DNA from: an uncultured Mesonia sp. | GTDB taxonomy: Bacteria; Bacteroidota; Bacteroidia; Flavobacteriales; Flavobacteriaceae | Reading direction: 5' to 3' | Length of the DNA stretch: 64,000 nt | NCBI GenBank assembly: GCA_958296185.1 | Contig: CATQIB010000007.1 | Location: forward strand, 195,156-259,155 | Shown: piece after piece, positions 1-64,000 of the stretch | Layout: every line of letters begins with the position of its first letter | Numbering within the stretch: the first letter of the stretch is position 1 | Program-made: the position numbers and the translations under genes | Notes under the pieces: generated by a model | Database searches by the model: none | What the model was told of the DNA's origin: nothing | The model's input: only the letters and a program-made list of their open reading frames with translations

Positions 1-2
1 TT

Positions 3-863
3 ACTCAAGGCGGAGAAGTAATCACCACGCCATTTTCGTATGTAGCCACTACTTCAAGTATCGTTTGGGAAAATTGCACTCCTATTTTTGTAGACATTCA
101 CCCTGAATACCTATGTATTGATGAAACCAAAATCGAGGCGGCGATCACAAGCAAAACCACGGCTATTCTCGCTACACACGTTTTTGGAAATCCGTGCCAT
201 ATAGCAGCCATCGAGAAGCTGGCAACTAAGCACCATTTAAAAGTAATATACGATGCTGCGCATTGTTTTGGTGTACGATATAAAGGAGAGTCTATTTTTA
301 ACTTTGGTGATGTAAGCACCTGTAGTTTTCATGCTACCAAACTTTTTCACACTGGTGAAGGCGGTGCTGCCTTTGTTCAAAATGAAAAAGACTACCACGA
401 GATTTATTACCGGCATAATTTTGGCCATGATGGGCCTCTGCGTTTTCACGGATTAGGAATCAATGCTAAAATGAGTGAGCTACAAGCAGCTATGGGGCTT
501 AGTGTTTTACCGCATATGCCTCATATTTTAGATGCTCGTGCCAAGGTTTGTGAATTTTACGATAAAGCTTTAACTACTACTAGAATACAAAAGTTAAAGA
601 TAAGAGAAGGAACAGACTGGAATTATAGTTACTATCCCATTATATTTGAGACTGAAAAGGATTTATTACAGGTAGAAAAAGCGATGAACCAAGAAGGAAT
701 TTACCCCAGAAGGTATTTTTATCCTAGCTTAGAGAATTTACCCTATATACAAACAAAAAATTGTCCTATCGCCCACAGTATTGCTTCACGTGTAATGTGT
801 TTACCCCTGTATGTAGGCCTTAACAAGGAAGATTTAAAAAAAATAGTTTCATTTTTATGCTAA
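3..863 (+). CDS. DegT/DnrJ/EryC1/StrS-family PLP-dependent sugar aminotransferase (5' truncated by window edge)
   Basis: Frame is open from base 3 ([32 protein letters not shown]...), continuous with the listed ORF 471-863; motifs [21 protein letters not shown] and [13 protein letters not shown] are typical of the family. Confidence 0.9.
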
Positions 864-1477
864 TAATTGGCGCAAAAGGCTTTGCCAAGGAAATTTTACA
901 AAGCTTAGATAACAAATTGTTAGAATCATTAGCGTTTTACGATGATGTAAATAAAGATATTCCCGAAAAATTATACGGTTGCTATCCTGTTTTGAAGAAA
1001 GAAGCTGATGTTTTAAATTATTTTCATAATGTTTCAGATAAATTCTGTTTAGGTTTAGGAAACCCTCAATTACGTTTAAAATTGTTCAAGAAATTTGATG
1101 AATTAGGAGGAACCTTGGTTTCTACGATTGACAAAGCTACAAACATCGGCAAATATGCGAAAATCGGCGGTGGAACTAATATTTTAAGTGGTGTTAATAT
1201 TTCAAATGGTGCCGAATTGGGTAAAGGTTGCTTGGTGTATTATAATGTTGTTATAACACACGATGTAAAAATTGGTGAGTTTGTAGAACTTTCTCCTGGC
1301 TGCAAACTTTTGGGCCACGTCAATATTGGCAACTATGTAAGTATTGGGGCTGGTGCTATTATCTTACCAAAGGTGCAAATTGATGAAGGAGCTGTAATTG
1401 GTGCTGGTGCGGTAGTGACCAAAGACGTAGCAGCCAATTCTGTAGTTGTAGGTAATCCTGCTAGAAAAATCAAATAA
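857..1477 (+). CDS. NeuD-like sugar O-acyltransferase/acetyltransferase (left-handed beta-helix)
   Basis: [18 protein letters not shown]-terminus, C-terminal hexapeptide repeats, [11 protein letters not shown] end; overlaps the upstream stop. Confidence 0.85.
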
Positions 1478-2644
1478 ATGACAACTATTTTACATATAGC
1501 AAATGATGAAAAATTTATAAATGCAGCAAACTCTTCATTTGAAAAAATTTATCCTTCTCAAAATCAATTTATAATTGTTAGCAAGAGTTCTTCATTAAGA
1601 TATGTTAAGCCACAAAAAAATATAATCGCTATTGAACCAAGGGACCAATCCATCATACCTTTAATCGAGAATGCGCAAATTATTTTTTTTCACAGCTATA
1701 CGAATAATATGGCTAGTCTGAATAAATTAATACCACGACATAAAATAACAATTTGGTTCTGTTTTGGAATGGAAATTTACAATGATCCCAACTTTTATCC
1801 CAGAAAAAAACTACTAGCATCTAAAGAGCGATTATTAATAAAAATTAAAAAAAGACCTTTTAAGAAGCGTCTTAAGGATACATTAAGACCATACGTAAGG
1901 GTATTAAAAAAAGATTTACCTTTAAGTCAATCTGAAGAAAAATTGAAAACCCTAAAAAGTTTTGACTTTATTGCAGCTACCTATAAAGAAGAATTCAATT
2001 TTGTAAATAAAAAAATAGGACGAAAAGCGAAATGGTTTAAATTTTCATATTTTTCTTTAGAATATATGGTTGGTAAGATTGGTCGGACAAACTTTAAAGA
2101 CAAACAAGGTTTTTTCATTGGCAATTCTGGTCACATAACAAATAACCACCTAGAGGTTTTTGATAGAATTCACGAGCAATTGAGTAAATTAAACGAAAAT
2201 ATTCTAGTACCATTAGGCTATGGGAATTCTAATTATATTGAAAAGGTTGTAGATTTAGGAAAATTAAGATTTAGTAATAATTTTAAGCCAATCTTAGACT
2301 TTCTTCCTCTTGAAGAATATAATAATTATTTATACAATACAAGAATCGGAATTTTTAACGCTCGTAGACAACAAGGAGTTGGAACAATTATCCCAGTCCT
2401 TTATCATGGCGCCAAAGTATTTTTGAGTAAGCATAACACTTTTTATCACTATTTAAAACGTATAGGTGTTTTGGTATTTTGTTACGAAACGCAGTGTAAT
2501 GCTAAGGAATTATCCGAAGGCCTTACACCTGAACAAATTCTTCACAACCGTAAAATTTTATACCAAGTGCTTAACGAGCAACATCTATTGCAATCCTTAG
2601 CACAGCAATTACAACCGCTATTGGGTAAAGCAAAGCAGTATTAG
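1478..2644 (+). CDS. Glycosyltransferase resembling TDP-N-acetylfucosamine:lipid II N-acetylfucosaminyltransferase (GT56/WecF-like)
   Basis: Starts directly after the previous stop; ILHIANDEKF, WFCFGMEIYN, GNSGHITNNHLE and IGIFNARRQQGVG resemble GT56 proteins; glycan-gene context. Confidence 0.6.
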   Translation: MTTILHIANDEKFINAANSSFEKIYPSQNQFIIVSKSSSLRYVKPQKNIIAIEPRDQSIIPLIENAQIIFFHSYTNNMASLNKLIPRHKITIWFCFGMEIYNDPNFYPRKKLLASKERLLIKIKKRPFKKRLKDTLRPYVRVLKKDLPLSQSEEKLKTLKSFDFIAATYKEEFNFVNKKIGRKAKWFKFSYFSLEYMVGKIGRTNFKDKQGFFIGNSGHITNNHLEVFDRIHEQLSKLNENILVPLGYGNSNYIEKVVDLGKLRFSNNFKPILDFLPLEEYNNYLYNTRIGIFNARRQQGVGTIIPVLYHGAKVFLSKHNTFYHYLKRIGVLVFCYETQCNAKELSEGLTPEQILHNRKILYQVLNEQHLLQSLAQQLQPLLGKAKQY

Positions 2645-2693
2645 AGTCAATAAACCGCTGATTTACTTCTTAAAAAAATGCTTACCTAAAGTA

Positions 2694-2732
2694 AAAAAGC
2701 CTTAAAATACTGAGCTAAACAGGCTTTTTAAG
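2694..2732 (+). terminator. Rho-independent-like hairpin
   Basis: AAAAAGCCT ... AGGCTTTTT inverted repeat downstream of the 2644 stop. Confidence 0.5.
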
Positions 2733-2805
2733 AAAGGTTTAGCATGGCAACTATACTAAACCGAGAATCGGGCGTTATTTTAGCATAAACAAAAAACACA
2801 TACTT

Positions 2806-3555
2806 ATGAGATTAGTGAGCAATTTGAAATTAGCCGGTATGGCCTTAGCCTTAGGCGGAATTTTAACCGCATGTTCTAGCGACGATGACGCTGCACAAAA
2901 CACCAATCAGGGTCAGTTAAAAATTAAATCAACTGCAAGTTATTCGGGCGAAACCGCTCGTAATGCCAATGCTGTTGTACTAAGCAGCTTTATGGTAAAC
3001 TTCAAAGAAATCGAATTGGAGTATGCCGAAGAAGACAGCAATGGTGTAGATCTTTATTTTGACAGCGAAGATGAGGTAGAATTACGCGGACCTTTTGAAG
3101 TAGATTTATTGGCACAAAACAGTGTAAGCTTAGCTACGGTAAATGTACCTAATGGCGAATATGAAGAGGTAGAATTTGAGTTTGATAAAAGCGAAGACAG
3201 CAATTCTGCTCTTTTTGGGAAAAGTATGCAATTAGAAGGAAGCATCAACGGTACGCCTTTCGTATTTTGGCATGATTTTGACGAAGAGATCGAGGTAGAT
3301 TATGAGGACCAAGGTACCAACTTGGTAATTGACGGTAACAGCAGCGAATTGGTAATTAACTTTGATTTAGATGCTGTGGTAGGAATCAACGGTTTGGTAG
3401 ATTTAAGTATCGCCACCGATTTAGATGGTGATGGCACCATTACCATTAGTCCAGAAGACCAAGACGGCAACCAAGCCTTGGCTGCTGCGCTAAAATCGGC
3501 TATCAAAGCACAAATCGAGTTGATGGATGATATGTATGACGATGATGAAGACTAA
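2806..3555 (+). CDS. Secreted acidic lipoprotein, possibly DUF4382-like
   Basis: Lipoprotein signal (LGGILTACSSDDD), acidic beta-rich protein ending DDMYDDDED. Confidence 0.6.
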   Translation: MRLVSNLKLAGMALALGGILTACSSDDDAAQNTNQGQLKIKSTASYSGETARNANAVVLSSFMVNFKEIELEYAEEDSNGVDLYFDSEDEVELRGPFEVDLLAQNSVSLATVNVPNGEYEEVEFEFDKSEDSNSALFGKSMQLEGSINGTPFVFWHDFDEEIEVDYEDQGTNLVIDGNSSELVINFDLDAVVGINGLVDLSIATDLDGDGTITISPEDQDGNQALAAALKSAIKAQIELMDDMYDDDED

Positions 3556-3580
3556 TTTATAGTTCGCTTTCGCGGAATAA

Positions 3581-3618
3581 AAAGCTGCGTTTCCCCACAG
3601 GAAAGGCAGCTTTTTTTT
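3581..3618 (+). terminator. Rho-independent terminator
   Basis: AAAGCTGC-g-TTTCC-CCACA-GGAAA-g-GCAGCTTT followed by a T run. Confidence 0.85.
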
Positions 3619-3696
3619 GAATTTAGCCCCGAGTATCTGTAAGGTAAATTAAAACAAAGCTTAAAGAATAAATTTACTGTAAATCATTTCTTTTTT

Positions 3697-3704
3697 TAAC
3701 TTTG
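3697..3704 (+). promoter_or_regulatory. Bacteroidota-type -7 element (TAACTTTG)
   Basis: Matches TAnnTTTG directly upstream of ATG 3711. Confidence 0.45.
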
Positions 3705-3710
3705 TGTATA

Positions 3711-4031
3711 ATGAAGAACTGCAGTTACAAAAATAAGCTTGTATTTGTTTTGCTGGTCCTTTTCACTTTTATGAAATTGACCGGCCTGCATGCATTCTCT
3801 CACGAAAAAGATCAAGATCATACCGAAGATTGTATAGCTTGTCACTTCGCAAACATTCATTACCACACCCCTTTTCTTAGCAGCACGACTGAGGTGGTTG
3901 TGAAAAAATTTGACGCCATTGCGGTTAATATCCCTATTACTTATAAAGGTAACGGATATTTAAAAACCATCGCCCAAGGTCAACTATTCTCTCGTCCCCC
4001 ACCTTTTTTCCTTCTTACTAACTGTTCATAG
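3711..4031 (+). CDS. Small exported/membrane protein with His/Cys-rich putative metal-binding segment
   Basis: ATG at 3711 inside ORF 3702-4031; hydrophobic N-terminus then HEKDQDHTEDCIACHFANIHYH; precedes a metal-type ABC operon. Confidence 0.55.
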   Translation: MKNCSYKNKLVFVLLVLFTFMKLTGLHAFSHEKDQDHTEDCIACHFANIHYHTPFLSSTTEVVVKKFDAIAVNIPITYKGNGYLKTIAQGQLFSRPPPFFLLTNCS

Positions 4032-4211
4032 GAATATTAGGCAGTAATTCAGCATAAAACATTAGAAAGCAAAAAGATGCGATAGAGCTATATTCATTGC
4101 TATTTGTATTTTATGGCTAACCTAAGCTTATGCTATAGTAATTGGTTTACTGCTAATTTTTTCATTCTACAATATCCCGTAAAGGGATAACGCTATAATA
4201 TCTAAAACCTT

Positions 4212-4838
4212 ATGATTAAAGCCACCAACCTAAAATTTAAATACCCTGGGGGAAATTCATTTCACTTTCCAAATTTTGAGTTAATCAACAATGAAAACCT
4301 TTTGATAAAGGGTGAATCTGGAATAGGAAAAACCACCTTATTGCAATTATTAGCGCTTCTATTAAATCCTAGTTCAGGGAGCTTAATTATTGATCATACA
4401 GATGTTACACAACTATCTGAACGTAAAAAAGATCAATTTAGAAGAAGCCATATAGGAATCATTTTTCAAAAACCTATCTTTATTCAATCCTTGAGCTTAA
4501 TAGAAAATTTACAAGTCAAGCTTTACTTATCAAAGACAAAACTCCAGCCCTTTGAAGTGAATGAAATACTTGAAGATTTAAATATTATCGACCTGAAACA
4601 TAAAAAAACGAATCAATTAAGTGAAGGTCAAAAACAACGCGCATCTATTGCTTTAGCATTGATCAACCGACCTTCTATTATTCTTGCGGATGAGCCAACA
4701 GCGAGTTTAGATGATAAAAACAAAGAACGTGTAATTCATCTTTTAAAAAAAATGGCCAAGAAAAACAAAGCAAGCCTTGTCTTGGTAACTCACGATACTC
4801 GACTCATGCCAGAATTTAAAAACAGGATTGCCTTATGA
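4212..4838 (+). CDS. ABC transporter ATP-binding protein (LolD/MacB-like)
   Basis: Walker A GESGIGKTTL, signature LSEGQKQRASIALAL, Walker [13 protein letters not shown]. Confidence 0.9.
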   Translation: MIKATNLKFKYPGGNSFHFPNFELINNENLLIKGESGIGKTTLLQLLALLLNPSSGSLIIDHTDVTQLSERKKDQFRRSHIGIIFQKPIFIQSLSLIENLQVKLYLSKTKLQPFEVNEILEDLNIIDLKHKKTNQLSEGQKQRASIALALINRPSIILADEPTASLDDKNKERVIHLLKKMAKKNKASLVLVTHDTRLMPEFKNRIAL

Positions 4839-6034
4839 ACGTGTTAAAAATAAGTTTAAAAAACTTTCTAAATAAACCCACCAACGCTTTCTTAACCATA
4901 TTATTATTATCATTTAGTGTCGCGTTGATTTCTTTAGCCTATAAATTGCAGGAGCAACTTTCAGAGCAACTTTCAAAAAATGCTGATTCTATAGACATGG
5001 TAGTAGGCGCCAAAGGTAGTCCTTTACAACTTATTATGTCCTCGGTATTGCATATAGACAAACCCACGGGGAATATTCAGTATAATCAGTTAGAAAAACT
5101 GCAAAAAAATCCTCTCGTAAAAAAGGCTATTCCCATTTCTTATGGTGATAATTATAAGGGATACCGCCTTTTGGGCTCAACAAAAGAATTTAGTCAATTA
5201 TACGGAATAGATGAAATAGTCCAAGGGCGAAATATGGAAGCTCCCCTAGAAGTTGTAATCGGTTCTAAGGTTGCTGAACGTACCAAGCTAAATGTAGGTA
5301 GCGAATTTGTGAGTTCTCACGGATTAGTTGAAGAAAGCATAGAGCATCATAACCATCATCATTTAAAAGTAGTGGGAATTTATCCAGTTACCAATACGGT
5401 TATAGACCAACTTATTGTGACCCCATTGGAAACCATATGGGATCTTCATGCTCATGAAAATGAAGTTGCACAAAACGATAAAAAAGCAGACGAGGTGACG
5501 GCTATATTGGTACAATTTAAAAACCCTATGGGATTTGTACAACTCCCACGTATGATTAATCAAAGTACCGCAATGCAAGCCGCTTTAACCAAATTTCAGC
5601 TGGATAAACTTTATCAGTTTACCGGAATTGGTGTTCAAGTAATACAGTTGATCGCTATCATTATTCTAGGTATTTCTTTTTTAAGTATATATATTAATCT
5701 TTATAAGATTATTAGGGAAAGAAAATATGAATTGGCCTTACTTAGAGTATATGGGGCAAATAGGTTTCAATTGATTTTATTAGTGTTTTATGAAGCACTT
5801 ATCGTGGCCTTGCTGGGTTTTTTACTAGGGATAGGTTTTGCCTACCTGGGTAGCATTTATATGTATGATTATATAAATACAAATTATAACTACTCTATCA
5901 ACCAACAACTTTTTACTAGTATAGATTTTTATTTGTTTATAGCTATTATCGCCCTACTTATCATCACTAATTTATTGAATATCAAATCAATTTTAAATAT
6001 TAATATCTCTAAAACCATTGCTCATGCATCATAA
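4835..6034 (+). CDS. FtsX-like ABC transporter permease with His-rich periplasmic insert
   Basis: Overlaps the ATPase stop; VVGAKGSPLQLIMSSVLHIDKPTGNI; HHNHHHLK insert; C-terminal FtsX transmembrane region. Confidence 0.85.
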   Translation: MNVLKISLKNFLNKPTNAFLTILLLSFSVALISLAYKLQEQLSEQLSKNADSIDMVVGAKGSPLQLIMSSVLHIDKPTGNIQYNQLEKLQKNPLVKKAIPISYGDNYKGYRLLGSTKEFSQLYGIDEIVQGRNMEAPLEVVIGSKVAERTKLNVGSEFVSSHGLVEESIEHHNHHHLKVVGIYPVTNTVIDQLIVTPLETIWDLHAHENEVAQNDKKADEVTAILVQFKNPMGFVQLPRMINQSTAMQAALTKFQLDKLYQFTGIGVQVIQLIAIIILGISFLSIYINLYKIIRERKYELALLRVYGANRFQLILLVFYEALIVALLGFLLGIGFAYLGSIYMYDYINTNYNYSINQQLFTSIDFYLFIAIIALLIITNLLNIKSILNINISKTIAHAS

Positions 6035-6458
6035 AATCTTGCTTATTCTTAGTATTTTTTTCTCTGGATTATCTCAAGCTCAAACCACTAACATTTCTTG
6101 GAATGACTTGACAGATGTAAATTTTAAAGAAACTTTTGTAGAACAATATGGAGATTATTTTCTTACCCCTGATTTTGGGGATAATGTAAAAGCTCTTGAA
6201 GGCCAAACGATAGAAATAAAAGGTTATGTATTGGATTTAATAGGAGATGGAAAGGTATTTCTTCTATCTAAACTACCTATGGCCAGCTGTTTCTTTTGCG
6301 GAATGGCGGGCCCGGAAACAATTATCGAGCTGCAGTTTAATGAAGATCAACAATTGAAAACCGATCAGGTAATTAGTGTACAGGGTAGCTTAAAACTAAA
6401 TAAAGAAGACGTTAACCACTGTAACTATATTCTTACTAATACTAAAATTGTAAAATGA
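6018..6458 (+). CDS. Exported small protein, OB-fold/DUF3299-like
   Basis: Signal peptide, ALEGQTIEIKGYVLDL, SCFFCGMAGPE; in-operon overlap with the permease gene. Confidence 0.5.
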   Translation: MLMHHKILLILSIFFSGLSQAQTTNISWNDLTDVNFKETFVEQYGDYFLTPDFGDNVKALEGQTIEIKGYVLDLIGDGKVFLLSKLPMASCFFCGMAGPETIIELQFNEDQQLKTDQVISVQGSLKLNKEDVNHCNYILTNTKIVK

Positions 6459-7540
6459 TGATAAAAGATTTCAACATAAAGCAATTGAAGCAATACATAG
6501 TAATTTTTGTTTGGGTTGTAGGTCTGAGTAGTTGTTCGGTTAGCTCGAATAATGGAGGGGATGAACAAAATAAAAAATATAATTTCAATCTATATGATTA
6601 TTTTGAAATAAGTGATTTGGTTAATAAAGAAGACTTTGATTTAAAAGGTCCCGTAAAATCTATGATCAAATATAAGCCTACAAAATCATCAAATTTAATC
6701 AAGGTAAAACGAAGTAAAGATTTTGTCGTTTTTTTCGATAAACAAGGAGACTTTCAAAAAAGGATTGTTTATCATAGTGGTAATTATTTTTTTCAAGGAA
6801 AGAAAAAGCTTGAGGAGTTTGTTATCAATAAAGATCATAAAAAAGAACTTGTAGAAAACAATTTTCTTTTAGATACTACAATATTAAGGTTGCGCAATGT
6901 TTACGATAAAAAAGGCCGATTGCTTTCTACCGAAAATCCTAAGAATAAAATTGTTTATCATTATAATGATGAAGGATATATAATAAAATCAGAAAATTTT
7001 AAGAACCCGAACACAATAGGAGTGGTAAATGAAAAACCGATTTCAATCTATACCTTTAAATTCTTAAATGAAACGCATAAAGTAAAAAAACGGACGGATC
7101 TTCGACCTGAATTCAATCGGAATGAAGAGCACCTATTTTTTTATCCCGATGGTAGTATAAAAAAAACGATGTGGTTAAACGAAAGGGATACCACCTTAGT
7201 AACTTATAACAAAAATCATAAAATGACCTTTTATTCCCGGTCAAGAAATGGAAAAGTAGATGAAAAAAAATCCTATACTTATACGACTGAGGGATTATTG
7301 GTCAATGAACATATTTTTAAATATTCTAGAAATTTTCAAGAAATCACTTACCAGTACGATAAAGAAGGGAACCCTAACCTCATCAATACTTTTGACGGAG
7401 ATGGAAACCTGATTGCAAGTCTTCGCTATTTTTATACCTATGATAATTATGGAAACTGGCTCTCACGTACTTCAAGAAGAACCTATAATAACCAAACGGT
7501 AGATGGAGACTATATCACTCGTGAAATCAGTTATCACTAG
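6455..7540 (+). CDS. Lipoprotein with RHS/YD-like repeats
   Basis: Lipobox VVGLSSCSVSS; repeated YDKKGRL, YNDEGYI, YDKEGNP, YDNYGNW motifs. Confidence 0.55.
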   Translation: MMIKDFNIKQLKQYIVIFVWVVGLSSCSVSSNNGGDEQNKKYNFNLYDYFEISDLVNKEDFDLKGPVKSMIKYKPTKSSNLIKVKRSKDFVVFFDKQGDFQKRIVYHSGNYFFQGKKKLEEFVINKDHKKELVENNFLLDTTILRLRNVYDKKGRLLSTENPKNKIVYHYNDEGYIIKSENFKNPNTIGVVNEKPISIYTFKFLNETHKVKKRTDLRPEFNRNEEHLFFYPDGSIKKTMWLNERDTTLVTYNKNHKMTFYSRSRNGKVDEKKSYTYTTEGLLVNEHIFKYSRNFQEITYQYDKEGNPNLINTFDGDGNLIASLRYFYTYDNYGNWLSRTSRRTYNNQTVDGDYITREISYH

Positions 7541-7895
7541 CAGTTTTCACCTTTATTCACGAAATCTAAAGGATAAAGAAAATTGGTTTTCGGGTACTAG
7601 TAAAGAGCCTTCGAGCTCTCGATTTACACGCTTATGGCCCTCGCCATAAATACCTGCTCGACCTAACAAGCTAGGTTTTAATGCTATTTTTCGGTTTTCC
7701 ACAAAAAAATAACTACTACTTTTCAAACCCTACCTGTCGAAAATAGGGCGTAAAATTGGCAGTGCAGGACCATTGGCTTAAATTGCACCCGATAAGAAGA
7801 GTGATACCCAGCAGCTTAAATCAAAAAGCGATTCAAAGCAGGGCTTTGCAATCTTTTTCTTCAGTATAACTTGTGTTTTGCGTTAAAAATTGGCG

Positions 7896-8061
7896 AAGCC
7901 TTGGAGCCAATTTAGCAAAATACAAGTGGTTTTCAGCTTGTCTGAAAAATACCTCAGAAAAAGTGTACTTTCTTTTGTTTCGTTTTCTCCTGTATCCGAC
8001 GAGCGCAGCGAGAGGAATACACCGTAAAGAAAATGAAAATTAGGACATAGTATTATTGATG
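7896..8061 (+). repeat. Repeat R1 copy a (copy b at 8571-8736)
   Basis: aagccttggagccaatttagcaaaatacaagtgg...ttaggacatagtattattgatg; one mismatch noted against copy b. Confidence 0.9.
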
Positions 8062-8227
8062 TGTTGTTGTGATGCAGGTTTTGAAAAAGAAAATAAACTC
8101 GCTACTTTTCTACGTGTTCTCGATACTTCGGATTTTTGGTTTACCACCAAAAATCCGAAACTCGAACTGACAAGGTAGGTTTTATACCAAATTAGTGCGA
8201 CCATTGGGGAGTCCCGAGAATTCGGGA

Positions 8228-8513
8228 TCTCGATACACGTTCTTATGGCTCTCGCCATAAAATCGCACTCGAGCTGACAAGGCAGGTTTTATACCGAATT
8301 AGTGCGACCTTTAGGGAGTCCCGAGTATTCAGTGTCACTTCGAGTGGGCCAGCTTAGCCAACAGGCATTTTTAATGCCGTAGTTGGACTCGCTGGGTTGT
8401 ATCGAGAAGTGAATAAATTGGAACTAAAAAAGTATTCGTTACTTTTCTACCTGTTCTCGATACTTCGCATTTTTGGTTTACCACCAAAAATCCGAAACTC
8501 GAACTGACAAGGC
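8228..8513 (+). repeat. Repeat R2 copy a (copy b at 8793-9078)
   Basis: tctcgatacacgttcttatggctctcgccataa...gaactgacaaggc; about 286 bp, only a few differences. Confidence 0.9.
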
Positions 8514-9190
8514 GTGGTTTATACTACTACGTACTTAGCGCGACCTTTAGGGAGTCCCGAGTATTCGGGAAAGCCTTGGAGCCAATTTAGCAAAATACAA
8601 GTGGTTTTCAGCTTGTCTGAAAAATACCTCAGAAAAAGTGTACTTTCTTTTGTTTCGTTTTCTCCTGTATCCGACGAGCGCAGCGAGAGGAATACACCGT
8701 AAAGAAAATGAAAATTAGGACATAGTATTATCGATGAATAGTAAAAGAGTAGTTTATGAAAACGTAAATAAATTCATTACTTTTCGACTAGCTCTCGATA
8801 CACGTTCTTATGGCTCTCGCCATAAAATCGCACTCGAGCTGACAAGGCAGGTTTTATACCGAATTAGTGCGACCTTTAGGGAGTCCCGAGTATTCAGTGT
8901 CACTTCGAGTGGGCCAGCTTAGCCAACAGGCATTTTTAATGCCGTAGTTGGACTCGCTGGGTTGTATCGAGAAGTGAATAAATTGGAACTAAAAAAGTAT
9001 TCGTTACTTTTCTACCTGTTCTCGATACTTCGGATTTTTGGTTTATCACCAAAAATCCGAAACTCGAACTGACAAGGCAGGTTTTATACAGAATTAGTGC
9101 GACCATTGGGGAGTCCCGAGAATTCGGGATCTCGATACACGTTTTTATGGTTCTCGCCATAAAATCGCACTCGAGCTGACAAGGTAGATT

Positions 9191-10045
9191 TTAAACCGTA
9201 TCGATAAAATTCTTCTCGGTTCGGTTAAAGATGATGAGTCCGATGAAGAATATAAGCATCGAAAAAACTAAAGCATATACCAATCCGCCCCAGCTAAATT
9301 CGCCAAAATCGAGACTGATAAAACGAAATCCTTCGATGATTTGGGTAATGGGGTTGTACTCAAATGCCCAGCTTAGCTCGGGTAATTTCTCTTTGGCTTT
9401 GGCCAACGGAAAAGGGACGGCCGAAACGTACATCAGTAAAGAGGTGGCAAAACCAACCAATACCGTTAGATCGCGGTATTTGGTAGTAAATGCCGAAATA
9501 GTCATTCCCAAACCCAGCCCCATCAACGCCATCATCATGACATACACCGGAAACAGCAGCAGATAAATATTGGGGGCAATTGAGTTTCCGCTGAGTACAA
9601 AATACAGGTAAAAACCTATGAAAATACCCAGCTGTATCCCAAATTTCAACAAATTAGAAATGGTAATACTCAAAGGCATAATGGCTCGTGGGAAGTATAC
9701 CTTACCAAAAATCGCTGCATTGCCACGAAAAATATTGGAAGTTCCTGTGAGGCAATCTTTAAAATAATTCCACGCCGTAATTCCCGCCAGGTTAAATAAA
9801 AATGAGGGGATGGCTCCGGTAGTTACTCCCGCCACATTGTTAAAAATAAGGGTTAAAATTACCGAAGTAAAAAGCGGCTGTATGATATACCATAAAGGCC
9901 CTAAGATGGTTTGCTTATAGAGTGTTACAATATCGCGTTTTACAAACAAAACGAGCAAATCGCGGTAGCGCCAAATCTCCCGAATATTAAGATCGATGAG
10001 TTTTTTACGCGGACTTATTTCATACAACCAGTTTTCTTGTTTCAT
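9191..10045 (-). CDS. ABC-2 type polysaccharide export permease (Wzm-like)
   Basis: [32 protein letters not shown] and six hydrophobic segments; likely start MKQENW at 10045. Confidence 0.88.
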
Positions 10046-11028
10046 GCCTTTACAAACTTTTCCCAAGTAATGGCCAAACCTTGATCTACATGCACTTTAG
10101 GACTATATCCCATTTGGGTTTTGGCTTTAGAAATATCGGCTAAGCTGTCGCGCACATCTCCTTTTCTGGGTGCACCGTATTGGGCTTCCACCTTTTTTCC
10201 TGAGGTAACTTTTAAACTCTCCCATAACTTATTTAGGCTAATGCGCTCGCCTACCGCTACATTATATACCTCATTGGCAGCCTCATCGGGCGCAAACATG
10301 GCTTTTATATTGGCTTGGACCGCATTGGCTACAAAAGTAAAATCACGGGTTTGCTCGCCATCGCCATTGATGGTGGGCGCTTTTTCTTCTTTTAAGGCTT
10401 GCATAAACAAGGGAATTACCGCTGCATAAGCGCCATTCGGACTCTGTTTGGGTCCGAAGACATTAAAATAACGCAATCCTATAAGTTGAGTGCCATAAGT
10501 TTTAGCGAACACATCGGCATACAATTCATTTACATATTTGGTTACCGCATAAGGCGATAATGGTTTCCCGATATTAGGCTCTACTTTGGGTAAAGCTTTA
10601 GAGTCACCATAAGTTGAACTCGAGGCGGCATATACCAATCGCTTTACGGAAGAACTTTCTTTTTGAGCGACCAACATATTAAGAAAACCACTTACATTAA
10701 CTTCATTTGAAGTCACCGGGTCATCTATTGAGCGCGGAACCGAGCCCAAAGCCGCTTGGTGACTCACATAGTCTATACCTTGCATGGCTTTTTGACAGGT
10801 AGCTAAATCTCTGATATCACCTTCGATAAATTCAAAGTTAGGCAAATCTTCAAATTCCTGAATATTGGCATAATAACCATTCGATAGGTTATCTAAAACC
10901 CGAACTTTTTTAGCTCCGTGAGTGAGTAGGTATTCCACTAAATTAGAACCTATAAAACCTGCTCCTCCTGTGACTAAAAATGAAAACTCCCCTAAATCTC
11001 CTTGATGAAAGGCTTCTGAATACATCAT
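10042..11028 (-). CDS. NAD-dependent epimerase (UDP-GlcNAc/GalNAc 4-epimerase-like SDR, WbpP/TviC type)
   Basis: [26 protein letters not shown] and YAVTKYVNE catalytic motifs. Confidence 0.88.
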
Positions 11029-11314
11029 GTTTGCTGCGCGTTTGTCTTTGCTTGCAAATATAGTTTTTTCTGTTTAATGCTCAGAGATGCAATGTCTTTT
11101 CTTTGCTCCTTAACTTTGCTAAAACTATTGCTTTGCTGTGGTAATTTAATAATAATACTGCTACTCACCTATGCAGGTATTTTATGCTATGCTTTACGGA
11201 ATAAACCCAACAAAAATCCCCCTCAAGGGGGGAAATGTAAAACAACTAGAGGTTTTAATTTTTCTTTTTCACCAATGTTTTAATCCGTTACTAGAAACGG
11301 AGTGCAGCTTTACC

Positions 11315-12601
11315 TTATAAACGCGCATCGATATGATCAAGGGGTAAGCAAGACTTTACATCAAAAACCACGGTTTCTGGCTTTTTAAGTCGGCTTAGAT
11401 CCATTGTTAAAAACTCGTTATGACTCACACACAGCACTATGGTATCGTATTTTTTATCTAGCTTATCGCAATCGCTTATAAGCTTTATACCAAAAATACT
11501 ATTCACCTCATCGGGGTTTGCCCAAGGGTCGCAGACGTCTACGTTTAGGTTGTAGGCTTTTAATTCTTCAATCACATCAATGGCTTTGGTATTGCGCACA
11601 TCGGGACAATTTTCTTTGAAAGTAATTCCTAAAACCAAGGCGTTTCCACCTTTGATCTGAGCTTCTTTTTTCACCATTAATTTTATCACTTCTTGGGCTA
11701 CATAACGTCCCATCCCATCATTCATACGTCTTCCTGCCAGAATAATTTCGGGATTGTAGCCGGCTTCCTGAGCGCGTTGGGCCAAATAATAAGGGTCAAC
11801 GCCAATGCAATGCCCGCCTACTAAACCGGGAGTAAATTTGATGAAATTCCATTTTGTAGCGGCCGCTTCTAAAACTGCATCGGTATCGATATCGAGCAAT
11901 CTAAAGATTTTACTCAATTCGTTTACAAAAGCAATATTGATATCGCGCTGCGAATTTTCAATCACCTTTGCCGCTTCGGCCACTTTAATACTTGGCGCCA
12001 AATGCGTGCCAGCGGTGATCACCGAAGCATACAAATGATCAATGCTTTGGGCAATCGCCGGTGTAGAACCCGAAGTCACCTTTAAAATTTGGGTTACCGT
12101 ATGCTTCTTATCACCTGGATTGATACGTTCGGGAGAATAGCCCGCATAAAAATCTTTGTTGAACTTTAGTCCAGATACTTGCTCTAAAATCGGTACACAA
12201 ACCTCTTCGGTTACCCCTGGGTAGACAGTAGATTCGTAAATTACCACATCGTCTTTTTTAAGGTATTTGCCTATGGTTTCACTGGCTTTTTCTAAAGGAG
12301 TGAGTACCGGGCGGTGGTTTTTATCGGTAGGTGTGGGAACCGTAACGATATACACTTGGGCGTCGTGCAAATCATCGGCTTGCGCACTAAGGCTAAGTCC
12401 CTTATCACCCGACAAGTGGAGTACCTCTTGCAGCAGCTCATCACTCACCTCTAGAGTATGGTCGTGACCGCCTTGCAGCTCATTTACACGTTGGGTATTG
12501 ATATCAAACCCCAGTACCTTATATTTTTGAGCAAAGGCAACCGCTAAGGGTAAACCTACATATCCTAAGCCTATAATGGCAATTTTTGGAGAATTATTCA
12601 T
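11315..12601 (-). CDS. Nucleotide-sugar (UDP-HexNAc) 6-dehydrogenase, WbpA/TviB-like
   Basis: IAIIGLGYVGLPLAVAFA; VYPGVTEEVC; GGHCIGVDPYYL active-site Cys; TFKENCPDVRNTK. Confidence 0.92.
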   Translation of the reverse strand: MNNSPKIAIIGLGYVGLPLAVAFAQKYKVLGFDINTQRVNELQGGHDHTLEVSDELLQEVLHLSGDKGLSLSAQADDLHDAQVYIVTVPTPTDKNHRPVLTPLEKASETIGKYLKKDDVVIYESTVYPGVTEEVCVPILEQVSGLKFNKDFYAGYSPERINPGDKKHTVTQILKVTSGSTPAIAQSIDHLYASVITAGTHLAPSIKVAEAAKVIENSQRDINIAFVNELSKIFRLLDIDTDAVLEAAATKWNFIKFTPGLVGGHCIGVDPYYLAQRAQEAGYNPEIILAGRRMNDGMGRYVAQEVIKLMVKKEAQIKGGNALVLGITFKENCPDVRNTKAIDVIEELKAYNLNVDVCDPWANPDEVNSIFGIKLISDCDKLDKKYDTIVLCVSHNEFLTMDLSRLKKPETVVFDVKSCLPLDHIDARL

Positions 12602-12613
12602 AGTGCAATAATC

Positions 12614-15064
12614 TTATTTCTTGTTTTTAAATAATCGGCGGTACCAGCTTCGTTTGATTTCGGGTTCGTGGTAACCGTTGCCATAGTTGCCATAACTGTA
12701 TCCGTAACCATAGCCGTAGCCATAACCATAGCCGTATTTGGCTTTTTGCTGGAAGTAATTCAGTACAAAACTGATGTTTTTAACCTCACCCGACTTGTAT
12801 TTTTCGTTGATCACATTCAACATCCCCTTACGGGTATAATTTTGACGCACAATATACAAATTGGCATCTGAGAATTTCGTCAGATTCAAAGCATCCGAAA
12901 CGAGTCCGATAGGTGGCGTATCCAGTATAATGTAATCGTAACGCTTTTCGAGTTGTCGAATCAGGTCTTCCATCTCTTCTTTCATCAATAACTCAGAGGG
13001 GTTAGGCGGCACCGCACCCGAGGTAATCACATCTAAATTATCATAGCGTGTTTTTTGAATGATAGCGTCGATACCATCTTGGTTGATCAAATAATTGACC
13101 ACCCCTTTATCGTTATTGATTTCGAAATCGTCAAAGATTTTAGGCTTACGTAAATCCAATCCCATCAACAAGGTTTTCTTTCCGCTTATAGCAAAAACCG
13201 AAGCCAAGTTCATGGATACAAAAGTTTTACCCTCTCCCGAAATCGAGGAAGTAACCAGCACGGTTTTACAACCTTGCAATTGCCTTTGGCGGTAGATAAA
13301 TTGAAGACTGGTACGCAATCCGCGAAAGCTCTCTGCTATAGCCGATTTAGATTTGTGGTAAACTACCAAATTGGAAGATAAACGACTTTTGCCCACCATA
13401 CCCAAAATAGAAATAGGCGATAGTTTTTCAACATCTTTAACGCTGTTCACCTTGTTATCTAGGAAAACAAGAATAAAAACAAACACCAGCGGTATGGCAC
13501 TACCCAATAAAATGGCCATCACATAATTAAGCTGAGTATTGGGTCCTATTTTGCCTCCGCCTACATCTTTGGCCTCATCAATCACCTGCACATCGCTTAC
13601 ATTGGCTGCTTTTACCAAGCCGGCCTCGTTGCGTTTGTTTAAAAACAGGTTATAGGTTTGCTCGCTTATGGTGTAGCGGCGTTGTATATTCAACAGGTCT
13701 TGCTCGTCTTGTGGCAGTTGGCGTACTTTAGCTTCGAGTTGATTGATGTTACGCTTTACGGAATTAATCTCGTCTTGCAACAAGCCAGTTGAACTGGCGA
13801 TATTCTCTAGCAATACCTCTTTGGTAGCATTGATTTGCCTATCGATATCTTTAAACTTAGGATTATTGGCTTTAGCGCCGTATTCATAGGCGCTGCGCTG
13901 CTCAGACAATTGCACGATGCGCCCCACCCCACTCGAGATGCTTGGCTCCTCGATACCCGAAACACTAGGTGCAGGCACATTAGAATAATCGGTGCGCGAT
14001 TGCAGGTAGTCTTTTAAAGTATTAAAATAGTTTAGCTTGCGACTTAATTCTTGCTCTTGCTCATCGAGTACGGTTAGGCGGTCTCTCAGCTGCTGCGCCT
14101 CACCCGTAATGTCTATAATCGAGTTGTTTTTTCTAAAATCATTAAGCTCGTCTTCTACCCCGCGCAATTCTTCGGCACGTTTTTGCAAACTGCTATCGAT
14201 AAACCGAATGGTTTTGGTTGCAAATAGGTTTTTTCTATCCAGCATATTGCGGCTTAACACCGCGGCGGTAGTATTGAGGTAATCTACAATTTTAGCTTTA
14301 TTGTTTCCGCGCAAAGCAAGACTCAATACCGAAGAACCTTTTTCTTCTGGTCGTATTTGAATATTTTGGTAGTTTTTAACCACCTGATTAAAATTATGCA
14401 GCTCGATATAATACGGCTTACCGACGATTATTGGCATATCATTTGGTAACAAACGGCCTTTTAAAAAAGGCAATTCAATAGGCTGCTTAATTTGGTATTG
14501 CTTTTTAAAAGCGCCGGCCGAAAGGGCTACTTGACCCAATTTCTTATCGCTGTAACGCATTGCCGAGGCTGCTGTGGCTTCTTCTAAATTATAGGAGAGC
14601 TCATAATGCTTTTCGTCTTTAAAGACAATCTTTAGCGGGGTGTACAGCACTTGGAATGCGCTGCTGTCCACTTCAAATTGAAAAGGCACCGAACCGTAGG
14701 CATCGATGAGTTGGTATTTACCTTCTTGCAGGTAATTGACATAGTAATTTAACTCTTCGACCACCTGCTCGTTATGCGAGCGTGTTTTTAAGGTGGTAAC
14801 GGCGGTACTTACCTTATCGGAAGTACCGCCCCAATTAAAGGTGAGGCTAGTGTTGGAGGTGAAAAACGGATTTTGGTCGTCTTTAATGCTGATGAGCGAA
14901 CTCAGTTGATAAACCGGTAATTTGCGTACGTTAATATAGTAGGCAATTCCCAAACCCACCGCAATGCTAATGGCAAAGATATACCAATAGCTAAAGACTT
15001 TAAAGACAAAGCCTTTAAAGTCAAAATTTTGTTCTTGTTCTTGCAGGGCAAATTCTTCTTCCAT
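12614..15064 (-). CDS. Polysaccharide co-polymerase / tyrosine autokinase (Wzc-like) with Tyr-Gly-rich tail
   Basis: Wzz-type N-terminus, SSISGEGKTFVSMNLA Walker A, LLMGLDLRKPKI, DYIILDTPPIGLVSDA; C-terminal YGYGYGYGYGYGYSYG. Confidence 0.93.
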   Translation of the reverse strand: MEEEFALQEQEQNFDFKGFVFKVFSYWYIFAISIAVGLGIAYYINVRKLPVYQLSSLISIKDDQNPFFTSNTSLTFNWGGTSDKVSTAVTTLKTRSHNEQVVEELNYYVNYLQEGKYQLIDAYGSVPFQFEVDSSAFQVLYTPLKIVFKDEKHYELSYNLEEATAASAMRYSDKKLGQVALSAGAFKKQYQIKQPIELPFLKGRLLPNDMPIIVGKPYYIELHNFNQVVKNYQNIQIRPEEKGSSVLSLALRGNNKAKIVDYLNTTAAVLSRNMLDRKNLFATKTIRFIDSSLQKRAEELRGVEDELNDFRKNNSIIDITGEAQQLRDRLTVLDEQEQELSRKLNYFNTLKDYLQSRTDYSNVPAPSVSGIEEPSISSGVGRIVQLSEQRSAYEYGAKANNPKFKDIDRQINATKEVLLENIASSTGLLQDEINSVKRNINQLEAKVRQLPQDEQDLLNIQRRYTISEQTYNLFLNKRNEAGLVKAANVSDVQVIDEAKDVGGGKIGPNTQLNYVMAILLGSAIPLVFVFILVFLDNKVNSVKDVEKLSPISILGMVGKSRLSSNLVVYHKSKSAIAESFRGLRTSLQFIYRQRQLQGCKTVLVTSSISGEGKTFVSMNLASVFAISGKKTLLMGLDLRKPKIFDDFEINNDKGVVNYLINQDGIDAIIQKTRYDNLDVITSGAVPPNPSELLMKEEMEDLIRQLEKRYDYIILDTPPIGLVSDALNLTKFSDANLYIVRQNYTRKGMLNVINEKYKSGEVKNISFVLNYFQQKAKYGYGYGYGYGYGYSYGNYGNGYHEPEIKRSWYRRLFKNKK

Positions 15065-15856
15065 CTATAAACGCGTTGACAGTAAAATGATTGAGGTAAA
15101 TAAGGTAACCACAGAAGCTATGGCACTAAAGGTTTCTAAACCATTGGCCCCAAAGCCTAGACTTTTTTGCGGCAAAGGTTTTACAATAATCAAATCATTG
15201 GGTTGTATATAGTAATAAGGAGAATGAATGGCATCGAGATTGGTAAGGTCGATGCGGTGTACCTTTTGGCCTTCGGGATATTGACGTAAAATTACCACAT
15301 CGGTGCGGTCTCCCGTCACCTCGATATCGCCTGCATTGGCAATGGCCTCCATAATGGTAACTTGGTCTTTGTAAATCACTTGGCTACCCGAACCAATTTC
15401 GCCAATGGTAGTATAGCGAACGCCAGCCAGTTTTACAGTTACAAAAATATTAGCTTCTTCTTTAAAATAGTCGGATAGCAGGCGTTTTTCTATTTTCTCT
15501 CGAATCTCTGCCAAGGTATAGCCCAGCACATTTACTTCGCCTAAAGTAGGTACGCGAATGTTTCCGTGATCATCTACACGAAAACCATCGTAATACAAAC
15601 GCTCTTCGCCAGTAGCCGAAATTTCGCTATCGTTAATGGGATTAAACATCGCCACCAGTTCTTGATCGAGTGCCTTGATGCGGATACTCAACAAATCATT
15701 GGTTTGCACGCGATAAGGCGGTTGCAACTTGCGCACAGCCATCAAACTGTCTATTTGACTTTTTTCTTCTTGCAAATAGGTTAATCGTTGCGTACTGATA
15801 CACGAGCTCAAACCCAGTATTAGCAATAAAAAGACGATTAATTGGCTGTATTTCAT
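15065..15856 (-). CDS. Polysaccharide export outer-membrane lipoprotein (Wza-like)
   Basis: LGLSSCISTQ lipobox; YRVQTNDLLSIRI; VRVPTLGEVNVLG-type SLBB region; adjacent to the Wzc-like gene. Confidence 0.9.
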   Translation of the reverse strand: MKYSQLIVFLLLILGLSSCISTQRLTYLQEEKSQIDSLMAVRKLQPPYRVQTNDLLSIRIKALDQELVAMFNPINDSEISATGEERLYYDGFRVDDHGNIRVPTLGEVNVLGYTLAEIREKIEKRLLSDYFKEEANIFVTVKLAGVRYTTIGEIGSGSQVIYKDQVTIMEAIANAGDIEVTGDRTDVVILRQYPEGQKVHRIDLTNLDAIHSPYYYIQPNDLIIVKPLPQKSLGFGANGLETFSAIASVVTLFTSIILLSTRL

Positions 15857-15968
15857 AGGCGTAAATTAGGCTGTATAAGCCACAAATATAAGTTTTAGCA
15901 AGTAATAATAAAACCCAAAAGAAGTAAACTCAAATATTTCTCGTTTATTTGTGTAAAAATCTTACGTT

Positions 15969-17828
15969 TTGAATTACGCTTCTATAGAAAATATCGCCAA
16001 GGCTTATGGAGAGCGGGTCTTGTTTACCGGACTTTCTTTTGGCATCAACCAAGGACAAAAAATAGCCCTTATCGCTAAAAACGGAACGGGAAAAACCTCT
16101 TTGCTTAATATTTTATCCCAGCAAGAATTACCCGATGAGGGGCAGGTGGTTTTTAGAAAATCGATCAAAACCGCATTTTTGCCACAAGAACCTCAACTCG
16201 ATCCCAATTTAAGCGTAGAGCAAACTATTTTTAGTAGCGACAACGAGACTTTACGGATTATTGCTGCCTACGAAAAAGCGCTGAAAAATCCCGAAGACAC
16301 CGAAGCTTACCAAGTCGCCTTTGAGAAAATGGAGGCCCAGCAAGCTTGGGATTTTGAAACCGAATACAAGCAAATCTTATCACAACTTAAATTAGACCGC
16401 TTAGACCAACCGGTTGCTAGCCTTAGTGGAGGCCAAAAAAAACGATTGGCATTGGCCACGGTGCTATTAGACCGTCCCGATTTATTGATTCTCGATGAGC
16501 CTACTAACCACCTTGATCTAGAAATGATCGAGTGGTTAGAAGATTTTTTTAAGCGTGAAAACTTTACTCTGTTTATGGTTACCCACGATCGTTATTTCTT
16601 AGAACGTGTGTGCAACGAAATCATAGAACTAGAAAACGGGAATCTTTACACCTATAAAGGCAACTACTCTTACTACCTCGATAAAAAAGAGGCGCGAGTA
16701 GCGCTAGAAGAAACCAATACCGATAAAGCCAAGCAGTTGTATAAAAAAGAATTGGATTGGATGCGGCGCCAACCCAAGGCCCGTACCACCAAATCGAAAT
16801 CGCGCATCGCCGATTTTAGCGACATCAAAGCTAGAGCGCACCAACGTCGTAAAGACCACCAGGTACAGCTCGAAATCAATATGGAGCGTATGGGTAATAA
16901 AATTGTCGAGTTGCACAAGGTGAGTAAAAGCTATGACGATAAACTATTATTAGACCAATTTAGCTACAACTTTCAGCCGGGAGAACGCGTAGGCATCATC
17001 GGTAAGAACGGTACAGGAAAATCTACTTTTTTAAATATTGTAACCGGGGCTTTAACTCCCGATGCGGGAAAAATCATTTTGGGCGAAACCATAAAATTTG
17101 GCTATTACACCCAAAAGGGAATCGCCATAAAAGAAGGTCAAAAGGTAATCGATGTGATACGCGAGTTTGGCGATTACATTCCGCTTAAAAAAGGAAGGCA
17201 AATTTCGGCAGCGCAATTGCTGGAGCGCTTTTTATTCGATCGTAAAAAGCAGTATGATTTTGTAGAAAAATTAAGCGGAGGCGAGCGCAAAAGGCTTTAT
17301 TTATGTACAGTACTCATACAGAATCCTAATTTTTTGATTTTAGATGAACCTACCAACGATTTGGATATTGTTACTTTGAATGTCCTCGAAAGCTTTTTAT
17401 TGGATTATCCCGGTTGCTTGATTGTGGTTTCGCACGATCGTTATTTTATGGATAAGATTGTAGATCATTTATTGGTATTTAAGGGAGGCGGAAAAATCGA
17501 AGATTTCCCCGGCAACTACTCCGATTACCGCGCTTATGAGAGCAGTAACACCCCAGAACCAACGCCAGATAAAGACACCAGTGCCAAAACAGCTTACGCC
17601 GAACAAAAGCAAGCTAAAAAATTATCTTACAACGATCAAAAGCTGTTTAAGCGTCTAGAAAAAGAAATCACTCAATTAGAAAAAAAGAAAGAGCAGTTGC
17701 AGCAGGCTTTTTTAACAGAATTGGGCGAAGAAGAAATCAAAGAAAAATCTATTGCGCTGCAGCAGCTCGAAAAAGAATTGGAAGAAAAAACCGAACGTTG
17801 GTTTGAATTGAGTATGGAGCTGGAGTAA
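15969..17828 (+). CDS. ABC-F family ATP-binding protein (Uup-like)
   Basis: Two ABC cassettes (LSGGQKKRLALA, LSGGERKRLYL) with linker and C-terminal coiled coil; TTG start. Confidence 0.92.
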   Translation: MNYASIENIAKAYGERVLFTGLSFGINQGQKIALIAKNGTGKTSLLNILSQQELPDEGQVVFRKSIKTAFLPQEPQLDPNLSVEQTIFSSDNETLRIIAAYEKALKNPEDTEAYQVAFEKMEAQQAWDFETEYKQILSQLKLDRLDQPVASLSGGQKKRLALATVLLDRPDLLILDEPTNHLDLEMIEWLEDFFKRENFTLFMVTHDRYFLERVCNEIIELENGNLYTYKGNYSYYLDKKEARVALEETNTDKAKQLYKKELDWMRRQPKARTTKSKSRIADFSDIKARAHQRRKDHQVQLEINMERMGNKIVELHKVSKSYDDKLLLDQFSYNFQPGERVGIIGKNGTGKSTFLNIVTGALTPDAGKIILGETIKFGYYTQKGIAIKEGQKVIDVIREFGDYIPLKKGRQISAAQLLERFLFDRKKQYDFVEKLSGGERKRLYLCTVLIQNPNFLILDEPTNDLDIVTLNVLESFLLDYPGCLIVVSHDRYFMDKIVDHLLVFKGGGKIEDFPGNYSDYRAYESSNTPEPTPDKDTSAKTAYAEQKQAKKLSYNDQKLFKRLEKEITQLEKKKEQLQQAFLTELGEEEIKEKSIALQQLEKELEEKTERWFELSMELE

Positions 17829-17865
17829 AGCTATCCGCTTTAAGCGAAAACAAAAGAAATAGTAT

Positions 17866-18636
17866 ATGAATCACCTCTTAAAATCATATCCTAAATTCTG
17901 GTTGAAAAGCACCAATGCCCACGGGATACACTCTCCCTTTGTATACGATTGGGTGACCAAATGTTTATACAACAAGAAAGATTATGCGGTTTACTCGCTT
18001 ATCAAGGCTTATCATCAAGCGATGCGCAATAATCATCAGGCGATTGCGGTAAAAGATTTTGGTGCAGGATCACGAGTATTTTCGCCTAATAAAAAAAGAA
18101 AGGTAAGTACGATTGCCAAGCAAGCGGGTAGTACGCTAAAACGCAGCCAACTGCTTTATAGAATTTGCCGCTACTTTAACATTAAACAAGCTGTTGAATT
18201 GGGCACTTCATTGGGTTTGGGAAGTATTGGGATGGCCGCTCATCCCAGCACTCAGGTACATAGTTTTGAAGCCTGTGAAGCCACCGCAAAATTGGCGCAA
18301 AACCAAATGCAAGAAATGAACCGCTGCAATTGGCGATTGCATTTGGGCCTGTTTAAAGATACTTTAAAACAAGTACCCGATAAAATTGATCTAGCATTTA
18401 TAGATGGGCACCATGAGGAGCAGGCTACTTACGCTTATTTTTGTACCTTGTTGGAGCATAAACACAACGATAGTGTATTTATCATAGACGATATTTACTG
18501 GTCGGCTGGCATGCAGCGCGCTTGGGAGCGGATTAAAAAGCATCCCGAGGTAAGGGTAAGTATAGATTGTTTTTATTGGGGATTGGTATTTTTTAGAACC
18601 GAACAAGCCCGAGAAGAATTTGTCATTCGCATGTAA
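17866..18636 (+). CDS. SAM-dependent O-methyltransferase-like protein
   Basis: [36 protein letters not shown]. Confidence 0.75.
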
Positions 18637-18679
18637 CAAAGCCGTCGCACCAACGTCTTATAGAACAGAAAGCAGAAGT

Positions 18680-19385
18680 ATGAATAAAGTTATTGATATT
18701 ACTCAGATTACCCGAGATTTTAAACTTGGTCAAGAAACCGTGCACGTTTTAAAAGGCATAGACTTGGTTATTGAAAAAGGCGAATACGTTGCCATTATGG
18801 GTCCGTCTGGTTCAGGAAAATCCACTTTAATGAATTTGTTAGGCTGTTTAGATACCCCTACCGCCGGAAAGTATATTTTAAACGGTCAAGATGTTTCGCA
18901 GCTCAGCGATGATGAGTTAGCCGATATCAGAAATAAAGAAATCGGTTTTGTATTTCAAACCTTTAATTTATTACCGCGCACCACGGCTTTAGACAATGTA
19001 GCCTTACCCATGATTTACGCCGGTAAATCAAAACAAGAACGCAACGAGCGAGCGGCCGAGGTATTGCAAGATGTCGGTCTGGGCGACCGTATGGACCATA
19101 AACCCAATCAGCTTTCGGGAGGGCAGCGCCAAAGAGTAGCTGTGGGGCGTGCTTTGGTAAACAAGCCTTCTATAATCTTAGCCGATGAGCCAACGGGAAA
19201 CCTGGATTCTAAAACCTCTGTAGAAATCATGCATCTTTTTGATGCCATTCATGCCGCTGGCAATACGGTAATTTTGGTTACTCACGAAGAAGATATTGCA
19301 GCACATTGCGCACAGGGTTATTCGTCTGCGCGATGGTCTTATAGAAACCGATATCAAACAAAAGCCAAAAAGCTATGCAATTTGA
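18680..19385 (+). pseudogene. LolD/MacB-type ABC ATPase, C-terminus frameshifted as given
   Basis: Intact Walker A/B and [15 protein letters not shown]. Removing one T from TT at 19306-19307 restores [33 protein letters not shown] ending 19385; composite length 706 = 3n+1. Confidence 0.85.
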
Positions 19386-19563
19386 GAACCTCTCTCCGCT
19401 CACACAAATCTTACTTGTTTTTGGTGGCCTAGTGGTATTATTTCTGGCCGTAATCGCCAATAATAACCGCAACAAAAGCAAGCGTAAACCCAGAAATACG
19501 CGAGCATTTAAAGAGCGTTTAAAAGCCAAAAGAAAAGAGAAGGAGAAAAAAGGCTTGGAGTAG
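19375..19563 (+). CDS. Small single-TM basic membrane protein
   Basis: [31 protein letters not shown] then Lys/Arg-rich tail; ATG overlaps the restored end of the upstream ATPase. Confidence 0.55.
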
Positions 19564-19655
19564 CGTCAAGAAGCGATGCTAATAAGCTCAACTTCGTATA
19601 AAGCCCCTTCTTATTTTACATTTTAAGCCACAAAAAAGCTAATTGTTTTTTTGAC

Positions 19656-19688
19656 TTACCATTCATCGAAACTTATTTACCATCCATC
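19656..19688 (+). promoter_or_regulatory. Candidate LytTR-type direct repeat
   Basis: TTACCATTCATC (19656-19667) and TTACCATCCATC (19677-19688), start-to-start 21 bp, upstream of the response-regulator/H-NOX genes. Confidence 0.4.
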
Positions 19689-19752
19689 TAATTTATTGTG
19701 CGTACCTGCATTTTATTGTTGACCTTTACCTCAAAATGCTATAAATACACGC

Positions 19753-20167
19753 ATGAAAAAGACCTTAAGTATTTTATTAATTGAGGACGATATGATTGAA
19801 GTGATGAAAATGCAGCGCATCATTACCAAGTCAAATTTACCCCATAAAATTATCGAAGCTAAAAACGGCCAAGAGGCGCTTGACTATCTTCGAGGTGATA
19901 ACAGTCCTACCCGATATCATTTTTTTAGATCTCAATATGCCGCATATGAATGGAATTGAATTTTTAAAGATTTTAAAAGAGGACGAGTTCATTCGCTATC
20001 TACCTGTTGTTATTTTAACCACCTCGGCCAACCAACGCGATATACTAGCTTGTTACCAAAATGGCATTGCTGGCTATATAATAAAACCGCTTAAATACGA
20101 AGATTATGTTAGTAAAATTGAGGCGGTTTTGAATTATTGGAGCGTTAATGAATTAATCAAAGGTTAA
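19753..20167 (+). pseudogene. Single-domain (receiver-only) response regulator, frameshifted as given
   Basis: ORFs 19753-19959 and 19880-20167 join if one C of 19906-19907 is removed: QEALDYLRGDNSLPDIIFLDLNMPHMNG...; receiver residues EDD, LDLNMP, LTTSA, IKPL. Confidence 0.85.
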
Positions 20168-20170
20168 AAT

Positions 20171-20728
20171 ATGAAGGGAATAGTTTTCACGGAATTTCTA
20201 AATATGGTAGAAGAAGAATTCGGTTTAGCCGTCATTGACGAGATGATAGAAAAAGCCGAATTGCCTTCTGGCGGAAGCTATACCACTGTAGGCACCTATG
20301 ACTTTTTTGAAATGCAACAATTATTGCATGAATTGAACCGTATTTCTGGTATTCCTGTACAGGAATTAATTTACCAATACGGATTGTATTTTTTTAACTG
20401 CCTTACGCGGCAACATCCCAATATATTTAATTACTACCAATCTGCTATGGCTTTTGTTGCTGGCGTAGAAAACCATATTCACGTAGAAGTGAGAAAACTA
20501 TATCCAAAAGCAGAGCTACCCAGTTTTAAAGTAATCGAGCAATCGGATGATTGTTTACAATTAATTTACACTTCAGAACGGGCTATGTATATGTTTGCAC
20601 AAGCACTAATGGAAAAAACTTTTGCTTTTTATCGTCAAAAGGTATACATTTATCGAGAACTTTTAAATCCTAAAGGGACTCGCGTACAGTTTACCATAAA
20701 AAGCCATGCCAAACCGCACCAAAGTTGA
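20171..20728 (+). CDS. H-NOX (HNOB) heme nitric-oxide/oxygen-binding sensor protein
   Basis: MKGIVFTEFLNMVEEEFG; GGSYTTVGTYD; likely proximal His in VENHIHVEVRKLYPKAELPSF; Y-x-S-x-R motif YTSER. Confidence 0.9.
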   Translation: MKGIVFTEFLNMVEEEFGLAVIDEMIEKAELPSGGSYTTVGTYDFFEMQQLLHELNRISGIPVQELIYQYGLYFFNCLTRQHPNIFNYYQSAMAFVAGVENHIHVEVRKLYPKAELPSFKVIEQSDDCLQLIYTSERAMYMFAQALMEKTFAFYRQKVYIYRELLNPKGTRVQFTIKSHAKPHQS

Positions 20729-23099
20729 AATATTAGAACGAGCCCTTGCCCGTGAAAAAAAAGCACGAAAAAAGGCTGAAACAATTTTAGAAGAAAAATC
20801 TACTGAGCTTTTTTTACTCTCTGAGCAATTAGCCGAATCTAACAAAAAACTTAGTGCTGCCGTTCAAGAAAAAACCAGCCGATTAAAAGGAGTTTTTGAT
20901 ACCATCATAGACCCTTTTGTAATTATCGACTTACAAGGAATTGTGGTTGATATGAATCAAGCCGCCGTTGATTTGTTTGGTTTTGATCACCTGGAAAAGC
21001 GCGTCAATTTAATGGATTTGGTTTTACCTGAATATAAGGAGTATACCAGCCTAGCATTTCGAAAACTTTATGAGAAAGGCTCTTTCTCAAACTATAATGT
21101 AAAGATAACCACCTTTCATCAAGAAGAAAAAATTGTACAAGTAAACGCTAGTCTTATTTATGATGCACAAGGTAAACCAACCTTAGCACAAGGAATTGCT
21201 AGAGATGTTACTGCCGAAACAGAATTGAGACGCTTGCTTCAAGAGCAAAAAAAAGCAGCTCGATATCATCATGGATAACTCCCCTGTTGGCATCAGTTTA
21301 TCGACTTCAAATTTTGACGGTTTAATTCTGGCCAACAAAACCCTAACTCACCTATTAGGCTATACCCAAGAAGAAATTAGTAAAGTTAATCCGTATGATT
21401 TAACCCATCCCGATGATCGGGAGTGGTCTTTAGATTACCTTAAGCGCTTAAAGAAAGGTGAAATCAACCAGTACGCTATTGAAAAGCGCTATATCAAAAA
21501 AAACGGCGATATCATTTGGGCAAAAACTTCGGCAAAAGCAGTTGAAGACAATAAAAGTAAGATTAAATATCAAGTAGCCACCGTTGAAGATATTACAAAA
21601 GAAAAAGAAATTTTTCAAAAATTACAAGATTCACAAAAGCCGTCTTTCGAGCTTAATAGTTAACCTTCAAACCGGAGTATTGCTAGAAGACGAGCATAGC
21701 AAAATTGTTTTGACCAACGAGCGCTTTTGCAAGATGTTTAAAATAGACGCTACACCACGTGATTTAGAAGGTTTACCTTGCGAATCTTTGGTCAAATCGC
21801 ATAAAGATCTTTTTGTATATCCAGAAAAATTTGTTGAACGTATTGCTTTACTTATTGAAAACAAGAACCGTATTTTAAACGAGGAGTTGCTACTAAAAGA
21901 CGGCCGAATATTTAAGCGAGATTTTATACCCATTTACCAAGATAATAAATACAAAGGGCACCTTTGGAGTTATACCGATATCACCCTAAAAAGAAAATAT
22001 AAGACTAACCTAAAAAAACAAAAAGAAAAATACAGTAGTATTATCGCCAATATGAATTTGGGCTTGGTAGAAACCGACTTAGAAGACAAAATAATTTATA
22101 CCAATAATAGTTTTTGTAAGATGAGTGCCTATGCTAAAAACGAACTGATGGGAAAAGAAGTTCCAGAGTTTCTGCTCACTCCAAAATCAGCCAAGCAATA
22201 TGCGCTGCAAAAGAAAAAATTAAAAACCAACAAGCAGACTCTTTTGAAATAAGTGTTTACAGCAAAGATGATAAATTAAAATATTGGTTGGTTAGCAGCG
22301 CTCCCAATTATAATGTTAATGGCAAACTCGTGGGTCATATCGGTATTTACCTCGACATTACACAGCTTAAAAAATTAGAGAAACAAAAAGAGCAACTGTT
22401 AGCAAGCCTTGAAAAACAAAACGAACACCTCAACGAGTATGCCCATATTGTTTCACACGACTTAAAATCACCCTTGCGTAATATCTCTGCCCTATTAAGT
22501 TGGACCAAAGAAGATTTTGAAACCAATTAGGAGAAGAATCACTCGTAAACCTAGATTTAATACAATCTAAGGTTGAAAAAATGGATCATTTAATTGAGAA
22601 TATATTAAAATACTCCAGTATAGAGAGCGATATTCTTTTTGAAGAAAATGTAGCTATAGCTGATTTAATTCAAAATATCAAAGAGCTCATTTACATACCC
22701 GAGCATATCAACCTGCTAATAGAAGGAGAAATGCCAGTGATTAAAGCCGATAAAACCCGCATGCAACAAGTGTTTCAAAACCTTTTAAGCAACGCCGTAA
22801 ATTATATCGATAAAAGAAGAAGGCTTTATTCGTGTTTCGTGTAGCCAGAACAAAACCCATTATCAATTTGCCATTACCGATAACGGCATTGGCATAGCCC
22901 CAGAACACCACCAAAAGATCTTTAAAATTTTAATTCTCTGGGCAATCACGAAAAATCAACCGGTATTGGCTTGAGTATTGTAAAAAAAATTATTGATTTA
23001 TACCAAGGTAAAATTTGGTTAACCAGCGAACCCGGTAAGGGAACTACATTTTACTTTACCTTAAAAAAAAGCGCTCAAATTAGGGCGTTGAATAAATAA
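20706..23099 (+). pseudogene. Multi-PAS sensor histidine kinase broken by six single-base indels as given
   Basis: ORFs 20706-21278, 21271-21663, 21584-22252, 22288-22530, 22581-22844 and an unlisted tail form one PASx3-HisKA-HATPase protein: [42 protein letters not shown]. Three insertions and three deletions; composite length 2394 = 3x798. Confidence 0.85.
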
Positions 23100-23131
23100 A
23101 ATATACTAAATTGTAAATTACGAAATAGTTT

Positions 23132-23455
23132 ATGCAAGAAGAACCGAACCTGAGCTATATCGAAAAATTAGCCGATGGCGATCAAGCATTTAAAAACCGC
23201 CTGCTAGCGATTATTAAAGAAGAGTTACCACAAGAAGTAGCAAGCTTTAAAGAAAACTTATCGCAAAGAAAACTTGCATTGGCCGCCGATGGGGTGCATA
23301 AGCTCAAACATAAAATTAGTATCTTAGGGCTCGAATCGAGCTATGCTAAGGCCGAGCAATTTGAAGAAGAGCTCCGCCAAGAAAATATAGTGGGTTTAGC
23401 CCAATTTGAGATAACCCTAAGTACAATGCAAACCTTTATTGATAAGTGTTTATGA
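23132..23455 (+). CDS. Hpt (histidine phosphotransfer) domain protein
   Basis: About 107 aa helical protein with HKLKHKISILGLESSYAKAEQFEEELR, similar to the Hpt HxLKG-type helix. Confidence 0.75.
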   Translation: MQEEPNLSYIEKLADGDQAFKNRLLAIIKEELPQEVASFKENLSQRKLALAADGVHKLKHKISILGLESSYAKAEQFEEELRQENIVGLAQFEITLSTMQTFIDKCL

Positions 23456-24167
23456 GCCAAATGGACTGTATTATTATAGATGATGAAAGTACTGCGAGGA
23501 GTATTATGGAGCACCTTGTGCTTCAGAATGAAAAACTAAAGCTCGTCGATCAATTTAGCGATGCTATTCAAGCTATTAAATTTTTAAATCAAAGCAGTGT
23601 TAGCCTCATTTTTTTAGATATTCATATGCCCAGCTTTAGCGGATTTGATTTTATACAGACCCTTAAAAACCCACCTAAAATAATATTAACTACCTCAGAT
23701 AAAAATTTTGCTATTGAGGCGTTTGAGTACGATTGTATTGTAGATTACTTGGTGAAGCCCATTAGCCAGTCGCGCTTTAATAAGGCGGTAGAAAAAGCTC
23801 ACAAATTAAATCGTAAACCCAGTGAAAAAAATACTAGTCAAAATGATCAAAATCAGATCAATGAGCTATATATCAACATAGACGGCGTTTAATAAAGTTA
23901 AACCTAAATAATATTTATCTCATCGAAGCGCGCGGTGATTATATTTTAATCAAAACCGAAGAAAAAAACTATACCGTACACTCTACTTTAAAAAAGATCG
24001 AAGAAAAACTTCCAGCAGACCTCTTCTTAAAAATTCATCGCTCTTATATAATCAACACAAAGATGATTATAGATATTGAGGATAATAGTGTGTTAATCAA
24101 AAAAGACGTGGTACCGGTAAGTAGGTCGAAACGCCAAGAATTAATGAAGCGTCTAAATTTGCTGTAA
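23452..24167 (+). pseudogene. LytTR-family response regulator (REC-LytTR), frameshifted as given
   Basis: REC part CIIIDDEST, FLDIHMPSFSGFD, YLVKPIS. Adding one base near 23886 restores INIDGRLIKLNLNNIYLIEARGDYILIKTEEKNYTVHSTLKKIEEKLPADLFLKIHRSYIINTKMI. Length 716 = 3n+2. Confidence 0.87.
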
Positions 24168-24255
24168 ATAAATAGATAAGTAGTATTATTAATCCAATGG
24201 TCTAAAGATAAAGGTTGCTCATCGAAAAACACCCTTATCCAAAGAACTAAGCCTA

Positions 24256-24263
24256 TAAATTTG
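24256..24263 (+). promoter_or_regulatory. -7 element TAAATTTG
   Basis: TAnnTTTG, 25 bp before ATG 24288. Confidence 0.5.
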
Positions 24264-24287
24264 TGGGTATAATTCAACCCATTAATC

Positions 24288-26741
24288 ATGAGAGGCACTT
24301 TATTTCTTTATTTAATTTTGTGGAGTTTTGGCACCACAGCACAAAACTACAACTACCTAGGAAATTACACCAGCAACGGTACACCCCTATACCTAGAACC
24401 GTTTAATGATGTTATTACTCCTAGTACCTTTGATATGCTCGCGGCAATAGTACCCGAAGGCTTTCCTGTACCCGACTACAACCCGCATTATATTTCGGCA
24501 GGATATGATACCGATATAATCTTAGATCAAGCAGCCGATGTTTGGGTTACTTTTGTACAAGAAGGTGCGGGTTATAAAAACGTACTGGGATTTTATACTT
24601 ATGATATTCAGAATCCGCCTAGCTCTGCACCAACTGCAGCAGATATCACCATTATTTACCCCAATGTTTCGGCTATAGGATCTGGCGGTGGATTGCAAGC
24701 TGGGAATAAAGTGAAAATTGGAAGTTTTCCCGCTCAAACGGGCATTGGATGGGTGCTTATCGCCAACGGCTGGAATAGCAGCCAATCAAGCGTGGGCAAC
24801 GGTGCCTGGAAGGTTTATTCCAATCCAAATTTTAATCCAGAGGCCAATCCTGATTTACGCCATCATAATGTATTGATAAAAGATGAGGATAACCAAAGAA
24901 TCATCTTAGGATTTGAAGATGTGCGACGCGACTATGCTTCATGTGACAACGATTTTAATGATGCCTTATTTTATGTAACGGCCAATCCCTATGCTGCGCT
25001 TAAAACCAGTAATTATGCCGATGTAAGTAGTGCAAGCGATGTGAGTTCAGCCAATCTAGGCGGTCTGGAGAGCCACGGCGGTTTAGCACGCTTAATTGCA
25101 AAACGTAATTTCAAAAGGCAGCAAACCAATTCTTTTGCCCATAAAAAACATATGCAAACCCAGTATAGTCGCAAAACAACCCAAAGCCAAACCAATGCAA
25201 ATCCTTTTGAACATGTAGGTAGTTTGCTGCCTCAAACAGGCATGATGGGAACTGAACATGCCTTAACCTCTACTCCAACAGATCTTTTAGATATTACCAA
25301 TGCCGTAGACGTAGCTGCCGTAGATTATTATCAAGGTAGTAATAGGGTAGCTGCCGCCCTAGTAACTAAAACTTTAGATAGCGTATACAGCCATTCTAAG
25401 ATGATTTGCGACCGCTTAAATGGTTCACGTCTTGAAGATATACGCAGCATTCGCTTTCAAGGTCACCAACTCATAATGCTTCAAATAAAACGGTCAAATA
25501 ATCAAATTGAATATGCTGTTTTATTTTCCATAGCGCGCGAAATTCAAAATCAATATAAACTACACAGTTACTGGAATATTAGCGATTATCCCATTAACAA
25601 AGACTATTTAAACTTTCAGGTATGGGGTACACAAATGGGACAAGTGAGTCATATTACCCAAAGCATCTTAAATGTTTTTTTATCTAGCAATCTAACCAGT
25701 ACAACACCAATAAAACACGTACCTCGTATTTTTGTCAAGAATGCATCCTATCAAAACGGTTTAATAAATTTAACTTTAATAAATAAAAGTGGTGACACTC
25801 AATTAAATCTTAGCGCACAAAAGCGTCTTACCGAATTGAGTAACCAAAGCAATATTAATCAGCAAATTACGCTCACTGGTAATCGTGAAGAGACAATTAG
25901 CCTCAATTGGGGATACTTATTCGATGCGGGATTGTCTCTACAAACAGGTGCTAATAATATTCCCGATGCGCTGTATCTTGCCGACGGCCCATGGGGATTA
26001 GATTATCTAAACAACGATACGCAGATAAATCAATTTAACATAACCCCAGAAACTGGTGCCTTTACCACCACCCCAGGTGAATATAAACTAGAACGTCAAG
26101 TCTATGCCTCGGGCACTACCAAAGGGACAGCCAATATTTTTCGCAATATATTACCAGGCGAACAATTTTTTGACGCCCGTGGTTATAGCAATATTAACTT
26201 TAATTTAGCCTGTGACCTCCCCGTAGAAGTGATTTTGGTTACCGAAGGCTTACAACAATGGAGTGAGCGCTTACGTTACTCCTTAATTTCGCCAACAACT
26301 ACAGGACAAGATTACAGCATTGACTTAAACCAGTTTACCAATCCGCAAGGCCATAGCTACCAAGGAGAAGCCATAAAATCTGTTGTGTTCTCTCTGCAAG
26401 GAAATTACCAAACATTTCAAGCCTTTTCTGTATCAATAAAACAAATAGTCTTTAGTGATCAAGCGCTTGGAATCACAGATGATTTTGCTATAAGCAACAA
26501 GGAACGAATTAGTTGCAGTCCCAATCCATTTCAAGAGACTACCCAATTGCAATTTACCGAGAAGCCGGGTTTAACTTCAATACAAGTCTACTCTATTTCT
26601 GGTAAAAAGGTGTATGAAGGGCTACATCAAATAAACCAAAAAAATATTGAATTACAATTAAAAGATCTTAAGAGCGGTTTGTATCTCTGCAAAGTGGCTA
26701 CCCCTAAAAAAATCTTTACGCTTAAGTTGGTAGTAGAGTGA
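24288..26741 (+). CDS. Secreted DUF4114-domain protein with T9SS type A C-terminal sorting domain
   Basis: Signal peptide; DUF4114-like FEDVRRDYASCDNDFNDALFYV; C-terminus NPFQETTQLQF...IQVYSISGKKVYEG...LKSGLYLCKVAT. Confidence 0.8.
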   Translation: MRGTLFLYLILWSFGTTAQNYNYLGNYTSNGTPLYLEPFNDVITPSTFDMLAAIVPEGFPVPDYNPHYISAGYDTDIILDQAADVWVTFVQEGAGYKNVLGFYTYDIQNPPSSAPTAADITIIYPNVSAIGSGGGLQAGNKVKIGSFPAQTGIGWVLIANGWNSSQSSVGNGAWKVYSNPNFNPEANPDLRHHNVLIKDEDNQRIILGFEDVRRDYASCDNDFNDALFYVTANPYAALKTSNYADVSSASDVSSANLGGLESHGGLARLIAKRNFKRQQTNSFAHKKHMQTQYSRKTTQSQTNANPFEHVGSLLPQTGMMGTEHALTSTPTDLLDITNAVDVAAVDYYQGSNRVAAALVTKTLDSVYSHSKMICDRLNGSRLEDIRSIRFQGHQLIMLQIKRSNNQIEYAVLFSIAREIQNQYKLHSYWNISDYPINKDYLNFQVWGTQMGQVSHITQSILNVFLSSNLTSTTPIKHVPRIFVKNASYQNGLINLTLINKSGDTQLNLSAQKRLTELSNQSNINQQITLTGNREETISLNWGYLFDAGLSLQTGANNIPDALYLADGPWGLDYLNNDTQINQFNITPETGAFTTTPGEYKLERQVYASGTTKGTANIFRNILPGEQFFDARGYSNINFNLACDLPVEVILVTEGLQQWSERLRYSLISPTTTGQDYSIDLNQFTNPQGHSYQGEAIKSVVFSLQGNYQTFQAFSVSIKQIVFSDQALGITDDFAISNKERISCSPNPFQETTQLQFTEKPGLTSIQVYSISGKKVYEGLHQINQKNIELQLKDLKSGLYLCKVATPKKIFTLKLVVE

Positions 26742-26763
26742 TTTGTTAAGTTGTTTTTTGTAA

Positions 26764-26796
26764 AAAGCCAAGTATACAAATACTTGGTTTTTTTTA
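26764..26796 (+). terminator. Rho-independent terminator
   Basis: CCAAGTAT-ACAA-ATACTTGG followed by T8. Confidence 0.85.
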
Positions 26797-26832
26797 TCTC
26801 TACAGGTTACCGGATGGTATCCCTTTACGGAT

Positions 26833-28941
26833 TTATTTTTGGCTGCTAAAAATAGGTTTTGAGGTGATTGACCAATGCAAGCGTAAGCCCAACTGAGAAA
26901 AGGTAAATCCCGCAGCCGTTGCCGATGCTATATTACTGTGCAATCCGTAAAGGTTTAGTAAGAAACGATTGCTAAACTTATAACCCAACTTAGCTTGAAT
27001 ACGATAAGTACCTTGGCTTTTTTGATCTTCAATAAACTGGTAACCTAATGCGGTATTCAAGCTATAAAAAACAGATTGCGCTGGCTGGGACTGTTCATCT
27101 TGCAACCAATCGGCGAAAATTTCAACAGCGTTAAAACGCAACGGACTAAAGTAAGCTTCTGGTCTTCTTTTATCAAAGCTTAAATATTGGTAATTAAGCC
27201 CTAGCTTTACCACTGGGCGATACATAATATGATAGTAGAACGATGTAAACAGCAAGTGCCGATGATTTTCATCGCTCTGCTTAGTATAGAAATACTGTGT
27301 AAACCAGCCCCAATTTTTTAGCGCATTAAAGTTATAATTGCCATAAAGATGATTAGCAGCTATATTCCGTTTTAACAAATCGGCATTAAAATCTTGTATT
27401 TCTCGTTTAAAGCCAAGCTGAAAATGGTGTCTGGTTTGCGGCTTATAATCAAAATATCCATGCAAAGTCCATTGATTTTGATGCCGATTATTACTTGATG
27501 TCTTTTGTATACCACCCAGTAAGTAAGATTTAAGCTTAGGCGAAAAACGATGCTGTATCCCTCCCATAAAATGCTGTGTACTTGCCGATATATCTGTGTT
27601 ATTATTTTTGGTCTTTCTATAAGAGTAACCAGTCAATACACGAGTTTTAAAAGAAAGCGGAGCTTGAATTTGTGTATGAGAAGCCCAAGCCAAATTATCG
27701 CCATTATCTTTTGTAAGCTCGATTTTCTGTTGAAGGCTGGGCGTATTTTTAATCAATATCTTCTTATTTAATGCCGTCGCATCCTTTTGCCCTGGAAACA
27801 ATTTCAAGGTCTGCTGGGTAAGCTTCTGACTCCATTCATGTTGCTGATTGGCAAAATAAGCGTTTGCCAAGCCCAAATTACCATCAAAAGAAACACTATT
27901 TTTGACAAGCAGGTCTTTATAGAGGCTAATGCTTTGCTCAAATTGCCCCGTATACATACCTAAGGTAGCTTCTAAAGCCACCACCCATTCTTCTTTTCCA
28001 TATTTTAGCTTTAATTTTGATATTTGTTGTTTGGCTGCTTTGAATTTTCTATTCCATAATAAGGCTTGTACTAAGCGTTCTTCTGCTGTTTTTCGCACCC
28101 TATCATTTTGCAGTTCCATTGCTTTTTGTTGGGCTTTGCGGGCCAGATCTAAAGCTTTTTTCTGTTTATGAATTTTGTGCCAGGCAAGTGCCAATCCTTG
28201 CCAAGATAAGATTCTATTAACAGGCTTATCGGATTTTAGCAAACGATTATAAGTGGCAATAGCCGCCCTCGGTATATCTTGATCTAAATACACTTGAGCT
28301 AGATTGAGTAAACTCTCAGCATCTAAGGGAAAGTCTTCCAAATTTTGCTCTAATAAAACAATGGCTTCTGCATGACGCTCTGCTTTCAAATGTTGGTAGG
28401 CATGCCCCAACCGAATGTATTTTAATGAGGTTAACGCATTTGTATTTTGGGGATCAACAACTAAAGCCTTAGCAATCATTTCTTGAGCTTCCTCATAAGC
28501 CATAAGGTTGGAATAGGTATTTGCCAAACCTAAAAGAGCATTAAAGTTTTGCGGGTAAGCCTCTACTAGTTTAGTATAAAATCTTTTGGCTTTAGCGTAA
28601 TCTTTATTCCACAGTAAGGCTTCTGCATAATTCAATTGCACCTCTAAATCGTCTGGGTATTCTTGTAAAATTTCGGCAAAATAACGCAAAGCTTGATCGG
28701 GCTGCTCATTTAGACCTAGTGCTCTACCATAACAAATTCGGGCCGTTTTGTTATTAGGATATTCTTTTAAAATCTCAGCAAAAAAAGATTCGGCTTGACC
28801 GTATTTACCCGTTTCGAGAAGTTGAAAACCCGGCTCCATATATTGAGCGGTTGCTGTGGTAAGCCAGATAAAAAATAAGCAGGAAATTTTAATTTTTAAG
28901 CTTTTAAATGCCATTAAAGGTGTTTTGGTTAAAGTTAGCAA
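26833..28941 (-). CDS. TPR protein with C-terminal outer-membrane beta-barrel (YaiO/PgaA/BcsC-like)
   Basis: Repeated TPR motifs, then an aromatic-rich alternating beta-barrel pattern including YFSPLRFNAVEIFADW. Confidence 0.75.
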   Translation of the reverse strand: MLTLTKTPLMAFKSLKIKISCLFFIWLTTATAQYMEPGFQLLETGKYGQAESFFAEILKEYPNNKTARICYGRALGLNEQPDQALRYFAEILQEYPDDLEVQLNYAEALLWNKDYAKAKRFYTKLVEAYPQNFNALLGLANTYSNLMAYEEAQEMIAKALVVDPQNTNALTSLKYIRLGHAYQHLKAERHAEAIVLLEQNLEDFPLDAESLLNLAQVYLDQDIPRAAIATYNRLLKSDKPVNRILSWQGLALAWHKIHKQKKALDLARKAQQKAMELQNDRVRKTAEERLVQALLWNRKFKAAKQQISKLKLKYGKEEWVVALEATLGMYTGQFEQSISLYKDLLVKNSVSFDGNLGLANAYFANQQHEWSQKLTQQTLKLFPGQKDATALNKKILIKNTPSLQQKIELTKDNGDNLAWASHTQIQAPLSFKTRVLTGYSYRKTKNNNTDISASTQHFMGGIQHRFSPKLKSYLLGGIQKTSSNNRHQNQWTLHGYFDYKPQTRHHFQLGFKREIQDFNADLLKRNIAANHLYGNYNFNALKNWGWFTQYFYTKQSDENHRHLLFTSFYYHIMYRPVVKLGLNYQYLSFDKRRPEAYFSPLRFNAVEIFADWLQDEQSQPAQSVFYSLNTALGYQFIEDQKSQGTYRIQAKLGYKFSNRFLLNLYGLHSNIASATAAGFTFSQLGLRLHWSITSKPIFSSQK

Positions 28942-29057
28942 TTTACGCTGAGTTCTATTAATTTCATCTACAGAAAACCTCCATTAAACGAATTTAAACC
29001 CGGATTGCCTAAATAAGCTTGATCTTTGAAGCAACAAAACCATTAAAACCTAAGAAT

Positions 29058-29339
29058 ATGGCATTTTTAATTAGTTCACAAAACGGAGAATTATTATTAC
29101 AGGGCAATCTAAATGTTGACCAAGTGCACCAAATAAGACCACATTTAATCAATTTTAAAAAAGAAAGGCAACTGATAATTAATTTAAGTGCCTTAGATAG
29201 TTTAGATACCGGTAGTGTTTTTGAATTAAAACATCTAAGTCTTTGGGTACGCAAATATCAAAAAATGCTCACTTTCACAGGAGAAAGCAATCAGAAAATA
29301 AAAGGTGCTTTTAAGCGCAGTGGTATTGCATTATTTTAA
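29058..29339 (+). CDS. STAS-domain protein (anti-sigma-factor-antagonist-like)
   Basis: LLLQGNLNVDQVHQIRPHL...QLIINLSALDSLDTGSVFELKHL; ATG at 29058 inside ORF 29019-29339. Confidence 0.6.
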   Translation: MAFLISSQNGELLLQGNLNVDQVHQIRPHLINFKKERQLIINLSALDSLDTGSVFELKHLSLWVRKYQKMLTFTGESNQKIKGAFKRSGIALF

Positions 29340-29368
29340 TTAATGCAACTCGTTTCATAAACCTATTT

Positions 29369-30655
29369 ATGCAAATACAACTATCTGTAAAAAAAATAAG
29401 ACTTAAATCCGCCCAGTGGTTTATGCTAAGTGCTTTATTCGTTAATGCTGGTAATTACTTGTATAACTTAATATTAGGTCGGCTTTTGGGTCCAAGTCAA
29501 TTCGCCGATGCTGCCTTGCTCATTACTTTTTTAATGCTGCTTTCTTTTATAGCCATGACCTTTCAATTGAGTTTGGCTAAATTTACGGCCGCCGCAGAAG
29601 ATCACGAGGTGCCGCTACTTTGGCATTTCATTAGAAAGTATGCTTTATGGACTGGGATAATTATAGGTATTCTCATTCTTTTATGGGCACCGCAATTTCA
29701 ATCTTGGTTTAACACCCAAAGCCTTTGGATGTTTTACTTGCTCGGTTTGGGGGTGCCGCTTTATTTCTTAATGAGCGTTAATCGCGGTTACTACCAAGGG
29801 AGAACAGACTTTTTAAAACTATCGGCCACCTATCAAACCGAAATGCTAAGTAGACTTATTTTAAGTGTTCTGCTTGTTTTAATTTGGCGAGAAAATACGG
29901 CAATTTTGGTAGCAATCGGTATATTATTATCCTTAGGGTTTGCTTTGGTTCCCTTCCCTCGACTACCTAAAATCAACCAAGCTTTAACTTACAGCTTAGC
30001 ACCAGAGAAAAAAAAAGCAATTCGTTTATTTGTAGGGATCACCGCTTTTTATGAACTCTCCCAAATCATTATAAACAACAGTGATATCCTATTGGCAAAA
30101 CATTATTTTAAAGCCTACGAGGCAGGGTTATACGCCTCGATGGCCTTAATAGGGCGTATGGTTTATTTTGTTGCTTGGATGCTGGTTATGGTTTTATTAC
30201 CCCGTGTAGTGCAGTTGGAAAAACAACAAGTAAACAGCCTACCGCTTTTTTTAAAGTATTTAGCAGGCATAAGCTTATTGGTTTTTTGTATTGTTTTGGG
30301 AGCCTATTTTTTTCCAAATACATTAGTACAGCTATTATTTGGTGAAGCTTACACGAGTATTGCTCCCCTTTTATGGAAATACGCGTTGGCCACAGCGTTA
30401 TTCACCCTTGCCAACGTTTTTGTATATTACTTTTTATCTTTAGGCCAATATCTTCCTGTCTTGTTATCGGCTCTATTAGGATTGGCTCAGGTGGGTAGTT
30501 TAATTTTCTTTCATCACAGTTTAGAACAAGTGGTAGAGGTACAAATAATTTGCATGGCACTTTTATGTTTAATGCAAGTATTGCTTTTCTTTTATCTGAA
30601 AAATAGAAATATTGGTCTAAGCAAATGCCCCATTCATCGAAGAATAAAAGAGTGA
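29369..30655 (+). CDS. Polysaccharide flippase/transporter (Wzx/PST family)
   Basis: 12-14 hydrophobic segments; NYLYNLILGRLLGPSQFADAALLITFL; NRGYYQGRTDF. Confidence 0.85.
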   Translation: MQIQLSVKKIRLKSAQWFMLSALFVNAGNYLYNLILGRLLGPSQFADAALLITFLMLLSFIAMTFQLSLAKFTAAAEDHEVPLLWHFIRKYALWTGIIIGILILLWAPQFQSWFNTQSLWMFYLLGLGVPLYFLMSVNRGYYQGRTDFLKLSATYQTEMLSRLILSVLLVLIWRENTAILVAIGILLSLGFALVPFPRLPKINQALTYSLAPEKKKAIRLFVGITAFYELSQIIINNSDILLAKHYFKAYEAGLYASMALIGRMVYFVAWMLVMVLLPRVVQLEKQQVNSLPLFLKYLAGISLLVFCIVLGAYFFPNTLVQLLFGEAYTSIAPLLWKYALATALFTLANVFVYYFLSLGQYLPVLLSALLGLAQVGSLIFFHHSLEQVVEVQIICMALLCLMQVLLFFYLKNRNIGLSKCPIHRRIKE

Positions 30656-30700
30656 AGCTTTAAAAGATTGAGATTTGTAGTATAAACTAAAACAATACTT

Positions 30701-31900
30701 ATGAAACTAGCTCTTGTCACAGCATTCCCGCCTAGCAAAGTAACCCTAAATGAGTACGGCTATCACTTGGCCAAAAATTTTGCTAAGCAAGAAGAAATTG
30801 ACGAATTGGTACTGCTAACCGATTATACTGAAGAAGCCAAAAACATAGACTTTTCGACAGCACATTGTCAAGTAAAAACCAAAGATTGTTGGAAATTTAA
30901 TAGTTATAAAAATCTCTTTAATATTTATAAAGCCATTCAAAAAGAAAAACCCGATGTGGTTTTATTCAATTTGCAATTTATGAAATTTGGCGATAAAAAA
31001 GTGGCAGCTGCATTGGGCTTACTGCTTCCTATGCTTTGCCGTTTGAACGGAATACCAAATATGGTTTTACTACATAATATTTTAGAGCAAGTAGATTTAA
31101 AGAGCGCTGGTTTTACGCAAAATAAATTGGTACAACGCGGTTACAACCTTATAGGATATGGTCTCACCAAATTAATACTTCAAGCTAACTTAGTTGCAGT
31201 AACCATCCGCAAGTATGTTAGTATTTTAAATCAAAAATACAAAGCTAAAAATGTAATGCTGATTCCGCACGGTAGTTTTGAGCGTTTACCCTTACCCAAC
31301 TTTGAAATACCCGATGGGGCTCAAAAAATCATGTGCTTCGGAAAGTTTGGTACCTACAAAAAAGTGGAAATTTTAATCGAAGCCGTAGAGCAATTGCGCA
31401 ATAGCCAAGGACTTAACCTAGAAATTGTCATTGCAGGTACCGATAGCCCTAACACCCCAGGATACCTTGATCAAGTTAAAGAAAAATACAAGAACATCAA
31501 ACAAATTAGTTTTACTGGATATGTTGCAGAAGCCGATGTACCTCGGATCTTCGAAGAAAGTACTATGGTAGTATTTCCTTATACTTCAACCACAGGAAGT
31601 TCTGGTGTTTTACATCAAGCTGGTAGTTATGGAAAAGCAGTAGTACTACCCGATTTAGGTGACTTAGGTATTTTGGTTAGAGAAGAAGGTTACCAAGGTG
31701 AGTTTTTCGATCCGCAGTCGGTTGACTCATTAGCAAATGCCATATACAAGATTGCGCGTAATGCAGAATACCGCAAAGCATTAGCCCTAGCCAATTACCA
31801 AGCCGCGGCCTCTTTGCCGATGGATGTAATAGCTCAAAAATATGTGCAAGCCTTTAAACAAATAATCCCACAAAAAGCAGAACAGGTTTTAATAGGTTAA
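30701..31900 (+). CDS. Glycosyltransferase family 4 (GT-B)
   Basis: IMCFGKFGTYKKVEILIEAVEQL, EIVIAGTDSPNTPGY, FPYTSTTGSSGVLHQAGSYGKAVVLPD. Confidence 0.88.
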   Translation: MKLALVTAFPPSKVTLNEYGYHLAKNFAKQEEIDELVLLTDYTEEAKNIDFSTAHCQVKTKDCWKFNSYKNLFNIYKAIQKEKPDVVLFNLQFMKFGDKKVAAALGLLLPMLCRLNGIPNMVLLHNILEQVDLKSAGFTQNKLVQRGYNLIGYGLTKLILQANLVAVTIRKYVSILNQKYKAKNVMLIPHGSFERLPLPNFEIPDGAQKIMCFGKFGTYKKVEILIEAVEQLRNSQGLNLEIVIAGTDSPNTPGYLDQVKEKYKNIKQISFTGYVAEADVPRIFEESTMVVFPYTSTTGSSGVLHQAGSYGKAVVLPDLGDLGILVREEGYQGEFFDPQSVDSLANAIYKIARNAEYRKALALANYQAAASLPMDVIAQKYVQAFKQIIPQKAEQVLIG

Positions 31901-33439
31901 ATAAGTTGCTGCGGGTTTAGGTTTACCTTGGGTGGTAAAAAAACCAAAGTGTTTTTGGTACGCTTTACGCCAAGGCCACCTGCCTACAACAGATCGAGGT
32001 ATAGCATCAAAATCATAAAGTGTCCAAGCCATAAAGGATAGATCATTTTGAAGAATAAAATCATGCATCTTTCGATGATAATCAGCTTGCGCTTTTTTTC
32101 CTCCTTGCCAAAAATTAAACCAACCCGAGTAAGAAGACATACCAAATTCCTGCAGGACTAATGGCTTATCAATTAGGTTATTAAGCATCTTATAATCTGC
32201 CGCCAATTGCGCAAATGGTTTATAGTAATGAAAAGAGACAAAATCAACTTCTTGCTCTAAATAAATTGCAGCTTCGGGCTTAGACCAACCCACGGTAATC
32301 AAATGATTGGGTGCAAAAGTACGCATTTGGGCAATAGTTGTTTTGAGCCATCCTTTGACATTATTTGCACCGCGCGACTCAAAATCTAAATCGGGTTCAT
32401 TCTTAACATCCCAAGCCAATATGGCCGGATGATCTTTAAATCGAGTAAGCAAGCTTTCGGCGTGCCTATGGGTGTGAGTCCAATCTAAAACGGCATAATT
32501 TCCATAAAAATCAAACAAGGTAACCACCACGAAAAGCTGTTTCTGTTTTGCAAGATTTAAAACCTTTTCAAGTTTATCCAGTTTTTCAGGCCTAACCTGT
32601 TCTTTACCAAAATCTTCGTAAGGCACAAAGATACGAATGGTATTTAGCCCTAAACCCTTTATCTTACCAAAATCAATAGCCATTTGCTTTAAATCAAATT
32701 GATCGCCGTACATATCCCAAGGAGTCTTTTGGGGGTAGTAATTGATACCTTTAAGAAAGAAAGCTTGGTCTTGATAATACAACTTTTTATTTTTTACTTG
32801 AAAAACGCCACTTCCTTTTTCTTGTTTGGGTTTCGTAGTGTCAGGCAAACGCTTCATATGCCTTATTCTCCAAAAACCATCTTCTAACATCATCATTACT
32901 TGGTAAGTACTGGAGTCTTCTAAAATTGCCAATAAATTCTTGCCTTTAAAAACTTGTTGGTATTCACTAACTGCTTGATCTGTAAAAACCAATAGCTGTC
33001 CGTTTTCACTAAAAAATTCTACTCTAGGTTGATGCGATAGACTGGTCGAAACCAAGTGGATCTGTTTTTTTTTGTTTTCACGGATAATTTTACGCAATTT
33101 CACACGTGCACTATCGGTAAAATAATCGGCTATTCCCTCTTCCTCATTGCTCTGTAATGCCCTTTGTTTAACATACCAAGCTTTTAAATAATCATCTTCA
33201 ATCGCTCGTATTGCTTCAGGATGTAAAGACCTTCCTTTCACCGCGGTATAATCCCAAGTGATTTTAGGTTGATAGGGTCTATTTCGTAATTGTTCGGCCT
33301 TTAACAAACCGCTTCGATCGGCTCCGGTATTTAAAAAAGCTAAAACGGTGCTAATCCCATAAAGCACTAGTGCATTTAAAATTAAAAAGCTAACAATAAG
33401 CAGAATTCGGTAAAATGTTTTATTAAGTTTCTTACTCAT
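31889..33439 (-). CDS. Membrane-anchored GH-A clan glycoside hydrolase (GH5/GH2-like)
   Basis: N-terminal TM; FFLKGINYYP; ILAWDVKNEPD (acid/base Glu); PLVLQEFGMSS (nucleophile Glu). Confidence 0.8.
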   Translation of the reverse strand: MSKKLNKTFYRILLIVSFLILNALVLYGISTVLAFLNTGADRSGLLKAEQLRNRPYQPKITWDYTAVKGRSLHPEAIRAIEDDYLKAWYVKQRALQSNEEEGIADYFTDSARVKLRKIIRENKKKQIHLVSTSLSHQPRVEFFSENGQLLVFTDQAVSEYQQVFKGKNLLAILEDSSTYQVMMMLEDGFWRIRHMKRLPDTTKPKQEKGSGVFQVKNKKLYYQDQAFFLKGINYYPQKTPWDMYGDQFDLKQMAIDFGKIKGLGLNTIRIFVPYEDFGKEQVRPEKLDKLEKVLNLAKQKQLFVVVTLFDFYGNYAVLDWTHTHRHAESLLTRFKDHPAILAWDVKNEPDLDFESRGANNVKGWLKTTIAQMRTFAPNHLITVGWSKPEAAIYLEQEVDFVSFHYYKPFAQLAADYKMLNNLIDKPLVLQEFGMSSYSGWFNFWQGGKKAQADYHRKMHDFILQNDLSFMAWTLYDFDAIPRSVVGRWPWRKAYQKHFGFFTTQGKPKPAATYLTY

Positions 33440-34658
33440 AGTTTTTAATTTTTAAGGTTTTAATGGCACCTAGTGTTTTAAGCTCTAGAGCGTATTCCTT
33501 AAGCGGATACAAATTGGCTGGAAATTTCACATTCACCATTGCATTGCGCGTGGTAGCCATACTTTCGAAAACCACTTCAGCTGCATTCATCAAACGTATT
33601 GACACACGAGTACCTTCAGGCACCTTTTGCCCCATATACCCTAGAATGGGACCTACTTTTAACGATCTTTGAGCAGCATTATAAATTACAGGAATTTCGC
33701 TCACAGCCGATTTAAAATAGACCTGAACCGGGTTGCTTTTGGCCAAATTGGCTACTTGCGCTTGTACAGTCCATGTTTGAGGCTCTTCTGGATGAATTGC
33801 CTTTGCCCGAGCCACACCATTAAGCGTACTCGCATAAATCTTGGTGTATTCATCCAACCTATTTTTAATTTCAAAACTTACCAAAGTACCGTCTGAGACT
33901 GTATTGCCATAGACATCTTTTAAAACCGAAGTATACCACTCTATTACTTGATTCCCATCCGCGAAAGCGTGTGTCTGGTTATAAGCAATTTCAAAGTCAA
34001 CCGGCGAAGCAGCATAAATTTGACTAAACAGCTCGTTACTAGTGGTTTCTTGGCATGCGGCCACCCAATTGATCTGGCCCGTTTGCGTAGGTGGAACTAT
34101 TGTCTTGAAAGCCAATAATGACGAGGTAAAAAGTGTGTCTGTAATGATCTGTTCTTTAAAATTATACGTTACTACCACAGGGGTTAAGTTTGGGAGTGGA
34201 TTATCATATGCGTCTGTAGGTATCGCTATCAACATACTTTTTTGTGCGCTACCCGCCTCTAGATTTTTTGGCCCCAAATAGGTCTCTAGTTGTATCGGTT
34301 GATCGAGAGAAGGAATGATATTTAAGCTTCCACTCTCAAGTAATTTATTTTCTGTATGCAATTGGTAGCGCAGGCTACCCGCAGTTTTTTTAATAAAATT
34401 AGGAAAAGAAAAGTATACCTTTGAAGCCTTGCGTTGAGACGGAGTTATTACCGTGGTGCCCCAAGTGTTTTTAAGGACTAAAAAAACGCTATCTTTCGTG
34501 CCTACCTCCAAAATTAAATCGGCTGCTGGTTGAGATGTATTTTTATGGATTTCTATACCCTCAGCAGCAGGAGATGTACAAGCACCAAACAAAAGCCATA
34601 GCATTAACCCGTAGAAGAAAAGAAAGCCATTATGAAAATACAGTTTGGTTTTCATCAT
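33432..34658 (-). CDS. Lipoprotein with Ig-like domains
   Basis: LLFGACTSPAAEG lipobox; invasin/bacterial Ig-like DAYDNPLPNLTPVVVTY and DVYGNTVSDGTLVSF; overlaps neighbours on both sides. Confidence 0.7.
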   Translation of the reverse strand: MMKTKLYFHNGFLFFYGLMLWLLFGACTSPAAEGIEIHKNTSQPAADLILEVGTKDSVFLVLKNTWGTTVITPSQRKASKVYFSFPNFIKKTAGSLRYQLHTENKLLESGSLNIIPSLDQPIQLETYLGPKNLEAGSAQKSMLIAIPTDAYDNPLPNLTPVVVTYNFKEQIITDTLFTSSLLAFKTIVPPTQTGQINWVAACQETTSNELFSQIYAASPVDFEIAYNQTHAFADGNQVIEWYTSVLKDVYGNTVSDGTLVSFEIKNRLDEYTKIYASTLNGVARAKAIHPEEPQTWTVQAQVANLAKSNPVQVYFKSAVSEIPVIYNAAQRSLKVGPILGYMGQKVPEGTRVSIRLMNAAEVVFESMATTRNAMVNVKFPANLYPLKEYALELKTLGAIKTLKIKNYE

Positions 34659-37600
34659 TTTAAATTACCTATAAAACTGTTAAGCTGTATGCTAAAGTAA
34701 TTAAAATTTTTGTCCTTCACTGGCTGCAGGTTCATAGTTAAACCAGAAGATTTTAATGCATTGAAAGAATGCGAATTACTTTTATTTTGCAACCCGTTTA
34801 CAAAACAGTTATCAGTTGAAGATTGAACTACTTGTATATCATTTAGAGCGGAGAAGGTATAGTTAAAATCTAATTTTCGTTGAACTCTTATACCGTCTTC
34901 TAAAAATTTATGTTCTACCCAAATGAGCTCTTTATTTTTATTGTAGTACCCCATTATAATTTGCGGAATGGTAATTTCTTTTGTCCCATGATTAAACAAA
35001 CGCCCGTGTACCGAACCGCCTTGCACTCTACTGCTGGCTAACGATAAACCTTTATACAAATCTGTCGTAGCCACATTGCTACCGCAATGTAAGCTAAAAC
35101 TAACGGGAGTTTCTTTTAAATCGATTGGGGTGAACTCATCTGGATTAAAAGTTTCGGGAATTGATTCATCGGGTAGCAACCAGGCAATGCCCTCAAAATC
35201 TATACGAAACATCGTACTTTCTTTGGGCAATAATTTATGCTTTACCGCATACTTAGCATTGTAGCTGGCAATAACTTCATTACGTTCATTATATAATTTA
35301 CCTTTTAGCACCACATCTGCAGGTATATGATCTTTATTTTGTAGGGTACCAATGATCGCATATTGGTTGTTATGACGAACAAGTTTCGCGGTTAAAATTT
35401 TAATCCTTGGTTGCTCTAAAACATCTTCATGGTAAGTTTGTTGCGTGGTGATCCGGCGCCGACCGTGATTGTAAAAATGAGTAGTATTTTGACTGAAAAA
35501 TTGATTAGGTGGTAAATCATTATCAAGTTTCTTGGGTTCTAAGTACCATTTCCCGTTTGATTTGACCAATTGATGCAGGTAAGTTTTTTTAATATTTTGT
35601 AAGGGAGTAACATATTTAAGATGCGCTAAAACTTCTGCATTTTTATCTGTCTTTTTTATAACTTCAACCTCAATGGCTTCTACTTTTGCATACGAACTAA
35701 GCACCCCATCGGTAACTGAAACTTCAAGCATAAATTGATTTATATCCTGAGCATTTTCTGGATTTAAAAAAGCATGTGCTTTCTCAAAAGCTTTAAAATC
35801 GAGTGCATCGTAATAAGCGGTTACTACATTTTTTGGAGATAATTGATCTGTATTTTGCACATAAAACAAATAACCCGCATACGAAATTACAATGCACATA
35901 AATACCAGCCAGTAATGCAGGATAGTCGAAATTTTTGATTCAAAATTACGGTATAAAATAGGATATTTAAGAAAATCTGGTGTACTTGTTTTTTTTAATT
36001 TTAAGGTTTGATACCAAACTACTTGAAAATTAAATATAAAAGCCACTAGTACTGTAAGTAATGGGATTACCCCCCACATTAATCGAAGCCAGAGGGCGGT
36101 AGTTGGTCTCGGTAAAATTTTTGAGAGCGGGGCTACATTTAGCCTTTCCCAAACCATTATACCATTTTCTAATCTTTGTAAACGCTGCCAACCAGAAAAA
36201 TACAACAGGGGATCATAAAATTTATCATTAGAAAAAATATACTTGAGGTTATATTTATCGGGAACCGTTAAAAATTGTTGTAAGGATCCAAGCCCCTCTA
36301 TGCCTCGAAACTTCGAGTTCTCTAAACGTTCCACTGCTCGGGTAGTCAATTCGGGCAGACGTCTAGCGGAGTGATAATTACCATCTACTGAAAGCGCATT
36401 GGTTTGAGCCGAAAGCCAAGCCATCTGATCACCAAAACCCAAAGTTAGGTATCGCCATTGATCATGCTGGTCTTGATTTAGAAAGTTTACAATTGGTAGC
36501 ATGTTAATTTTCTGTGGCTGCATAGGCCTAAAATAACTTAAAGTAATGGTAAAGATGGCAAAAAATGAAATCCCAGCAACGAGTATTCCGCCCAGTAAAC
36601 GATGTAAAACCGCACCATATTTTCGTTGAATTTTCTGTTTTAAATCGGTCTCGATAAAACGGTAAGCAAATTCGCCTAAAATGGGTAAGCCCATTAAAGC
36701 AGCCCAAAGGGTAAAACGGTCTAATGTAAGTATATTGAAAGCTGTTTCGCCTAAGAGCAACTTTGGAATAGGCGTGGTACCTCCGGTTCCTAATAAACCT
36801 AAGGCGGCAAACGAAAGACCGAAAAACAAATAACGCTTGGCAAAGAAGCGATAAAAAAGATAGGGCATTAAGAACAATGCAATTCCCCAAGGAATAAGAA
36901 AAAAAACCAAACCCGAAGAGCTTACCTCTAAAAAGTTATCGCGACTACCATGGGGTATGGCCACTTGGGTAATGGGATTCTGCTTGGTGTTTATCCAATA
37001 AGGTAAAATACAAACGATAATAAGGACTAATGCACTTAAACCAAAAATTAAAATCCTTTTAAAAAGATTTAAAAAAGACTGCCAAAAAAGGTCAAAACGA
37101 ATGTTCTTATATGAGCCAGCTCTATCATAAGCCTTATCCATTACTGCCATCCCCAATAAAGGAAATATAAAAAATACCATCCCAAAAATTGGAGTAACAT
37201 GATGAGAACTCACCGTTACGGCAACAAGAGAAAGAGCACGCCACAGGTATTTGTATTTACCTTGCTTTACCCACAGGTAAATTTCGGGCAAAGCATGCAT
37301 CAATAATGAAACCCCTACAATGCTTGGCAACTGCCCAAAAATGTGTAAGGTCTCTATAAAAGTAGAAGAAAACACCCCTATAAGTGCAGCATAACCAGCT
37401 ACTTTTCTGTTACCAGTAAGCAGTAATGAAAACCGATATACTCCTGTAATGAATAACACCACTGCACACAAGGCTACTGCAAACAATCCAAAATGAAGTC
37501 CACCTAGCCAAGAAAACAAAGCCATTACTTGATGTACCAAAGGCGGATAACCCATAACCGTAAAGCCGGTATACCACTTATAATTCCAAGCGTCGAACCA

Positions 37601-37741
37601 ATTATTAGCATAGTGTTCGGCAAAAAATAAATGGATTAAAGCGTCATATGTATTTTCTAAGGTGAAGAACATACTAGCGCCATGAAAAAGTAAACCTAGC
37701 ACTAGTGCCGCAATCAGATATTTATTGGTTTTTTCTTTCAA
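34655..37741 (-). CDS. Large polytopic membrane protein, GT-C / 6-pyruvoyl-tetrahydropterin-synthase-related type, with soluble C-terminal domain
   Basis: Many TM segments; first-loop TYDALIHLFFAEHYANNWFDAWNYKWYTGFTVMGYPP; soluble C-terminal region. Confidence 0.65.
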   Translation of the reverse strand: MKEKTNKYLIAALVLGLLFHGASMFFTLENTYDALIHLFFAEHYANNWFDAWNYKWYTGFTVMGYPPLVHQVMALFSWLGGLHFGLFAVALCAVVLFITGVYRFSLLLTGNRKVAGYAALIGVFSSTFIETLHIFGQLPSIVGVSLLMHALPEIYLWVKQGKYKYLWRALSLVAVTVSSHHVTPIFGMVFFIFPLLGMAVMDKAYDRAGSYKNIRFDLFWQSFLNLFKRILIFGLSALVLIIVCILPYWINTKQNPITQVAIPHGSRDNFLEVSSSGLVFFLIPWGIALFLMPYLFYRFFAKRYLFFGLSFAALGLLGTGGTTPIPKLLLGETAFNILTLDRFTLWAALMGLPILGEFAYRFIETDLKQKIQRKYGAVLHRLLGGILVAGISFFAIFTITLSYFRPMQPQKINMLPIVNFLNQDQHDQWRYLTLGFGDQMAWLSAQTNALSVDGNYHSARRLPELTTRAVERLENSKFRGIEGLGSLQQFLTVPDKYNLKYIFSNDKFYDPLLYFSGWQRLQRLENGIMVWERLNVAPLSKILPRPTTALWLRLMWGVIPLLTVLVAFIFNFQVVWYQTLKLKKTSTPDFLKYPILYRNFESKISTILHYWLVFMCIVISYAGYLFYVQNTDQLSPKNVVTAYYDALDFKAFEKAHAFLNPENAQDINQFMLEVSVTDGVLSSYAKVEAIEVEVIKKTDKNAEVLAHLKYVTPLQNIKKTYLHQLVKSNGKWYLEPKKLDNDLPPNQFFSQNTTHFYNHGRRRITTQQTYHEDVLEQPRIKILTAKLVRHNNQYAIIGTLQNKDHIPADVVLKGKLYNERNEVIASYNAKYAVKHKLLPKESTMFRIDFEGIAWLLPDESIPETFNPDEFTPIDLKETPVSFSLHCGSNVATTDLYKGLSLASSRVQGGSVHGRLFNHGTKEITIPQIIMGYYNKNKELIWVEHKFLEDGIRVQRKLDFNYTFSALNDIQVVQSSTDNCFVNGLQNKSNSHSFNALKSSGLTMNLQPVKDKNFNYFSIQLNSFIGNLK

Positions 37742-37815
37742 AGAGTTCTTTTTTTTATTGAGGTAAAGATAGGTTAAGTAAAAAGCCTAGCCAATTTATT
37801 AACCGAAAGCAATCA

Positions 37816-37825
37816 ACCGTTCATC
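37816..37825 (+). promoter_or_regulatory. Candidate LytTR box ACCGTTCATC
   Basis: First 9 nt match the published LytTR consensus [TA][AC][CA]GTTN[AG][TG]; lies in the divergent intergenic region. Confidence 0.4.
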
Positions 37826-37878
37826 TACACAAAACGACTAAGCAGCCATTTTATGGGAATCTAATAAAGCATTGAACT

Positions 37879-37886
37879 TAAATTTG
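37879..37886 (+). promoter_or_regulatory. -7 element TAAATTTG
   Basis: TAnnTTTG upstream of ATG 37933. Confidence 0.55.
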
Positions 37887-37932
37887 TTACCTGATAAATA
37901 GCTTATTATATTTTCTCACAAACCAACAGCTT

Positions 37933-39123
37933 ATGAAAATACTGGCCATCGATGATCAACAACTCGTATTGTTACCTTTAGAAAAAAGATTAATCAGCCT
38001 CGACTATGAAGTTAAAATAATCGCTGATGCTCAACAAGCAAAAAGTGCCTATGATACCTACCAACCAGATTTGGTAATTGTAGATATCAATATGCCAAAA
38101 GTATCGGGCATTGAAATTATCAAGTACATTCGTCAAGAAAAAAAACACGATACGCCTATAATGGTATTATCTGGCAACACCCAGAACGAACTTATTGTAG
38201 AGGCCTTTGAATTAGGGGTTGAAGATTATATGAAAAAGCCTTTAAGTTTAGACGAGGTGTGTGCCAGAGTTAAAAGACTTATTGGGGGCCGTAGTTTATA
38301 TGGGATAAGCAATTACACTAAGACATTGATCGAAAAGCGCTGCGTAGGTGTAGTGATTCCTTGTTATAACGAAGAAGTGCGCCTATTGAGCGAAGACTTT
38401 TTGAGCTTTGTAGACACGCACACGGGTTATCATCTCTGTTTTGTTAATGATGGAAGCACTGATCAAACTTTGTCGGTTTTAGAAAATTTACGAAAAGGAC
38501 GCGAAGACTATATAAGTATATATGACTGCCAGAAAAATGGAGGAAAAGCCGAAGCAGTAAGATTGGGCATGCTGCATTTAGCAAAATTTGATGATTTAGA
38601 TTATATCGGTTTTTTAGATGCAGACTTATCAACAGACTTACAAGATTTTGATGATTTGGTAAAAACAATAGAAACCAATACCTACCAAATTGTGAGCGGT
38701 TCTCGCATAAGCAGAATGGGAGCAAATATCAATAAAGACTCTGCCAGGAAGTTAATTAGTAAAAGTATCAATTACAGTATTTGCAAAATTCTTAATATGA
38801 ATTTTAAAGATACACAGTGCGGGGCTAAAATAATGGATAAAGAAATAATAAATATTGCTTTTAACCAACCCTTTTATACTCGTTGGTTGTTTGATGTAGA
38901 AATATTTTTGAGAATCCGTCAACATTTTGGTCTAGAAAAGGCTCGGCAAATTATATGCGAACAGCCTTTAAAACGCTGGGTTCATGCTGATGGCTCAAAA
39001 TTATCTTATAAAGATTCGCTTAAAATTATAGGGCAAATTGGTAAAATAGGCTGGTTATATTCACGGCAAAAAGACCCATCTAAATTTTCTTACCTCAAGC
39101 CACACGTTAAGATCAAAGCCTAG
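37933..39123 (+). CDS. Response-regulator receiver domain fused to a GT2 (DPM1-like) glycosyltransferase
   Basis: REC: AIDDQQ, LVIVDINMPKVSG, MVLSGN, YMKKPLS. GT2: VGVVIPCYNEE, FVNDGSTDQT, NGGKAEAVRLGM, GFLDADLSTDL, VSGSRI, QCGAKIM. Confidence 0.92.
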   Translation: MKILAIDDQQLVLLPLEKRLISLDYEVKIIADAQQAKSAYDTYQPDLVIVDINMPKVSGIEIIKYIRQEKKHDTPIMVLSGNTQNELIVEAFELGVEDYMKKPLSLDEVCARVKRLIGGRSLYGISNYTKTLIEKRCVGVVIPCYNEEVRLLSEDFLSFVDTHTGYHLCFVNDGSTDQTLSVLENLRKGREDYISIYDCQKNGGKAEAVRLGMLHLAKFDDLDYIGFLDADLSTDLQDFDDLVKTIETNTYQIVSGSRISRMGANINKDSARKLISKSINYSICKILNMNFKDTQCGAKIMDKEIINIAFNQPFYTRWLFDVEIFLRIRQHFGLEKARQIICEQPLKRWVHADGSKLSYKDSLKIIGQIGKIGWLYSRQKDPSKFSYLKPHVKIKA

Positions 39124-39186
39124 GAAAAATAAAAAAAAGAGGCCTTTCTTACCATTTTCTTTCTTACTTTGTAGGCAAAAAAAGAA

Positions 39187-39765
39187 ATGAAAATTTACAC
39201 CAAGACAGGAGATCAAGGTACTACTGCCCTATTTGGCGGAACACGTGTACCCAAACATCATATTCGCATAGAAAGTTACGGCAGTGTAGATGAACTCAAT
39301 GCCCAAATTGGTTTAATCAAAGATCAGGATATCGACCAGGATACAAAACAAGATCTATTTGCCATACAGCATCATTTATTTACGCTTGGCGCGGAATTGG
39401 CCACCGACCCGCAAAAAGCCCAATTAAAGAACGGAAAAGAACGTTTAGCCATTAAAAAAGTCAACGATCAAGAGATAAGCTTTTTAGAAGAACGCATCGA
39501 TCAGATGAATGAGTGTCTCCCGCAGATGACGCATTTCATATTACCAGGAGGCCATACTACCGTGTCATATTGTCATATCGCACGCTGTGTTTGCCGACGT
39601 GCCGAGCGCATGGCGGCCGCTTTAAACGAGCTCGAACCTTTTGATCCGAGTATTTTAAGTTATTTGAATAGATTATCGGATTATCTTTTTGTGCTGGCAC
39701 GAAAATTGACCAAAGATTTAGGTGTTGACGAAATAAAGTGGATCCCCAAAAAGGATGAAAATTAA
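39187..39765 (+). CDS. Cob(I)yrinic acid a,c-diamide adenosyltransferase (PduO/MMAB type)
   Basis: MKIYTKTGDQGTTALFGG; SYGSVDELNAQIG; CRRAERMAAAL; LNRLSDYLFVLAR. Confidence 0.95.
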   Translation: MKIYTKTGDQGTTALFGGTRVPKHHIRIESYGSVDELNAQIGLIKDQDIDQDTKQDLFAIQHHLFTLGAELATDPQKAQLKNGKERLAIKKVNDQEISFLEERIDQMNECLPQMTHFILPGGHTTVSYCHIARCVCRRAERMAAALNELEPFDPSILSYLNRLSDYLFVLARKLTKDLGVDEIKWIPKKDEN

Positions 39766-39858
39766 GCTTAAAACCAGCTTAATTTGTGAAGCACAAGTTC
39801 TTATAAATCAAAAAAATAAAATAATAGATTTTTTTCTTGGATTATTCAATTAAAAATT

Positions 39859-39866
39859 TATTTTTG
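39859..39866 (+). promoter_or_regulatory. -7 element TATTTTTG
   Basis: TAnnTTTG upstream of ATG 39890. Confidence 0.45.
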
Positions 39867-39889
39867 CAGAAATTAAACACGAGTATCAG

Positions 39890-40111
39890 ATGTATTGGAC
39901 TTTAGAATTAGCATCCTACTTAAGTGATGCCCCTTGGCCGGCAACCAAAGATGAATTGATAGATTATGCTATTAGAACGGGAGCTCCTTTAGAGGTGGTT
40001 GAAAATTTACAATCTATAGAAGATGAAGGTGATTCTTATGATTCAATAGAGGAAATTTGGCCAGATTACCCCACCGATGAAGATTACCTTTGGAACGAAG
40101 ATGAATATTAA
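39890..40111 (+). CDS. DUF2795 domain protein
   Basis: ASYLSDAPWPATKDELIDYAIRTGAPLEVVENLQ. Confidence 0.85.
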   Translation: MYWTLELASYLSDAPWPATKDELIDYAIRTGAPLEVVENLQSIEDEGDSYDSIEEIWPDYPTDEDYLWNEDEY

Positions 40112-40163
40112 AAATCAGCAAAATAACTAGAAAAAAGTCTCCCTGTGAGGCTTTTTTTTTGCT

Positions 40164-40171
40164 TACATTTG
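40164..40171 (+). promoter_or_regulatory. -7 element TACATTTG
   Basis: TAnnTTTG upstream of secA ATG 40197. Confidence 0.55.
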
Positions 40172-40196
40172 ACACTTATAAAAACAATTACAAGTT

Positions 40197-43100
40197 ATGG
40201 GGTTTTTAGACTCGGTATTAAAAGTATTTATTGGCGACAAGTCTGAAAAAGACATCAAAGCCATCAAACCTATTGTAGAAAAAATCAAAGCTTTAGAAAA
40301 AGACTTTGAACAACTTAGCCTCGATCAATTAAGGCAGAAAACAAGCGATTTTAAAGCTAAAATAAAATCGGCTACCCAAAATTTAACCGAAGAAATTGCG
40401 GCTTTAAAAGAAAAAGCTAGTCAAGAAGAAGACATCAACCTTAAAGAAGACCATTACAACAAAATAGACAGCCTCGAGAAAGAGGTTTATACGGTTTCTG
40501 AGCAAGTTTTAAATGATATATTACCAGAAGCTTTTGCAACGGTTAAAGAAACCGCCAAACGCTTTTGCCATAACGAGCGTTTAGAGGTAACTGCCACCGC
40601 CTATGATCGCGAACTTTCGGCCAGCAAAGACTATGTAAGTCTAGAGGGAGAAGATAAAGCCATCTGGTTAAATCGATGGGATGCCGCCGGTAAAGAAGTG
40701 CAGTGGGATATGATTCATTACGACGTGCAGTTGATTGGTGGTATCGCCATGCACCAAGGTAAAATTGCCGAAATGCAAACGGGTGAAGGGAAAACCTTAG
40801 TGGCAACCCTACCGGTTTACCTTAATGCATTAACCGGAAAGGGTGTACACTTGGTAACGGTAAACGACTACTTGGCCAAACGAGATAGCGCTTGGATGGC
40901 CCCGATTTTCCAATTCCATGGGCTTACGGTAGATTGTATCGATTATCATCGACCTAATTCTGAAGCTAGGAGAAAAGCTTATAATGCCGATATAACCTAC
41001 GGTACCAATAACGAGTTTGGTTTTGATTACCTGCGTGATAATATGAGTCACTCACCTAATGATTTAGTTCAGCGTAAGCACAACTATGCGATTGTAGATG
41101 AGGTCGATTCGGTATTGATTGATGATGCTCGAACTCCACTTATTATTTCGGGACCAGTGCCTAAAGGAGATGTTCATGAATTTGATGCGCTAAAACCTCA
41201 AATCAGTAAAATCGTTGAAGTTCAGCGCAAGTATCTTGTTGGCGTATTGGCAGAAGCCAAAAAACTCATCGCCGCAGGAGATACCAAACAAGGCGGTTTT
41301 TTATTGCTTCGTGTTTTCCGCGGATTGCCTAAAAACAAGGCCTTAATCAAATTTTTAAGTGAAGAGGGTATTAAGCAATTGCTGCAAAAAACCGAAAATC
41401 ACTTTATGCAAGACAACAACCGTGAGATGCCAAAGGTAGACGCTGAGTTGTATTTTGTGATTGAAGAGAAAAACAACCAAATTGACTTAACCGATAAGGG
41501 AGTTGAGTTTTTATCGGGTAAAGAAGATCCTAACTTTTTTGTGATGCCCGAGATTGGTATGGAAATCTCTAAAATTGAGCAAAAAAATCTACCTAAAGAA
41601 GAAGAAGCTGCATTAAAAGAAGAACTCTTTAGAGATTATAGTGTAAAAAGCGAAAGAATTCACACCCTGCGTCAACTTTTAAAAGCCTATACGCTTTTTG
41701 AAAAAGATACCGAGTATGTGGTGATGGACAATAAGGTGAAGATTGTAGATGAGCAGACAGGGCGTATTATGGATGGGCGTAGATATAGCGACGGGTTACA
41801 CCAAGCCATTGAGGCCAAAGAGAATGTAAAGATTGAAGATGCCACGCAAACCTTTGCTACCGTAACCTTACAAAACTACTTTAGAATGTACGGCAAGTTA
41901 TCGGGAATGACTGGTACAGCGGTAACCGAGGCGGGCGAATTCTGGGAAATTTACGAATTAGATGTAGTTGAAATTCCTACCAACCGTCCTATTGCACGTA
42001 AAGATAAAGACGATTTAGTTTATAAAACCAAACGCGAAAAATACAATGCGGTTATTGAGGAAGTAACCAAGCTATCTCAAGCAGGACGCCCCGTACTTAT
42101 CGGTACGACCTCGGTAGATATTTCAGAGCTGCTTAGCCGTATGCTTAAAATAAGAAACGTGCCGCATAACGTATTGAATGCAAAATTACACAAGAAAGAA
42201 GCAGATATTGTAGAAGAAGCGGGTAAAGCTGGAGTGGTAACCATTGCAACCAATATGGCTGGTCGTGGTACCGATATTAAACTGAGTAAAGAAGTGAAAA
42301 AAGCTGGTGGTTTGGCCATTATTGGTACCGAACGCCACGATTCGAGACGAGTAGACAGACAGTTAAGAGGTCGTGCTGGTCGTCAAGGAGATCCAGGTAG
42401 CTCACAATTCTACGTTTCTTTAGAAGATAACTTAATGCGCCTATTTGGTAGTGAACGTATTGCTAAATTAATGGACCGCATGGGGCTTGAAGAAGGTGAG
42501 GTGATACAGCATGGTATGATTTCTAAATCTATAGAACGCGCCCAGAAAAAAGTAGAAGAAAACAATTTTGGTGTAAGAAAGCGCTTGTTAGAATATGATG
42601 ATGTGATGAATGCGCAGCGTGAAGTGATTTACAAGCGTAGATACCACGCCTTATTCGGGGAGCGTTTACGTGTTGATTTGGCCAATATGATTTTCGATTT
42701 ATCGGAATCGATTACCGAAACCAACAAAAATGCTGCTGACTTTAAAAACTTCGAATTCGAGTTGATTCGTTATTTCTCTATGGATTCTCCTGTAGATGAA
42801 AAAACCTTTGAAAAACTAAAGCCTCAAGAATTAGCCGGTAAAGTTTATAAAGCCGCTTATGCCAATTACGAAGAGCGTATGCGGGCCAATGCAGAAAGAG
42901 CTTACCCTGTGATCAAACAAATTTTTGAAACTCAAGGCGATCGTTTTGAGCGTATTGGAGTACCTTTCTCTGATGGTCAAAAAACCCTACAGGTTGCCAC
43001 CAATTTAAAAATGGCTTATGAAACCGAAGGGAAACAATTGGTTCAAGATTTTGAGAAAAATATCACTTTGGCTATTATCGATGATGCTTGGAAAACCCAT

Positions 43101-43556
43101 TTGCGTAAAATGGATGAATTAAAGCAAAGTGTACAACTTGCGGTTCACGAGCAAAAAGACCCCTTGCTTATCTATAAATTTGAGGCGTTTGAATTGTTCA
43201 AAGCAATGCTAGACGAGGTAAATAAAGAGGTGATTTCTTTCTTGTTTAAAGGAGAAATACCTCAGCAAGAAACCAATATTCAAGAAGCTAGAGAGCAAAG
43301 ACCTAAAGAAAATCTAGAGACTTCTAAAGAGGAAATCCCTAATATGGATGAGCGTGCCGCTCAAAACCGAGCAGCAGGTCAACAAGCCTCTCAACAACCA
43401 CAAGTAACCGAAACCATTGTGCGTGAACAGCCCAAAATCGGTCGCAATGACAAGGTGACTATTCGCAATGTTGCCACTGGAGAAAGCAAAACTTTAAAAT
43501 ATAAACAAGCGATCCCCTTATTAGAAAAAGGGCAATGGGTTTTAACTAAACACTAA
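40197..43556 (+). CDS. secA: Preprotein translocase subunit SecA
   Basis: [63 protein letters not shown]. Confidence 0.98.
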
Positions 43557-43580
43557 AACACTATTATTTTTAAAAGCAAA

Positions 43581-43631
43581 GCGGTCTTATCCCTAAAAAG
43601 TCTTTTGTAGAACTTTTTTTGATAAGGCCGC
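43581..43631 (+). terminator. Stem-loop, probable terminator
   Basis: GCGGTCTTATC ... GATAAGGCCGC (one wobble) with inner A/T-rich stem, after secA. Confidence 0.5.
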
Positions 43632-43676
43632 ATTTTGTATTTTTACTTCATACAATAAGTCAACAGAGCAACTCGC

Positions 43677-44153
43677 ATGAAAAATTTTAAAATAGAATCT
43701 AAATGGGCCATTTACTTTAGTATTCTCACATTATTCTGGTTGAGTATAGAAAAAGGTGTAGGACTTCACGACCAACATATCGATTTACATCCCATTTACA
43801 CCAACTTAATCGCTATACCTTATATTTTGTTGTATTACCTCGCATTACGACAAAAAAGAGAATGGTTCTATAATGGCAAAATCACTTGGTCGCAAGCTAT
43901 GGTCTCTGGTGCCGTTTTATCGGCAATAGTTGCGCTTCTATCCCCACTAGTACAATACATCGGAGCAAGCTTTATAACTCCCGATTATTTTAAAAATGCC
44001 ACCGAATACGCTATCGAGCAACGTAATATGAACCCCGATTTAGCCAAGCAATATTTTAGTATGCGCAGCTATATCATACAATCTATATTCTTTGCCTTGG
44101 CCATGGGTATTGTGACTTCTGCTCTAGTTGCGCTTTTTGTCAAGAAAAAGTAG
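43677..44153 (+). CDS. DUF4199 domain membrane protein
   Basis: Four TM segments; KITWSQAMVSGAVLSAI; C-terminal ALFVKKK. Confidence 0.75.
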   Translation: MKNFKIESKWAIYFSILTLFWLSIEKGVGLHDQHIDLHPIYTNLIAIPYILLYYLALRQKREWFYNGKITWSQAMVSGAVLSAIVALLSPLVQYIGASFITPDYFKNATEYAIEQRNMNPDLAKQYFSMRSYIIQSIFFALAMGIVTSALVALFVKKK

Positions 44154-44154
44154 C

Positions 44155-44847
44155 TTACGGGGATTTGTATTTTAGCAGTAAATTAGGATCGGGACAATTG
44201 TTCAAGTAGTATGGCTTTTCTAAAGCCGTTGCTACGCCTGGATAATCTCCCTCATAATTTTCAAGATCTAAAATCAATTGAAAATGTAAATGCGGCGCAT
44301 AATCACCATTTACCAAGGCCTCTCCTAGAAAACCAATGGTATCTCCTGCTTTTACAAAATCGCCTTGTTTTAAAAGCGATAGACTGGCTATACTCAAATG
44401 ACCATATAAACTAAAAAACTGATAGCCTTCAATTTTATGTTCTAAAAGTAACGTAGGACCATAATTACCATAGCCTTCGTTGTTTTTTAAACTGTGTACA
44501 CGACCGGCTATAGGAGCCACAACAGGTGTTTCTGCAGGTGCCCAAAAATCAACCCCCAGGTGTAGATTTCTCTTTTGTGCTTCATCGGTCAAAAAATGCA
44601 TACTCCGATCATAAATTTGTCGCAACTCCATATATCCGCCAAAAGCCACTTGAGCTCCTTTTTTTTGCAACCATTGGGTCAAACGTTCTTGCATTTGTAA
44701 CGGGTTAAACAAAACCGAAGTACTCAACAAGTTTTGATGAATTGAAAGGTCTAAAGGAATATAAGTCTGATGGGCAAAGCCTTTTATTACTGGTGTAAAA
44801 TCCGAGGTAAGCGATGATAAAAATGCTAAAGGAGGTTTTTTAGACAT
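44155..44847 (-). CDS. M23-family metallopeptidase
   Basis: LHLGVDFWAPAETPVVAPIAGRVHSL; LYGHLS; YAPHLHFQLI. Confidence 0.88.
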   Translation of the reverse strand: MSKKPPLAFLSSLTSDFTPVIKGFAHQTYIPLDLSIHQNLLSTSVLFNPLQMQERLTQWLQKKGAQVAFGGYMELRQIYDRSMHFLTDEAQKRNLHLGVDFWAPAETPVVAPIAGRVHSLKNNEGYGNYGPTLLLEHKIEGYQFFSLYGHLSIASLSLLKQGDFVKAGDTIGFLGEALVNGDYAPHLHFQLILDLENYEGDYPGVATALEKPYYLNNCPDPNLLLKYKSP

Positions 44848-44907
44848 AAAAAAAATAGTTTCACTTATAAAGCAAAACTATTTTTACACAAAAACCAAAT
44901 AAAAAAA

Positions 44908-46332
44908 CTAATTAAAAACAACTTTACTAAATTTCACATCGAGATTGATTCGATTATCGGTTGTTTTATCTTTAAAGTAACCTGTAACCAACTCTGTGCC
45001 ATAAGTGTTATCTCGAGTAACTTTTATACTGGCGGGTAATTTCAAATTGCTTTTACTACCCGTATAATTGAGTTCAAAGGCCAGATTTGGCACTGCTATA
45101 CTCATATCGGTATTGCTTAAATTAATATCAAGACGATTAAAAGCAGCTCCTATTTTCAAAATTTTTATCTGCCCAAAAGCACTGGTTAATCGCCCAAAAC
45201 CGTTCCATTCGTTTATATTTAAATCACTTGCGGTGGCCCTTAACGCCATACTATTCACCTTACCTATTTGAGCTTTTTTTACATAGTTTAAATGCAGTTC
45301 TCCGTGTTCCCAAAAATTAATATTTATGGGAGCATAAGCTACCTCTACCCTATTGTTTTCTCCTGTTATCAAATCCGCTTTAAGCGATGCATAGGCCAAT
45401 TGCACCTGAAGGTTACTAACCGGTTTTAGCAAATCTAAACTGCCATAGCGCTGATTGATTTGTAGGCTGGATTGTGAAGGAATTTTAATCTTTATAGTAG
45501 GAACGATTAAGGTTTTCTCGGGAACATTATTTGCATTTGAACTCAAGGTAGAGACCATAAAAATTTGAGTTGTTTTTCTGCCGTCTGGATGCTCGATAAC
45601 CTCTTTTTTTATGTGCGTATTAGGGGTATTTTCGGTCGTTGACCAAGCCGTAATTCGTTCATTGAACTGTGCTTCCATTTGCTGCATCTTGCGCTCTAGT
45701 TCTTGGCGCCATGTTTGATTGGTTGCATTTTTTTGCAATTCAGATTGGCGTTGAAGCACTGCCGCATTTTCTTTATCTTCTAAGAAAGATAACACCATAT
45801 TCTCATAAGCCCTTAAGTATTCTTTACCTTGTTTTTGATAAGCGCTATAATCAAATTTAAGTTTACTGATGTTTTGAAGCGCACTACTGGTAATATTAAG
45901 CGCGTTTAACTCAGCCAGCAAATTCTGCATCAATTTCATTTCGCCTGGCTTAGGATAACCTGCTTCAGTTGCACTGGTGAATGTTTCTTTTTGCAACTCG
46001 TAAGCAATTTGTTGTGCAGGCCGTGCAAAGGAGCGCAACAAAATACGGTCTCTATCTGCCTTAAAGCTCACCCCCCAGAGTTTTTTAATTTGTTCGATTT
46101 GTTTTTCAGACAAATCTATACCTTCAACAAAGGCTTCAATCTCGGTTTTATTTTGGTCCCAAGTTTCAATGATAACTCGCGTGTGCCTAGACTCCAGCTC
46201 TAAACTCGGTTGAGCATTAACCTCTAGTTTTTCGTGTAACAAGGTGGTTTTTTGAGCTACCAAGGCAGTGGTCGCCAAACCAAAAAAACCAAGAATTAAT
46301 ATTTTAATATAATAAACAGCTAAGTTTCTCAT
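44908..46332 (-). CDS. Exported DUF4097/GIN-like putative adhesin-type protein
   Basis: Signal peptide; RHTRVIIETWDQNKTEIEAFVEG; C-terminal beta-solenoid-like region; follows the sigma/regulator pair. Confidence 0.6.
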   Translation of the reverse strand: MRNLAVYYIKILILGFFGLATTALVAQKTTLLHEKLEVNAQPSLELESRHTRVIIETWDQNKTEIEAFVEGIDLSEKQIEQIKKLWGVSFKADRDRILLRSFARPAQQIAYELQKETFTSATEAGYPKPGEMKLMQNLLAELNALNITSSALQNISKLKFDYSAYQKQGKEYLRAYENMVLSFLEDKENAAVLQRQSELQKNATNQTWRQELERKMQQMEAQFNERITAWSTTENTPNTHIKKEVIEHPDGRKTTQIFMVSTLSSNANNVPEKTLIVPTIKIKIPSQSSLQINQRYGSLDLLKPVSNLQVQLAYASLKADLITGENNRVEVAYAPININFWEHGELHLNYVKKAQIGKVNSMALRATASDLNINEWNGFGRLTSAFGQIKILKIGAAFNRLDINLSNTDMSIAVPNLAFELNYTGSKSNLKLPASIKVTRDNTYGTELVTGYFKDKTTDNRINLDVKFSKVVFN

Positions 46333-46333
46333 G

Positions 46334-46936
46334 CTAAATGCTTATTCCCGTTAACTGTTGCTGCTGCTCTTGTTTCAGGGATTTTAATTTACTTTTTAAT
46401 CGTTTTAATAGATCGAGTCTTAGCTCTAAGTTTTGAATAAGCGTACCAATCGAAGCCTCGCTCACGCCATATTCTTTAATTTCTTCATTAAGCCTTAGGT
46501 ATTCGTCATCGAGCTGCTCTAATTGCAGCATAAAGTCATCTATTAATTCTTTATTTTCTGGGGTAATGGTTAAGGCCGCGAGTTCTGTATGCAAGTTGGC
46601 CAGGTAAAAATCTTCTATCTTTTTAAATTCTGGTGAGCTCTGGCTCAACATGGTAGCCGGCACAACAGGAAGATGAGGAGAGCTAGAGGGCTGATTTTTT
46701 ACCAACTGCTCTTGATTTAATTGCGGCGATGTAGGCCAAAACAACACTCCACTTACCAGTACCACCACTAAGATGGCAGCAATTTTATACCATAAAAAAT
46801 AGTTGTTTTTCTTTTGGGATGCAGGAAACTCAGCCTCTAATCGACTTAAAAATCTATCTTTATGCCCATCTGCCAGGGGCGGATTGGCTTTTTTCTGGGC
46901 CTCAAACTGCAACATTTCTCTAAGATCCTGTGCCAT
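46334..46936 (-). CDS. Single-TM anti-sigma-factor-like protein
   Basis: One TM, Gln/Leu-rich helical C-terminus; overlaps the ECF sigma gene. Confidence 0.6.
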   Translation of the reverse strand: MAQDLREMLQFEAQKKANPPLADGHKDRFLSRLEAEFPASQKKNNYFLWYKIAAILVVVLVSGVLFWPTSPQLNQEQLVKNQPSSSPHLPVVPATMLSQSSPEFKKIEDFYLANLHTELAALTITPENKELIDDFMLQLEQLDDEYLRLNEEIKEYGVSEASIGTLIQNLELRLDLLKRLKSKLKSLKQEQQQQLTGISI

Positions 46937-47465
46937 GGTAAATATGTTTTAACTGTTCTTGCAACTTTTTCTTTCCTCGGTGCACAAGTGTACGCGACGA
47001 TACTTGTGTTATATTCAAAATTTGCGCTATTTCTTCGTGGTCATAACCTTCGATTAAAAAAAGCATTAAAGCAAAGCGATATTTATCGGGTAATTGAGCA
47101 ATACAGTCTTTAACCTGCTCAACACTTATTTCGTCTGCAATACTCCAATTATCTTCTTCTTCTACCTTACCTAAGGTTTGCTCGTTAATCGCAATTAAAT
47201 TTAACTTTTTAGCTTTAAGCATATCTAAGCTAGTATTAATCACGATTCGTTTTAACCAAGCGCCAAAAGTAACTTCTCCTGTAAATTGATGCAGTTTTGA
47301 AAAGGCTTTAATAAAACCTTCTTGCATCGCCTCTTCGGCCTCGTGTTGATTTTTTAAAAATCTCAAGGCGACATAATACATGGCATCACAGTATTTGTTG
47401 TAAATCTTCAACTGTGCGCGTCTGTCTTGCTTTCGGCAGCGTTCGATTAAATCGTTTTGAAACAA
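46920..47465 (-). CDS. ECF RNA polymerase sigma factor
   Basis: Sigma-70 region 2 (AMQEGFIKAFSKLHQF) and region 4 (LPDKYRFALMLFLIEGYDHEEIAQIL). Confidence 0.92.
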   Translation of the reverse strand: MFQNDLIERCRKQDRRAQLKIYNKYCDAMYYVALRFLKNQHEAEEAMQEGFIKAFSKLHQFTGEVTFGAWLKRIVINTSLDMLKAKKLNLIAINEQTLGKVEEEDNWSIADEISVEQVKDCIAQLPDKYRFALMLFLIEGYDHEEIAQILNITQVSSRTLVHRGKKKLQEQLKHIYHGTGS

Positions 47466-47561
47466 AATAAAGCTTAATTAGTTTCTATTCATTTTTAAAT
47501 ACGATTGGCTTCTCTTCTTGTTGCAGTTTCTAAAAAATTTTTATCTTCACTTTAAAAAAAT

Positions 47562-48122
47562 ATGAAAAGAAGTATTCGCATCTTCCTTATCCTACTTATC
47601 GGAGGCATCATTGGCTTCTTTTTAATCAAAAACCAAACCAAATCACATAGTCCAGAAGAAACCATACATTACCGTACAGGAAATTTAAAAGTAGAAGTTT
47701 TTTACAATCGGCCCGCGAAACGTGGTAGAGAGATTTTTGGCGGACTAGTACCTTTCAACCAAGTTTGGCGAACAGGGGCAAACGAGGCTACTACTTTTTG
47801 GGTTAATCAAGCCATTCAAGTAGACGGCTCGTTGTTAGATGCGGGGCGCTATAGTTTATGGACCATTCCGCAACCGGATTCTTGGAAAATTATTTTTAAT
47901 AAAAAGATGTATGCTTGGGGTATTGATTTAAGTACACAAGAAGCCGCTCGAGACGAAGCTTACGATGCTTTAATCATTGAAGTACCAACCCAAAAATTAC
48001 CCGAGACCGTAGAACGCTTTAGTATTCATTTTGAAAAACAAAACCATTTGAATTATATGGTTTTAAGTTGGGACCAAACCCAAGTAAGCTTTGCATTTGA
48101 TAAACTCAACAAAAAAGCCTAG
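47562..48122 (+). CDS. DUF2911 domain protein
   Basis: VEVFYNRPAKRGREIFGGLVPFNQVWRTGANEATTF. Confidence 0.88.
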   Translation: MKRSIRIFLILLIGGIIGFFLIKNQTKSHSPEETIHYRTGNLKVEVFYNRPAKRGREIFGGLVPFNQVWRTGANEATTFWVNQAIQVDGSLLDAGRYSLWTIPQPDSWKIIFNKKMYAWGIDLSTQEAARDEAYDALIIEVPTQKLPETVERFSIHFEKQNHLNYMVLSWDQTQVSFAFDKLNKKA

Positions 48123-48149
48123 ATGCAAGAGCAACTAGGCTTTTTTTTG
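48111..48149. terminator. Bidirectional terminator
   Basis: AAAAAAGCCTAG ... CTAGGCTTTTTTTT between convergent genes. Confidence 0.85.
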
Positions 48150-48166
48150 AATAAATACTTATTAGA

Positions 48167-48592
48167 TTACTCGTCTAACAACAGATTTAAAGTCACGTCG
48201 ATATTATCTCGTGTGGCACGAGAAAACGGACAAATTTCGTGTGCTTTATTCACTAATTTTTCCCCTGTTTCAACATCAACTGTTGGCAGATAAGAATCTA
48301 GAATTACCGCCAATTGAAAATCACCTTCATCTGTGCGTCCAATACTTACAGAAGCTGAAACGCTATAATCGCCTAAATCTATATTATCTTCTTTAGCCAC
48401 AGCCTCAAGCGCACCTCCATAACAAGCCGAATAAGCGCAAGCAAAAAAGTGTTCTGGGTTTACTCCTTCACCATCGTCTCCTCCCATGGCTTTAGGAACA
48501 CTCAAATTCATATCTATTTTACCATCTTCGGTTTTTACGTGACCGGCTCTACCTCCCTTAGCGGTTGCTTGTTCTGTATAAAAAGTTTTCAT
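48167..48592 (-). CDS. OsmC/Ohr-family organic hydroperoxide resistance protein
   Basis: GVNPEHFFACAYSACYGGAL and CPFSRATRDNIDVTL (paired redox Cys). Confidence 0.92.
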   Translation of the reverse strand: MKTFYTEQATAKGGRAGHVKTEDGKIDMNLSVPKAMGGDDGEGVNPEHFFACAYSACYGGALEAVAKEDNIDLGDYSVSASVSIGRTDEGDFQLAVILDSYLPTVDVETGEKLVNKAHEICPFSRATRDNIDVTLNLLLDE

Positions 48593-48666
48593 CTTGATTA
48601 AAATTTTAAGTTTAATTTATGGCTTGAAGATAAAAAGCTTTTCATCCGTTTTCAAGAATGAATTCA

Positions 48667-48674
48667 TAAATTTG
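48667..48674 (+). promoter_or_regulatory. -7 element TAAATTTG
   Basis: TAnnTTTG upstream of ATG 48693. Confidence 0.5.
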
Positions 48675-48692
48675 TGCTAAATAAAAATCCAT

Positions 48693-49784
48693 ATGCCTAC
48701 CCCCAAGAAAAATAAATCCGCTTTAAGCGAAAAGACTTCACAGCACTCGCAATCTATTGGTGCCAAAAGTGCGGCACGCATTAAGGCTTTACGAAAAAAA
48801 CGTATTGATGCCACCGATTTAGCCCAGCAGATTTTAGCCGGTAATAAAACAGCGTTGAGTCAAGGCATTACCCTAGTTGAAAGCAAACAGGAGAAGCATT
48901 TTGAATCGGTAAAAACGATTATCAACACCTGTTTGCCTGCATCGGGGAAATCTATTCGCATAGGCATTACGGGGGTGCCGGGTGTGGGTAAGAGTACATT
49001 TATTGAAGCCTTTGGTAATTATCTTATCGAAAAACATGCGAAGAAAGTTGCCGTTTTGGCTGTAGACCCTACCAGTAGCGTTTCGCACGGAAGTATTTTG
49101 GGCGACAAAACCCGCATGGAAGAATTAGTAAAACAAGAGAATGCTTTTATTCGGCCAACGGCATCGGGAGATTCGCTTGGTGGAGTTGCACAGAAAACAC
49201 GTGAATCGGTTATTTTATGCGAAGCGGCAGGCTTTGATGTTATTTTAATCGAAACCGTGGGCGTGGGACAAAGTGAAACCTTGGTGCATAGTATGACCGA
49301 CTTTTTTTTGTTGCTCAAATTGGCTGGTGCGGGTGACGAATTACAGGGTATTAAACGCGGTATTATGGAAATGGCCGATGCTATTGTTATTAATAAAGCT
49401 GATGGCGAGAACTTAAAGCCGGCGCGACAAGCCCAAGCAGAATTTAAAAAAGCGCTACATCTTTACCCGACCAAGGAAAGTACCTGGAAACCTTTGGTGA
49501 AAATTGCCAGTGGCTTGCATCAAAAAGGTATAGACCGCATATGGGAAATGCTCGAGACCTATTTTAAATTAACCAAAGGCAACGGGTATTTTGAACAATT
49601 GCGGTTAGAGCAAAACAAGCATTGGCTTTTACAAACCATACAAGACCAACTAAAAGCGGACTTTTATGCCAACCCAAAAATAAAGCAAGCTTTGGCTGAA
49701 AAAATAGAAGCTCTAGAGCGGCAAGAAATTTCTCCGTTTGAAGCCGCTTTTGATTTACTCCAATTGCATAAAGAAATACGCTAA
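48693..49784 (+). CDS. meaB: Methylmalonyl-CoA mutase-associated GTPase MeaB
   Basis: RIGITGVPGVGKSTFIEAFG; AVDPTSSVSHGSILGDKTRM; DVILIETVGVGQSE; VINKADG. Confidence 0.95.
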   Translation: MPTPKKNKSALSEKTSQHSQSIGAKSAARIKALRKKRIDATDLAQQILAGNKTALSQGITLVESKQEKHFESVKTIINTCLPASGKSIRIGITGVPGVGKSTFIEAFGNYLIEKHAKKVAVLAVDPTSSVSHGSILGDKTRMEELVKQENAFIRPTASGDSLGGVAQKTRESVILCEAAGFDVILIETVGVGQSETLVHSMTDFFLLLKLAGAGDELQGIKRGIMEMADAIVINKADGENLKPARQAQAEFKKALHLYPTKESTWKPLVKIASGLHQKGIDRIWEMLETYFKLTKGNGYFEQLRLEQNKHWLLQTIQDQLKADFYANPKIKQALAEKIEALERQEISPFEAAFDLLQLHKEIR

Positions 49785-50356
49785 GCTTTAGCGTTTAACT
49801 TTTTTATACTGATTTGATGCAGTTTATAAAATAAAAACCCGATTATACTCCCTATGAGTATACCCGTTATAACATCTCCTGGGTAGTGTTTACCAACGTA
49901 AATACGACTATAGCTCACCAACATGGCCCAAATAAATAACAAGGGAAAAGCTAGCTTATACCATTTTTTTAGAATGTTACCCAAAAAGATGGCTAGTGCT
50001 GTTGAGCTGGCTGCATGTGCAGAAAAATAACCGTACTTACCGCAATAATCCATCAAAAATCGGCCTTGAGCCATAAAATCTTCTTTACAAGGTCGGGGTC
50101 TGGCAAAAGCGTCTTTAAATACATTAGCCAATTGATCTGTAGCCGTTATTAAAAGCGCGATAAAAACCAATGTAATTCCGAGTGTCTTCAAGTTATAGTT
50201 TTTATAAAGCAAATACAGCAAGTAGGCATACATGGGTATAGCAGCAAACTTGTGCGTTATAAAAATCCAGAACCAATCCCAAGTAGGCGTACCTAAGTTA
50301 TTCAGATACAAGAAAAGTTCTTGGTCCCATTGCAACAGTTGTTCTAAGGTGGGCAT
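49781..50356 (-). CDS. PAP2-family phosphatase
   Basis: KDAFARPRPC; YGYFSAHAASSTALA; SRIYVGKHYPGDVITG. Confidence 0.92.
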   Translation of the reverse strand: MPTLEQLLQWDQELFLYLNNLGTPTWDWFWIFITHKFAAIPMYAYLLYLLYKNYNLKTLGITLVFIALLITATDQLANVFKDAFARPRPCKEDFMAQGRFLMDYCGKYGYFSAHAASSTALAIFLGNILKKWYKLAFPLLFIWAMLVSYSRIYVGKHYPGDVITGILIGSIIGFLFYKLHQISIKKLNAKA

Positions 50357-50360
50357 AGTT

Positions 50361-50588
50361 TTATTCTTGATAGCGGGCTACTTCACGGTCGTAAAATTGC
50401 GAAGCCTCTTCGATTAAATTTTCTACTTCACTTTCCAGTTCTTTTTGATCGTGCGCATCAAACTCCTCCAGCCATTCAATCTCGTCATTTTGCAAATTGA
50501 TAATAAACCTTGGGTAGTCGGTATGCACAATAAATATAGCCTCGGGAAAATCGGTATTATCGGCTAGTAAAAATTTTGGAAATTCCAT
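50361..50588 (-). CDS. Small conserved acidic protein
   Basis: 75 aa ORF tightly placed between neighbours on the same strand. Confidence 0.55.
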   Translation of the reverse strand: MEFPKFLLADNTDFPEAIFIVHTDYPRFIINLQNDEIEWLEEFDAHDQKELESEVENLIEEASQFYDREVARYQE

Positions 50589-50600
50589 AGTTTGAATTTT

Positions 50601-51962
50601 TTATAAAGGTAAAGAAATACTTCCTTTTTCAATTAATTTTTTGCTAAGGTAGTTAAATCTAAAGTATAGCATTACCGCCGAAGCAGAAAGCCCCACCAAA
50701 AGACCAATCCAGATTCCCATACTTCCTAGTACATCTTCCTTACCGAGATAGAAACAAATAGGAAACCCTATTACCCAATAGGCAATAAAACAAAACAAAG
50801 TAGGTATTTTTACGTCTTGCAATCCGCGTAAAGCACCTAAAATAACTACTTGCAAACCGTCACTTAACTGAAATAAAGCGGCTATGATAAGCAATTGAGA
50901 GGCTAAATAAATTACTTGTGTATTGTCTATATAAAAAGTAGGCAACCAATCTTTAAGCACAATAAAGCCTATGGCAAAAACGGCTTCGATTAAAAATACT
51001 AACAAAAATGTAGATAAGGCAATTCGTCTTAGCTCTTTGAAAGCCTTTTTCCCTTTTTGATTACCCACCCGAATGGTTGCGGTTACGCCTAAACCTACAG
51101 CAATCATAAATGTCATTGAAGCTAAGTTTAAAGCCACCTGATTTGCCGCTTGAGGATCTGTGCCCAAGGTACCTGCAAGAAAAACCGAACCGGTAAAAAC
51201 ACCCACCTCAAAAAGCATTTGTAAAGCGGTGGGAAAGCCTAAATTAAACAAACGTTTAAATACTTTCTTTTGTAATGATTTTTTCGCCCAAACGAAGTAG
51301 GTAGCAAATTTCTTTTTTGATCTTAAAATATAATACAAAAAGAAAAGCATAAAGAAACGCGAAATCAAGGTCCCTAAAGCGGCACCCTCTAGCTCTAATC
51401 TCGGAAAAATCCATATTCCGTAAATGAGCAAATAATTAAAAAGCACGTTAACCATATTGGCCCCAATGGTAGCGTACATAGCGTATTTTGTTTGTGATAA
51501 TCCGTCACCAAATTGTTTAAAACCCTGAAAAACCATTAGCGGAATCATTGAGAACGCTACAATATCTAAATAAGGCATTGCCAATTGCACCACCTCTTCG
51601 GGCTGATTGAGGTAGAACAATACAGGTTTGGCCAACCAAAGTACTAGAAATAAAGCAATACCTGTGGTTAAGCACATGATCATACCGTGTTGAAAGTAAG
51701 AACGGCCTTTTTCTATATTATTAGCACCATCGGCCTCGGCAATTAAAGGCGTTATTGCAAAACTAAATCCGACGCCAATAGAAAGCGCGATAAAAACCAA
51801 TGAATTACCAAGAGAAACGGCTGCCAAGGGAGCGGCTCCCAGCTTACCAACCATAATATTATCGGCAAGCCCGACCAACACATGACCCAATTGACCTAAC
51901 ATCACTGGTAAAGCGATGGTTAGGTTCTTTTTAAATTCTTTTGTGTAAGCAGTAAGTTGCAT
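50601..51962 (-). CDS. MATE-family efflux transporter
   Basis: 12 TM; LPVMLGQLGHVLVGLADNIMVGKLGAAPLAAVSL; QAANQVALNLASMTFM. Confidence 0.93.
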   Translation of the reverse strand: MQLTAYTKEFKKNLTIALPVMLGQLGHVLVGLADNIMVGKLGAAPLAAVSLGNSLVFIALSIGVGFSFAITPLIAEADGANNIEKGRSYFQHGMIMCLTTGIALFLVLWLAKPVLFYLNQPEEVVQLAMPYLDIVAFSMIPLMVFQGFKQFGDGLSQTKYAMYATIGANMVNVLFNYLLIYGIWIFPRLELEGAALGTLISRFFMLFFLYYILRSKKKFATYFVWAKKSLQKKVFKRLFNLGFPTALQMLFEVGVFTGSVFLAGTLGTDPQAANQVALNLASMTFMIAVGLGVTATIRVGNQKGKKAFKELRRIALSTFLLVFLIEAVFAIGFIVLKDWLPTFYIDNTQVIYLASQLLIIAALFQLSDGLQVVILGALRGLQDVKIPTLFCFIAYWVIGFPICFYLGKEDVLGSMGIWIGLLVGLSASAVMLYFRFNYLSKKLIEKGSISLPL

Positions 51963-52301
51963 CGCTCGATTTTATTTGGCGTGCAAAGATATTGGAATTA
52001 GCGGAATTCTATATCGAAATAAAGTGAAGTTTTAGTCGCAGCACCATCAAATTTATCGGACGCTTTATTTTAGAAGACAAAAAACTGAAAATCAAAACAA
52101 TGAATCTAAATCAATTTAAATTTAATAGATTAAAAAAAACCTATTAAGGTCTTATTTACTTCTGGGTTTTCTGATGACAGTCTAACTTTATAAACCTTAC
52201 ATAAAAGCAGTATTAGGTTAGTGAGGCGCTTTAATTTTTAGAATTGCTTAACAGCCGTTTCTAAACAAAAAACCTAATTTGTAAATTAAAAGAAACTGCG
52301 C

Positions 52302-52907
52302 GTGAAAAACTATACAAGAAAAACAATACCCAACAACATACAGTCTCAGGTAGAGGAGGCTTTAGCTTATTTTCCTGCCTTGAAAGACACTCCTATACAT
52401 TTTAAATTTAAGTCATCGATAAAAAAATCGACTATGCAGGCGCAGCCAGCCTTTGGTAGTATTTTTAAGCCCAAGAATGAGCGCGCCTATTTTATTTTAA
52501 TTTCTGAAAAATTTCATATCGAAAAAGAAAAATTTTCGATTCTAGACGTACCCGATGAAGTTTTAATCGGTTGGATTGGACATGAACTAGGACATATTAT
52601 GGATTACCTCAACCGAAATGCGTTTGATTTAATTCTTTTAGGGTTTAAATACCTATTTTCTAAAAAACACCTAAAGGAAGTTGAGCGTACCGCTGATACA
52701 TATGCCATAAAACACGGTATGAAAGACTATATTTTGGCCACCAAAAATTTTATTTTGAATAATGCAGACCTTTCACCTGCATACAAAGCCCGAATTAAAA
52801 ACCTATATATGTCTCCCGAAGAAATCATGGAACTTGTAAATGAGCTAGGAGCCGACAAACTAAAGCAAGAAGTAGCAAAAAAAGTTATTGAAAAAGGAGC
52901 TTTATAA
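52302..52907 (+). CDS. Putative zinc metallopeptidase-like protein
   Basis: VLIGWIGHELGHIMDYLNR (HExxH) and ERTADTYAIKHGM downstream. Confidence 0.6.
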   Translation: MKNYTRKTIPNNIQSQVEEALAYFPALKDTPIHFKFKSSIKKSTMQAQPAFGSIFKPKNERAYFILISEKFHIEKEKFSILDVPDEVLIGWIGHELGHIMDYLNRNAFDLILLGFKYLFSKKHLKEVERTADTYAIKHGMKDYILATKNFILNNADLSPAYKARIKNLYMSPEEIMELVNELGADKLKQEVAKKVIEKGAL

Positions 52908-54449
52908 ATGACTTTTAACAAAATCTCGAAAAGAAGTGTACTTTTCTTCATCCATCACTTTTTCCATCTTTACTTGACCGCCTTTTTTCTTATTGGCACC
53001 ACTCCATTCATAAAACAGATCGAGTGGAATGGTATGTACTTTTACCCCTTTAAGTGCTTTAGATCTTGCCACACGGTAATTCTTATTCGCTGCTTTTAAA
53101 TTCTCATCTAAGGCCTGGGCCAGCTTCTCGTTTTCAATTATTCCTTTTTCATTAACTCCTAGGTGCCAAACATGATAAAATTCACCGTTTTCTTTAATAG
53201 CACTCACGGTAAATTCAGGTAGTTTTATACTGAATTGTTTTTCTAGCTCCTGGATGGCTTGATTCATTTTATTCACAGAAAGCTGAGAGCCGACTACATT
53301 AAGGAAGAACTTAGTTCTACCCGTAATTTTTATTTCGGCCTTACTTACATCCGTAAAGGCAATGGTATCGCCAATTAAATACCTCCAAGCTCCCGAAACA
53401 GTACTAATAAGCAATACATAATCTACGTTTTCTTCGACTTGATCGAGCCTTAAAACAGGGGCATCTTGACACAAAGAGCCATCGGGATTAATGTAGTCTG
53501 GCTCAAAAGGTACAAATTCAAAATACACTCCATTATCGGTAACCAATTTCATGGCGGTTGTTTCGGGGCGATTTTGAAAAGCTAAAAATCCTTCTGAAGC
53601 CAAATAGGTATCAATTACAGTTATTGGTTTACCCAGCAAGGCATTAAAACTTTTTTCATAGGGTTCAAAAGCCACCCCTCCCGAGGTATAAACTTGTAAA
53701 TTAGGCCAAACTTCATGAATATTATTTACCCCGTGATACTTAATTACCTCTTTTAGCATTAGCTCCATCCAAGATGGAATCCCACTTAGGGCACCGATAT
53801 CCCAATTTTTAGCATTTTCGGCTATGTGCTTTACCCGCTCATCCCAATCGTCTATTTGAGCAATTTCTTCTCCTGGTTTATAATAGCCTTTAAACCAAAA
53901 AGGAATATTACTAGCACTAATACCACTTATTTCACCTTCGAGGTGCCCCTGATTTTGTTGCAGGTTGGTGCTACTCCCCAACATCATGATCTCTTTTTCA
54001 AAAAAATCAGCGGGCAGCTCAAAATTAGCTAAAGCGCTCACCTGCTTTATCCCGGCTTGACGAATAGCTTCTATCATTTCATCGGTTACCGGAATACGTT
54101 TACTTGTTTTACCAGTGGTGCCTGAGCTTAACGCAAAGTATTCTGGAGCACCAGGCCAGGTGATATCGGCAAGTCCTTTTTGGGTTTGCCCCCACCAACC
54201 TTCTTGCATTTGGTGATAATCAAAATAAGGTACGGTTTCTTGAAAAGCCGCAAGCGGCTCTTCTGTAGCTAACAATTCCTTAAAGCCATAATATTTACCA
54301 AAGGCGGTATCTTGAGCGGTTTTAAGCAAATGCATTAAAACTTCTTCTTGTTCTTTGATCGGGTTTGAATTTTGATTGAGCGTACCGCTTACATCGATAA
54401 CTTTTTTAATAATAGATCCTAAAAGTGGCATAAACGTGGTTTTTACCAA
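52902..54449 (-). CDS. GH3 auxin-responsive promoter-family (acyl-adenylase-like) protein
   Basis: YFALSSGTTGKTSKRIPVTDEMI; YTSGGVAFEPYEKSF; RYLIGDTIAF. Confidence 0.92.
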   Translation of the reverse strand: MVKTTFMPLLGSIIKKVIDVSGTLNQNSNPIKEQEEVLMHLLKTAQDTAFGKYYGFKELLATEEPLAAFQETVPYFDYHQMQEGWWGQTQKGLADITWPGAPEYFALSSGTTGKTSKRIPVTDEMIEAIRQAGIKQVSALANFELPADFFEKEIMMLGSSTNLQQNQGHLEGEISGISASNIPFWFKGYYKPGEEIAQIDDWDERVKHIAENAKNWDIGALSGIPSWMELMLKEVIKYHGVNNIHEVWPNLQVYTSGGVAFEPYEKSFNALLGKPITVIDTYLASEGFLAFQNRPETTAMKLVTDNGVYFEFVPFEPDYINPDGSLCQDAPVLRLDQVEENVDYVLLISTVSGAWRYLIGDTIAFTDVSKAEIKITGRTKFFLNVVGSQLSVNKMNQAIQELEKQFSIKLPEFTVSAIKENGEFYHVWHLGVNEKGIIENEKLAQALDENLKAANKNYRVARSKALKGVKVHTIPLDLFYEWSGANKKKGGQVKMEKVMDEEKYTSFRDFVKSHL

Positions 54450-54499
54450 AAATAAGACCTATTTAAAAAGTCAAGCAAACCCAGCGTAATAAAACTATG

Positions 54500-55441
54500 T
54501 TAATTTGTCTCTTGTTCAAGTTCTTTAATGTAATTGGTCAACTCACTTTTAATATCTAGCGGTAGCGTGGGTTCTTTAACATCTTTGAAAGTGGTAAGGC
54601 GTTCAAACAAAATTTTAGCCACCAAATAGCGCGCGTATTTTTTATTATCGGCTGGGATGATATACCAGGGGGCTGCTGGTGTACTGGTTTTTTGAATGGC
54701 TTCTTGATAGCAGTCTTGGTAGTTGTCCCACAGTTTGCGTTCTTCAATATCTCCGGGTGAAAATTTCCAGTTTTTTTCGGGTTTATGTAAACGCCGCAGC
54801 AGTCTATTTTTTTGTTCTTCTTTAGAAAGATGAAGAAAAAATTTAAAAATAAGCGTACCATTTTGAACAAGCGTTTGTTCAAACGAGTTGATTTCTGCAA
54901 AGCGTTTTTCCCAAAATTTAGGCGTGATATCCTTTACGGAATTAATTTGCGGCAAATTTTCATTTAGAATGTACTCGGGGTGCACGCGGGTTACCAAAAC
55001 ATTTTCATAGTGGGTTCGATTAAAAATCCCGAATTTTCCACGCTCTGGCAATCTCTTGTAGTGTCTCCATAGATAGTCGTGCTTCAATTCATTTTTAGAA
55101 GGAGTTTTAAAGCTATGTACTACCACCCCACGTGAATTAAAGCCTTGAAAAACCTCTCGAATTAAACTATCTTTCCCTGCTGTATCCATTCCCTGTAAAC
55201 AGACCAAAACCGAATATTTACCATGCGCATATAATTTATCTTGCCAGCTAGCAAGCTCTTTACGGATAGGTTTTAGGGCTCGTTTAGCCTCCTTATTGGT
55301 TACTCCTAAATCGATGTGGGTAGGTGCATTTTTTAAATTCACATTTTCTGAAGCGATAAAATGGTTTATATCAATTGATTTCATAATGTTTAGTATTATA
55401 GCTATAGCTGCCTGATGAGTATCTGGCTTAAAAGTAAACAA
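54500..55441 (-). CDS. Polyphosphate kinase 2-family protein (start possibly 55384)
   Basis: VLVCLQGMDTAGKDSLIREVFQGFNSRGVVVHSFKTPS; HYENVLVTRVHPE. Confidence 0.93.
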   Translation of the reverse strand: MFTFKPDTHQAAIAIILNIMKSIDINHFIASENVNLKNAPTHIDLGVTNKEAKRALKPIRKELASWQDKLYAHGKYSVLVCLQGMDTAGKDSLIREVFQGFNSRGVVVHSFKTPSKNELKHDYLWRHYKRLPERGKFGIFNRTHYENVLVTRVHPEYILNENLPQINSVKDITPKFWEKRFAEINSFEQTLVQNGTLIFKFFLHLSKEEQKNRLLRRLHKPEKNWKFSPGDIEERKLWDNYQDCYQEAIQKTSTPAAPWYIIPADNKKYARYLVAKILFERLTTFKDVKEPTLPLDIKSELTNYIKELEQETN

Positions 55442-55508
55442 ATCTCATAACATTCCTCAGTATTCTCGATAAACCAGAGGAGCCCTATTAAAATAAAAGT
55501 GAATTCAG

Positions 55509-55516
55509 TATCTTTG
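55509..55516 (+). promoter_or_regulatory. -7 element TATCTTTG
   Basis: TAnnTTTG upstream of the 55536 gene. Confidence 0.5.
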
Positions 55517-55535
55517 CGCCTTAAAACATTTTGAT

Positions 55536-56135
55536 TTGGACAAAAATACTATCGTGGAGCGCATGGCCGAGATTTTGAAAGAGACGCCAACCTCTATGGA
55601 AATCGTAAAGAAAGATGCGAAAACCGAACAGCGGTTCAAATATTTAGCTACTTATATGATTGATAAAGCAATAGCTAAAGACGCGTTGGTGTTATCTGAT
55701 AATGAGATGGGTATTGGTATTGTTATTCAAAACAGTAAAGACAAGCCTAATTTTTTCAAAGATAAATGGGAAGATTTAAAGTTGGTTTACCATGTAACGG
55801 GTTTCAAAAATATTCCTAAAATTTTACGAAACCAAAAATATGTACGCCAGCAAAGACCAGCTGACCAAGATTATTTATATTGCTGGTTCTGGGGAATTAG
55901 TAAAGATAATCGCGGTGCAGACACACAGGTAGCAAAACAAATGAAAGATGAGTTTTTAAGACGAGCGCATAAGTTAAATTTGCCCCTATTTGCAGAAACG
56001 CAAATGCGCCGAAATACCATTGTATATCAAAAATTTGGTTTTGAATTATTTCACACTTGGAATAGAGAAGATGGTAAAACTATGTATTTCTTAAAATACG
56101 ACCCTAAAAAGCATCCTGAATACGAAGACCAGTAA
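55536..56135 (+). CDS. GNAT-like N-acetyltransferase
   Basis: YCWFWGISKDNRGADTQVAKQMKDEFLRRAHKLNLPLFAETQMRRNTIVYQKFGFELFHTW; TTG start. Confidence 0.6.
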   Translation: MDKNTIVERMAEILKETPTSMEIVKKDAKTEQRFKYLATYMIDKAIAKDALVLSDNEMGIGIVIQNSKDKPNFFKDKWEDLKLVYHVTGFKNIPKILRNQKYVRQQRPADQDYLYCWFWGISKDNRGADTQVAKQMKDEFLRRAHKLNLPLFAETQMRRNTIVYQKFGFELFHTWNREDGKTMYFLKYDPKKHPEYEDQ

Positions 56136-56146
56136 AATATAGAATA

Positions 56147-56177
56147 AAAAAAGCAGCCTTACAGCTGCTTTTTTTAC
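56147..56177. terminator. Rho-independent terminator (bidirectional)
   Basis: AAAAGCAGC-cttaca-GCTGCTTTT between convergent genes. Confidence 0.85.
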
Positions 56178-56190
56178 TTAAATGTTTTTT

Positions 56191-57354
56191 TTATTTGCTC
56201 GCAAAAGCTTCAACATCGCGTTGAGTGATTTCTTTTCCTCCCAAAATCATCAACCGCTCAACCACGTTTCGTAACTCCCGAATATTACCTGTCCAATCAT
56301 AATCTTTGAGTTGGCTTAAAGCGTCCTCACTAAAGGTTTTGGGCGTGGTGCCCTGTTCTTTGGCTATTTTTTCTGAAAAATAATTCACTAAACTAGGAAT
56401 ATCTTCTCTCCTATCATTTAAGTTAGGAACAGCAATAAGAATAACCGCTAGCCTATGGTATAGATCTTCTCTAAAACGCTTGGCTTTTATTTCTTCCTTT
56501 AAATTTTTATTGGTGGCTGCAACTACGCGTACATCAACTTTTAAATCTTTATCTGATCCTACCCTTTGCACCTTATTCTCTTGTAAAGCTCGCAGAACTT
56601 TAGCTTGCGCGGATAGACTCATATCGCCTATTTCATCGAGAAACAAAGTACCGCCATTAGCCGCTTCAAATTTACCTGCGCGGTCTTTGTTGGCAGAAGT
56701 AAACGCACCTTTTACGTGCCCAAAAAGTTCACTTTCAATCAATTCACTTGGAATAGCAGCGCAATTCACTTCAATCATGGGTCCTTTGGCTCGTTCACTT
56801 TTTTGGTGCAACCAGTGTGCTACCAATTCTTTACCGGTACCGTTTTGCCCGGTTATAAGTACCCTAGCCTCTGTTGGCGCCACTTTTTCTATGATTTCTT
56901 TTATTTGCACTATAGCTGGCGATTCACCAATCATTTGGTAATTTTTACTTACCTTTTTCTTTAGGCGCTTATTTTCGGTAACCAATGATTTTCTGTCTAG
57001 CGCGTGGCGCACAGTATTGAGTAATCGATTGAGGTCTGGTGGTTTGGCAATATAATCAAATGCTCCCTTACGCATGGTTTCTACTGCGGTTTCTAAATCA
57101 CCATGGCCAGATATCATGACCATAGGAATTTCAGGCTTTATCTTCATGACTGCATCGAGCACCTCAACACCGTCCATTTTTGGCATTTTGATATCGCATA
57201 ATACCAAATCATAGTCGTTGTTTTTTATGAGTTCTATTCCAATCAAGCCATCTTCGGCTTCACTAACTTCATAATTTTTATTCTCCTCGGTTAATATTTT
57301 TTTAAGCACCCTCCTAATGGCTGCTTCATCTTCTATGATTAAAATTTTTCCCAT
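56191..57354 (-). CDS. Sigma-54-dependent response regulator (NtrC family)
   Basis: REC LVLCDIKMPKMDG; AAA+ GTGKE-like NGTGKELVAHWLH; ESELFGHVKGAFTSA; NIRELRNVVERL. C-terminal HTH is short or absent. Confidence 0.92.
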   Translation of the reverse strand: MGKILIIEDEAAIRRVLKKILTEENKNYEVSEAEDGLIGIELIKNNDYDLVLCDIKMPKMDGVEVLDAVMKIKPEIPMVMISGHGDLETAVETMRKGAFDYIAKPPDLNRLLNTVRHALDRKSLVTENKRLKKKVSKNYQMIGESPAIVQIKEIIEKVAPTEARVLITGQNGTGKELVAHWLHQKSERAKGPMIEVNCAAIPSELIESELFGHVKGAFTSANKDRAGKFEAANGGTLFLDEIGDMSLSAQAKVLRALQENKVQRVGSDKDLKVDVRVVAATNKNLKEEIKAKRFREDLYHRLAVILIAVPNLNDRREDIPSLVNYFSEKIAKEQGTTPKTFSEDALSQLKDYDWTGNIRELRNVVERLMILGGKEITQRDVEAFASK

Positions 57355-58260
57355 TTATATTTTAAATTTAAGCCCTGAACGAATATACCAAGTATTATCG
57401 TTTTCAATAACATAAACATCGTCACGGTTATTATCTCTTATTCTGTATTCATTATAAACTGTATGGCCAACATACAAATAATATTGTAAATGGTCGGTAA
57501 AATAAAACTCATATCCTAGACCTAGAGTAACGTTGGTCATAGAAATATTTTCGCCTACGCGGTTTACATTATCTATACGTAAATTGTTTTGAATATTTGC
57601 GAAATGATTATCTAAGGAAGCGAAAGCGTGAAGATGGTGCTTATCATTAAACGAATATCTTAATAAAGTCTTCGGCACACCCAAAGTGTACGACCAAGTA
57701 TCGTTAGGTTTTCTAAAAAAATTAATTAGAGGTAAGGGAAAATTTCGCCCCGGGGTGCTGGTATAAACCAAGCCGAAAATCCAACGATAAGGTTTGCCAA
57801 TTACTGTACCGTTTTCATCGTGTTGTTTCACATCATTTATGGCATAAACGGCACCTATATATATTAGATCATCCTGCACTAATGAACGCTCAAAATTTGA
57901 GGTCAAGCGTATTCCGCCCCTAAAGGCTAAACGCCAATTACTTGCTTTAATTTTTTTAATATAGCCCAAGGTAGCATCTATGCGTTGCGTAGATTCTAAT
58001 CGGTTATATTCAAAAGGGATGTCTTCTTTAAAATCTAAATCGGTTTTTCTATACTCGGCCCCGAATACTAAATAATCTTCCTTTATGGGAATTGGGGCCT
58101 GTATAAATGCCCGAAATCGATTCATGGATTGTTTTCCCTTAGAAAAAGGTATACGTGTATATTCGATTCTTGCAAGATCTGTAGTTTGTGCTTTTAAACC
58201 ACAAGAGTAGCTTAAAAACAGGATCAGCCAAAAATTGAAAGCCTTAAAAAAATTTCTCAT
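57355..58260 (-). CDS. Exported outer-membrane-like DUF6268-type protein
   Basis: Signal peptide and alternating aromatic beta-barrel pattern. Confidence 0.55.
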   Translation of the reverse strand: MRNFFKAFNFWLILFLSYSCGLKAQTTDLARIEYTRIPFSKGKQSMNRFRAFIQAPIPIKEDYLVFGAEYRKTDLDFKEDIPFEYNRLESTQRIDATLGYIKKIKASNWRLAFRGGIRLTSNFERSLVQDDLIYIGAVYAINDVKQHDENGTVIGKPYRWIFGLVYTSTPGRNFPLPLINFFRKPNDTWSYTLGVPKTLLRYSFNDKHHLHAFASLDNHFANIQNNLRIDNVNRVGENISMTNVTLGLGYEFYFTDHLQYYLYVGHTVYNEYRIRDNNRDDVYVIENDNTWYIRSGLKFKI

Positions 58261-58355
58261 AAAATGATCGAGGTGTCCGTTATCACCGAATATAAGTATT
58301 TACAATAAACCTCTTAAAGCATTAACGTTTATTTGACGTGATTTCGTTCATTTTA

Positions 58356-59642
58356 TTAATTTTTTAACCATTTGAATAATTCCTTATAAGTTGGCTTCTT
58401 TCCATACATTAAAATACCTATGCGATAAATTTTTGCTGCCATTTTAATCACTAAAAAAACCGAAGCAAATAAAATACTTAAAGATATTAATACTTCCCAC
58501 CAAGCCACTCCAAATGGAATTCGCATTAGCATAACAATTGGAGAAGTTAAAGGAATATGCGAAAAAACGGTTGCCACGGTGCCGTGTGGGTTTTCAATAA
58601 CCGTAAAAAAGCCAACATAAATTCCCAGCATTAGTGGTACAATTATAGGAAACATAAATTGCTGGGTATCGGTTTCGCTATCAACTGCGGCACCTATGGC
58701 AGCATAAATGGCACTGTATAAGAAATAGCCCCCAATGAAATAAATGAAAAATGAAAGGCTTATTTTAAAGAGCGGGAGTGCCATAATGTTTTGAAAAAGC
58801 AAGGCTATCTCATCGCTATCAACAGGTGTCGCCGCACTTGCTATTCCTGGCTCATTTGGTGCTATAAGACTGCTGCTAATTAGCAAAAGAACTCCGCCAA
58901 AGATCAGCCAAATTAAAAATTGCGTAAGACCTGCCAAACTAGTACCTGTAATTTTACCCAACATCAATTGAAAAGGCTTTACCGAAGAAATAATAATTTC
59001 TACAATACGGTTTGTTTTTTCTTCAATTACACTGCGCATAACCATATTGCCATAAATGATGATAAACATCATAAGCAAATAACCCGCGGCACCACCAAAA
59101 ATCATTTTAACATAGCCCGCCAATTTAGAGGTTGACTGTCCGTCGAAATCTTCGATTTGTAGGTTTACTTTTGTTTGTGCTTGTTGCAATTGAGTTTTGT
59201 CTATCCCTGCATTGGCCAAGTTGGTATCGGTTATAATTCGACTTATTTTTTGTTCTAAATCTGACACTAAAAAACTACTGGGAGCCTCTTTAGCAAAGAA
59301 TTCTATACTGGGATTAGAGATAGCAGCATCTTCTACAGCAGGCACATAAAGCAAACCATAAAGTTTTTCTTTATCAGCACGCATAATAGCTTGATCTAAA
59401 GGGAGGTTCGAAAAATCTACAAAACCAAGCTGGTTGGTGTTGGGTAGTTCTTTATTAATTAATTCTTGCACATCGTGAAGGGCAATTATCTTCTTTTCGT
59501 CGTTATTTAAACTGCTAAGGTAAGCGACTAAGAATATCATCCCCACAACGAGAAGCGGACTTAAAAAAGTCATAATGATAAAAGCCTTATTTTTAATTCT
59601 GGCCAGATATTCTCGCTTAATAATAAGACTTAAGTTACCCAT
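58356..59642 (-). CDS. ABC-2 family transporter permease (NatB-like)
   Basis: LIIKREYLARIKNKAFIIMTFLSPLLV; VIEEKTNRIVEIIISSVKPFQLMLGKI. Confidence 0.9.
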   Translation of the reverse strand: MGNLSLIIKREYLARIKNKAFIIMTFLSPLLVVGMIFLVAYLSSLNNDEKKIIALHDVQELINKELPNTNQLGFVDFSNLPLDQAIMRADKEKLYGLLYVPAVEDAAISNPSIEFFAKEAPSSFLVSDLEQKISRIITDTNLANAGIDKTQLQQAQTKVNLQIEDFDGQSTSKLAGYVKMIFGGAAGYLLMMFIIIYGNMVMRSVIEEKTNRIVEIIISSVKPFQLMLGKITGTSLAGLTQFLIWLIFGGVLLLISSSLIAPNEPGIASAATPVDSDEIALLFQNIMALPLFKISLSFFIYFIGGYFLYSAIYAAIGAAVDSETDTQQFMFPIIVPLMLGIYVGFFTVIENPHGTVATVFSHIPLTSPIVMLMRIPFGVAWWEVLISLSILFASVFLVIKMAAKIYRIGILMYGKKPTYKELFKWLKN

Positions 59643-60570
59643 GTTGCTCTACCGTTTTTATAAATATATCGTTTATTGAAGGAACTAACTCACTGAAATG
59701 AGTGATTTCTACTTTTCTATCAATAAGAAATTGCAGGAGCGAGGTGGTAGATTGATGGTCATCTAATTTAACCTGCAGCTTAGCTTGAGCACTAATATCG
59801 TTGAAATAAGCCGGTTGTACTTTAAAATTATTCGAAAATTGTCTAGTGATTTCCTCAGCACTTTCCGAGTGAAAACCTACCTCATAAGTTTGTGATCGGT
59901 AATTGCGCTTTATGGTTTTTACCGGACCATCTAACACCTTTTTTGACTGATGAATTAGAGCTATATTATCGCAGAGCTCTTCTACATTTTCCATTCGATG
60001 GGTTGATAATATAATAGTTGCTCCTTGGTCTTTTAGCGTTAGAATTTCTTTTTTGATCAAATTTGCATTCACAGGATCAAAACCACTAAAGGGCTCATCT
60101 AAAATTAACAAAGGCGGGTTATGAATCACCGTAACTATAAACTGTATTTTCTGCGCCATTCCCTTTGATAGCTCCTCAATTTTTTTGTCTCCCCAACCTT
60201 TTATATTCAGACGATCAAACCAATAATGCATGCGGTTCTTGGCTACAGTTTTAGACAAACCTTTTAGTTGGGCCAAATAGATAATCTGTTCGGCTACTTT
60301 CATACTTTTATACAAGCCTCTTTCTTCGGGCAAGTAGCCAATGAGTTCGACATCTTTTGGTTTAAGTGGTCTACCGTCTAGGTTAATTTCACCTGAATCG
60401 GGTTGAGTAATTTGATTCAAAATTCGAATTAAGGTAGTTTTCCCCGCACCATTTGGCCCAAGAAGACCAAAAATACTGTTTTTAGGTACCTCAAACGAAA
60501 AACCATCCAGAGCCAATTTATCTCCATATTTTTTAGTGAGGCCTTTTACTTCTAAAAGATTCATACGCAA
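59635..60570 (-). CDS. ABC transporter ATP-binding protein (NatA-like)
   Basis: GLLGPNGAGKTTLIRIL; LSKGMAQKIQFI; LLILDEPFSGFDPVN. Confidence 0.93.
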   Translation of the reverse strand: MRMNLLEVKGLTKKYGDKLALDGFSFEVPKNSIFGLLGPNGAGKTTLIRILNQITQPDSGEINLDGRPLKPKDVELIGYLPEERGLYKSMKVAEQIIYLAQLKGLSKTVAKNRMHYWFDRLNIKGWGDKKIEELSKGMAQKIQFIVTVIHNPPLLILDEPFSGFDPVNANLIKKEILTLKDQGATIILSTHRMENVEELCDNIALIHQSKKVLDGPVKTIKRNYRSQTYEVGFHSESAEEITRQFSNNFKVQPAYFNDISAQAKLQVKLDDHQSTTSLLQFLIDRKVEITHFSELVPSINDIFIKTVEQHG

Positions 60571-60733
60571 TATTAAGGGATAAATTTACTAAACAAATGG
60601 CTAAAAAAACAAAACCCATCCTTAAAACTTCTATGAAATAAGGATGGGAAAAAAATTGCTATGAAAAAGAAAAATATCACCAATATGCAATCGGTGATAT
60701 TCAAATATATATAAAATTTTGTTAATACTGCAA

Positions 60734-61864
60734 TTATGAGAACATATCTTTCACTTTTTCAAAAAAAGATTTATCAGACTTTTCTGGATTAGGTTCAAAA
60801 TTATCGTCTCCCTGCATTTTTTCGAAAAATTCTTTTTGTTCTTTATTTAGCGTTTTAGGTGTCCAAACGTTTACATGCACCAGTAAATCTCCTTTACCAT
60901 AGCCGTTTATACTTGGAATTCCTTTATTGCGCAAGCGCAAAATTTTGCCGCTTTGCACGCCAGCTTCAATCTTTATACGTACTTTACCGCTAACGGTTTG
61001 TATTTCTTTAGAAGCCCCTAGTGCTGCCTCAGGAAAACTGATATAAAGATCATAATGCAGGTTATCGCCTTCTCTTTGTAAATGTTGATGTTCTTTTTCT
61101 TCGATGGCAACTAGTAAATCACCGGCTATACCATTACCAGGTGCTTCATTTCCTTTTCCTGAAACCTTTAATTGCATTCCTTCTACTACACCAGCTGGAA
61201 TTTTTATTGATACGGTTTCTTCTTTTTGAATCATACCTTGTGCATCGGCTCCAGCAGGTTTTTTATCAATAACCTGTCCGCTACCTCCACATTGAGTACA
61301 AGGAGAAGCGGTTTGCATACGACCTAAAATGGTATTGGTTACGCGGGTAACTTGCCCCGAACCTTGACAAGTAGAACAAGTACTGTAAGTTGTTCCTGGT
61401 GCTTGCACCTTGCGTTTTACTTTTATTTTTTTCTCTACACCATTGGCAATTTCTTCTAAAGTAAGCTTTACGCGAATACGCATATTGCTGCCTTTAGCAC
61501 GGCGTTGACCGCCACCAAAACCACCACCAAAGCCAGAAAAACCACCTTGACCACCACCAAAAGCAGAGCCAAATATATCTCCAAACTGACTAAAGATATC
61601 ATCCATATTCATTCCTCCGCCGCCAAAGCCACCAGAACCATCAAATGCTGCATGTCCCATTTGGTCATAACGTGCCCTTTTGTCGGGGTTGCTCAATACA
61701 TCATAAGCCTCGGCAGATTTTTTAAACAGCTCCTCGGCTTTAGGGTCATCTGGATTTTTGTCGGGATGGTATTTCACCGCCATTTTGCGATAGGCCTTTT
61801 TAATCTCGGCTTCGGTCGCATTTTTACTCACTCCTAATATGTCGTAATAATCTTCTTTCATCAA
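60734..61864 (-). CDS. dnaJ: Chaperone protein DnaJ
   Basis: J domain [34 protein letters not shown]; Gly-rich region; Cys motifs partly retained ([20 protein letters not shown]). Confidence 0.95.
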
Positions 61865-61876
61865 TTCTATGTTTAA

Positions 61877-62458
61877 TTACTTACCGGTAACCACTTTTGG
61901 ATAACGAATAATTTTATCCCCTAAGGTATAACCTGTCTCCACCACATCGATTACCTTACCTTTTAATTTTTTGTCGGGTGCCGGAATTTGTGTCACAGCT
62001 TCGTGTATATCGGCATCGAACTTATCGCCAGCTTTAACAGCGATAGGGGCTAAGCCCTTACTTTCTAAAGTTCTGCGTAGTTTATTACTGATAAGCTCTA
62101 CCCCCTTAAGCATATTTTCATCTTCGGACTTCTGAATTTCTTTTAAAGCTCTATCAAAGTCATCTAAAACAGGAAGCATGACCTGCATGATTTCTTCACC
62201 CGCTGTTTTAAACAACTCGATACGCTCTTTACTGGTTCTGCGTTTATAATTTTCAAATTCTGCAAATAGGCGTAAAAACTTATCTTTTTCTTCTTGCAAA
62301 TCATTTTTTAGCTTATCCAATTCACTAATATCTTGGTTGGTATCTTCATCGGCTTCAGCCTGATTTTCTTCGGCATCCTTCTCTATAACATCATTCATTT
62401 CCTGGTCTAGTTGCTCTTTATAATTTTCGCTATTTTGCTTTTCTTGTTCCTTGCTCAT
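61877..62458 (-). CDS. grpE: Nucleotide exchange factor GrpE
   Basis: FAEFENYKRRTSKERIELFKTAGEEIMQVMLPVLDDFDRAL; GYTLGDKIIRYPKVVTGK. Confidence 0.96.
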   Translation of the reverse strand: MSKEQEKQNSENYKEQLDQEMNDVIEKDAEENQAEADEDTNQDISELDKLKNDLQEEKDKFLRLFAEFENYKRRTSKERIELFKTAGEEIMQVMLPVLDDFDRALKEIQKSEDENMLKGVELISNKLRRTLESKGLAPIAVKAGDKFDADIHEAVTQIPAPDKKLKGKVIDVVETGYTLGDKIIRYPKVVTGK

Positions 62459-62618
62459 GATTAATAAAATTAAATCTCTGTTGCCCTATGAGCAAAACTG
62501 TTGCCATTCTTACAAAAATGCCAAAATGTCACCTGTGCTTTTTTATCATATTTTTATGATTTTTTAAATGCCAAACATTGTATTTTTGAGCACATTAAAA
62601 TCAATTATTTATACAACT

Positions 62619-63287
62619 ATGAAAAAAGTATTATTAAACGGTATGCTATTAGCCTTTTTAGGATTAAGCACCGTAGCTTGTAAAAACGAAGCTAAAAATG
62701 AAACCAATCCGAAAGAAGCACAAGAAGTTGCCGAAGCTAGCGCTGAGTCTTCAACTTATGCCATAAACGCTGCAGAGTCAAAAATTGACTGGGTAGGTTC
62801 TAAGCCAGCTGGTGATCATACAGGAACAGTTATGCTAAGCAAAGGTGAATTCACCGTTGATGGCGATAAACTTTCTGGTGGTACGGTGGTTATAGATATG
62901 ACCAGTATCGATGTTACTGACCTTGAAGGTGAAGATCGTGATAAATTAATGGCACACTTAAAAGGAACAGTAGAAGGGCAAGAAGATCATTTTTTTAATG
63001 TAGCTGAATTTCCTACGGCTAAGTTCCAAATCACCGAAGTAAAGGAAATGGATGGCAAAACGATGCTTGCGGGAAATTTAATTATGAAAGATATTTCTAA
63101 AAATATTGAAATCCCTGTAAACTATGAGGTAAATGAAAATAAACTTACCTTAAAAAGCGAGCCGTTTACTATTGATAGAACAAAGTGGAATGTAAACTAT
63201 GCCTCTAAAAGTGTTTTTGACGACTTGAAAGATAAGTTTGTTAACGACGAAATTGAGTTAAGTTTAGTAGTAGTTGCTACAAAATAA
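62619..63287 (+). CDS. YceI-family lipoprotein
   Basis: MKKVLLNGMLLAFLGLSTVACKNE; SKIDWVGSKPAGDHTGTVMLSKGEFTVDG; start re-assigned within ORF 62568. Confidence 0.9.
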   Translation: MKKVLLNGMLLAFLGLSTVACKNEAKNETNPKEAQEVAEASAESSTYAINAAESKIDWVGSKPAGDHTGTVMLSKGEFTVDGDKLSGGTVVIDMTSIDVTDLEGEDRDKLMAHLKGTVEGQEDHFFNVAEFPTAKFQITEVKEMDGKTMLAGNLIMKDISKNIEIPVNYEVNENKLTLKSEPFTIDRTKWNVNYASKSVFDDLKDKFVNDEIELSLVVVATK

Positions 63288-63310
63288 ATACTTTAACTTT
63301 TTACTTTTAT

Positions 63311-63346
63311 AAAAAAGCGGTGAAAATGTTTCACCGCTTTTTTTAT
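63311..63346. terminator. Rho-independent terminator
   Basis: AAAAAGCGGTGAAA-ATG-TTTCACCGCTTTTTTT. Confidence 0.9.
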
Positions 63347-64000
63347 AATAAATCTTCTAAAGCTGGTTTAATATGGGTAAACTTATAAAGAAACCTTTGA
63401 CTATCAATTTTATTATTAGAAACCAGTTGACTGCCAAGCACAATGGTGGCCATTTCTCCCAATGCTAGTTTTAGAGCAAATTCTGGCACATTAGGCAACC
63501 ATAAAGGTTTGTTTAAAACTTTGGCTATTTGTGAAGTGAGTTCTTGATTGGTTACGGGATTAGGAGCAACACCATTATAGACGCCTTCTAACCTATTCTT
63601 TGCAACAAATAAAAAAATACTGGCTAAATCTTCAATATGAATCCAGGATTGCCATTGCTTTCCGCTACCTAAAGGTGCCCCAACACCATATCGCACTGGT
63701 TTAGCTATTTTTTCTAGCGCTCCTCCATTTTTTGATAAAACCAAACCTATCCTAATTTTTGCCACATCTATTCCAAGTTGCTCGAACCCGTCAACTGCAG
63801 CTTCCCATTTTTCAACCACCTCACCTAAAAAATTATCAGCAATTGGGTGTTGGTCTTCATGATATAGCTTTTGAAAATCACTAGGATAGATACCAATGGC
63901 ACTCGCCGAAATAACATGTTCTATATTATGCTCAATACCCTTTAAGGTATCGATTAAAAGTTGGGTAGTAGCTAACCTACTGGATAAAATAATTTCTTTT
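63343..64000 (-). CDS. TIGR01777-family SDR/epimerase-like oxidoreductase (5' end beyond window)
   Basis: Frame is open to the window edge (VISASAIGIYP...GEVVEKWEAAVDGF); RIGLVLSKNGGAL; WQSWIHIEDLASIF; YNGVAPNPVTNQEL. Confidence 0.92.
   Translation of the reverse strand, partial: KEIILSSRLATTQLLIDTLKGIEHNIEHVISASAIGIYPSDFQKLYHEDQHPIADNFLGEVVEKWEAAVDGFEQLGIDVAKIRIGLVLSKNGGALEKIAKPVRYGVGAPLGSGKQWQSWIHIEDLASIFLFVAKNRLEGVYNGVAPNPVTNQELTSQIAKVLNKPLWLPNVPEFALKLALGEMATIVLGSQLVSNNKIDSQRFLYKFTHIKPALEDLL

Follow-up and report, generated by a model that had tools for sequence, protein, structure and literature searches.

A receiver–GT2 glycosyltransferase fusion in a conserved island of H-NOX phosphorelay and polysaccharide genes in Flavobacteriaceae

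A receiver domain fused to a GT2 glycosyltransferase

The window, the whole 64,000-nucleotide stretch from an uncultured Mesonia sp. analysed here, contains an intact ORF (37933..39123, + strand) that runs in a single frame from an ATG start with zero internal stops and encodes a 396-aa protein, referred to here as REC-GT2. Residues 3-113 (37939..38271, +) match Response_reg (PF00072) with an E value of 5e-25 and a score of 88.2 bits, against a curated Pfam cut-off of 30.2. A linker (residues ~114-136) connects this receiver to a polyprenyl-phosphate-type GT2 domain (residues 138-380), the core of which (residues 140-304; 38350..38844, +) matches Glycos_transf_2 (PF00535, E 2e-19). The receiver catalytic set is complete, comprising D7, D8, D51 (in VDINMP), S80 (in LSG) and K102 (in KKP), and these five residues are nearly invariant in an alignment of 34 sequences. 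Alignment also located both GT2 motifs, FVNDGS and GFLDADLS, the latter containing the DXD.

In the AlphaFold model of REC-GT2 (mean pLDDT 72.6), the N-terminal part matches receivers and the GT2 part matches GtrB, ArnC and dolichyl-phosphate mannose (DPM) synthase, the same group that was retrieved by a profile search of PDB sequences. At the level of the predicted fold the GT2 domain is DPM1-like, and its acceptor would be polyprenyl phosphate. No hydrophobic or transmembrane (TM) segment was detected in REC-GT2 (peak 19-residue Kyte-Doolittle mean of 1.01), nor, in the same scan, a C-terminal TM anchor of the ArnC/GtrB kind. Some DPM1 proteins have no such anchor either, so its absence weakens membership of the ArnC/GtrB subgroup only. 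The first-pass annotation, made from the sequence alone, had described a single intact fusion of a phosphorylatable-looking receiver with a DPM1-like GT2 domain lacking a C-terminal TM region, and the domain, alignment and fold results bear this description out; the receiver residues it listed are moreover conserved in relatives.

The neighbouring polysaccharide genes

Divergently oriented to REC-GT2 is the gene for a 1028-aa multi-TM protein (34655..37741, -), a probable GT-C glycosyltransferase. Its match to PTPS_related is weak and below threshold, a sequence search of the PDB with it found nothing, and Foldseek returned low-confidence matches to STT3, PglB, ArnT and DPY19 from a poor model (mean pLDDT 59.5). 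Beyond it lie genes for an Ig-like exported protein (33432..34658, -; Big_1-like, below the cut-off), which is a conserved cluster member, and a GH5/cellulase-like protein with an N-terminal TM anchor (31889..33439, -), followed by a GT4 glycosyltransferase (30701..31900, +) and a polysaccharide flippase (Polysacc_synt_3; 29369..30655, +). The remaining genes encode a small protein with weak STAS/MlaB-type similarity (E 0.003; 29019..29339, +), a TPR protein with weak similarity to PgaA-type export porins, probably an outer-membrane exporter (26833..28941, -), and a DUF4114 protein with a Por secretion tail, a usual member of the island (24288..26741, +). A GT-C-like gene stands beside REC-GT2 in 76 of 80 named loci, several of the remaining ones being short contigs, and the GH5, Ig-like, GT4 and flippase genes keep the same order in most of the 80.

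Homologues of the GT2 domain that lack the receiver adjoin PMT-type GT-C genes elsewhere. Together with the predicted GT2 fold class and the GT-C-like matches of the neighbour, this suggests that the GT2 domain and the 1028-aa protein form a donor-synthase/GT-C pair resembling ArnC/ArnT. The combination of flippase, GT4 and TPR/outer-membrane proteins prompted a comparison with Pel-type clusters, which was rejected: no PelF- or PelG-specific or other Pel-specific family was matched, the flippase and GT4 proteins match general families only, and there are no diguanylate cyclases. Positions 9191-15856 of the window hold separate capsule/EPS genes (nucleotide-sugar dehydrogenase-like, Wzc-like and export-protein-like, as judged from ORF sequence only).

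The phosphorelay genes

Upstream of the polysaccharide genes, all on the + strand, are genes for a stand-alone receiver, RECa, taken as the phosphorelay intermediate (19753..20164, one frameshift near 19900), an intact H-NOX (HNOB) haem NO-sensor (20171..20728), a PAS histidine kinase (20706..23072, about six frameshifts), an intact Hpt phosphotransfer protein with the motif VHKLKHKI (23132..23455) and a REC-LytTR response regulator (23461..24167, one frameshift near 23883). The H-NOX gene adjoins the histidine kinase gene and is accompanied by Hpt and receiver genes, an arrangement that identifies an H-NOX/histidine kinase phosphorelay, with the kinase, RECa and LytTR genes frameshifted in this window. 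These genes had earlier been proposed as an adjacent source of candidate phosphodonors; they do belong to the same linked, conserved island, but they lie 14-18 kb upstream of REC-GT2 (19753-24167), with polysaccharide genes in between.

A LytTR-type promoter motif

A LytTR-type site, ACCGTTCATCTA (37816..37827, +), was found in the divergent GT-C/REC-GT2 promoter region, and two more, 21 bp apart (19658-19669 and 19679-19690, +), upstream of the relay operon. A weight matrix built solely from GT-C/REC-GT2 intergenic regions then matched other island promoters, namely those upstream of RECa, DUF4114, the outer-membrane protein/flippase genes and GT4, against a null expectation of 0.16 matches per 20 kb. 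Same-strand pairs of sites 10-60 bp apart were spaced at exactly 21 bp in 37 cases and at 22 bp in one, with zero pairs at other spacings. The 12-bp core occurs exactly three times in the 2.73-Mb genome, always in the island (window positions 19658, 19679 and 37816), and a reversed control pattern occurs five times; as the pattern was designed around these three sites, the count speaks to specificity and not to presence.

The motif tracks the LytTR gene. The gene is in the island in 37 of 40 genomes, all 37 of which have intergenic sites, and the three islands without it (G040, G203 and G257) have none; in these three genomes, a LytTR orthologue and the motif are both found at a new locus elsewhere. 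In another 20 relay stretches, each of which includes LytTR, at least one site was present in 18, the stretch fetched being short. This co-movement, and a resemblance to AlgR-type LytTR sites (similar core, CCRTTCRTC), make the LytTR regulator the putative binder of the motif. A second locus with RECa-like and LytTR genes and the same LytTR-type sites was observed in L282, L283 and L284, the first two of which also carry flippase or GT4 paralogues. The first-pass annotation had envisaged control of sugar transfer that bypasses transcription. As stated, this does not hold: with LytTR-type sites ahead of both the relay and REC-GT2, control of the enzyme would be transcriptional as well as post-translational.

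Conservation of the island

In 20 genomes examined, the order RECa-HNOB-HK-(FIST-HK2)-HPT-LytTR-DUF4114-OM protein-flippase-GT4-GH5-Ig-GT-C-REC-GT2 recurs with small variations. The island starts with the stand-alone receiver, H-NOX and PAS kinase genes, often followed by FIST (NosP-like) and second kinase genes, then Hpt; REC-LytTR is in the island in 18 of the 20. Among 75 genomes with the GT-C gene, Hpt was found in 74 and H-NOX in 69, in 57 of which it lies at most 40 kb away (median 17 kb), and the GT-C gene is present in 59 of the 62 REC-GT2 genomes. Fisher co-occurrence tests take no account of phylogeny and their P values therefore exaggerate independence; physical linkage is the stronger point. 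The comparative analysis makes the linkage between relay and REC-GT2 much stronger than a reading of one sequence could.

A receiver-less GT2 stands at the same place in 16 of 75 islands, so phospho-control is not obligatory, and the LytTR gene is kept in all 16 GT2-only genomes. The idea that receiver and LytTR are mutually exclusive was discarded, most islands carrying both; that no examined island is without both is only suggestive.

Distribution and origin of REC-GT2

The full REC-GT2 architecture was found in 62 of 300 Flavobacteriaceae genomes and in all 80 named loci retained. Sixteen further genomes of the 300 contain a close GT2 homologue without the receiver, located, in those examined, at the same position in the same cluster. 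The named matches are almost all from marine Flavobacteriaceae (Zunongwangia, Winogradskyella, Algibacter, Lacinutrix, Tenacibaculum, Polaribacter, Kordia, Lutibacter, Formosa and others). A spread across the phylum was not borne out: in a sample of 297 genomes, full-length matches came only from Flavobacteriaceae and one genome of another family. An isolated copy of the REC-GT2 cluster in the non-flavobacterial Portibacter lacus (L141) is nested among flavobacterial sequences and reflects either transfer or mislabelled or contaminating DNA. A single well-supported branch of the tree separates all REC-GT2 sequences from the rest. This is compatible with a single origin of the fusion, long branches making the details of the tree unsure. 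A chance or artefactual fusion is ruled out by the intact copies in many genera and a tree compatible with one origin.

Where the cluster is found, the GT2 catalytic motifs are kept; in genomes without it they have decayed. The DXD is lost and the receiver kept in three genomes without the cluster GT-C gene (G142, G146 and G106) and in a divergent copy in G008 with no cluster beside it. From this pattern of motif decay away from the cluster, GT2 catalysis appears to be tied to the polysaccharide cluster.

Several variants were observed among the loci. REC-GT2 proteins with decayed GT2 motifs and largely kept receiver residues occur in L028, L082, L083 and L101:6926-7876. Directly downstream of REC-GT2, 47 of the 80 named loci encode a degenerate GT2-like protein that is short (often 150-169 aa) and has no DXD (as at L064:8047-8550 and L068:8832-9314), possibly a regulatory subunit or a remnant. 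In a number of loci, mostly of Algibacter (L064:9779-10150, L065:10309-10680, L125, L126, L128, L131, L162 and L178), a gene just upstream of REC-GT2 encodes a stand-alone receiver that shares 51-61% identity with the REC-GT2 receiver. Clusters in L098 (G278) and L101 (G104) have both a receiver-less GT2 and REC-GT2, or two REC-GT2 copies.

A proposed role for REC-GT2 and its alternatives

The domains, the conserved receiver and GT2 residues, the fold class, the synteny, the co-occurrence, a promoter motif that tracks the LytTR gene and the absence of diguanylate cyclases are all observed, and on this basis we consider that REC-GT2 is probably a polyprenyl-phosphate-sugar synthase set by phosphorylation, a non-transcriptional output of the nitric-oxide phosphorelay that controls the polysaccharide. 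In such a scheme, the H-NOX sensor (with a FIST/NosP-like sensor in most relatives) would signal to the PAS histidine kinase, from which phosphate would pass through the stand-alone receiver to Hpt. Hpt would then serve two terminal receivers, that of the LytTR regulator acting on island promoters and that of REC-GT2, whose phosphorylation would set enzyme activity. The adjacent GT-C-like membrane protein would then use the lipid-linked sugar made by REC-GT2, adding it to an exported polysaccharide. We infer the phosphotransfer route, the effect of phosphorylation on glycosyltransfer and its sign, the donor sugar, the polysaccharide and that nitric oxide is the effective signal.

In the organism analysed here, the relay may have decayed, leaving REC-GT2 as an unregulated or differently regulated leftover. 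We regard this as rather doubtful, and it is compatible with the proposed role in relatives. About eight frameshifts are spread over the RECa, kinase and LytTR genes (19.8-23.9 kb), while the polysaccharide ORFs are intact. However, H-NOX and Hpt are also intact, all three LytTR sites survive, and the tblastn pieces of the relay genes show frame changes and no sequence loss, those of the kinase retaining its motifs and 55-69% identity to G004, in which the relay genes are intact. A stretch of local assembly errors would look identical, and the frameshifts fit both recent decay and such errors. They are bunched at window positions 19300-23900, possibly reaching the 3' end of an ABC gene (18620-19432) as well, among neighbouring long ORFs that are intact.

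Set against the proposed phosphorelay output is also the question of the phosphodonor, since the receiver could obtain its phosphate from other kinases or from acetyl phosphate. If another kinase of the cell did so, the island relay would act on the cluster solely through LytTR, and proximity would reflect shared transcription. The relay and LytTR, and in most cases the motif, accompany the whole island, including islands with a receiver-less GT2, and the divergent REC-GT2 of G008 has PAS-type kinase and receiver genes of its own next to it; both observations favour this explanation. We nevertheless judge it improbable in view of two rearrangements. In G002, from the same genus, the sensor locus lacks RECa and the sole close relay-Hpt homologue; both genes are instead found immediately after REC-GT2, in the same orientation and ahead of a second LytTR gene. 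In G040, G203 and G257, which may represent a single event, LytTR and its sites have left the island, whereas the sensor, kinase, RECa and Hpt genes stay with REC-GT2 and the polysaccharide genes; no output receiver other than REC-GT2 is seen there. As these genomes have a LytTR orthologue elsewhere, REC-GT2 is not necessarily the sole output receiver of the cell.

A direct transfer of sugar to the growing polymer or another acceptor, with no polyprenyl-phosphate sugar, would suit a protein without TM segments, unlike ArnC and GtrB, and fold alone cannot reveal activity. This is very improbable, given that polyprenyl-phosphate transferases are the top matches in both profile and fold searches and that GT-C-type partners adjoin both REC-GT2 and its receiver-less homologues. 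We give least credence to the receiver being a constitutive docking or dimerisation module with catalysis not gated by phosphorylation: receivers can act in dimerisation or docking, and some Algibacter loci encode upstream a stand-alone receiver ~60% identical to that of REC-GT2, but D51 and K102 are unnecessary for docking alone and the phosphorylation residues are retained even in most copies with a decayed GT2.

No GGDEF domain was found in this genome or in 299 of the 300 family genomes, leaving a single genome that encodes one. REC-GT2, set in a fixed island alongside an NO sensor, an Hpt protein and a LytTR regulator, offers a compact and testable account of how exopolysaccharide may be controlled post-translationally in Bacteroidota without c-di-GMP, in culturable marine genera. 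There is perhaps an even chance that, in flavobacteria without c-di-GMP, the NO phosphorelay ends on a glycosyltransferase, with Hpt delivering phosphate to both the island LytTR and the REC-GT2 receiver for slow and fast control of the pathway. Marine flavobacteria may thus tune slime production by phosphorylating an enzyme instead of through the usual messenger, c-di-GMP.

Comparison with known systems

The architecture is common within Flavobacteriaceae, but no paper describing it was found in the literature collection searched; the Galperin 2006 and 2010 response-regulator censuses may list it. AlgR-type LytTR regulators presumably resemble that of the island in being REC-LytTR proteins with paired direct repeats ~two helical turns apart and a similar core; the island regulator differs in being dedicated, in this genome, to the island. 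H-NOX phosphorelays of Shewanella and Vibrio likewise have H-NOX beside a histidine kinase, with outputs that affect biofilm there, and their known outputs are c-di-GMP enzymes or transcription (review PMC8738867). Since this genome has no GGDEF domain, the c-di-GMP outputs usual for the studied H-NOX relays (PMC8738867) are not available here, and a glycosyltransferase is among the candidate outputs.

ArnC of the ArnC/ArnT pair, GtrB and DPM synthase share with REC-GT2 the GT2 fold, the DXD and, presumably, the supply of a lipid-phosphate-sugar donor to a GT-C enzyme. They have no receiver, and ArnC and GtrB are TM-anchored, unlike REC-GT2. In PleD and other enzyme-output response regulators a receiver is likewise joined to an enzyme that it controls, as proposed for REC-GT2, but the output of PleD is a second-messenger synthase and not a glycosyltransferase of polysaccharide synthesis. 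If the proposed role is correct, the flavobacterial phosphorelay would end on a glycosyltransferase, and not on DNA or a second-messenger enzyme.

The closest precedent in architecture is MTH_548 of Methanobacteriaceae, described in the part of PMC5847659 consulted as a receiver fused to a BcsA-like glycosyltransferase (PF13641). According to that passage, it resembles REC-GT2 in joining one or two receivers to a glycosyltransferase and in its narrow, lineage-specific distribution, and the passage mentions no NO relay or polysaccharide cluster. MTH_548 is archaeal and its glycosyltransferase is of the PF13641 BcsA-like kind, whereas Pfam assigns REC-GT2 to the polyprenyl-phosphate-type PF00535 and finds no PF13641 domain in it. 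Receiver-glycosyltransferase fusions were therefore already known, and the flavobacterial protein is a variant with a polyprenyl-phosphate-type GT2 domain.
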